The position numbers and the translations under genes were made by a program. From a virus: 29,345 nucleotides of DNA. Below are positions 1-29,345 of this stretch, piece after piece. Position 1 is the stretch's first letter. Each line of letters starts with the position of its first letter. The notes beneath the pieces are model-generated. The model was not told the DNA's origin. It worked only from the letters and a program-made list of their open reading frames with translations, and made no database searches. The stretch lies in the IMG/VR virus record IMGVR_UViG_3300008114_003575, positions 1-29,345 of that record. The stretch is one strand, 5' to 3'.

Positions 1-507
1 AGATATGATTCTAGAGAGAAATTTAGAACTGGAGTATCATGGCATGTTCCTACACAATCTCTTATAGACCTATTGAAGACTCATTCACCTCTAGTATCTG
101 TCGGAAGTGGATTTGCTTATACAGAAAGTATTGCTAAAGAACAAGGAGCTGATATAATACCAACTGATTTAAAACCTAATTCTAGCAATGGGTGGTGTAG
201 AGATGGCCAATTCTTTTGTGATGTAGAAGAGATAGAAGCTGTTGATGCTGTTAAAAAATATAAAGACAGGAACGTTTTTATGGCTTGGCCTCCTTATGAT
301 ACATCTATGGCTTATGATGTAGCTTTGAATATGACTCCTGGTAAATATTTAATATATGTTGGTGAAGGATGGGGAGGATGTAACGGAGATGATCAATTTT
401 TCCAATATTTACGAGACCAATTTGAGGAGATTGACGATTTAGAAATCCCAAAATGGTTTGGACTGAATGATGCTTGTTCGGTTTATCGAAAAAAATCAAA
501 AAAATAA
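1..507 (+). CDS. Methyltransferase-like Rossmann protein, 5' partial
   Basis: The reading frame is open from base 1, so the start lies outside the window; 168 codons are visible. A TTG at 73 is in frame but is probably internal, because the residues before it read like protein. The segment SVGSGFAYTESIA followed by IIPTDLKP looks like a glycine-rich SAM-binding loop with an acidic residue at the end of the second strand. A later FMAWPPYD resembles the (D/N/W)PPY catalytic motif of amino-methyltransferases, and YVGEGWGGCNGDDQFF matches a conserved block I associate with small methyltransferase-like proteins of fungi and viruses. The substrate is unknown. A 7-bp A/T hairpin (511-531) follows the stop. 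The family call is moderately sure; methyl transfer itself is an inference. Confidence 0.6.
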   Translation, partial: RYDSREKFRTGVSWHVPTQSLIDLLKTHSPLVSVGSGFAYTESIAKEQGADIIPTDLKPNSSNGWCRDGQFFCDVEEIEAVDAVKKYKDRNVFMAWPPYDTSMAYDVALNMTPGKYLIYVGEGWGGCNGDDQFFQYLRDQFEEIDDLEIPKWFGLNDACSVYRKKSKK

Positions 508-510
508 AAT

Positions 511-531
511 AATCCTTTTTTTATAAGGATT
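511..531 (+). terminator. Weak A/T-rich hairpin after the first gene
   Basis: AATCCTT (511-517) pairs with AAGGATT (525-531) around a T-rich loop, 4 bases after the stop at 507. There is no T-tract after the stem, so it may only weaken transcription or protect a 3' end rather than terminate. Confidence 0.3.
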
Positions 532-582
532 TAATAAACTACCTTAGCGGACAATTTTAAAACTAATAAGAATTAAGAAAAA

Positions 583-1446
583 ATGAGGCAACTTAAAATT
601 ACAACATCGATTACAAATAGATCTGATAAGTCTTTAGAGAAATATCTTCAGGATATTTCGAAGGAGGAGATGATTAGCCCAGAAGAAGAAATAAAACTTA
701 CAAGAAGAATTAGAGAGGGTGACGATGCAGCTTTAGAAAGAATGGTTAAAGCAAATCTAAGATTTGTTGTATCTGTTTCTAAGCAGTATCAAAATCAAGG
801 TCTTCCTCTAATTGATCTTATAAACGAAGGAAATTTAGGTCTTATAAAAGCAGCTAAGAAGTTTGACGAGACTAGGGGATTTAAATTTATATCTTATGCA
901 GTTTGGTGGATCAGACAGTCTATACTAGAAGCACTTTCTGATAAGTCTAGAGTTATTCGAATTCCTCTTAATCAAGTAGGTGTTTTAGGTAAGATAAACA
1001 AGGCTTATTCTAAACTTGAGCAAGATCTAGGAAGAACTCCTACAACAGAAGAGATATCAGAAGAAATTGACATTGCAGATCATAAGATAAAAGAAACATT
1101 AATGACCTCAAGAAATCATGTTTCCTATGATGCTCCTATGGGTGGTGACGATGAAAATTCATCGATGATAGATCTATTGTCCAATAAGGATTTCCCGTCA
1201 ACAGATTCAGTTGTAATTGAAGAGTCACTAAGAATTGATATAGAAAGAACATTAGACACTTTAGATCCTAAATGCCGTGAGATTATAAAATTGAATTATG
1301 GTATAGGATATACACACCCAAGGTCCCTTGATGAAATAGGTGAAAAATATTCATTAACTAGAGAAAGGGTTAGACAAATAAAAGAAAAAGGATTAAAAAA
1401 ATTAAGAGCACAAGCTCGTACTAGGATATTAAAACAATATCTATAG
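583..1446 (+). CDS. rpoD: RpoD-like group 1/2 sigma-70 factor of Bacteroidota type
   Basis: This is a complete sigma-70 factor that would direct RNA polymerase to promoters. In order it shows region 1.2 (residues ~15-50), the region 2 core with RFVVSVSKQYQNQGLPLIDL and GLIKAAKKFDETRGFKFISYAVWWIRQSI (~75-128; -10 recognition and melting), region 3 (~135-200), and region 4 ending in a helix-turn-helix with LTRERVRQIKEKGLKKLR (~255-280; -35 recognition). Region 1.1 is absent and the length is 287 residues, exactly as in Bacteroidota housekeeping sigma factors; the start MRQLKITTSITNR is also the usual one. T4 phages instead use a small divergent sigma (gp55). The ATG at 583 follows an A-rich leader. 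It was probably acquired from a host and may redirect host polymerase or support expression of phage promoters. Confidence 0.95.
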   Translation: MRQLKITTSITNRSDKSLEKYLQDISKEEMISPEEEIKLTRRIREGDDAALERMVKANLRFVVSVSKQYQNQGLPLIDLINEGNLGLIKAAKKFDETRGFKFISYAVWWIRQSILEALSDKSRVIRIPLNQVGVLGKINKAYSKLEQDLGRTPTTEEISEEIDIADHKIKETLMTSRNHVSYDAPMGGDDENSSMIDLLSNKDFPSTDSVVIEESLRIDIERTLDTLDPKCREIIKLNYGIGYTHPRSLDEIGEKYSLTRERVRQIKEKGLKKLRAQARTRILKQYL

Positions 1447-1458
1447 GATAAATAATAT

Positions 1459-1659
1459 GTGAAAGATTTTTTAAAATACCTTGTTGTTTGGATAAGTGAA
1501 AACTTATCCATTCCTTTTTGGATAGTTGGACATATACACCTTACTATGAATATCTACGAGGATCTCTATGAGATCCTCGCTTCTTTTTCTATGAACATTA
1601 TTGTATTTGTTGGTTTTTTTATTTCCTATAAAGAATGGAAAAAGAATAAAGATATATAG
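1459..1659 (+). CDS. Small two-segment membrane protein (uncertain)
   Basis: This is a 66-residue ORF with a GTG start 12 bases after the sigma stop. It contains a hydrophobic N-terminal stretch (~4-30) and a clearer transmembrane helix near residues 44-58, followed by the basic tail YKEWKKNKD, which fits inner-membrane topology. I do not recognise a family. The odd point is that two perfect inverted repeats (1490-1509 and 1557-1579) lie inside it. Either the gene is real and its mRNA is strongly folded, or the segment is a tandem-terminator region after the sigma gene and the hydrophobic ORF arises from T-rich DNA. The charged, helix-capping C-terminus favours a real gene. Confidence 0.5.
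   Translation: MKDFLKYLVVWISENLSIPFWIVGHIHLTMNIYEDLYEILASFSMNIIVFVGFFISYKEWKKNKDI
1490..1509 (+). other. Perfect 8-bp hairpin with GAAA tetraloop
   Basis: GGATAAGT (1490-1497), loop GAAA (1498-1501), ACTTATCC (1502-1509). A GNRA tetraloop makes this especially stable as plus-strand RNA. A short T-run follows three bases later. It lies 44 bases after the sigma stop and inside the small membrane ORF. It could be an attenuator, a weak terminator or an RNA-processing site. Confidence 0.5.
1557..1590 (+). terminator. Perfect 10-bp hairpin followed by T-rich tail
   Basis: CGAGGATCTC (1557-1566), loop TAT, GAGATCCTCG (1570-1579), then a tail of mainly T and C (1580-1590). The stem is the most GC-rich structure in the area and the tail fits a rho-independent terminator, presumably ending sigma-factor transcription. 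It lies in the middle of the 1459-1659 ORF. Confidence 0.5.
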
Positions 1660-1680
1660 AAAGAATAATAAATAAGCAAT

Positions 1681-3333
1681 ATGAATTACATAGACTCTTT
1701 CTATAATTTTGTACCTAATGATGGATCAGTTAACATGAATGAATTATTTTCCCTAAATGAAAGTGGAACATCTGCTAGATATAATAAAGAAGAGTTTAAA
1801 GCTCTTTTTAGAGATTCCCTTCTTGAATCTGAAGGATATGTTGATGAGGATCTTTTAGAAGGAGCTCACGCTTATTATGAGCTTGGAGTTTTATATGAAC
1901 ATAAATCAGAATGGGTAGAAGCAGAGGGAAATAACATTTTTTTAGATTGTGATTCACATGTTATCTTAATCAAAAATGGATCTGGATACATGATAGAAAA
2001 AAACACATTAGATGCTGCTAAATCCCTTAATGAGGGTGCACTAAGTTGGCTAGAAGATAAATGGAATAAAGCCAAAGAAGTTGGTAAGGCAGCAATTAAA
2101 AAGACAGTTGCTGTTGTTAAAGGAGGATGGGATAAGCTTAGTTACGGTGCTAAAAAGGCATGGGAGTTTGTTAAATCTTGTGCAAGTGCAGTTGCTGCTT
2201 TTATTAAAGGTATGACCTGGGTTGAATGGGCAGCTTTAGCAATGAGCTTACTTTCCGCTATAATGGGAATAGTTCAAGCTGCTTTAATCGGATCTGGTGT
2301 TGCCTCGTGGGTATCGCCCGCAGCTGGTATATTAGCTGGTATTTTTCAAGCTATTGGAGGAGGACTACACTTGTATGAGGGTGGAGTTAAAATAAAAAAT
2401 GCTGGTAAAGTATTATCTATGGATCAGACCCTTACACCAACATCAAAAATGGCTGCTAAGGTTGCACAAGGACTTCCAGAATACATAGTAGGATCTGGAA
2501 TGGTTTGTTTGGGAATATATGATATAGTAAAAGCAGCAACTAGCCCAATAAATCCCACAACTGGTGCAGAAAGTGTTGCAGTAGGAACTTCCGCTAAAAC
2601 TAGCCTAACGAGTGTAGCAAAAACGGTAGCAAAACCTGGAGGTGCAATACACCATTTTATAGAACACGCAGGAGTAGATATAATGAAAAAAATGGGAGTA
2701 AAAGTAGCATCTGATGCTGGTAAAGCTGCAGTAGGTAAAATATTTACTGCTATTGTATCTACTGTAGCATCATCTATACTTTCACAGATATTTGGTAAAA
2801 TATGGGGATTTGTACTTAAGTCAGGAGAATCTGTTGCTAAGGGATTCGATTTCCTAATTAATATACCTAAAAAAATATCTGAAGGTATAGGTAATTTTGT
2901 AAAAAAATCCAAGGGATCTACTTTTTTTAGTATAATAGCAAAAGGTCTTTCTAATATAGTTAAACCAATGACTGACTCTGCAGCTAAGGTTATTGCTAAA
3001 TATATACAGCCTACAGTAAATAATATTAAAGGATGGTTTGCTAGGGAAATAAAATCATACAATGATGCAACAGAAATAATCAAGCATTATAAACATGAGT
3101 TACACTCTGGAACTAAAGGTCACGAGATGAAACCGCATGGTAAAGTTGAAGTACCAAATCAGCCTAAACATGGTATAGATGTTAAAAAAGTAACTAAAAA
3201 GGATATAAAGATCGTTAAAAAAGCTGTTGCTAAATCTAAGGGTAAAGAGGTCGACAAAAAGAAAAAAGTTAAGGAATCTTTAGTATGGGAGAGAAAGCAC
3301 GTTCAATCTTTTGACGATCTAAATTTTATTTAA
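1681..3333 (+). CDS. Large helical, membrane-prone protein with tag-like termini; candidate head-internal/ejected protein
   Basis: A 550-residue protein of no recognised family. The N-terminus MNYIDSFYNFVPND is a loose member of the short tag family described in the findings, with aromatic residues at 7 and 10 and a possible L-x-E processing site (LNE) near residue 26. An acidic globular segment follows (~30-125). The central ~140-430 region alternates amphipathic Lys/Ala helices with strongly hydrophobic stretches rich in Gly/Ala/Ser (for example ~180-235 and ~350-385). The C-terminal ~470-535 is very basic, ending in a Lys-rich tract. The last residues, KHVQSFDDLNFI, closely resemble the N-terminal tag of the 7292-8554 product (KHLKSFKDWNNI). 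The composition recalls proteins that cross or disturb membranes, such as phage ejection proteins; this is inference only. The sequence GATATATAG (1651-1659) lies upstream of the ATG. Confidence 0.85.
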   Translation: MNYIDSFYNFVPNDGSVNMNELFSLNESGTSARYNKEEFKALFRDSLLESEGYVDEDLLEGAHAYYELGVLYEHKSEWVEAEGNNIFLDCDSHVILIKNGSGYMIEKNTLDAAKSLNEGALSWLEDKWNKAKEVGKAAIKKTVAVVKGGWDKLSYGAKKAWEFVKSCASAVAAFIKGMTWVEWAALAMSLLSAIMGIVQAALIGSGVASWVSPAAGILAGIFQAIGGGLHLYEGGVKIKNAGKVLSMDQTLTPTSKMAAKVAQGLPEYIVGSGMVCLGIYDIVKAATSPINPTTGAESVAVGTSAKTSLTSVAKTVAKPGGAIHHFIEHAGVDIMKKMGVKVASDAGKAAVGKIFTAIVSTVASSILSQIFGKIWGFVLKSGESVAKGFDFLINIPKKISEGIGNFVKKSKGSTFFSIIAKGLSNIVKPMTDSAAKVIAKYIQPTVNNIKGWFAREIKSYNDATEIIKHYKHELHSGTKGHEMKPHGKVEVPNQPKHGIDVKKVTKKDIKIVKKAVAKSKGKEVDKKKKVKESLVWERKHVQSFDDLNFI

Positions 3334-3407
3334 TCAAATCTATCTATTAACCATATTCCAATCCACATTAGAACAGACAGGAATAATAAAATAGCTAAAG
3401 ACTCCAT
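3330..3407 (-). CDS. Very small single-TM peptide
   Basis: A 25-codon minus-strand ORF (ATG at 3407, TAA at 3330-3332) encodes MESLAILLFLSVLMWIGIWL followed by IDRFD, an ideal single transmembrane helix with charged ends. It fills the gap between two plus-strand genes and overlaps the end of the 550-residue gene by 4 bases, tail to tail. Its amino-acid pattern is unlikely in random DNA, but there is no homology or ribosome-site support. Confidence 0.3.
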   Translation of the reverse strand: MESLAILLFLSVLMWIGIWLIDRFD

Positions 3408-3416
3408 ATATTATAT

Positions 3417-3623
3417 ATGATATCGTATACAATTATTATTATCTTAACTACTTTGATGTTTTCATCAGGTACTTTATTTTGGATAATATCTATGTTTACT
3501 GGTAAAATGGAAAGACCTATATTATCACTATTCGGATATTTATTTTGGCCTGTTAGTATTTTACTAATTATTTTTTATGTTTATTTATTAAATAGATATA
3601 ATTCTAGAAAATCTATTTTTTAA
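3417..3623 (+). CDS. Small two-TM membrane protein
   Basis: A 68-residue protein with two clear transmembrane helices (residues ~4-26 and ~35-58), a short polar turn with GKMERP between them, and a basic C-terminal tail (NRYNSRKS). No family recognised. Its length and topology fit holins, but also many small phage inner-membrane proteins, and it is not next to the endolysin, so no function is assigned. The ATG at 3417 lies in a very A/T-rich stretch. Confidence 0.6.
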   Translation: MISYTIIIILTTLMFSSGTLFWIISMFTGKMERPILSLFGYLFWPVSILLIIFYVYLLNRYNSRKSIF

Positions 3624-3665
3624 TTGAATAATATTTTCTACCTTTATAAAAGAATATATAATAGT

Positions 3666-4322
3666 ATGAGAGCTATTAAGACATTTGAGAATTTTTCTCC
3701 TGATAATTATTTATGGAACGATGCTTCTTTTTGGATAGAGGAACTATATCCAGAGGAGATATGCTTCCTTTCGATCTATTCAAAATATATAGATGATTTA
3801 AAAACAAAAAAAAATAACGAGTCACCTTTATTTAAGGTAAAACTTGAATCTCCTGATGAGGTAGATTTAGAAGAGGATGGAGACGAAGCTTCAACTGGTT
3901 TTGAAATGTTTTATAGTATTCCTGCTAAAAAAGGCGAGGCCACTCTATCCTTTGAAGTGACAGCTTCTGGTTATTTTACTCCGGTAAGAAGTTATGGATA
4001 TTATGAACCAGAGGAGGGTGGAGACCCTATATTAGATGATATAAATATAGAATCCGTATATTATCTAGATTCGGAAGAAAATTTAGAGATTGATTTTTAT
4101 TCTACCTCTTATAACTTTAGCTCAGAATTTATAACAGAAAAGATGCTAACGGATATCATGGTTTTTGTTGCAGAAGATCGAATGGTATACGATGAATCAA
4201 GGGTACAAGCTGATCTCCCTTCAATTCCACAAGGTCTTTTAGATAAATGTGAAAAAATTAGGAAAAAAAATCCTTCTATATCAAAGGGATATGATATAAT
4301 TAATAGATTTAATCTTAAATAG
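3666..4322 (+). CDS. Tag-family acidic protein of unknown function
   Basis: A 218-residue protein. I chose the ATG at 3666 rather than the in-frame TTG at 3624 because it gives the tag-like N-terminus MRAIKTFENFSPDN, with Arg-2, Ile-4, Phe-7 and Phe-10 in the same places as other tagged proteins. It lacks the V/I-x-E at 13-15 and instead has S-P-D-N, like the V-P-N-D of the 550-residue protein. The rest is acidic, with a run of E/D near 58-70 and beta-rich segments (~75-160). It ends in YDIINRFNLK, similar to the end of the 4761-5159 product (TEILNRFKF). ATATATAA lies five bases before the start. Function unknown. Confidence 0.75.
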   Translation: MRAIKTFENFSPDNYLWNDASFWIEELYPEEICFLSIYSKYIDDLKTKKNNESPLFKVKLESPDEVDLEEDGDEASTGFEMFYSIPAKKGEATLSFEVTASGYFTPVRSYGYYEPEEGGDPILDDINIESVYYLDSEENLEIDFYSTSYNFSSEFITEKMLTDIMVFVAEDRMVYDESRVQADLPSIPQGLLDKCEKIRKKNPSISKGYDIINRFNLK

Positions 4323-4367
4323 ATAAGGAACAAAATATATTTTTTAATCTATAAAAGTTAAAAAAAT

Positions 4368-4613
4368 ATGAGAATTTTATTTGCTTTTTTTCTATCTTTT
4401 CAAATTAGTATAGGATATTCACAGATGGAAAAAGTTTCGGTAGTATCAACAAATAGAGATACTTTATGGTTAAGAAATAATGATATAGGACTATTAATAG
4501 CTAGATCTTGGGAGATGGGAAATTTACCACCGGAGGAAAAAGTACCAGTAATATTAATAGTAGATGCACTTCCGGATAATACTAGAAATGGAAAAAGAAA
4601 ATCTAGAGAATAA
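4368..4613 (+). CDS. Small secreted protein
   Basis: An 81-residue protein starting with a typical signal peptide: Arg-2, a hydrophobic core LFAFFLSFQISI and a probable cleavage site near GYSQ (~18-20). The mature part is about 60 residues, with no cysteines and a basic end (NGKRKSRE). It would be exported to the host periplasm if translated. No family recognised. The following gene starts inside its last codons. Confidence 0.6.
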   Translation: MRILFAFFLSFQISIGYSQMEKVSVVSTNRDTLWLRNNDIGLLIARSWEMGNLPPEEKVPVILIVDALPDNTRNGKRKSRE

Positions 4614-4755
4614 TAATTTTTGCCACTATTGTGGAGAATCCTATTGCAGATCAGGATGTAAACCTGTAGGTAGAGTATTAGAAACTATAATTTTTATTCT
4701 GTCATTGACTTTATTTTTTTCCGTAGGATTTTTGATATATATAGTAAATAGATAA
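4588..4755 (+). CDS. Small protein with Cys cluster and one TM helix
   Basis: A 55-residue protein; the ATG at 4588 is preferred over the in-frame 4564 because it starts with an ordinary polar segment (MEKENLENNN) and follows a purine-rich stretch. The N-terminal half has a zinc-knuckle-like cluster CHYCGESYCRSGC (Cys at four positions plus His), and the C-terminal half is one transmembrane helix (~32-53). It overlaps the secreted protein gene by 26 bases. Function unknown; the topology suggests a cytoplasmic metal-binding head anchored in the membrane. Confidence 0.6.
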   Translation: MEKENLENNNFCHYCGESYCRSGCKPVGRVLETIIFILSLTLFFSVGFLIYIVNR

Positions 4756-4760
4756 TAATG

Positions 4761-5159
4761 ATGAGATACATAAAACTTTTTGAATCGTTTAATCAAGTAA
4801 ATGAAGCCGAAGGAATTTCGGAAGATTTAATATTCGATTGGCTACCTTTTGATGATCAGATAAATAATCCAGTAAATTCTAGAGTACCTATTGAAGTTAA
4901 ATATTCTGAACTTGCTCAAGTTTGTAATGAGATGGGAAAAGACTTTAATGGTGTTGGTCTTTATATAGCTCACCAGAAACTAAGTGATGGCGGATTTGTT
5001 AGATTCGTAGTAGGAAACCCTTCACCAGTACTTTTTGACGTAGCAGTATTTGACAGAGAATTTAAGAAGTCTTCAGAACAAAAAGGTATATCAGCTGATA
5101 AATTTAATTTCAAATCATATTTAAGAGGAACAGAAATTCTTAATAGATTCAAATTTTAA
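4761..5159 (+). CDS. Tag-family protein of unknown function
   Basis: A 132-residue protein. Two ATGs stand in tandem (4758 and 4761); the second gives MRYIKLFESFNQVNEAE, which aligns residue for residue with the tag consensus: Arg-2, Tyr-3, Ile-4, Phe-7, Phe-10 and V-N-E at 13-15. This is also the member closest to the T4 capsid-targeting peptide (aromatic, acidic, then E-A). A second possible processing site, ISE, lies near 19-21. The remaining ~110 residues form an alpha/beta-looking globular domain with no recognised family, ending in TEILNRFKF. A strong terminator (5176-5210) follows. Confidence 0.75.
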   Translation: MRYIKLFESFNQVNEAEGISEDLIFDWLPFDDQINNPVNSRVPIEVKYSELAQVCNEMGKDFNGVGLYIAHQKLSDGGFVRFVVGNPSPVLFDVAVFDREFKKSSEQKGISADKFNFKSYLRGTEILNRFKF

Positions 5160-5175
5160 TAAAACCCGCATTTTT

Positions 5176-5210
5176 AAAAAGTCCGAAAAATATTTCGGAC
5201 TTTTTTTTTT
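5176..5210 (+). terminator. Rho-independent terminator
   Basis: AAAGTCCGAAA pairs with TTTCGGACTTT around a short A/T loop (stem within 5178-5204), followed by an unbroken run of T to 5210. It starts about 20 bases after the stop at 5159. A-rich sequence on the other side means it could also act weakly on the minus strand. Confidence 0.85.
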
Positions 5211-5295
5211 GATTTTTTTTCCAAAATCGTAAACTTTTTTAAAACCCTCGCATATAAACTATGTATAATATAAAAAACAATTAAATTTAAAAATT

Positions 5296-5787
5296 ATGGA
5301 AAAACAAGAAACAATGGAGAGAAGAGAAGCTACTATCGAGGCAGTTTTAGCTTTAAAAAACGACAAATCAGTAAAAGCTTGGATTGGTCCAAATCACTTA
5401 TTATTTGGTAAAAGCGTAGAGAACAGGGATATGTTTTTGACAACATATCGTATAAGAAATTCATATGAGGAGCTGTTATTAAAACTTGATGTTAACGAGG
5501 AGGTTACTGATGAGAGAGATCTTATTCTAATTAAAAGATTTTTTGATATGATGTTTTATCCGCCAAGAAAAATGAGTATTAGTGATTGGAAAAATCAGAG
5601 AGACCCTATTGTGAAAATAGTTAAAGCTTATAAGGATGTAAGATGGAAAGGTAATAGAAGAAGAAAGCACGAAATAACTTTATTATTAGATGACGGGAAA
5701 AAGATCCAGATTAATCCTGGGGATGTATTAAATCGGTTTTTTCATATATGGGGTAATTTCGATTCCCTTATAAATTCCAAGTTATAA
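5296..5787 (+). CDS. Hypothetical phage protein, basic C-terminal half
   Basis: A 163-residue protein with no recognised family. The N-terminal half is charged and helical; the second half contains a basic stretch (VRWKGNRRRKHEI, ~115-127) followed by LLLDDGKKIQINPGDVLNRF. It stands alone between two terminators (5176-5210 upstream, 5812-5840 downstream), so it is probably transcribed as a single gene. A TATAAT-like hexamer (5264-5269) lies about 25 bases before the ATG, but no convincing upstream element accompanies it. Isolated expression and a basic patch are compatible with an early nucleic-acid-binding protein; that is only a suggestion. Confidence 0.75.
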   Translation: MEKQETMERREATIEAVLALKNDKSVKAWIGPNHLLFGKSVENRDMFLTTYRIRNSYEELLLKLDVNEEVTDERDLILIKRFFDMMFYPPRKMSISDWKNQRDPIVKIVKAYKDVRWKGNRRRKHEITLLLDDGKKIQINPGDVLNRFFHIWGNFDSLINSKL

Positions 5788-5811
5788 GGCTCCTTTTGTT
5801 AATAAATTATT

Positions 5812-5840
5812 AGCCGGCTTTTCCCAAAGTCGGCTTTTTT
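5812..5840 (+). terminator. Rho-independent terminator
   Basis: AGCCGGC (5812-5818) pairs with GTCGGCT, including one G-U wobble, with T/A pairs extending the stem and a run of six T at 5835-5840. It lies 25 bases after the stop at 5787. Confidence 0.85.
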
Positions 5841-5863
5841 GTGGTTTTTTTTTAGGGGAAGGG

Positions 5864-5873
5864 GGATATATAA
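5864..5873 (+). promoter_or_regulatory. Candidate phage promoter element GGATATATAA upstream of speD
   Basis: The decamer is preceded by further G residues (run from 5861) and lies 25 bases before the ATG at 5899, directly after a terminator. The same decamer occurs before four other genes or gene groups in the window. Its A/T core and spacing fit a -10-type element. Confidence 0.5.
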
Positions 5874-5898
5874 TCCATAAATAAATAATTAGAAAAAA

Positions 5899-6270
5899 AT
5901 GGAAGAATTCGGCCCTCACATCACAATAGATCTAAAAGGATGCCCTAAAGAAACACTATCGAATTACGATTTACACTTTAATTACTTAAAGTCTCTTCCT
6001 GAACTAATTAATATGACCCCGATAACACAACCCTATGTTTTTCCTTATTCTGGATTAGTACCAGAGGATAAAGGAATAACAGGAATAGTTATAATAGCAG
6101 AAAGTCATATATCAATACATTCTTTTGAAGAAAAGGGATATTCTTTTATTGATATATTTTCTTGTAAGGATATGGACGTTGAAAGAGCTATACAGATAAC
6201 TCTAGATATGTTTAAGCCTGCTGACTACGAAATAAATATAGTTAAAAGAGGTAAAGATTTTCCTAGATAA
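5899..6270 (+). CDS. speD: S-adenosylmethionine decarboxylase proenzyme (SpeD family)
   Basis: A pyruvoyl-dependent decarboxylase that would make decarboxylated SAM, the aminopropyl donor for spermidine synthesis. It is 123 residues, normal for the bacterial single-chain-precursor type. The self-cleavage site is intact: Glu-68/Ser-69 in the motif AESHISIHSF, where Ser-69 would become the pyruvoyl group. The processing His in SIH and the catalytic Cys in DIFSC are also present. The N-terminus GPHITIDLKGC is typical. Some SpeD homologues are known to have become ornithine or arginine decarboxylases, so the substrate is not certain. It has its own candidate promoter (5864-5873) and converges with the following minus-strand gene, the two stop codons abutting. 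A second polyamine-related enzyme is encoded at 9171. Confidence 0.92.
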   Translation: MEEFGPHITIDLKGCPKETLSNYDLHFNYLKSLPELINMTPITQPYVFPYSGLVPEDKGITGIVIIAESHISIHSFEEKGYSFIDIFSCKDMDVERAIQITLDMFKPADYEINIVKRGKDFPR

Positions 6271-6744
6271 TTAGTGTTTTATCTTCTTCTTTAAGTTATC
6301 TATTTCGTTTATAATATTACCCATATCATTTTTAACTATAATAGTTGATTGAGTAGGAGGTTCTGGTGAATATAATAAAGAATCACTAACTGATATTACT
6401 GGAAAAAATTCCATATTTGTTTGACTTATTATCTTATTGTTATCTTTTTTAGCTTTATTCTGCAAATAATCTAGCATTGCTACAAACTCTTTTTCCCTTT
6501 CTAATATTTGATTTGTACAGCTTTTTTGCTCAGATCTTATCTTAGTATCTTTTTCGTTTAATTCGCTCTCTAAAGCCTTTATTTTAATAGTTTTAGCATC
6601 TATTTCTTCCTTTAATTCGTCGTTGCTTTCTATCATAGAAGGACCTATAGTTATTATCACTATGGACAATAAAATTAAAGAAAGAGCTATTACTTTCTGT
6701 GGTGTAGAAAATTGTGCTATGATTTCTGAAATATATCTAAACAT
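6271..6744 (-). CDS. Membrane-anchored coiled-coil protein, spanin-like topology
   Basis: A 157-residue protein: a short cytoplasmic N-terminus, one transmembrane helix (~18-37), then a long charged coiled coil (~40-105, heptad-like E/K/I/L pattern with one Cys in KSCTNQ), a Pro-rich region, and a second short coil at the end. This is the topology of inner-membrane spanins (Rz-like), but no outer-membrane lipoprotein partner is adjacent; the only lipoprotein in the window is at 23870. A structural or signalling role is equally possible. It is divergent from the 6784 gene, with 39 bases between start codons. Confidence 0.7.
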   Translation of the reverse strand: MFRYISEIIAQFSTPQKVIALSLILLSIVIITIGPSMIESNDELKEEIDAKTIKIKALESELNEKDTKIRSEQKSCTNQILEREKEFVAMLDYLQNKAKKDNNKIISQTNMEFFPVISVSDSLLYSPEPPTQSTIIVKNDMGNIINEIDNLKKKIKH

Positions 6745-6783
6745 ATTTTATACCTTATTTGGACTTTGTTAATATATACTCAT

Positions 6784-7092
6784 ATGATCAATATAATCAA
6801 AGGAAATTTAGAAATAATGTCCCAGGATTTACCAGGAAAAATGACTTGGACTTCTGTTCCTTCACAGATAGAATCATTTGGTGGATTCGGATGGAGATTA
6901 CCTTATGAATCAGAATTTCTTACTATTTATGAGCTTTATAATTTGGGGATAGGGGGATTTAAGCCATCAAGATATTGGTCTTATTCATCCTATATTAATA
7001 AAGCTTGGTACTACGATCTTAGTGTTGGATATTCACCACACATAGCAGATCAATCTAATCTTTACTATGTCAGACTTGTTAGAAATATCTAA
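6784..7092 (+). CDS. DUF1566/Lcl-type C-type-lectin-fold protein
   Basis: A 102-residue protein; I prefer ATG 6784 over the upstream TTG at 6766. The middle and end show the hallmark of DUF1566/Lcl domains: W-R-L-P near residue 40 followed by E-S-E-F, then RYWSYSSY and a final YYVRLVRN. This fold is related to C-type-lectin and formylglycine-enzyme-like folds, and in phages it often serves as a tail or decoration adhesin. There is no signal peptide, no fusion to a larger fibre, and no reverse transcriptase or repeat pair nearby to suggest a diversity-generating system. The next gene starts within its last 26 bases. Confidence 0.7.
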   Translation: MINIIKGNLEIMSQDLPGKMTWTSVPSQIESFGGFGWRLPYESEFLTIYELYNLGIGGFKPSRYWSYSSYINKAWYYDLSVGYSPHIADQSNLYYVRLVRNI

Positions 7093-7288
7093 TTATCCAG
7101 ATAAGGATGAGGAGAAAGCAGATATAATTTTTTGTGATCTTGTTAAAATAAAGAGAGCATTAGATTATTCGATCGAAAGAGAAATGGAACACGAATTTAT
7201 TTATAGCATGATAAAATTTGCTAGAAATAATCCAGATTCTAAGGTAGAAGAAATTATAGACCTTGCTTTATCTGATTGGAAATATTAA
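7067..7288 (+). CDS. Small acidic helical hypothetical protein
   Basis: A 73-residue soluble protein, mostly helical and acidic, starting with MSDLLEISNYPDKDEEKAD. It overlaps the DUF1566-like gene by 26 bases, so the two are probably translated from one mRNA. It ends 3 bases before the stop of the minus-strand 420-residue gene. No family recognised. Confidence 0.6.
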   Translation: MSDLLEISNYPDKDEEKADIIFCDLVKIKRALDYSIEREMEHEFIYSMIKFARNNPDSKVEEIIDLALSDWKY

Positions 7289-7291
7289 ATT

Positions 7292-8554
7292 CTATTTCTT
7301 TTTAAAAAAATCCTTCCAATCAACTTCCACTGGAGAATATCCAGAAGCTACTAATTTTCTAACTTCCTGTAGAGCTTTATCTGTAGAGCTTCCTTTTTTG
7401 TAAAGTCTATCCCAAGATCCGTCTTTTTTCCTACTCTGATTGTTCATTAGATCTATAGCAGTTACAGCTCCCTGTGCATTTGGATTTTTACCAACTAATT
7501 TTTTAATAGATTCCTTTTGCTTCCATAATGTTTCCTGAATAATAACCGTCCACTTATTAGCAACAATATTTTCTGCATTTTTTATAACATATTTAGGATC
7601 TTTATATTCTTCAGGTACTGCTATATCAAGTCTGTCGCCTATGTTCATTATTTTTACCCCAGTTTTTCTTTCTTCGTATCTTCCTGAATAATATGACTTT
7701 ATTTTTTTAAATCCTAATGTTGGTAATACTCCAGTAATAGCACGCATATCGAAAAGGGTAGATCTAACTGTATGTTGTGTACAGTTAGAAAAAAGAAGAT
7801 TGTAACTTTTATTACTAGCTCCTATTACTGCAGTTGGTACATCCTTAACCTTTTTTTTCGCCCAATCACCAACTATTTTTTTAAAGTTGTCGTATTCTTT
7901 TTTGTTCATTTTTATTACGACTGATTGTTTTTTGAGATGATTTAATTCGGAGCATACTTGATTATACATTGTTTGAGAATACTCTGGGTATATCTTTTCC
8001 CCTGTTTTAGTATCACCAACACCACCTAAAAGAACTTTATCTATATCAGCTTTCTCAGGCATTGCATTTATTTGATATTTAGGCTCTTTTAAAGACCAAG
8101 CTTGTAGGTGACCGAATCCTCCTCCTGCATCTTTTTGACCCATCTCGAAGTAATCAACTACTACCGGATACTGGAACTCTTTTTTAGCATACGCCTTAAT
8201 TTCTTGTTCCATTGGCATATCAGTTTCTGTGTTGTACCAATTACCTCCCCAAACAAAATAATTGCATCCTTGTTTTTTAGCTGCTAAGAAAGCTTCCTTT
8301 CTAGTTTTTTTGGATGACATATTACAAGATTTCCCTTGCTTTATTGAATTGTAATAGAAATCTTTTAATATTCCTTTTCCCCAATTAAAAGAATCGTCGC
8401 CTTTCTTTTTTAAGTTGGATACAGTTTTTTTCCCCGTATCCAAAAGCTTATTTGCAAAATCTTTATAATCATCAAAATTCCAATATTCATTTATATCGTC
8501 ACTAGATGATTCACTGATATTATTCCAATCTTTAAATGATTTAAGATGCTTCAT
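7292..8554 (-). CDS. Tagged protein with permuted papain/NlpC-like cysteine hydrolase signature
   Basis: A 420-residue protein. The N-terminus MKHLKSFKDWNNISE fits the tag consensus exactly (Lys-2, His-3, Leu-4, Phe-7, Trp-10, I-S-E at 13-15), with a Ser/Asp-rich linker straight after the proposed cleavage site. Further on, GGGFGHLQAW (His, ~155) precedes YNLLFSNCTQHT (Cys, ~260). A histidine before an N-C-T motif is the order found in circularly permuted NlpC/P60-like hydrolases (LRAT/YiiX type), so a peptidase or amidase role is plausible. The C-terminal third (~310-420) is basic, helical and of unknown function. It heads away from two smaller minus-strand genes that are transcribed before it. 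Fold assignment is tentative; the tag is clear. Confidence 0.8.
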   Translation of the reverse strand: MKHLKSFKDWNNISESSSDDINEYWNFDDYKDFANKLLDTGKKTVSNLKKKGDDSFNWGKGILKDFYYNSIKQGKSCNMSSKKTRKEAFLAAKKQGCNYFVWGGNWYNTETDMPMEQEIKAYAKKEFQYPVVVDYFEMGQKDAGGGFGHLQAWSLKEPKYQINAMPEKADIDKVLLGGVGDTKTGEKIYPEYSQTMYNQVCSELNHLKKQSVVIKMNKKEYDNFKKIVGDWAKKKVKDVPTAVIGASNKSYNLLFSNCTQHTVRSTLFDMRAITGVLPTLGFKKIKSYYSGRYEERKTGVKIMNIGDRLDIAVPEEYKDPKYVIKNAENIVANKWTVIIQETLWKQKESIKKLVGKNPNAQGAVTAIDLMNNQSRKKDGSWDRLYKKGSSTDKALQEVRKLVASGYSPVEVDWKDFFKKK

Positions 8555-8559
8555 TTATT

Positions 8560-8775
8560 TTAATCATTTCTTCTTATTTTAGCTAGGTTTTTTCTAACAG
8601 AAGAATCTAGATCATCAAATGTTCTTTTTAGACCCTTATCATAAATATTAGATAATGATCTAGCAACACTGTTTTGTTCCAGTATTATTTCCCATTTAGG
8701 ATCTTTCTCCTTGTTAATAATCTCCTCTGCTATCTCTCTCCCCATTTCCTCGATTTTCTTTTCGTATGTTTTCAT
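8560..8775 (-). CDS. Small charged helical protein
   Basis: A 71-residue, highly charged, all-helical protein (MKTYEKKIEEMGREIAEEI...) with a basic end (VRKNLAKIRRND). It lies 5 bases upstream of the 420-residue tagged gene in the same transcript. Although it begins M-K-T-Y, the residues after that do not follow the tag pattern. Function unknown. Confidence 0.6.
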   Translation of the reverse strand: MKTYEKKIEEMGREIAEEIINKEKDPKWEIILEQNSVARSLSNIYDKGLKRTFDDLDSSVRKNLAKIRRND

Positions 8776-8800
8776 AATATTTCTATCAATAAAATGGTTT

Positions 8801-9115
8801 TTATTTCATTTGATTATATATTTTTTCCAGTTCATCAAATATTAATTCCTCTGGATACCCATCATCCATTGATGTTTCTATAGCATCACTTATAAGGGAT
8901 ATGTATTTATATTCATCGCTTTGTCTATGAAATTTAGATTGATCAGCCCATCCTTTGTAGTGATTTAATATTTCTTTTATCATATTTTTTATAGCATATG
9001 GGTCTGCCCCCATAGCTAAAGCATTGTTTATCTTATTAGAAATAGTAGTATAAGGGTCTTCTGATCCTGGATGGAATTCGTATAATCTTAAGAAATCTGT
9101 ATATTTTTTTATCAC
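8801..9115 (-). CDS. Small protein with tag-like N-terminus
   Basis: A 104-residue protein starting at a GTG (9115). The N-terminus MIKKYTDFLRLYEF resembles the T4 capsid-targeting peptide (K-x-Y-x-[DE]-F) and has an L-Y-E (11-13) that fits an [LIV]-x-E processing site, though register and length differ from the main tag group. The rest is helical and acidic, with no known family. The decamer GGATATATAA lies only 3 bases upstream of the GTG on the same strand, so the mRNA would be nearly leaderless if that is its -10 element; a later start would allow a leader but would lose the tag-like end. Confidence 0.6.
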   Translation of the reverse strand: MIKKYTDFLRLYEFHPGSEDPYTTISNKINNALAMGADPYAIKNMIKEILNHYKGWADQSKFHRQSDEYKYISLISDAIETSMDDGYPEELIFDELEKIYNQMK

Positions 9116-9118
9116 TTC

Positions 9119-9128
9119 TTATATATCC
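9119..9128 (-). promoter_or_regulatory. Candidate phage promoter element GGATATATAA (minus strand)
   Basis: The exact decamer reads on the minus strand, 3 bases before the GTG at 9115, preceded by CC instead of a G-run. It would serve the minus-strand group 9115-7292. Because it is so close to the start codon, either transcripts are almost leaderless or translation starts downstream. Confidence 0.4.
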
Positions 9129-9170
9129 GGAAATAAATACTGTTTTATTACTATAATTAATAAAAATAAA

Positions 9171-10151
9171 ATGGTAAAGAAAAAAGGACCCATATGTATG
9201 TTTATAGAGAGAAACTATAAACATTTTAATGCAGCTGCCTTAAAAGATGCAGCTATAGGATACGAAAAACATATAGATAGCGGAGGGAAGATGCTCGTGT
9301 CGCTGGCAGGTGCAATGAGTACAGCAGAGCTTGGTATTTCACTTGCTGAGATGATAAGAGAAGGAAAAATTGATATAATATCTTGTACAGGAGCAAACTT
9401 AGAGGAGGATTTAATGAACCTAGTAGCTCACTCTCACTACAAGAGAATACCTAACTACCGCGATTTAACTCCTCAGCAAGAAAGGGATCTTTTAGATAAG
9501 GGACTGAATAGAGTTACAGATACATGTATACCCGAGGAAGAAGCTTTTAGAAGACTACAGACCCACATATATGATATTTGGAAAGAAGCTGAAGATAAAG
9601 GAGAAAGATATTTTCCGCATGAATACATGTACAAATTAATCAATAGTGGAATACTAGCTCAATATTATGAGATAGATCCAAAAGATTCTTGGATGATTGA
9701 AGCAGCTAAAAGAAATCTACCGATGGTTGTTCCTGGATGGGAGGATTCAACAATGGGAAATATATTTGCTTCTTATGTTATTAAAGGTGAACTAAAAGCT
9801 GAAACAGTTAAAAGTGGTATAGAGTATATGGTAGATCTTAGCCATTGGTACAGAAATAATTGTTCACCGATGGGTGTCGGTTTCTTTCAAATAGGTGGAG
9901 GAATTGCGGGAGATTTTCCAATATGTGTTGTTCCTATGATGTATCAAGATCTTGAATGGGAGGATGTACCATTTTGGAGTTATTTCTGCCAAATCTCAGA
10001 TTCTACCACATCTTATGGATCATATTCAGGAGCAGTTCCAAATGAAAAGATTACTTGGGGTAAATTGGATGCGGATACACCTAAATTTGTAATAGAGTCG
10101 GATGCAACTATAGTTGCTCCTCTAATGTTCTCTTGGATATTAAATAAGTGA
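9171..10151 (+). CDS. Deoxyhypusine synthase family enzyme (bacterial homospermidine-synthase-like)
   Basis: A 326-residue full-length member of the deoxyhypusine synthase family, NAD-dependent enzymes that move an aminobutyl group from spermidine to an amine. Visible blocks are LAGAMSTAELG, SCTGANLEEDLMNLVAHSHY, VPGWEDSTMGNI, FQIGGGIAGDFPIC, DSTTSYGSYSGAVPNEKI and TWGKLD. Lys-298 in WGK corresponds to the lysine that forms the enzyme-substrate imine in the human enzyme. The K-H-H segment of eukaryotic enzymes is absent, as in bacterial homologues. Bacteria lack eIF5A, so the product is more likely homospermidine or another polyamine than deoxyhypusine. The sequence is very close to what I recall of Bacteroidota host enzymes, suggesting recent acquisition. 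It pairs functionally with the SpeD homologue at 5899. Confidence 0.92.
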   Translation: MVKKKGPICMFIERNYKHFNAAALKDAAIGYEKHIDSGGKMLVSLAGAMSTAELGISLAEMIREGKIDIISCTGANLEEDLMNLVAHSHYKRIPNYRDLTPQQERDLLDKGLNRVTDTCIPEEEAFRRLQTHIYDIWKEAEDKGERYFPHEYMYKLINSGILAQYYEIDPKDSWMIEAAKRNLPMVVPGWEDSTMGNIFASYVIKGELKAETVKSGIEYMVDLSHWYRNNCSPMGVGFFQIGGGIAGDFPICVVPMMYQDLEWEDVPFWSYFCQISDSTTSYGSYSGAVPNEKITWGKLDADTPKFVIESDATIVAPLMFSWILNK

Positions 10152-10155
10152 TTTC

Positions 10156-10165
10156 GGATATATAA
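10156..10165 (+). promoter_or_regulatory. Candidate phage promoter element GGATATATAA upstream of tagged hydrolases
   Basis: The exact decamer occurs 5 bases after the stop of the DHS-like gene and 82 bases before the ATG at 10247. It would drive the two tagged hydrolase genes 10247-11767 as one unit. Confidence 0.5.
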
Positions 10166-10246
10166 ATAGTGAAATGTATCTTAGTATTATGTGTTGTAAC
10201 CATATTGACAATACCTATGGGATACATACATTTAAATAAACAAAAA

Positions 10247-10981
10247 ATGAGGCATCTAAAAAGTATAGAGGAATTTAAAAAAGTAAATGAGCAGTTATTT
10301 AAAAGCGAAGGGTCTTTTTTTAATAAGATGTTAAATCTAGGAGACACAAAGAATGATGCTACAGCATCCGCGGGTGGTGCAGATTCTTCAGGTTCTTCTT
10401 CAGGTTCTTCTGGAACTATAGACAATAAAGTCGATATATCAGATTATGGAAAATTCAGTGAGGCTAAGGACAAAAAAGCTCCTTTAGTAGTTGTATATGG
10501 CGGAATAGATGTTGCTGGTAAGAAAAGTGGCGTATATATGTATGACTATTTAAATACTCTAGGAAATTCAGTAAATTTGTTTGTAGCTAAAGATGCTAGT
10601 ATTAACGGAAAATCTGCATATACATCTTTAAAAAATAAATTATCAGATCTATCAATAACACCATCTAAAAAGATATTATATCTTTTCTCCGGAGGATGGA
10701 GTCCAGGTAAAGATCTATTGAGCTCTGTTTCTGCATCTGAATTTGATACAATATACCTAGTAGATATATGGATGGGTAAAGATGCTTCTTCTAGTTTTTA
10801 TAAAAAATTAGCAGCAGACAACAGAAGCAAAGTTAAGTATTTCTACACTAGCTTTGGTGCTAATGATAAATCTGCTAGCGATGCAATTATTAAGGCAGTA
10901 AACACTTCTAAATTAAATGGAAATAACGATCATATGTCTACTAACACAGATGCAGTTTCAGATTTAAAAGGAATTATATAA
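10247..10981 (+). CDS. Tagged protein with GxSxG motif, possible alpha/beta hydrolase
   Basis: A 244-residue protein. ATG 10247 is preferred over the upstream GTG (10169) because it gives the tag MRHLKSIEEFKKVNEQLF with V-N-E at 13-15. It shares about 30 N-terminal residues of pattern with the next gene (…EF..V.EQLF……FNK), followed by a Gly/Ser linker (GGADSSGSSSGSSG, ~45-60). The domain after it has LVVVYGG, LYLFSGGWSPG and IYLVDIW. G-W-S-P-G matches the nucleophile elbow of alpha/beta hydrolases; an Asp in VDIW and a His near the end (NNDHMSTN) could complete a triad. A lipase, esterase or peptidase role is inferred, not shown. The linker suggests tag and enzyme are independent modules. Confidence 0.75.
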   Translation: MRHLKSIEEFKKVNEQLFKSEGSFFNKMLNLGDTKNDATASAGGADSSGSSSGSSGTIDNKVDISDYGKFSEAKDKKAPLVVVYGGIDVAGKKSGVYMYDYLNTLGNSVNLFVAKDASINGKSAYTSLKNKLSDLSITPSKKILYLFSGGWSPGKDLLSSVSASEFDTIYLVDIWMGKDASSSFYKKLAADNRSKVKYFYTSFGANDKSASDAIIKAVNTSKLNGNNDHMSTNTDAVSDLKGII

Positions 10982-10990
10982 TATAAAAAA

Positions 10991-11767
10991 ATGAAGCATT
11001 TAAAAAATATAAAGGAGTTCGGATTGGTTTATGAGCAGCTATTTAGTCAAGAGCTTGCAGCATTCAATAAACTTATGGGTATATCTGTTGAAGAAACAGG
11101 AATGGCTGAGCCAAATATGATTTCCGCTGAGAACCCTTCTGGATTAGGAACTGCTCCAGTATCTGTTGTTAAACTGAACACTAATCAATTAGATAATTAC
11201 GGATCTACTGTTGGAATAACAGAGAAGGGAGACTCTTCCAGCTTAAACCAACCATCAAGAGGACCTTTAGGAAATATAGTAAACTCAGCTTATGCAAATT
11301 TAAATGTTTCAACAAGAAGAATCCCTGGAACAATGGGTGGAAATCTTGGATGTGCAGCTGCTGTTTCTATTATATTTTACAGAGCTACTGGATATGCAAT
11401 AGCAGGATCAGGAGCTATAACGTTGGGAACTTCAAGTATGTGGAGCCACATGGATGCAGAAAGCAAAAAATCCAATGGAGTTTGGCAAAAAATAACTAGT
11501 TGGAAAACAGATTCTCAGCCTGGTGATATAATATTAACATCTAGAGCAACTAAAGCAGGACACGTGGGAGTTGTAGTAGAGGGAGGAAATATTATATCTA
11601 ATTCTTCTGGTGGATTTCAAGGAGATAGAAAAGGTCAAATAGAATTAAATTATAATCTAAATACTTGGCAAAGCGTAGCAAACAGAAATCCTACTCAAAC
11701 AGCATCTTTTAGATATAGAGGTCCTTACAAATCAACATGGGGTAAAGAACAAGCTCCGATAGCATAA
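10991..11767 (+). CDS. Tagged NlpC/P60-like cysteine peptidase
   Basis: A 258-residue protein. Tag MKHLKNIKEFGLVYEQLF with V-Y-E at 13-15, then a low-complexity Pro/Ser/Asn linker to ~105. The catalytic domain shows GGNLGCAAAVSIIF (Cys-121 at a helix start), DIILTSRATKAGHVGVVV (His-191) and IISNSSGG. This order and spacing fit NlpC/P60 or CHAP-type cell-wall peptidases, which cut peptide bonds in peptidoglycan. It follows the GxSxG-hydrolase gene by 9 bases and shares its tag, so both are probably co-expressed and co-packaged. A virion-borne wall peptidase would help DNA entry. The enzyme call is fairly sure; packaging is inferred from the tag. Confidence 0.8.
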   Translation: MKHLKNIKEFGLVYEQLFSQELAAFNKLMGISVEETGMAEPNMISAENPSGLGTAPVSVVKLNTNQLDNYGSTVGITEKGDSSSLNQPSRGPLGNIVNSAYANLNVSTRRIPGTMGGNLGCAAAVSIIFYRATGYAIAGSGAITLGTSSMWSHMDAESKKSNGVWQKITSWKTDSQPGDIILTSRATKAGHVGVVVEGGNIISNSSGGFQGDRKGQIELNYNLNTWQSVANRNPTQTASFRYRGPYKSTWGKEQAPIA

Positions 11768-11845
11768 ATCGTTTTTTTATCCAAATAATAATATCTAATT
11801 TTACACTGTTATGAAAACGTATCTACTAAATAAATCTCTAAAGCT

Positions 11846-11866
11846 CTGCTAACTATAAGTTAGCAG
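11846..11866 (+). promoter_or_regulatory. Perfect 9-bp hairpin abutting a start codon
   Basis: CTGCTAACT (11846-11854), loop ATA, AGTTAGCAG (11858-11866), with the ATG of the next gene at 11870. The hairpin occupies the place of a ribosome-binding site. It could limit initiation until melted or bound, act as an RNA-processing point, or serve as a DNA operator as an inverted repeat. There is no T-tract, so it is not a normal terminator. Confidence 0.5.
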
Positions 11867-11869
11867 TAT

Positions 11870-12574
11870 ATGAAAAAGAGAAACAAAAAGTGGGATAAGA
11901 AAAAAGATTACCTTAGACTCATAAGAGAACTTGATAAGAATCACGATTCTCAAAAAAACCTAGGATGGATCGAACTAGAAGAACCAATATTCATTGGTTG
12001 GAAAGCAAAAATAGAACCTCGTAAGGATATACAAAACAGAGACGATTCTTGGGTATTTTGGAAAATTTGTGAAAGTTTTTCAACTGATGTTTTTGCAAAA
12101 AGGATCAAAGATTTCGATTGGAATAGAAAAAAACCAATAAATAATTGGTGTGTACATCGACCCCCACATGTAAAGTGTATAAATGATTTAGTCTATAATA
12201 GTCTTCCCCCACAGGTACAAAAATATTTTACAGAAGATCCTTTTTTATCTAAAGATTACAAATATAGATTTGGTACTTGGTATTCTTGTAACATCCCAGA
12301 TTTTTTCTGGGATATTGTTTATGTAAAAGAATACAAGAATAAAGCCAGAGTTCTAGACGAGATTATTTTACAAGAGGAAGATGATATTGAGAAGGAAATA
12401 TATCAGAATCACTACTGGTCATATAAATGGTTTAAAGGAGCGCCTAAGCACTTTCGAAACACATTGAATAGAATACAAAGGGCTAAGTCAAAAGAGGACC
12501 TTAGAAATCAAATAAATGGAGAAGATCCTTATTGGACACCTAATTATAAAAATGCAAAATGGCTTTGGTGGTAG
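11870..12574 (+). CDS. Hypothetical protein rich in Trp and Lys
   Basis: A 234-residue protein with a strongly basic start (MKKRNKKWDKKKDYLR), unusually many tryptophans, and repeated W-containing segments such as SWVFWKI, FFWDIVYV and HYWSYKWFKG. No transmembrane helix and no recognised motif. The composition suggests a compact soluble, possibly nucleic-acid-binding protein found in phages. Its start codon sits 3 bases after a perfect hairpin (11846-11866), which suggests controlled translation. Confidence 0.7.
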   Translation: MKKRNKKWDKKKDYLRLIRELDKNHDSQKNLGWIELEEPIFIGWKAKIEPRKDIQNRDDSWVFWKICESFSTDVFAKRIKDFDWNRKKPINNWCVHRPPHVKCINDLVYNSLPPQVQKYFTEDPFLSKDYKYRFGTWYSCNIPDFFWDIVYVKEYKNKARVLDEIILQEEDDIEKEIYQNHYWSYKWFKGAPKHFRNTLNRIQRAKSKEDLRNQINGEDPYWTPNYKNAKWLWW

Positions 12575-12627
12575 AATCATTTTTTTATTGTGAATGTAAT
12601 CTCTACATTTGAAAAAAATTTTAATTT

Positions 12628-12852
12628 ATGACAGAAAAAGTAATTAAGGTAAAGGACAATTATCGAACAAACCCTGAAAGCCACATTCCTGGTGGCTCCG
12701 TAGTAGAGACCTTTAATGATAAAGGTATAAGACTCGTTTATGATAAGATTAAAAATCCAGGAGCTTATATCCGGAGAATAACCAAGGATGAGTCCATAAT
12801 TAGGGTTTATGTAGATGGGGAGCTTAAATTCGATAGGAATGGAGAGCAGTAA
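12628..12852 (+). CDS. Small hypothetical protein
   Basis: A 74-residue, probably beta-rich, soluble protein (MTEKVIKVKDNYRTNPESHI...). Its last 14 bases overlap the start of the following gene, pointing to translational coupling in a three-gene run (12628-13604). No family recognised. Confidence 0.6.
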   Translation: MTEKVIKVKDNYRTNPESHIPGGSVVETFNDKGIRLVYDKIKNPGAYIRRITKDESIIRVYVDGELKFDRNGEQ

Positions 12853-13198
12853 ATTTACGGATCTAGTTTATTTTGGCTACGATCATTATGGAGAGGAAGC
12901 AGACAATGCCCAAAAAGACGAAAAGGAATTTATAGAAACCCTCAGTGAAAGGTTTCCTTCCGTAGAGTTTAAGGATGCTTACGATCAAATTAAAGGATTT
13001 AGACGAGAGGTTATCCTAGATGGGTCATTACAGGACCAATATTATTCTTGGATATTTGCTTTTGGGTGGCACAATTACTCCTTGAGCGTATCTCTAATGA
13101 TGGCTAACATAGACGGGAAAGATGATGCTATAAAATATATCGATTTAGCAAAAACAGAATATTCACAAAATTTTAAAAACGAAGAAAATGGAAAATAA
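12839..13198 (+). CDS. Hypothetical acidic protein
   Basis: A 119-residue protein. The ATG at 12839 is favoured over the in-frame 12815 because it gives the usual short overlap and follows a GGA-rich stretch acting as a possible Shine-Dalgarno. The sequence is acidic and alpha/beta, with a hydrophobic aromatic patch (YYSWIFAFGWHNYSLSVSL, ~75-93). No family recognised. It overlaps its neighbours on both sides, by 14 and 11 bases. Confidence 0.6.
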   Translation: MESSKFTDLVYFGYDHYGEEADNAQKDEKEFIETLSERFPSVEFKDAYDQIKGFRREVILDGSLQDQYYSWIFAFGWHNYSLSVSLMMANIDGKDDAIKYIDLAKTEYSQNFKNEENGK

Positions 13199-13604
13199 AG
13201 AAATTAAAAACGAAAGAAATCAGGAATCAAACTCTTTTTTATTGGATATACAAATGCACAATAGCATAGAACCAGAAATTGCAAGCTCTCTTGCAAAAGA
13301 TATAGCCAAATATGTATCAGATAGAGAAAAAGTAGAATCGTGTCTTATTAGATACATGAATCATAAAAAAGGGGAGGTTTCGTTTGTTATATGTAATAAC
13401 GAAATTAGAAGAATGATAGATTTTAGCTGGGATGATGATAGGATAACGGAAGGATCCATTCTTTATACTGATGGAGAACATTTTCCATTAAATAAAAAAG
13501 ATATCACTAGAATTAATAAGGAAATATATTCAATACCTGGATCTTTTATAGAGTCAGCAATGGATACAGTAACATTAAATTTTATTGACCATCTAATAAA
13601 ATAA
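13188..13604 (+). CDS. Hypothetical protein
   Basis: A 138-residue soluble protein, charged, with a helical N-terminal half and an alternating C-terminal half (SFVICNNEIRRMIDFSWDDD, ~65-84). It begins 11 bases before the end of the preceding gene. No family recognised. It is followed by an A-rich leader for the HNH gene. Confidence 0.6.
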   Translation: MENKEIKNERNQESNSFLLDIQMHNSIEPEIASSLAKDIAKYVSDREKVESCLIRYMNHKKGEVSFVICNNEIRRMIDFSWDDDRITEGSILYTDGEHFPLNKKDITRINKEIYSIPGSFIESAMDTVTLNFIDHLIK

Positions 13605-13622
13605 TATCTCTAACAATTTAAA

Positions 13623-14175
13623 ATGAAAGATCCAATAGAGAGTAAGTAATTTAGGTAGAATAAAGACCAAAGGAAGATATGTAACCAGGGGAGGTCCAGA
13701 GAATGAATACACTTTCTGGTTAGATGAAAGAATAGTTTCTTGTAGAAGATCTAAAGAAAACCCACACCTTTTTTGTTCACTTTACGCTACTAAAGTTCTT
13801 CTTAAGAATAAAACATCATATTTACATAAGTTGGTTGCTGAGGCCTTTATAAAAAAACCCACCAAAGATCATGTTTATGTTACTCACATAGACGGAGATT
13901 ATGATAATAATATGGCTATAAATCTTAAGTGGATAACTGCATCAGAGAATTCAAAAAGAAATCTAGAAAAATATCCAGAGAACAGAAATAAATTAAAAGA
14001 CCACAACGATAAAGTGGGATATTACGAAAAACTAAGGCATCCAATATGGGAGGATAAGAATATTAAAAAGGTTGATAAAATGATTTCTTGGGGTGTTTCG
14101 TATAAGGAGATACAAAGGATATATGGATGCTCAGAAGCAACACTTTATAAAGTAATTAAAAAATTAAAAAAATGA
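13623..14175 (+). pseudogene. HNH homing endonuclease with 5' frameshift
   Basis: The main frame has no usual start in its conserved N-terminal part but is clearly protein-coding from about 13639: VSNLGRIKTKG (NUMOD4-type start), HKLVAEAFIKKP, then the HNH core VTHIDGDYDNNMAINLKWIT, and a C-terminal helix-turn-helix (WGVSYKEIQRIYGCSEATLYKVI). The natural start, ATG 13623 after an A-rich leader, reads MKDPIESK and stops at once in another frame. Removing one base near 13641 joins MKDPIE to VSNLGRIK, the expected order. So either a one-base insertion has inactivated the gene, or +1 frameshifting at AAG-TAA rescues it, or translation begins at the internal TTG 13831, which still spans the HNH core but loses the N-terminal module. 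It is a free-standing mobile gene, not within an intron as far as visible. Confidence 0.8.
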
Positions 14176-14678
14176 AGTATTTAGATTATGAAGTTACTAA
14201 ACTTCCAGACAGTGTAGAAAATTTGTTCTGCAAACCTTTAGACGAAAATGGAGAGATACAAAGGGCTAGCGATGACCAGATGAGAATTATATTATTTTCT
14301 ATGACCTCCGGTAGCCAAGAGATAGATGAAATGTATGACAAGCTAAAGAAAGAATATATGATTCTTCCTATATTGGAGGATAGGCTTAGATCTTTGGGAT
14401 GTAAATTGGATAAAGCTTCAAGGATACTAATTTCCCTTTCGTGTAAAACCCCAGGGGAGGCTGTTATGTATTCTTGTTATCTAGCTTATAAAATGAAAAA
14501 ATTAGGGATTGACTTTTTAGATATTGAAAAAATTTGCACGGATATATTTCCCACTGGTTTTTTTACTGAAAAATCCCTTCATGACCACTGGGATATACAA
14601 AAAGTAAAAACTGAAGGTAATTATGGATCTGATAATTTATTAGATTATAGATCAGCATCAGAAAGTTTAATGAAATAA
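14172..14678 (+). CDS. Hypothetical protein
   Basis: A 168-residue soluble, mainly helical protein. Its ATG overlaps the TGA of the HNH gene (ATGA), so it is translationally coupled to the end of that frame. It begins MKYLDYEVTKLPDSVENLF, which is not a good fit to the tag (no aromatic at 7 and 10, no V/I-x-E). No family recognised. Its position suggests the HNH gene inserted just upstream of it. Confidence 0.65.
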   Translation: MKYLDYEVTKLPDSVENLFCKPLDENGEIQRASDDQMRIILFSMTSGSQEIDEMYDKLKKEYMILPILEDRLRSLGCKLDKASRILISLSCKTPGEAVMYSCYLAYKMKKLGIDFLDIEKICTDIFPTGFFTEKSLHDHWDIQKVKTEGNYGSDNLLDYRSASESLMK

Positions 14679-14713
14679 ATTTATAATATCTTTCTATAAT
14701 AATTAAAAGAAAC

Positions 14714-15040
14714 ATGGAAAGTAATGAATATTTTAATATTGACTTTTTAGTTGATAGATTTTTAGAGGTGAAAGGACAGGATTTAGTTACAAATAAAAAA
14801 TTCAAAGAAAAAGCAGCAGAGAAAAAGAAAGAAGCGGCAGCAGCTGAAGCAGGAGCAACAGGAGCAACAGGAGCTGAAGGAGCAACAGGAGGTGAAGCTG
14901 GATCTGAAGGAGGAGAAATTATCATTAAGGAAATTGTAAATCTTATAAAGGATTATCCTAATGATTACGAGCTAGGTAAAAAAGTTAGAGAAATATTTAG
15001 AGACAAAGTAAAGGAGGAGAAAGATGGTAATAGGGATTGA
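14714..15040 (+). CDS. Small protein with Ala/Lys coil and Gly-Ala-Thr collagen-like repeat
   Basis: A 108-residue protein in three parts: an ordinary N-terminus (~1-35), a Lys/Glu/Ala-rich helix (~33-50), a low-complexity Gly-x-y stretch (GATGATGAEGATGGEAG, ~52-68), and a charged C-terminal helix (~72-108). The repeat is encoded by near-repeated DNA units around ggagcaaca (14848-14892), so its length may vary by slippage. Short collagen-like stretches are common in phage structural proteins, but this one is small and highly charged. The HAD-like gene begins inside its 3' end. Function unknown. Confidence 0.65.
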   Translation: MESNEYFNIDFLVDRFLEVKGQDLVTNKKFKEKAAEKKKEAAAAEAGATGATGAEGATGGEAGSEGGEIIIKEIVNLIKDYPNDYELGKKVREIFRDKVKEEKDGNRD

Positions 15041-15428
15041 TTTTGATGGAACTTGTGTATCCCACGAATTTCCTCTTGTAGGAAACGATATAGGAGCAGT
15101 TTCTGTTCTTAAAGATATTGTAGAAAGTGGGAATAGTCTTATTTTATGGACAATGAGATCTGATAATAATAAAGGTCTTTTCTTAGCTGCCGCTGTAAAA
15201 TGGTTTTCAGATAATGATATACCACTATGGGGAATACAAAGAAATCCCTCACAAGATAGTTGGACTAGTTCTCCTAAAGCTTATTGTGAGCTGTATATAG
15301 ATGACGCAGCTTTAGGATGCCCACTAAGAACAGATTTAGTAATATCTTCTAGACCTTTTGTAGATTGGGAAGAAGTTAGAAAAATCCTAACAAATCAGGG
15401 GGTTATTAAAATAAAGGGAGCTCAATGA
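15024..15428 (+). CDS. HAD-superfamily hydrolase-like protein
   Basis: A 134-residue protein with the HAD signature: IDFDGT (Asp-6 nucleophile, Asp-8 acid/base), a threonine in LILWTMRS (motif II) and YIDDAAL (motif IV, metal-binding acids). It is short, with little cap domain, so the substrate may be a phosphorylated macromolecule or a small nucleotide. A strong Shine-Dalgarno-like AAAGGAGGAG precedes the ATG, which is unusual in this window. It is the first of four overlapping or abutting genes (HAD, SLOG, ClpP, helicase). Confidence 0.8.
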   Translation: MVIGIDFDGTCVSHEFPLVGNDIGAVSVLKDIVESGNSLILWTMRSDNNKGLFLAAAVKWFSDNDIPLWGIQRNPSQDSWTSSPKAYCELYIDDAALGCPLRTDLVISSRPFVDWEEVRKILTNQGVIKIKGAQ

Positions 15429-15940
15429 TCAAGTATTATGCTGGTATAGGTTCTAGAGAAACTCCTCCCGGTATAGAACCAATGATAGAGGAGATATCCA
15501 AGATTCTTAATAAGTTCGGATATGTTCTTAGATCAGGTGGGGCAGATGGATCTGACTATATGTTTGAAAAATATTTTGACGGCGAAAAAGAAATATATCT
15601 TCCTTGGAAAGGATTTAACAAAAATGATTCAGATTTATATCTAGATAACATAGATCCGGATTTAATAGAAAAATCTAAAGAAATAGCTAAAAAATTCCAT
15701 CCATCATGGAATTTTTTATCTGATGGGGGTAGAAAGCTTATGATTCGAAACACTTTTCAAATTCTAGGTAAAGATTTAGAGACTCCTTCTTCTTTCGTTG
15801 TCTGTTGGACACCAGGAGGTAAAATAACAGGAGGGACTGGGCAGGCTTTAAGAATAGCTAAGAGTTTATCTATACCGATATTTAATCTCTACGATAAAGA
15901 TTGCTTACATAAAATAAAATTACACATAACAAATAATTAA
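15425..15940 (+). CDS. SLOG/DprA-like Rossmann nucleotide-binding protein
   Basis: A 171-residue protein with YAGIGSRETPPG at the N-terminus and LRSGGADGSDYMFE (~37-50), the two glycine-rich signatures of the SLOG superfamily (DprA/LOG-like). A third loop, WTPGGKITGGTGQALRIA (~128-145), completes the ligand pocket. Such stand-alone SLOG proteins are frequent in large phages; they are thought to bind nucleotides or their derivatives, but the role is not established. It overlaps the HAD gene by 4 bases (ATGA) and precedes the ClpP gene by 3 bases. Confidence 0.8.
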   Translation: MIKYYAGIGSRETPPGIEPMIEEISKILNKFGYVLRSGGADGSDYMFEKYFDGEKEIYLPWKGFNKNDSDLYLDNIDPDLIEKSKEIAKKFHPSWNFLSDGGRKLMIRNTFQILGKDLETPSSFVVCWTPGGKITGGTGQALRIAKSLSIPIFNLYDKDCLHKIKLHITNN

Positions 15941-15943
15941 AAA

Positions 15944-16516
15944 ATGGCAGAAACAGTTAATTTACCCAATCCAAAAGACCGGAATCTTTTCTTCAATAGA
16001 CAAGTAAACCAAAGCTCGGTAAATGATCTTTGTAAGGATCTAGTAGATATCTCAGAGCATGACCAGTATATCAAAAAGATATATGAAGCACATGATCTTA
16101 TATACGTACCAAAGCCTATTAAAATATATGTAGATTCTTATGGTGGATACGTATATCAATGTCTAGGTCTTATAGGGATAATGGAAACATGTAAAACCGA
16201 GATTCATACAATTGTAACTGGATGTGCTATATCTTGCGGATTTTTAATAGCCATATCAGGACACAAAAGATTCGGATATGATAGATCAACTTATTTATAC
16301 CATCAGGTAGCAGGAGGAGCTTTTGGAAAGGTTAAGGATATAGAGGAGGAACTTTTAGAGATCTTAAGATTACAAGAAACTATAGAGGATATAACCCTAA
16401 GAAAAACTTCAATAAGTAAAAAAATGCTAGAGAAAGTTTATAAAGGCAAAAAAGACTGGTATATGGATAGTGGAGAGGCATTAAAATTAGGTGTAATAGA
16501 CGAAATAATAAAATAA
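15944..16516 (+). CDS. clpP: ClpP-like serine protease
   Basis: A 190-residue ClpP-fold peptidase. The catalytic triad is intact and spaced as in E. coli ClpP: Ser-97 in TGCAISCGF, His-120 in YLYHQVAGG and Asp-171 in KKDWYMDSGEAL. The substrate-binding strand PIKIYVDSYGGYVYQCL and the C-terminal GEALKLGVIDEI are also typical. No Clp ATPase is encoded nearby, so it may work alone, form mixed rings with host ClpP or use host ClpX/A. In some phages ClpP-like enzymes serve as prohead proteases; here it sits in a replication-type cluster, directly before the helicase (one-base overlap), so a regulatory role is equally possible. Confidence 0.9.
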   Translation: MAETVNLPNPKDRNLFFNRQVNQSSVNDLCKDLVDISEHDQYIKKIYEAHDLIYVPKPIKIYVDSYGGYVYQCLGLIGIMETCKTEIHTIVTGCAISCGFLIAISGHKRFGYDRSTYLYHQVAGGAFGKVKDIEEELLEILRLQETIEDITLRKTSISKKMLEKVYKGKKDWYMDSGEALKLGVIDEIIK

Positions 16517-17943
16517 TGTCCGAGGATAAAATTATATCTAAGTCTATAGTAGATCTTTCAACTCTAAACGATGATCAGAGAAAATCATTTGATTTAATGA
16601 AAGATTTCATTTATGACAGGAATGATGACGATATTTATGTTTTAAAGGGATGGGCAGGTACTGGTAAAACATATTGTGTAAGCATACTTGTTAGATATGT
16701 TCTTGATGTAATATATCCAGACAAAAATTGGTACAAAATAGCTGTTACTGGTCCAACGAATAAATCAGTTAGGGTTATTAAAAAAAGTACAGGTATAAAA
16801 AATCCTAGGGTTGTTTTTCAGACTATACATAAAATGTTAGGTCTAACAGAGAGAATAACACAGGACGGGCAACAGGAATTTGTTAACCAGGGTGATTTTG
16901 TTCCACCTATTGAGAAAACAAAATTGCTTATAATAGATGAGGTTTCTATGCTCAATGATGATCTATTCCACGAGATATTGAGATATAGGGATAGGGTTAA
17001 AATTATATGTATGGGAGATCCTGCTCAGATCCCACCAGTCGGTAAGCCTGATTGCATACCATTCAGAGATGAATTTTCTGAAATGTATGGTATAAAAACA
17101 ATAGAGCTTAAAACTATAATGAGACAGAAGGGAGATAATCCAATCATAAGCACTTCTGTTACTATAAGAAATGATCTAGAAAATCCTTACGTTGATACAG
17201 GAAATGATTCTAGATTAAATGATAGAGGCGAAGGGATAGAAATAATAAATCTAAATTCCAGCGACAAAAGAGTTACCTTTTCGGATATATTATCCAGCTA
17301 TTTTAAAACTGAAGAATTTAAAGAAGATTCAGAATATTCTAAGATTATAGCTTGGAGAAATAAAACGGTTGAAACTATGAATAATCTTGTTAGAAAGGTT
17401 ATTTATGGAGAGGAGAATATAGGATCTAAAATATTGATAGGAGAGAAGCTCATAGCTAATAATCCAATAATGGATATGAATCAAATACTTTTTAATACTA
17501 ACGACGAATTCAGTGTTGAGGAGTTTGAGATAAAAAAAGAAAAGGTTAGAGTTGGAGATGATGAGGGTATACTAAAATATTATGAAGCAAGGGTCAGTTA
17601 CTTAAATGATGACGACAAAAGGATTTATTATTATATAGATATACTACACGAGGATAGCGAATCCTATTTTAATGTTCTAGCAGGGAAACTTAAAAAAATA
17701 GCTATAGAGAAAAGAGGAAAAGAAAAATCCTGGATAAAGTACTACGAATTTATTAGAAGATTTGCAGATGTTAGTTATGCTTATGCAATAACAGCTCATA
17801 AATCTCAAGGGAGTACATATAATACAGCTTTTGTTCTCGAAGACGATATAGATGTTAATACTAATGTAGTTGAGAGAAATAGAATAAAATACACAGCATA
17901 CACAAGATCAAGTAAAAAATTATATGTACTTAAACGATTTTAA
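16516..17943 (+). CDS. dda: Dda-like SF1B DNA helicase
   Basis: A 475-residue helicase. Visible motifs are LNDDQRKSF (Q-motif-like), Walker A GWAGTGKT (Lys-51), GPTNKSVR (Ia), LLIIDEVSML (Walker B/motif II), GDPAQIPPVG (III), IMRQ (IV-like) and AITAHKSQGSTY (V/VI region), ending with YTAYTRSSKKLYVL. This is the arrangement of T4 Dda, a 5'-3' helicase that helps start replication and strips proteins from DNA. The length is close to T4 Dda (439) with a somewhat larger C-terminal half. Its start overlaps the ClpP stop by one base. Confidence 0.92.
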   Translation: MSEDKIISKSIVDLSTLNDDQRKSFDLMKDFIYDRNDDDIYVLKGWAGTGKTYCVSILVRYVLDVIYPDKNWYKIAVTGPTNKSVRVIKKSTGIKNPRVVFQTIHKMLGLTERITQDGQQEFVNQGDFVPPIEKTKLLIIDEVSMLNDDLFHEILRYRDRVKIICMGDPAQIPPVGKPDCIPFRDEFSEMYGIKTIELKTIMRQKGDNPIISTSVTIRNDLENPYVDTGNDSRLNDRGEGIEIINLNSSDKRVTFSDILSSYFKTEEFKEDSEYSKIIAWRNKTVETMNNLVRKVIYGEENIGSKILIGEKLIANNPIMDMNQILFNTNDEFSVEEFEIKKEKVRVGDDEGILKYYEARVSYLNDDDKRIYYYIDILHEDSESYFNVLAGKLKKIAIEKRGKEKSWIKYYEFIRRFADVSYAYAITAHKSQGSTYNTAFVLEDDIDVNTNVVERNRIKYTAYTRSSKKLYVLKRF

Positions 17944-18298
17944 TCTAAGACACCTATTAGCAATATTTTTTGCTATTGGTATAGCACACGAGGCTAATAT
18001 TTTATTAGGATTATCATTTCCTATTTTGTCCCTAATTTATACAGTGGGACTACTATTAATAATATTTAATTTTACCCAGCTAAAAAACTATGTTTGGCCT
18101 CCTGGATTAGGTATAATTGGTATTTTTTCACTGATCTATTTTATATTTCTTTTAATTGGATATGGTGAGAAATTTTTTAGAGATCTTTCTTCCGTCATAT
18201 CTATATTGGTTTGGTTTAAATGTATATCATATCTAACAGATAATAATAGCGAGGAAGATCAAGATGACGGGTGGGAAATAAACGAAGAAAATGAATAA
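17924..18298 (+). CDS. Membrane protein with acidic cytoplasmic tail
   Basis: A 124-residue protein with about four transmembrane helices (~9-25, ~29-48, ~57-80, ~87-105) and a very acidic C-terminus (NNSEEDQDDGWEINEENE). It overlaps the helicase gene by 20 bases and the next gene by 8, so it is part of the same transcript. No family recognised. The acidic tail could contact a protein partner. Confidence 0.65.
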   Translation: MYLNDFNLRHLLAIFFAIGIAHEANILLGLSFPILSLIYTVGLLLIIFNFTQLKNYVWPPGLGIIGIFSLIYFIFLLIGYGEKFFRDLSSVISILVWFKCISYLTDNNSEEDQDDGWEINEENE

Positions 18299-18731
18299 AA
18301 AAATGAAGACATCAGAAAAGTATAGACATATAGGATATTCATACCCAGGAGTACCAAATCCATGGAAGCCTATAGTTGAAAAAGCAATAGTAGAGATAGA
18401 AAAAGAAATGTGGCCTAGATGGATACCTCTTTTTATAAAAAGATTGATACATTACTTAGCAACTGGAAATAGTGTGGTTAGGGTTAGAAGTTGGTTCTGG
18501 TATAGAATAAGAACTAAATTAACCAAAGGACAAATTATAACAGACATTAAAGATAAATTTGCTACTCTAAGAATTTATGGACATTTTGGTGAGGAGATAG
18601 AAAAAATAATAGATCAAGCTGAAGACGAATGTTACAAAACATGTGAAAGGTGTGGAGGTAAAGAAAAAGTTAGAAGCGTCGGTAAAGGATGGATATACAA
18701 TCTATGCAAAACGTGTAGAAAGCCAAAATAA
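18291..18731 (+). CDS. Zinc-ribbon-containing hypothetical protein
   Basis: A 146-residue protein. The N-terminal two thirds are aromatic and basic (…WPRWIPLFIKRLIHYL…RSWFWYRIRTKL). Near the C-terminus, CERCGG and CKTC (~120-142) form a four-cysteine zinc ribbon. Phage proteins of this layout are common, but their role is not known to me; a treble-clef or ribbon plus basic residues suggests nucleic-acid binding. Alternative start at 18303 (MKTSEKY). Confidence 0.65.
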   Translation: MNKKMKTSEKYRHIGYSYPGVPNPWKPIVEKAIVEIEKEMWPRWIPLFIKRLIHYLATGNSVVRVRSWFWYRIRTKLTKGQIITDIKDKFATLRIYGHFGEEIEKIIDQAEDECYKTCERCGGKEKVRSVGKGWIYNLCKTCRKPK

Positions 18732-18770
18732 TCATTTTTTATACCAATAAAAAATTCCTATCTTTATAAT

Positions 18771-19589
18771 ATGAAAGTACTAACATTAGGAGATGTACAT
18801 GGTCGTGATAGGTGGATGTTTCATACACACGGAAGCCCTTACGAGTTCAATCATTGGATGACATTGGTTGAAAATGGAGCACCTGCGGACGAAGCTGAAT
18901 TTTGGAAAGAAATGCCTTATATGCAATACGATAAGATTGTATTCGTTGGCGATTATGTTGATAGCTTCGATATTAGCAATGCTGTTATATTAGACAATCT
19001 TAAAAAAATACTTTTCTTTAAAAAAGCATTACCTGATAAGGTTGTACTTTTACTTGGAAATCATGATATTCAATATTTCGTTCCTAACGAAGTATGTAGC
19101 GGATATAGAGCAGAAATGAAACCCGATCTTTATCAGTTATTTACTGAGAATAAAGAATGTTTTAAAGTGGCTCACTTAGAGAAGGATAATACAGGGGTTA
19201 AGTATTTATGGACACATGCAGGTGTTACTAATGGATGGCTAAAAGATGTTTGTAAAGATATTAATAATCCAAGATATAGACATTACGAAATAGCTAAGGA
19301 TTTTGATCCAAATGACCTAGAGAAATTTATAAACGATCTATTTGAGCTTCGGGTTGACAATATATTTAATGTTGATGCTCACAGCGGGGGATATAACTTA
19401 TGGGCAGGACCATTTTGGATTAGACCTACAATCTTAAATGATTATCCTTTAGAAGGTGTTAATCAGATAGTAGGACACACACCACAAAAAACTGTTAAAG
19501 ATATCATCTGTGGAAAAGTTACTCATTATTTAGTAGATTGTCTTTTTGATGACTGTGATGAAGTACTTGTTTTAGATATTGAGAAATGA
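18771..19589 (+). CDS. Calcineurin-like (PPP-family) metallophosphatase
   Basis: A 272-residue phosphatase with all metal-binding motifs: GDVHGRD (Asp-8, His-10), VGDYVDS, LLGNHD, a His in WTHAGV and IVGHTPQ. This set is that of PPP-family phosphoprotein phosphatases and the related ApaH/PrpE enzymes (lambda phosphatase is the phage example). The substrate may be a phosphoprotein or a dinucleotide. It lies two genes before the histidine kinase, so a link with phosphorelay signalling is possible, but a gap and a separate candidate promoter stand between them. Confidence 0.9.
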   Translation: MKVLTLGDVHGRDRWMFHTHGSPYEFNHWMTLVENGAPADEAEFWKEMPYMQYDKIVFVGDYVDSFDISNAVILDNLKKILFFKKALPDKVVLLLGNHDIQYFVPNEVCSGYRAEMKPDLYQLFTENKECFKVAHLEKDNTGVKYLWTHAGVTNGWLKDVCKDINNPRYRHYEIAKDFDPNDLEKFINDLFELRVDNIFNVDAHSGGYNLWAGPFWIRPTILNDYPLEGVNQIVGHTPQKTVKDIICGKVTHYLVDCLFDDCDEVLVLDIEK

Positions 19590-19909
19590 TAAGAAAATTT
19601 AAGTTTTATAAGGAAGAAGATAATAGATGGTTTGTAGATCTACCTGAATGGGAAGGTGAAAAAGACGATCTTGAAATGGTTCTAGGAGCAGATACTCTTT
19701 TAGAGATATTATCCGGAGAATCTGACTATTGCTTTGTCACTTTTTCTGATGAACCATTTGAAGATTCTAAGATACTTTCTTATGATCATAATGAATCTAC
19801 ACAAGGATATTATAACAATGACGCATGGCACGGACCATCTACAATCTGGCTCTGTTACGTTACTGAATTTGTATTTGGTAAATATCCAGAAAAGATCTAC
19901 TATAAATAG
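19586..19909 (+). CDS. Small acidic conserved hypothetical protein
   Basis: A 107-residue acidic protein overlapping the phosphatase stop by 4 bases. The start IRKFKFYKEEDNRWFVDLPEWEG resembles a conserved family of bacterial hypothetical proteins (possibly DUF6717; recalled, not verified). Tryptophan- and aspartate-rich; no catalytic motif visible. Probably co-translated with the phosphatase. Confidence 0.65.
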   Translation: MIRKFKFYKEEDNRWFVDLPEWEGEKDDLEMVLGADTLLEILSGESDYCFVTFSDEPFEDSKILSYDHNESTQGYYNNDAWHGPSTIWLCYVTEFVFGKYPEKIYYK

Positions 19910-19939
19910 ATAATTCCATATTAATTTTATGGTACGGGG

Positions 19940-19949
19940 GGATATATAA
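19940..19949 (+). promoter_or_regulatory. Candidate phage promoter element GGATATATAA upstream of the histidine kinase
   Basis: The decamer follows a run of G (19936-19941) and ends 15 bases before the GTG start of the kinase gene, giving a short leader. It would control the three-gene signalling operon 19965-23096. Confidence 0.5.
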
Positions 19950-19964
19950 AAGAAAATATTTCCT

Positions 19965-22100
19965 GTGAAAAAATTTAGGTTATCATTTTCTGTAGCATCA
20001 GCTATTCTAATTATGCTGTTTTTCTTTATAGCAAAAACATCTGTTACATTTGGTATAGTTAAGGATTCAAATTTTTATAATTTAATTGAGTACGCATGTT
20101 TTATTTCATTTTGCTTACCTGCATACTTTATAGCAAAAACTTTTTTAAAGAAAAGAAAAGAGGAGAAGAAGAAATTAGATTATAATAAAAAATTATCAGA
20201 CTCTCTGATTAACCAATCTCATAATGAGGTATTTTTTTCAGGTAATGTAGAAGCTGGATCTGCTATTCTTTCTAAGGAGGTTTCGGATACAATAGAATCT
20301 GATAGATGTTCTTTCTGGCTTTATAATAACGATCGTACATCTATTATTTGTCAGAATCTTTATGTGAGATCTGAAAATAATTTCTACAATAATATAGAGT
20401 TATTTGAGAAAGACTTTTTACCGTATTTTGAAGCAATTAAAGAGAATCCAATAATTGTTGCAAATAATGCAGAAACACATCCAGCAACTTCTTGTTTTTT
20501 AGAAACATATCTTAAACCATTAGGTGTAAAATCTATGCTTGATGTTCCTATTTGGTATAAAGGAAAAGTAATAGGTGTTATATGTATTGAAAGTCTTTCA
20601 CCAAGAATATGGAACAAGGAGGAGGTAGATTTCGCACAGATGCTTTCTTCTTTATATTCTTTCGGGTATTCTGTTAAGGAGTCTAATAAATTATCTGATG
20701 AAATAATAGAAAATGAAAAATTTCTTGATGCAGCATCTATTATATCAGTTGCTGACGAAAAAGGAAAAATAACTTACGTAAATCAAAGATTCACTGATGT
20801 TTCTGGATATTCATTAGAAGAAGTTATAGGAAAAGATCATAATATAGTAAACTCTGGTACGCATCCTAAGGAGTTTTGGACAGATATGTACAAGACAGTT
20901 GTAGCTGATAAAAAAATATGGAATGCGGTTTGTACAAATAGAGCTAAAGACGGAAGCCTATATTACGTAGATACTTTTATCAAAGCTAGATTCGACGAGA
21001 ATAATAAACTTTCCGGATTCTCCTCTATACGTCAGGATGTAACAGATTTAAAAAGAAAAGAGGTTGAGATATCCAATAGAATGAATGCTATTAATAGATC
21101 AAATGCTGTTATTGAATTTGATCCGTATGGTAATATAAAATTTGCAAATGATTCATTTTTGGAAATTTTAGGGTATTCGCATGATGAAATAGAAGGAAAA
21201 CATCACAGTATATTTATAGAGGATTCAGAAAAAAATAGTAAAGCCTATTTAGATTTTTGGGAATCTTTAAGAGATGGAAAATTCTTTAGAGGAGAGATTA
21301 CTAGAAAGAAAAAAAGCGGAAAGCTAATTTATCTACAAGCAACTTATAATCCTATCATAGGAAATGACGGAAAAACATATAGAGTAATGAAAATCGCTAC
21401 TGATATTACTGAAAGTTTTAACCAGCAGAAAGAGTTAGAAAAGAAAAATACATATCTTGAGCATGCTGCTAAAATACTTAGACATGACATGCACAGTGGT
21501 ATTAACACATATATGCCTAGAGGATTAAGCTCTTTGGATAGAAGATTATCAGAGGATCAAATAAAAGAACTTAAAGTTGAAGCTCCTATTAAAATGATTA
21601 AAGAGGGTCTTAGACATACGCAAAAAGTTTATAAAGGTGTATACGAATTTACAAATCTTGTAAAAAAAGACGTGGTCCTTAATAGAACTGAATGTGACTT
21701 AAAATATATTTTAGATGATTACCTATCAGCAACTGCATATAGACCTCAGGTAGATCTATCAGATATTGGTACTTTAAGTGTAAACGAAGCTCTATTTTGT
21801 ACAGCATTAGATAATCTAATTAGAAATGGGCTAAAATATAATGATAGTGATAATAAAATAGTAAAGATCTATAGAATAGATGATACATTATATGTTGAAG
21901 ATAACGGAAGAGGATTAAGCTCTGAAGAGTTTAAGTTACTTTCTCAGCCATATACCCGTAAGGAAGGTCAGAAAGAGGCAGGAACGGGATTAGGATTAAA
22001 TATATGTATAGCAATATTAGAAGAACATGGGTTCAGTGTTTCTTGTGATAAACTTCCTCATGTGGGAAGTCAAATAAAAATAAATTTAAAAAATGATTGA
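19965..22100 (+). CDS. Membrane histidine kinase with GAF and two PAS domains
   Basis: A 711-residue sensor kinase starting at GTG 19965. Two transmembrane helices (~10-30, ~40-60) have almost no external loop, so sensing is probably internal. A GAF domain follows (~75-235, LDVPIWYKGKVIGVICIES), then PAS1 (~250-365, ending SSIRQDVTDLKRKE) and PAS2 (~370-485, ending KIATDITESFNQQ). The phospho-acceptor helix contains His-507 in ILRHDMHSGIN. The ATP-binding domain has N-box DNLIRNGLKYN, G1 VEDNGRGL and G2 GTGLGLNIC, so kinase activity should be intact. It overlaps the receiver gene by 8 bases. Phage-encoded full-length histidine kinases are rare; it may take over or feed into host phosphorelays, with PAS/GAF ligands unknown. 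Confidence 0.93.
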   Translation: MKKFRLSFSVASAILIMLFFFIAKTSVTFGIVKDSNFYNLIEYACFISFCLPAYFIAKTFLKKRKEEKKKLDYNKKLSDSLINQSHNEVFFSGNVEAGSAILSKEVSDTIESDRCSFWLYNNDRTSIICQNLYVRSENNFYNNIELFEKDFLPYFEAIKENPIIVANNAETHPATSCFLETYLKPLGVKSMLDVPIWYKGKVIGVICIESLSPRIWNKEEVDFAQMLSSLYSFGYSVKESNKLSDEIIENEKFLDAASIISVADEKGKITYVNQRFTDVSGYSLEEVIGKDHNIVNSGTHPKEFWTDMYKTVVADKKIWNAVCTNRAKDGSLYYVDTFIKARFDENNKLSGFSSIRQDVTDLKRKEVEISNRMNAINRSNAVIEFDPYGNIKFANDSFLEILGYSHDEIEGKHHSIFIEDSEKNSKAYLDFWESLRDGKFFRGEITRKKKSGKLIYLQATYNPIIGNDGKTYRVMKIATDITESFNQQKELEKKNTYLEHAAKILRHDMHSGINTYMPRGLSSLDRRLSEDQIKELKVEAPIKMIKEGLRHTQKVYKGVYEFTNLVKKDVVLNRTECDLKYILDDYLSATAYRPQVDLSDIGTLSVNEALFCTALDNLIRNGLKYNDSDNKIVKIYRIDDTLYVEDNGRGLSSEEFKLLSQPYTRKEGQKEAGTGLGLNICIAILEEHGFSVSCDKLPHVGSQIKINLKND

Positions 22101-22524
22101 TTCAATTTTATTGGTAGATGACGAAAGTTTATTTCATCTTGTATTTGAGGATGCTTGTAGCCTTCTTGACATTTCTCTTTCTTTAGAAAGCCTTGATAGC
22201 TCAGATGAAGCTGCTAAACTTTTTTCTGGGTGGCAAAAAGATCCTGAGGGAAAACCTGAATGTGTATTCGTAGACTTGAACATAATTGGATCTTCTTATG
22301 ATGGTATTGAATTAATTCGTAAGATCAATTTTGAGTATGGTAATAATGTTGTTATTGGGATAATATCTTCATCTAATGAACCAGAGGAACAAGCTAAAGC
22401 AGTTAAAGCTGGGGCTCAATTTTGGATTATAAAATCTGATGATATTGAACCGAGATTAGAGGATTTCAAAAATGATTTTCCTGGATATAAGAACAGAACC
22501 AATCCATTTAAGATTTATAAGTAA
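22093..22524 (+). CDS. Single-domain response regulator (receiver)
   Basis: A 143-residue receiver domain with no output domain. Acid pocket Asp-9/Asp-10 in LLVDDE, phospho-acceptor Asp-61 in VFVDLN, the Ser switch in GIISSS, and the conserved Lys in FWIIKSDD are all present. Lone receivers act through protein binding, as CheY and Spo0F do. It lies between the kinase and a coiled-coil membrane protein with overlaps on both sides (8 bases and 1 base), so the three should be made in fixed proportion. The likely partners are that membrane protein or a host phosphotransfer protein. Confidence 0.92.
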   Translation: MIDSILLVDDESLFHLVFEDACSLLDISLSLESLDSSDEAAKLFSGWQKDPEGKPECVFVDLNIIGSSYDGIELIRKINFEYGNNVVIGIISSSNEPEEQAKAVKAGAQFWIIKSDDIEPRLEDFKNDFPGYKNRTNPFKIYK

Positions 22525-23096
22525 TGAAAGTAAGTAAAGAAGTCAGAGATTGCTTACTTGAAATACACAAAACAAAAAGAGTAAGCTTAGAAGGTAATAT
22601 ACTGAAGCTTATTGAACCAGAGGAAGGAGATAATGAATTTAAAAATTATCTAACTGGATCAATAGAAAAGGATAAGGAGGGAAGAAAGAAAAGACTTGAA
22701 ATAACTAAACAGGTACAGGAAAGAAATCGTGAGCTTCAAGCTTCCGAAGAAGAGAATATAAGAATAAACGAAGAGCTTAAAATCGCATTAGAGGAAGCTG
22801 AAATAGCAAAAAACGAAGCTTTAGAAGCAAAAGACATTGCACTAAACGATTTGGATATTATACAAAAAAGATCACAAACCGAACTTATAGGCACTATAGT
22901 TAAAGTTGCTTTGCTTGTTATTATAAGTGTTGGAGTTATTACTACAATTATGTATGCAATAGCTATGATGACAGGAAAAGACACACAAATAATAGGGTCC
23001 ACCTGGAGTAATATGTTCGGAATACTCCTAACCAACGCATTCTCTATAGTTGGTACTATCATGGGGGTTAAATACGCTAGCGAAAAAAAGGAATGA
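22524..23096 (+). CDS. Coiled-coil protein with two C-terminal TM helices, third gene of the signalling operon
   Basis: A 190-residue protein: a charged N-terminal segment (~1-55), a long coiled coil (~55-118, rich in E/A/K with heptad spacing), then two transmembrane helices (~122-146 and ~160-183) and a short basic/acidic tail. The coil resembles signalling linkers in sensor proteins. Its gene overlaps the receiver stop by one base. It may be a membrane-bound target of the receiver, for example a channel- or holin-like effector gated by the cytoplasmic coil; this is speculation from topology and gene order. No named family recognised. Confidence 0.8.
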   Translation: MKVSKEVRDCLLEIHKTKRVSLEGNILKLIEPEEGDNEFKNYLTGSIEKDKEGRKKRLEITKQVQERNRELQASEEENIRINEELKIALEEAEIAKNEALEAKDIALNDLDIIQKRSQTELIGTIVKVALLVIISVGVITTIMYAIAMMTGKDTQIIGSTWSNMFGILLTNAFSIVGTIMGVKYASEKKE

Positions 23097-23097
23097 C

Positions 23098-23138
23098 AAA
23101 AAAAGAGAGCCAGGATGGTTGCGATTCTCCTGACTCTC
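23098..23138 (-). terminator. Rho-independent terminator, minus strand
   Basis: On the minus strand GAGAGTCAGGA pairs with TCCTGGCTCTC (11 bp with one G-U wobble, 12-base loop), followed by seven T (A at 23098-23104). On the plus strand the same position is a C-A mismatch and no T-run follows, so the element is oriented for the minus-strand gene 23165-23650. It lies right after the stop of the plus-strand signalling operon. Confidence 0.8.
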
Positions 23139-23174
23139 GATGATACTTGCGTAACATCACGGTCCTAAGCCGTG
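23139..23174 (-). ncRNA. Tandem hairpins abutting the minus-strand terminator
   Basis: Read on the minus strand, CACGG/CCGTG closes a 7-base loop (23158-23174), and next to it GATGTTAC/GTATCATC (one U-U mismatch) closes a GCAA GNRA tetraloop (23139-23158). With the terminator stem (23105-23138) this makes three hairpins end to end with almost no unpaired bases. The first overlaps the stop codon of the minus-strand gene. It could be a structured 3' end, a small stable RNA or a stabiliser. It does not fold as a tRNA. Confidence 0.4.
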
Positions 23175-23650
23175 TAAGATCTTAATTTTCTTTGTTTCTG
23201 TATTCTATTATATCTTAATAATTCATGTAAATGAAACAAACAAAGAATAGTTATTGCAAATATTTCAGCATATAATATGCTATGGAATAAAAATAATATA
23301 GAAGCAGAATAGGGTACTATCGCCCAGTTTATTTTTTTGTTTAACAAAAGTGGATAAAAATTAAACAAAAAGAAGGATATAGCAAATATATTATGAAGAC
23401 TTTCATTAGTATTAAAAGAGAATGCAGTCAAAAGCAATAGCATTACTGCAGGAATTCTCCATCTATTTAGAGAGAATAGAAAATATGATGTTGAAGCATT
23501 TACTATTATAAACATTGGTTGCATAGGTGTAATCCAATAAGAAGATATAGATGGAAGTTCTCCTATTGATCCTATGTATATAAAAGGAGCTATAGCTGCC
23601 ATTAAAATTACAAGAAACCTTAGAATGAAATCTTTCTGATTATTGAACAT
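23165..23650 (-). CDS. Polytopic membrane protein
   Basis: A 161-residue hydrophobic protein with about five or six transmembrane helices and a basic C-terminus (LRYNRIQKQRKLRSYTA). I chose the ATG at 23650, since a longer frame to 23773 would run into the opposite-strand gene at 23667 and adds an unlikely N-terminus. It is the only minus-strand gene between 9115 and 26771, has its own terminator, and is larger than most phage membrane proteins; this looks like a separately acquired cassette. No family recognised. Confidence 0.65.
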   Translation of the reverse strand: MFNNQKDFILRFLVILMAAIAPFIYIGSIGELPSISSYWITPMQPMFIIVNASTSYFLFSLNRWRIPAVMLLLLTAFSFNTNESLHNIFAISFFLFNFYPLLLNKKINWAIVPYSASILFLFHSILYAEIFAITILCLFHLHELLRYNRIQKQRKLRSYTA

Positions 23651-23666
23651 ATAATATGTATTCGAT

Positions 23667-23873
23667 ATGGCTAGAAAAAAAATAGAAATCGTCGGGGAAT
23701 ATGAGGAAGATATTTCTACTTTAACGGGTAAAAGAAAAATCCTATTTAATAATATGAGAAAACTACACCCCAAAGGAAATAAAAAAGCACAAATGGGTTT
23801 ATGTTTAGATCTAGATGATAGTAGGGTTGATCATTATATAAATTGCATATTTAATGTAAACGAAAAGAGATGA
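23667..23873 (+). CDS. Small basic hypothetical protein
   Basis: A 68-residue, basic, soluble protein (MARKKIEIVGEYEEDISTL...) with a helical DNA-binding-like look (KRKILFNNMRKLHPKGNKKAQMGLCLDLDD broken across ~22-50), but no definite helix-turn-helix. Divergent from the membrane protein gene with only 16 bases between the two start codons, so their promoters must lie inside each other's coding regions or be absent. ATGA overlap with the next gene. Confidence 0.55.
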   Translation: MARKKIEIVGEYEEDISTLTGKRKILFNNMRKLHPKGNKKAQMGLCLDLDDSRVDHYINCIFNVNEKR

Positions 23874-24121
23874 AAAAAATATTCTATTTATCATTTGGTA
23901 TTTCAATCCTATTTTCTTGTAATACTAAAACAAAAAAAATACACCACTCGTGTACAGTAACTTCTTTTGAAGAACAAAAAAAATATTCAATCCATGATGA
24001 AATGAGTCGAACAAAGTATACCGTTGGTACATCATGTGGTGACAGAAAATTTATTGTCTATAGAAAGTATAATATAGGGGACACAATAACATTAACTGAG
24101 GTTATTGTAGAGAAAGATTAA
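23870..24121 (+). CDS. Small lipoprotein
   Basis: An 83-residue protein with a lipoprotein signal: MKKIFYLSFGISILFSC, where Cys-17 follows L-F-S. The mature part (about 66 residues) has two more cysteines that could form a disulfide (HHSCTVTS and GTSCGD) and looks beta-rich. It lies directly before the endolysin gene, where an outer-membrane spanin would be expected, but its sequence is not Pro-rich or coil-forming as o-spanins often are. A lysis or superinfection-related envelope role is inferred from position only. Confidence 0.7.
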   Translation: MKKIFYLSFGISILFSCNTKTKKIHHSCTVTSFEEQKKYSIHDEMSRTKYTVGTSCGDRKFIVYRKYNIGDTITLTEVIVEKD

Positions 24122-24133
24122 AATACTAATTTG

Positions 24134-24143
24134 GGATATATAA
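24134..24143 (+). promoter_or_regulatory. Candidate phage promoter element GGATATATAA upstream of the endolysin
   Basis: The decamer ends 17 bases before the endolysin ATG (24161). It is also the left arm of an inverted repeat: GGGATATA (24133-24140) and TATATCCC (24153-24160), with the right arm touching the start codon. The repeat could be an operator for a dimeric repressor or could occur by chance in this A/T-rich sequence. Confidence 0.5.
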
Positions 24144-24160
24144 AATAAAAATTATATCCC

Positions 24161-24973
24161 ATGATACTTAAATTAGGCTCTAAGGGTACCGAAGTAGAAA
24201 AACTACAAAACTTTCTAGGTCTCCCAATAAACGGAAATTTTGATGAATCTGTAGACAAGGCTTTAAAGGCTTGGCAAAAATCTAACGGATTAAAAGATGA
24301 CGGTATAGCAGGTCCAGTAACCCTCAAAAAAATGGGTATACTATTAGAATCTGATATGCCTGTAACAAACTCAGCATTTAAATTAGAAAAATTAAAAGGA
24401 CATATTCCTGATTCTGTTATAGCACAGATACCAGACACTGCTGCTAAATTTGGAATAACCAATACACTTAGATTAGCTCACTTCCTTTCACAATGCGGAC
24501 ATGAGTCGGGGGGATTTAAAGCAGTTTCAGAAAATCTTAATTATTCAGCAGATGGACTTAAAAAAGTATTTGGTAAGTATTTCCCTGGAAATCTTAATGA
24601 ATCATATGCTAAGCAACCGGAAAAAATAGCTTCTAGAGTTTATGGAAGTAGAATGGGTAATGGCGACGAAGCTTCTAAAGAAGGATGGAAATTTAGAGGA
24701 AGAGGTTATATCCAATTAACTGGTAAATCTAATTATCAATCATTTGATGCTATCGTTGAAGATGATATTATAAATAATCCGGATCTAGTAGCAACTAAAT
24801 ATCCGTTAATGTCAGCTGCGTTCTTTTTTAATAAAAATGGTCTTTGGACTATATGCGATAAAGGAGCTGATGATGCAACAGTTACAGCAGTAACAAAAAG
24901 AGTTAACGGTGGAACATTAGGACTTGCTGATAGAATTAAACACTTTAAAGAGTATTACAATCTACTTAAATAA
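24161..24973 (+). CDS. Endolysin: peptidoglycan-binding domain plus GH19 chitinase/lysozyme-like domain
   Basis: A 270-residue lysin. Residues ~1-65 form a PG_binding_1 domain (LKLGSKGTEVEKLQNFLGL, then GIAGPVTLKKMG). Residues ~80-270 form a GH19-type glycoside hydrolase: LAHFLSQCGHESGGF with the catalytic Glu, then WKFRGRGYIQLTGKSNY and a C-terminal VTKRVNGGTLGLADR. It would cut the glycan backbone of the host wall at lysis. There is no signal peptide, so a holin or similar must release it. The next gene starts 7 bases downstream. Confidence 0.92.
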   Translation: MILKLGSKGTEVEKLQNFLGLPINGNFDESVDKALKAWQKSNGLKDDGIAGPVTLKKMGILLESDMPVTNSAFKLEKLKGHIPDSVIAQIPDTAAKFGITNTLRLAHFLSQCGHESGGFKAVSENLNYSADGLKKVFGKYFPGNLNESYAKQPEKIASRVYGSRMGNGDEASKEGWKFRGRGYIQLTGKSNYQSFDAIVEDDIINNPDLVATKYPLMSAAFFFNKNGLWTICDKGADDATVTAVTKRVNGGTLGLADRIKHFKEYYNLLK

Positions 24974-24980
24974 TAAAAAT

Positions 24981-25589
24981 ATGAGCTATACAAGAGAACA
25001 GATAGAAAAAGCAGTAAAAGCTAAAGGATATGTTTGGTTTGAAGACACAACAAACAAAACATACGACGTTAATATAATAGGAATTAGAAATACGTCTCCT
25101 TCTGTATACAAAAAAGTTACAAACGTTTTTGATGACCATTTAACAATATCATTTAAAGACGAGAGCTTAAATTGGCAATCGTATTGTTGGATGGGAACTT
25201 GCGACCCAGGAAAGAAAGGTGTTATGGAATTTCATAACAATAAAGGAGTAGCAAGATTAGTTCCTGGCCAATATAGAGGGGTTTGGAAAATAGATAAACA
25301 TCAAGGTAAATACGATGCACTTTGCCAAAGAAACGGTAATGTTACAGTTTGGAGAGATGCTAACAGAGATTTACTTTTTGAAGAAAAAGTTACTGACACT
25401 GGTATGTTTGGAATTAACATACATAAAGCAGGAACAGATTCTACTTGGGTAGAAAATTGGTCAGAAGGATGTCAGGTATTTAAAAGAGTTAAGGATTTCG
25501 ATTCTTTTATGAGCATATGCAGAAAAGCATCTAAGATACACGGAAACAAATTCTCTTACACCTTATTAGAATCTACTGATATAATATAA
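24981..25589 (+). CDS. YkuD/L,D-transpeptidase-like wall enzyme (putative)
   Basis: A 202-residue protein; ATG 24981 is chosen because it gives a normal N-terminus (MSYTREQIEKAVKAKGY) after the endolysin stop. The key motif is FGINIHKAG (His) followed about 15 residues later by NWSEGCQVF (Ser-x-Gly-Cys), matching the His…[ST]-x-G-C signature of YkuD-fold enzymes, which cut or join peptide bridges at meso-diaminopimelate. The segment WQSYCWMGTCDPGKKGVM lies before it. It directly follows the GH19 lysin, so the two probably attack glycan and peptide parts together. A structural virion role is also possible. Confidence 0.65.
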   Translation: MSYTREQIEKAVKAKGYVWFEDTTNKTYDVNIIGIRNTSPSVYKKVTNVFDDHLTISFKDESLNWQSYCWMGTCDPGKKGVMEFHNNKGVARLVPGQYRGVWKIDKHQGKYDALCQRNGNVTVWRDANRDLLFEEKVTDTGMFGINIHKAGTDSTWVENWSEGCQVFKRVKDFDSFMSICRKASKIHGNKFSYTLLESTDII

Positions 25590-25602
25590 TATGAAAAAGA
25601 AA

Positions 25603-26769
25603 ATGAAACATTTACATCTTTTTGAATCGTACGTCGATAAAATATATGAAGTAAGAATGGATCCACACTGGATCGAAAGAACTAGTTTAAAGGATGTAAT
25701 GTCCAGAGCTTTGCCATATAATAGTAACTTTGCTTATGGTTTTAGAGTCAGTAAATTTTTGGATGATAAAAATAATGATGTGTCCAAGGCTCAAGCTATT
25801 TCAAATCTTAATATTGATGAAAATAAATTGAATACATACATAAGTAAAGCTATTCATTATATTACTAATAGTAAAAAATTAAAAGATTGGTTACCTGATA
25901 ATAATAATCCTATACAAATGTTAGACCTGGGAAGAATATGTTTTAATAACGGAACTTATAAATACTATCCAGTTATAAAATCAGGAAAGGGTCCAGGACA
26001 AATAGAGCAATTTTATACTGAGGGAGATAATATATGGGGAGCAGTTAAAGACAATGACTTAGGTATTACGGTAAAATATTATCCTTCTGACGGAAGCGGG
26101 ATTGAAAGAATGTATGCAGATTTTCAAAGAGATACAGGATTCTCTTCTAGTGTTTTCTATAAAAACTCTTCATGGGGTTATCCTTACGGTGAAGATTTCG
26201 AAATAGTGGTCGATCTTACTGATGATAATCAAGTATCTATTGAGAGTAAGTTAAAAGAGCAGTCAGAGGGAAGAGAATGGAAAATGGGGCCTGAGGAAAG
26301 GGAAGAACATGTTCTTGCTGAACCGAATTATTTTGCTCTTGAATTAAAAAGGATACAATTATCTCCAGGATTAGTAATTGCTATAGAGAATCAAGAAACA
26401 GGGAAGAAAAATTTATGGCAAGTTTCTTATATATCTAATGCTGATGAGCTCTATCAAATATATTTAGAAGACAAAAAAAATAAAACGGAACTTTTAAAAT
26501 CACAGCCTTTAATTTTTTATGGTGTAGCTGTTGAAGAAACTACGAGATATATAGGTAATAAACCAATTAATAAAATATCGGTAATTGGATCGAGCATTGG
26601 AAGAAAAGTAACTCTAAATCCTGGTGATTTCGTATACATAAGAAAACAAATAAGATCTAGTTATGGCGGTGTAGATGATCCTAATGTTAGATATAAATTC
26701 AAATTTGTTACATCGGAGCCTAGTATATTAAAAAGAGGGTCAGCTCAGATAGCTTTAGAATACGTATAA
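25603..26769 (+). CDS. Tag-family protein of unknown function
   Basis: A 388-residue protein. The ATG at 25603 rather than 25591 gives the tag MKHLHLFESYVDKIYE, with Lys-2, His-3, Leu-4, Phe-7, Tyr-10 and I-Y-E at 14-16 (one residue later than in the others). The rest is soluble alpha/beta, with no transmembrane segment and no catalytic motif I recognise. Segments include HWIERTSLKDVMSRALPY (~23-40), reminiscent of a toxin/BrnT-like 'H..(E/D)R' motif but not diagnostic, and a beta-rich C-terminal third (~250-388). It ends tail to tail with the minus-strand genes, one base apart. A terminator at 26816 serves it. Confidence 0.75.
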   Translation: MKHLHLFESYVDKIYEVRMDPHWIERTSLKDVMSRALPYNSNFAYGFRVSKFLDDKNNDVSKAQAISNLNIDENKLNTYISKAIHYITNSKKLKDWLPDNNNPIQMLDLGRICFNNGTYKYYPVIKSGKGPGQIEQFYTEGDNIWGAVKDNDLGITVKYYPSDGSGIERMYADFQRDTGFSSSVFYKNSSWGYPYGEDFEIVVDLTDDNQVSIESKLKEQSEGREWKMGPEEREEHVLAEPNYFALELKRIQLSPGLVIAIENQETGKKNLWQVSYISNADELYQIYLEDKKNKTELLKSQPLIFYGVAVEETTRYIGNKPINKISVIGSSIGRKVTLNPGDFVYIRKQIRSSYGGVDDPNVRYKFKFVTSEPSILKRGSAQIALEYV

Positions 26770-26770
26770 A

Positions 26771-27037
26771 TTATATTCTTTTTATTGATATTTTAAGATC
26801 CCCGGATCCCTTTATGAGGCGATGATATTCGCCTCTTTTTATTTGTATAGGTCCTTTTAATTCTATAGGTAGCTGGTTATCAAATTGAAATCTCCAGTCG
26901 GTTTCTTCAAGTGATTCGATAGTTCTGTCCTCGTCGTCAAAATGCCATTTTAATTCCTCATCAAATAATGACTCCTTAAATATTCTAATTGATTCTTTAT
27001 CAGAAACCCATTCCTCATTAAAAGGTAATTCCTCCAT
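26771..27037 (-). CDS. Small acidic hypothetical protein
   Basis: An 88-residue acidic protein (many E/D/W in the first 50 residues) with a basic C-terminus (LKISIKRI). It is the last gene of the minus-strand group and starts 2 bases after the stop of the 189-residue gene. Its 3' coding region carries the hairpin terminator that serves the opposite strand. No family recognised. Confidence 0.6.
   Translation of the reverse strand: MEELPFNEEWVSDKESIRIFKESLFDEELKWHFDDEDRTIESLEETDWRFQFDNQLPIELKGPIQIKRGEYHRLIKGSGDLKISIKRI
26816..26843 (+). terminator. Rho-independent terminator inside an opposite-strand gene
   Basis: GAGGCGA (26816-26822), six-base loop, TCGCCTC (26829-26835), then a run of five T and further A/T. 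It lies 47 bases after the stop of the plus-strand tagged gene (26769), but within the C-terminal codons of the convergent minus-strand gene. Confidence 0.8.
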
Positions 27038-27039
27038 AA

Positions 27040-27609
27040 TTATTCGAACCTTTTTTTCTCTGCTATATGATTTATGTAATCATTTAGCTCTAATTCTTTT
27101 CCGTTTTTAACTACATAAAAGGTGTATTTATTATTGCCTACATCTTCTCTAGTAGTTCTATCTATAATATCTTCAACTCCTAGTTTAAATTTAAGTCTAT
27201 TTGCTAGAACCTCTCTTGTTTTTTCATCGTTAAATTCCCATTGGAACTCAGAAATAATATTCGTTATTTCTTCCCTAATTATATCACTCTCAACGCTAGA
27301 AGGAACTAAATTATTAAGATGTCCTATATTTGATAAATGATTTGCAATAGTAGGAACAAGATACATTTTCATCATAAGAACAGGTGTCATTGTAACCTCA
27401 TCTATCCATGACTCAAATTCAAAATTCATAATTTTATCCTTGTGCATATCTATGTAATCCTCAATAACCTCTATACATCCCTCATAGTCGTCAGTAAGAT
27501 CCTCCATTGTGAATGGGAAGAATTTTTTAATTGACTTAGGTCCTCTTTGTAGGGATTCTATTTTTTCAAATATCGTTTCTCTGATATCTTTTTTTATATT
27601 TTTTTCCAT
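27040..27609 (-). CDS. Hypothetical structural-type phage protein
   Basis: A 189-residue soluble, acidic and helical N-terminal part (~1-120) followed by a segment with the pattern NDEKTREVLANRLKFKLG…DIIDRTTREDVGNNKYTFYVV (~128-170), which loosely recalls the C-terminal domain of contractile tail-sheath-like proteins (partial order, then assembly strand). The protein is too short to be a sheath, so this is only a hint. It lies in the minus-strand group with the capsid gene, which supports a virion or morphogenesis role. Confidence 0.65.
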   Translation of the reverse strand: MEKNIKKDIRETIFEKIESLQRGPKSIKKFFPFTMEDLTDDYEGCIEVIEDYIDMHKDKIMNFEFESWIDEVTMTPVLMMKMYLVPTIANHLSNIGHLNNLVPSSVESDIIREEITNIISEFQWEFNDEKTREVLANRLKFKLGVEDIIDRTTREDVGNNKYTFYVVKNGKELELNDYINHIAEKKRFE

Positions 27610-27621
27610 CTGTTTTTATTT

Positions 27622-28410
27622 TTAATTGTTTTCTGGATTAATATTTTTGTGTAATATTCTCCAATTTATTGGTAGACTTGTATTTTTTTCTGGGTCTATT
27701 TTCTCAAATTTTCTCCATTCCCCAAAAAGATCCCTTCCTTCTAATATTGATTTTTCTATATGATCTATATTTTTAAATTCGTCCTTATTATATTCCTGAT
27801 GAGCAAAATTCTCTAACTTGTTTGCTATCATTTCAGATCCACCAAAGTAAGTTAAATGCCATCCTCCATTTTCCCACCACTGACAATTAAATGTTAATCT
27901 ACATTCATCTGGGGTTTTACTTTTTAGTGTTCCCCAATTTACTACTTTGGGGTGATACCATTTATTAGATATGTCTTTATTATATAAGTTTCCAAAATAT
28001 GTTGTCATTTCCATCTTACATATACAATCTAAATTATAGTCCGATGTTTTTATATAATTTACTCTCTCCGAGTTTAATATTTCATCAACATCTGTTATAA
28101 AAACCACATCATTATTTGATAGACCTAAAGAATAAAGAGTAGGCATGAAAGAATTTCTTTGGAATTTTTCTCTCCCCCATGGATCATTTATATTGCTAGG
28201 ATAATATACCTTAACATGTATTATTTTATCTAGCCATCCTGCAAATCTTTGTTTATTATCCTCGAAGATAAATCTTTTATCCTCGCCTTTATGTGTTTTT
28301 TCTGCTTCTACTAGTATAAATTTATCTACTACACTGTAAAGTTCTTTTAGTCTTAATTCTAAAATATCTAACTCATTATAGAATGTAAAACAATCAATGG
28401 CTTTTTTCAT
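27622..28410 (-). CDS. GT17-like glycosyltransferase
   Basis: A 262-residue protein with the glycosyltransferase family 17 layout. It begins MKKAIDCFTFYNELDILELRL, then LYSVVDKFILVEAEKTHKG and KIIHVKVYYP, and has a D-x-D type metal/sugar-nucleotide site in VFITDVDEIL. WWENGGWHLTYFGG follows near residue 190. The start at 28410 follows the stop of the capsid-like gene by 2 bases; a longer frame from 28437 would overlap it. GT17 enzymes add N-acetylglucosamine in eukaryotes; bacterial and phage relatives have unknown acceptors. Position suggests glycosylation of virion proteins or, less likely, host surface sugars. Confidence 0.85.
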   Translation of the reverse strand: MKKAIDCFTFYNELDILELRLKELYSVVDKFILVEAEKTHKGEDKRFIFEDNKQRFAGWLDKIIHVKVYYPSNINDPWGREKFQRNSFMPTLYSLGLSNNDVVFITDVDEILNSERVNYIKTSDYNLDCICKMEMTTYFGNLYNKDISNKWYHPKVVNWGTLKSKTPDECRLTFNCQWWENGGWHLTYFGGSEMIANKLENFAHQEYNKDEFKNIDHIEKSILEGRDLFGEWRKFEKIDPEKNTSLPINWRILHKNINPENN

Positions 28411-28412
28411 AA

Positions 28413-29345
28413 TTATATAGAAAGGATTTTCCTCCAAAGAGGTTTTTTGGTGAACAGTACTTCAAATTTTAAGAAATTTCTATTTGCATTTCCAACTTCT
28501 ACAAAAGCTAATTTTTCCATAAAAGCAATCGTCTTATTAAAAGAAACTGGATCTATTATTTCTTGTGTCTCTTTAGCATCTTTATTTTCTACTATATAAA
28601 CTCCAGGTTCATTTTCTTTTGTCCTTCTACCTACAATAATAGTATTGTCTTCGAAACGCTTGTTAGGATCAATAAATACCCCTATTCTTCCTGCTATAGT
28701 TCCAATGAATCTAATTTGACCAGATAAACTAGTAATACGTAAATCCCCCTCATTATAAACAAATGAGGGATGGTCTTGAATTAAAGCCCCCGTAAATCCA
28801 CTACAGATAACAAAATCTCCAGGTCCTCTTCTCGATCTAGTTACTATCAGATTAGATCTAATTATAATAGAGTTTATTAGAATCTTAGATCCCTCTATTG
28901 AATCATTATTAGTGTATAATGGAAATTTAAGATTAGGAAATAATTTTACTAAAAATCTTTTCCATTTAGATTCTTTTAAAATTTCTTCTTGAGATTCTTC
29001 GGCTAGTTTATTATAAACATCAGACAATCTTTTATATCTTTGAATTGCTGCTTCATTCTCTAAAACAGGCATCATCATAGAAGAAGCATCAACACCATGA
29101 AAATAAGATAAATCTTTCTCTAATTCTTGATTCATTTTTGATGTCACCCTAAATGTTTGTAATTCAATAAATTTTGAAAATGTACTCAATGATAAGACTC
29201 CATATTCTTCACCTTGTGATCTCGATCCCCAATCATCATATGGTTTTTCATTATCTGGATAAGAAGTGAAGTCTAAATAGGTAATGATACCTGTTGATGT
29301 TTTAGTGTCTAAATTGCACGCTGTTTCTAAGAAATTCATATTCAT
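28413..29345 (-). CDS. T4 gp23/gp24-like major capsid or vertex protein, 5' partial
   Basis: 310 codons reach the window edge, and an ATG stands exactly at the edge. T4 gp23 is about 520 residues, so the true start is probably beyond. Conserved blocks in gp23 order: a TFRVTSKMNQELEKDLSYFHGVDA segment (matching the Y-T-x-E-L-x-Q-D-L…H-G-x-D-A of gp23), SNLIVTRSRRGPGDFVICS (gp23: T-x-R-G-x-G-N-F-I-V), then IAGRIGVFIDPNKR and NTIIVGRRTKEN…GVYIVEN (gp23: Y-R-V-Y-I-D…F-T-V-G-Y-K-G…G-I-Y-Y-A-P-Y). It would form the HK97-fold head shell. Whether it is the main or a vertex paralogue cannot be told here. Confidence 0.8.
   Translation of the reverse strand: MNMNFLETACNLDTKTSTGIITYLDFTSYPDNEKPYDDWGSRSQGEEYGVLSLSTFSKFIELQTFRVTSKMNQELEKDLSYFHGVDASSMMMPVLENEAAIQRYKRLSDVYNKLAEESQEEILKESKWKRFLVKLFPNLKFPLYTNNDSIEGSKILINSIIIRSNLIVTRSRRGPGDFVICSGFTGALIQDHPSFVYNEGDLRITSLSGQIRFIGTIAGRIGVFIDPNKRFEDNTIIVGRRTKENEPGVYIVENKDAKETQEIIDPVSFNKTIAFMEKLAFVEVGNANRNFLKFEVLFTKKPLWRKILSI

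Follow-up and report, generated by a model that had tools for sequence, protein, structure and literature searches.

A short N-terminal tag on unrelated enzymes of a phage lineage, with likeness to the head-packaging sequences of T4

As given in the available excerpts of the respective papers, the internal proteins IPII and IPIII of bacteriophage T4 share a sequence of about 10 residues that took foreign proteins into the T4 core (PMC9958956, PMC7411985), and in phage P1 the N-terminal 30 residues of DarB suffice to carry a reporter into the capsid (PMC9024508). In ejection proteins of the giant phages SPN3US and phiKZ, a T4-related prohead protease removes the propeptide by cleavage after a glutamate, and two SPN3US paralogs are identical over their first 15 residues, according to the excerpted text of PMC5694885.

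Two adjacent genes, here called A and B, in a stretch of 29,345 nucleotides (the window) from a giant bacterial virus begin with one short peptide, the tag, that is common to otherwise unrelated proteins, as is the case for IPI, IPII, IPIII and Alt of T4. The tag has the same build as in the T4 internal proteins, namely a basic start, spaced aromatics and an [ILV]-x-E motif. However, T4 has few tagged proteins (3 of 255 ORFs) compared with 5–13% of ORFs in the contigs of this lineage and, unlike in T4, the putative cargo includes wall hydrolases, and in one sub-type of the tag Q-L-F is fixed behind the presumed cleavage position. The P1 Dar proteins have no N-terminal consensus in the account excerpted from PMC9024508, whereas the tag described here is shared and recognisable. 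The SPN3US/phiKZ propeptides, several of which exceed 100 residues, differ in not being one short tag on many unrelated enzymes, and their cleavage motif is A-X-E or S/A/G-X-E rather than [ILV]-x-E (PMC5694885, in excerpt). GH19-type endolysins (e.g. PDB 4ok7) and CHAP endolysins are similar to tagged family C and, weakly, to family B (see below), but the tag on C and B sets these apart.

A common start on two different hydrolases

The products of genes A and B are strongly alike over residues 1–18, weakly alike over residues 19–31 and not alike beyond, with E9-F10-x-x-V13-x-E15-Q16-L17-F18 identical in both (Table 1). Local alignment of the first 50 residues gives a BLOSUM62 score of 82, which none of 20,000 shuffles reached (shuffle maximum 53), while the remainder scores 33, a value reached by 259 of 500 shuffles (mean 33.6). 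As a query against the window, gene A finds, besides itself, only positions 10991–11095 (E 2.7e-5), and a profile of families C and D, built from other phages without the window, returns genes A and B as the top six-frame matches in the window (E 2.3e-13 and 3.7e-7). At the DNA level, the first 93 nt are 60% identical (55, 71 and 55% at codon positions 1, 2 and 3). A first-pass annotation had proposed that the two products match past the first 15 residues while their enzyme domains are unrelated; both points are borne out by these protein and DNA alignments, in which the similarity is confined to the start, and by the assignment of the enzyme domains to different families.

A shared pre-domain of about 30 residues had also been proposed, and this stands for residues 1–18. 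Among 19 proteins from 6 phages, mean pairwise identity within families is 0.64–0.83 over residues 1–18, and over residues 19–31 it is 0.35 in each of families A and C, 0.67 in B and 0.54 in D. As residues 19–31 are poorly kept in families A and C, the pre-domain is better described as an 18-residue tag with a loosely conserved second half. An FNK[ML] motif, named in the same proposal, is present in both products but sits at residues 25–28, one position earlier than claimed; to judge by the alignments, part of the FNKM/FNKL agreement is a coincidence within this pair, two orthologs of gene A reading LSKG and LTKG.

Table 1. Positions of the tagged genes and related features in the window
Feature	Position	Strand	Remarks
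Gene A: tagged alpha/beta-hydrolase	10247..10981	+	244 aa counted from tag Met
In-frame hydrophobic extension before tag Met, GTG start	10169..10246	+	possible longer gene A form
Tag of gene A, residues 1–18	10247..10300	+	MRHLKSIEEFKKVNEQLF; V-N-E is a possible prohead-protease site
Gene A residues 19–31: second half of predicted helix	10301..10339	+	identity 0.35, 6 orthologs
Gene A Ser/Gly-rich disordered linker	10340..10426	+	ten-residue pLDDT means 28–41; disorder up to residue 59
Alpha/beta-hydrolase domain of gene A, residues 61–244	10427..10978	+	ten-residue pLDDT means 78–96
Gene B: tagged CHAP/NlpC-like cysteine hydrolase	10991..11767	+	258 aa
Tag of gene B, residues 1–18	10991..11044	+	MKHLKNIKEFGLVYEQLF
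CHAP-like region of gene B, residues 120–198	11348..11584	+	PF05257, E 4.4e-5
Further tagged gene, MRYIKLFESFNQVNEAE...	4758..5159	+	third match of the C/D-only profile, E 0.0027
Further tagged gene, MKHLKSFKDWNNISES..., 420 aa	7292..8554	-	scores highest (5.7 bits) of all N-termini in the window against the tag profile of the huge phage, but below one internal decoy there (6.5)
Further tagged gene, MKHLHLFESYVDKIYEVR...	25603..26769	+	–
Untagged endolysin (PG_binding_1 + GH19)	24161..24973	+	Pfam E 5.9e-11 and 7.2e-9

The enzyme domain of gene A has an alpha/beta-hydrolase fold according to Foldseek (E 3.8e-5) and VIA-align (Z 13.4, rmsd 3.0, 166 residues), the VIA-align matches covering residues 55–244. 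S148 and D173 are each present in 17 of 17 sequences and H229 in all 16 that reach it (3 of the 17 are near-copies of others), and by position these residues are assigned as a conserved Ser-Asp-His triad. Structure comparison and residue order thus agree with the hydrolase assignment originally made from sequence. In the predicted structure, a low-confidence helix (residues 7–29, ten-residue pLDDT means 43–49) and a disordered stretch precede the confident domain. An N-terminus that forms an integral part of the fold was looked for and the opposite was found, which supports the earlier view of the N-terminal segment as a separate module and of the Ser/Gly linker as fitting independent modules.

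The program-listed ORF of gene A begins at GTG 10169, and in 4 of 7 orthologs with the E-Q-L-F tag the gene may start upstream with a hydrophobic segment. This extension is present in the window, G001, G003 and G005 and absent in G004, L218 and G006; between G001 and G003 it differs in a coding-like manner (6, 1 and 11 differences at codon positions 1, 2 and 3). A search of IMG/VR with the window hydrolase sequence alone found no relative, although alignment queries did retrieve relatives, and the phage collection yielded none for gene A or gene B at E 0.1.

Gene B matches CHAP (PF05257) with 24.3 bits against a curated cut-off of 26 and NlpC with 18.6 bits against 23. As both scores are under the curated cut-offs, it is described here as CHAP-like only; its ortholog is likewise below the CHAP cut-off (E 2.7e-5). 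C121 and H191 are invariant in 3 of 3 sequences and in 5 of 5 domain sequences. The predicted structure has a mean pLDDT of 32, a PDB profile search returned one chain, an endolysin, at E 0.1, and no second recognisable domain was found in family B besides the CHAP-like region. The product, labelled NlpC/P60-like in the first-pass annotation, is read here as a weak CHAP-type cysteine hydrolase in which Cys and His are kept.

Four tagged families and their untagged counterparts

The same tag heads four unrelated families: A (alpha/beta hydrolase), B (CHAP-like), C (GH19 endolysin-like) and D (a protein of unassigned function). BLAST alignments between these families within one genome begin at residue 1 and stop between residues 18 and 62, and genes A and B adjoin in five relatives. 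Pfam recognises no domain in family C, not even the PG-binding domain of the untagged endolysin, but the family C profile matches PDB 4ok7, a GH19-type endolysin (E 2.1e-11). It is homologous to the untagged endolysins of its own phages (BLAST 2e-5 to 1e-9, starting at residues 60, 59, 69 and 26 in four genomes) and to that of the window (hhalign 98%, E 3e-13, from residue 60), which is thus an untagged counterpart of C. The first-pass annotation had suggested domain swapping behind a fixed peptide; with four unrelated families sharing the tag, with C homologous to untagged endolysins, and with families C and D found as further proteins joined to the same tag in related phages, this part of its proposal is well founded.

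Its second part, a duplication of the module, is supported with the qualification that the event is old. Where two proteins share a residue, third codon positions match at 0.58 for same-genome paralogs, 0.55 for orthologs and 0.54 for different-genome paralogs; as paralogs and orthologs are near-equal, no recent copying is seen, and recent duplication or gene conversion was rejected.

Elsewhere, the hydrolase and CHAP domains sit behind differently spelled tags or, untagged, in large proteins. The hydrolase domain comes after other tags or after PG-binding and CHAP domains, and CHAP, PG_binding_1 and the gene A-type hydrolase occur together in one protein. A further tagged protein of G001 matches CHAP at the cut-off. 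L239 (contig G008) is an untagged protein of 920 aa with the same CHAP-like domain at its end, and L229 (contig G007) is a 1,260-codon frame with the same hydrolase at its end and no tag at its first methionines; a scan of these two large carriers, covering 833 and 860 residues of them, gave no PHROGs match and in Pfam only weak CHAP and Big_15. For the tagged gene at 7292..8554, there was no match in Pfam or PHROG and only an insignificant one in NCBIfam.

Likeness to T4 and position relative to head genes

A tag profile made from 26 N-termini of LR756500, a phage of 462 kb, places T4 IPIII (11.3 bits) and IPII (11.1 bits) ahead of all other start-like segments of T4, 1,151 in total; third place goes to an internal decoy at 9.8 bits. 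Genes A and B score below 3 bits, some B and C orthologs reach 3 and a family-D protein of G001 reaches 8.2. At 5 bits, the profile finds 4 of 260 starts versus 4 of 670 decoys in T4, 6 of 291 versus 5 of 963 in PAU and 2 of 264 versus 6 of 1069 in MA9V-1, so that outside G001 it separates starts from decoys poorly.

An unbiased clustering, with no motif preset, counted ORFs whose N-terminus resembles that of two or more others with a different downstream sequence, with internal methionines as control. It gave 42 of 305 ORFs in G001 (control 0 of 305), 40 of 625 in LR756500 (1 of 625) and 13 of 202 in G005 (0 of 202), but did not discriminate in PAU (19 versus 20 of 284). In the lineage contigs, 5–13% of ORFs fit a strict pattern, and this clustering covers 2–14% (G001, G003–G006). 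The strict pattern fits 36 of 306 ORFs in G001 (some of these being false matches, as 9 of 660 internal decoys also fit). Patterns formulated for each genome after the clusters had been seen fit 29 of 667 ORFs in LR756500, 19 of 289 in PAU, 10 of 597 in Lak-A1 and 3 of 255 in T4. Judged on these counts, related giant phages seem to carry their own tag spelling on several to a few dozen proteins. With a mean helical moment of 0.34 in 96 tagged N-termini versus 0.28 in 975 untagged ones, the amphipathicity of the tags is mild, and their mean hydrophobicity is low (-0.09). Amphipathicity was dropped as a distinguishing mark because the difference is small; shuffles of the tags often reach the moment (median rank 0.245).

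The consensus of the T4 prohead protease is [L/I]-x-E. The candidate site reads V-N-E in gene A and V-Y-E in gene B, with V where T4 has L or I. Counting orthologs of six contigs separately, 81 of 202 lineage tags have [ILVA]xE starting at most 6 residues from the tag aromatic; 13 of 82 decoys do so, and shuffles average 25.9. By the per-genome patterns, the part of the PAU genome reaching 15 kb from the head genes has 14 tagged ORFs of 56, versus 5 of 233 elsewhere (p 1.3e-7), and the record labels two of the tagged proteins, gp142 and gp154, as “internal capsid protein” and a third, gp152, as “scaffolding”, giving no basis for these labels. No such grouping is seen in LR756500 (0 of 30 versus 29 of 637), pT24 (0 of 17 versus 5 of 266) or T4 (0 of 37 versus 3 of 218), and MA9V-1 has 2 of 43 versus 3 of 219 (p 0.19). 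The propeptide of the major capsid protein itself carries a tag-like motif in PAU (AKLNES) and MA9V-1 (EFINEA); LR756500 shows it weakly and pT24 lacks it. The PAU capsid protein is listed with 585 residues, of which 520 are present in the virion by N-terminal sequencing (PMC5646251, in excerpt), a difference that agrees to within one residue with cleavage after L62-M63-E64.

Portals resembling gp20 occur in two of the five lineage contigs (G003 and G005). S77 protease-like matches were found in all seven other records including T4, six of them over the cut-off, and among the five lineage contigs, which may be fragments, only in G006 (147 aa). The lineage contigs yielded neither a complete gp21 protease nor a complete gp23 capsid gene, but short paralogs, to which the gp23-like matches of the window and of G004, G005 and G006 proved to belong; in G001, neither Pfam nor locally built profiles found major capsid and protease genes. 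The sequence TATAAATA, which we take to be the T4 late-promoter box, is located at 10161, upstream of gene A. A late-promoter link was rejected, as the box lies upstream of 1 of 36 tagged versus 8 of 270 untagged genes in G001 and of 1 of 6 versus 1 of 42 in the window; across ten genomes and contigs there was no clear over-representation, nine being below expectation and LR756500 having 341 versus 321.

Possible roles of the tag

Of several possible explanations, we favour, and consider probable, that the tag is a propeptide of the T4 type by which wall-active enzymes are packaged into the head for later ejection. The tag would dock unrelated cargo proteins onto the core of the growing prohead, and a gp21-like protease of the phage would then cleave behind [L/I/V]-x-E, leaving the freed enzymes in the head alongside the DNA, with which they would enter the host. 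In this lineage the E-Q-L-F sub-type is found on four or more families of putative cargo (alpha/beta hydrolase, CHAP-like, GH19 endolysin-like and one of unassigned function), a set that may act on wall or envelope as the phage enters the cell. The observed basis consists of the shared modular tag, its recurrence in relatives, the likeness to T4 internal proteins and the capsid-propeptide motif of two relatives; the role in delivery that the first-pass annotation gave to the peptide is inferred from the likeness to T4 capsid-targeting sequences. A cleaved propeptide gives no reason for conserving Q-L-F beyond the putative cut, which counts against a capsid-targeting sequence.

It is unlikely, but less so than the alternatives that follow, that the tag directs proteins to the tail or baseplate of the virion, docking wall-degrading enzymes that act during penetration. 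Such a tail route keeps some probability because large proteins (G008, G007) end in CHAP and hydrolase domains without carrying the tag. These two, L239 and L229, could be tail components, a guess from size and sequence; their lack of a PHROGs match and their weak CHAP and Big_15 hits in Pfam count against it. Wall-lytic and PG-binding domains among the cargo would suit a tail address as well, but the tag class resembles T4 IPII and IPIII, and in PAU the tagged genes lie among head genes, three with deposited labels of internal capsid or scaffolding proteins.

That the tag is a membrane-associating helix, bringing cargo to the inner membrane of the infected cell without a virion role and in gene A following an optional hydrophobic anchor, appears quite improbable. 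The upstream extension of gene A with its coding-like change and the mild amphipathicity of the tags point in this direction; however, the extension is missing from three orthologs, tag hydrophobicity is low and the helical moment is often reached by shuffles. We attach very little weight to a nucleic-acid signal, i.e. a translational or regulatory element instead of a peptide. Its position at the 5' end of the reading frame would be fitting, but between genes A and B the second codon position is best conserved (71%, third 55%), and third-position matches at identical residues are hardly higher in same-genome paralogs than in orthologs. Full-length diverged paralogs, to which the adjacency of A and B might point, or a chance similarity of two helices, are refuted on these data by the different families and the shuffle tests, in which the tag score was never reached and the remainder behaved as random.

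If the tag is a head-packaging address, it would offer short, natural and modular loading signals for phage heads, a use to which T4 and P1 signals have already been put (PMC9024508, in excerpt). We found no description of such a lineage-wide tag in jumbo or huge phages in the open-licence literature, as far as its available text extends, and the term “capsid targeting” is absent from the text available of a comparative overview of 224 jumbo phages (PMC7824862) and of a paper on huge gut phages (PMC12363816).

More tentatively, with a confidence somewhat short of even, we propose that each lineage of T4-related jumbo and huge phages has its own spelling of a capsid address, which co-evolves with the prohead protease and loads several to a few dozen proteins, the E-Q-L-F sub-type marking envelope-breaching enzymes in the present lineage. 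Should the tag be an address for head packaging, the set of head-borne or injected proteins would become readable from the genome sequence alone, and the candidate cargo would comprise 36 of 306 proteins in G001 (decoys 9 of 660), 29 of 667 in LR756500, 19 of 289 in PAU and 10 of 597 in Lak-A1.

A shared N-terminus on unrelated enzymes

Two adjoining genes of this 29 kb virus record, encoding an alpha/beta hydrolase (gene A) and a CHAP-like hydrolase (gene B), have products that are closely alike over residues 1-18, M[KR]HLK-x-I-x-EF-x-x-V-x-EQLF, and only loosely over residues 19-31. The first-pass annotation had claimed a match running past a 15-residue tag in front of unrelated enzyme domains, and this is borne out: local alignment of the first 50 residues scores 82, a value reached by none of 20,000 shuffles (maximum 53), whereas the remainders score 33, which 259 of 500 shuffles reached, and are thus unrelated. 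The motif FNK[ML], which it had placed near residues 26-29, is present, but at 25-28. Since mean identity within families of tagged proteins is 64-83% over residues 1-18 and falls to 35% over residues 19-31 in families A and C, the true shared unit is about 18 residues.

Six related contigs were obtained from IMG/VR by protein and DNA-pattern searches. The A-B pair lies side by side in G001, G003, G004, G005 and G006, and also in a seventh contig (3300008267_000005). Strong copies of the tag module, as counted by profile (four each in G001 and G005, three each in G003, G004 and G006), sort into four families, A-D. Families C and D supply the further tagged proteins that the first-pass annotation had suggested looking for in related phages. 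E-Q-L-F is identical in all 19 aligned tagged proteins of the four families, and a profile from C and D alone, run against six frames of the window, ranks gene A first, gene B second and a tagged gene at 4758 third. Pfam yields no match for family C, but the family matches GH19-type endolysins by profile (PDB 4ok7, E 2.1e-11) and the phage's own untagged endolysin by hhalign (98%, E 3e-13, residues 60-190). Within-genome BLAST between the two gives 2e-5 (G001), 3e-6 (G003), 3e-7 (G004) and 1e-9 (G005), the alignments beginning at family C residues 60, 59, 69 and 26, respectively. The family D protein of G001 matched neither Pfam nor NCBIfam.

Genes, contigs and protein families considered in this part
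Feature	Location or size	Strand	Remark
Gene A	window 10247-10981	+	ORF, adjoins gene B
Gene B	window 10991-11767	+	ORF, adjoins gene A
Untagged endolysin	window 24161-24973		counterpart of family C by hhalign
G001	206.6 kb		related IMG/VR contig
G002	86.0 kb		related IMG/VR contig; same match set as G001
G003	115.8 kb		related IMG/VR contig
G004	55.0 kb		related IMG/VR contig
G005	154.4 kb		related IMG/VR contig
G006	190.7 kb		related IMG/VR contig
Family A	6 sequences incl. window		gene A type
Family B	6 sequences		gene B type
Family C	5 sequences		GH19-endolysin-like by profile
Family D	2 sequences		G001 and G005
Tandem gp20-like portal genes	G003 102300-105600		each PF07230 ~1e-60
Tandem gp20-like portal genes	G005 136085-139400		each PF07230 ~1e-60
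Short Gp23 paralog	window 28413-29345	-	
Short Gp23 paralog	G004 28945-29823	+	
Short Gp23 paralog	G005 63529-64431	-	
Short Gp23 paralog	G006 34532-35473	+	
Short Gp23 paralog	LR756500 247595-248539	-	besides full-length gene
Short Gp23 paralog	MA9V-1 135770-136525	+	besides full-length gene
Short S77 prohead protease relative	G006 4029-4469	-	135-147 aa
Short S77 prohead protease relative	LR756500 154843-155247	-	135-147 aa; full one also present

AlphaFold2 modelling of three gene A orthologs gave a confident domain at 61-244 only, preceded by a disordered stretch up to residue 59 and a helix (7-29) of low confidence, and the tag module is accordingly modelled as independent of the gene A fold, as had been proposed. 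Structural comparison identifies this domain as an alpha/beta hydrolase (VIA-align Z 13.4 over 166 residues at rmsd 3.0, with matches covering 55-244; Foldseek E 3.8e-5). S148 and D173 are invariant across the 17 sequences compared, as is H229 across the 16 that reach it. Gene B has only a weak CHAP match (24.3 bits vs a cut-off of 26).

When the hydrolase domain alone served as IMG/VR query, 16 loci were found, three of them redundant (L215 duplicates or nearly duplicates L214, as L225 does L223 and L228 does L220). Judged by eye from the N-termini, fourteen of the 16 carry a tag of this type at the start; L222 is a doubtful case, and the 1,260-codon frame L229 lacks one. These tags vary by lineage (MKHLKSIDEFKKVNEQLF, MRTFYEYLNES, MKHLLEYKIFES, MKIKRFNDFMSES, MIKKFKEFANES). 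PG_binding_1 lies between tag and hydrolase in L220 and L228 (E 1.8e-8 for L220, the one scanned), and L222 unites CHAP (1.3e-9), PG_binding_1 (1.5e-5) and hydrolase in one protein. The CHAP-like domain of gene B retrieved 11 loci, ten of them tagged, three of these with different spellings; L239 holds the domain untagged inside a 920-aa protein. Both A and B occur on 3300008448_000032 (L226, L237) and 3300008262_000231 (L227, L240), each with a tag of the contig's own type. The domain swapping envisaged by the first-pass annotation is therefore seen for both domains, which recur behind other tags or untagged; judged from these sequences, domains move and tags stay.

A hydrophobic in-frame extension precedes the gene A tag in the window (10169-10246, GTG start), G001, G003 and G005, so that in some genomes the protein may begin ahead of the tag; a second start giving a membrane-anchored form is possible. 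Differences between G001 and G003 in this extension fall 6, 1 and 11 by codon position, which is coding-like; the extension is absent in G004, L218 and G006. The gene directly upstream of gene A belongs to the deoxyhypusine synthase family in the window (9171-10151; PF01916, E 1.9e-41) and also in G001, G003 and G005; phage polyamine enzymes are reportedly the topic of a published paper (PMC9992855).

Recurrence and spelling of N-terminal tags by lineage

N-termini were clustered without a preset motif, requiring at least two look-alikes with differing downstream sequence, and internal methionines served as control. This gave 42/305 ORFs in G001 (control 0), 40/625 in the 462-kb phage genome LR756500 (control 1) and 29/569 in phage Lak-A1 (control 3); the Lak-A1 count may partly reflect a set of adjacent paralogs. 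Further counts, all with controls of 0, were 13/202 in G005, 8/153 in G003, 7/286 in G006, 3/83 in G004, 3/245 in T4 and 2/271 in pT24, with none in MA9V-1 (0/253) or the window (0/48); in phage PAU the test was non-discriminating (19/284 vs 20/284 in the control).

Tag patterns composed for each genome after the clusters had been seen mark 19/289 ORFs vs 0/953 internal decoys in PAU, 29/667 vs 0/1306 in LR756500, 10/597 vs 1/2155 in Lak-A1, 5/283 vs 0/1053 in pT24, 5/262 vs 0/1061 in MA9V-1 and 3/255 vs 0/660 in T4. Within this lineage a strict pattern gave 6/48 vs 1/104 in the window, 36/306 vs 9/660 in G001, 16/153 vs 6/430 in G003, 7/83 vs 1/152 in G004, 24/202 vs 8/514 in G005 and 14/286 vs 3/667 in G006. 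Spellings differ by genome: MKHIKLFENFDPINES in G001, MKYIKEYEEFILEA in LR756500, MKTISKLYEAKLNEA in PAU, MNKNIKKLLESLFDD in Lak-A1, MKNFFSFINEA in MA9V-1 and MKTYQEFIAEA in T4. The wider reading, that they form an address code of each lineage, falls in our estimate somewhat short of being probable.

Lak-A1 has a second recurrent N-terminus, MK[IV][QS][IV]Rx[GS]VFETNSSS[TV]H, on five adjoining ORFs (311040-313500, minus strand). Two tagged MoxR-type AAA ATPase genes each occur in G001 (20383-24889 and 47757-50308, adjoining DUF2201 metallopeptidase or VWA-like genes) and G006 (161555, 188158); these ATPases are possible head cargo.

Likeness to capsid-targeting sequences

Among 1,151 T4 segments, the two best scores with a profile built from 26 LR756500 N-termini, with no T4 input, go to IPIII (11.3 bits) and IPII (11.1); an internal decoy comes third (9.8 bits). 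An N-terminus of about 10 residues of these two proteins directs foreign proteins to the prohead core (excerpt of PMC9958956), and gp21 removes the propeptides of T4 internal proteins and Alt (excerpt of PMC7411985). The same profile finds 28 genes of G001 with at least 5 bits at the start codon vs 0/673 internal segments; at 5 bits it separates starts from decoys poorly in T4, PAU and MA9V-1, and the products of genes A and B both score below 3 bits. [ILVA]xE occurs within six residues after the tag aromatic in 81/202 tags vs 13/82 decoys (shuffle mean 25.9), and in 29/76 vs 2/44 in LR756500 (shuffle mean 11.2), under a tag pattern that includes some signal peptides and with orthologs counted separately.

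PAU has 14 tagged among 56 ORFs within 15 kb of head genes vs 5/233 elsewhere (p 1.3e-7), and its tagged gp142 and gp154 are deposited as 'internal capsid protein' and gp152 as 'scaffolding'; LR756500, pT24, MA9V-1 and T4 have no significant clustering of tagged genes near head genes. The first 150 residues of each major capsid frame were scanned for the best hexamer, ranked against all hexamers of the genome. The best are AKLNES in PAU (0.024% score as high), EFINEA in MA9V-1 (0.0088%) and KLINEA in LR756500 (0.15%, unremarkable over 150 positions), with no tag-like site in pT24. Table 1 of PMC5646251 gives the PAU capsid protein 585 residues and, from N-terminal sequencing, a virion form of 520; a cut behind L62-M63-E64 would leave 521, one off the reported value.

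By sequence these phages are of T4 head type: gp20-like portals stand in tandem in G003 and G005, and each of seven further records examined, T4 among them, has gp21- and gp23-like matches, with a single gp21 match falling under its cut-off. No gp20-like portal was found in G001, G004 or G006, and no full gp21 or gp23 in this lineage's contigs, possibly fragments. A short paralog (~250-315 aa) of Gp23, which is T4's major capsid protein, recurs across these phages, the window copy (PF07068, E 1.8e-14) covering profile positions 139-349. The 108-aa ORF at window 14714-15040 (55% over 65 aa to G005 portal residues 473-529, E 8e-13) resembles a free-standing C-terminal tail of a gp20-like portal, and the short S77 relatives are perhaps inactive regulators or remnants.

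The tag's identity and modularity are plain from the alignments. Taking together the likeness to IPIII and IPII, [ILVA]xE, the PAU context, the capsid-propeptide site and the T4-type heads, we consider it quite probable, by analogy with T4, that the tag is a head-packaging (capsid-targeting) sequence. A tail route for the tagged enzymes is a less probable alternative, left some weight by the untagged occurrence of CHAP and hydrolase domains in large proteins (L239, L229). Cleavage alone does not account for the invariant Q-L-F that immediately follows the presumed cut site; these residues may form a second docking contact, or cleavage may not occur at this point. Since packaging tags are already known from T4 and P1 (for P1, an excerpt of PMC9024508), the signal belongs to an established kind; within the open-licence literature, as far as searched, what is new is the scale and lineage-specific spelling of the tag, and the enzyme set with its sub-tag and domains shared with endolysins.

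If the T4 precedent holds for head packaging, the tag would bind the prohead core; the core would form and the protease would open; the tag would be cut off, leaving the enzyme with the DNA; and the enzyme, ejected at infection, would help to open or pass the envelope.
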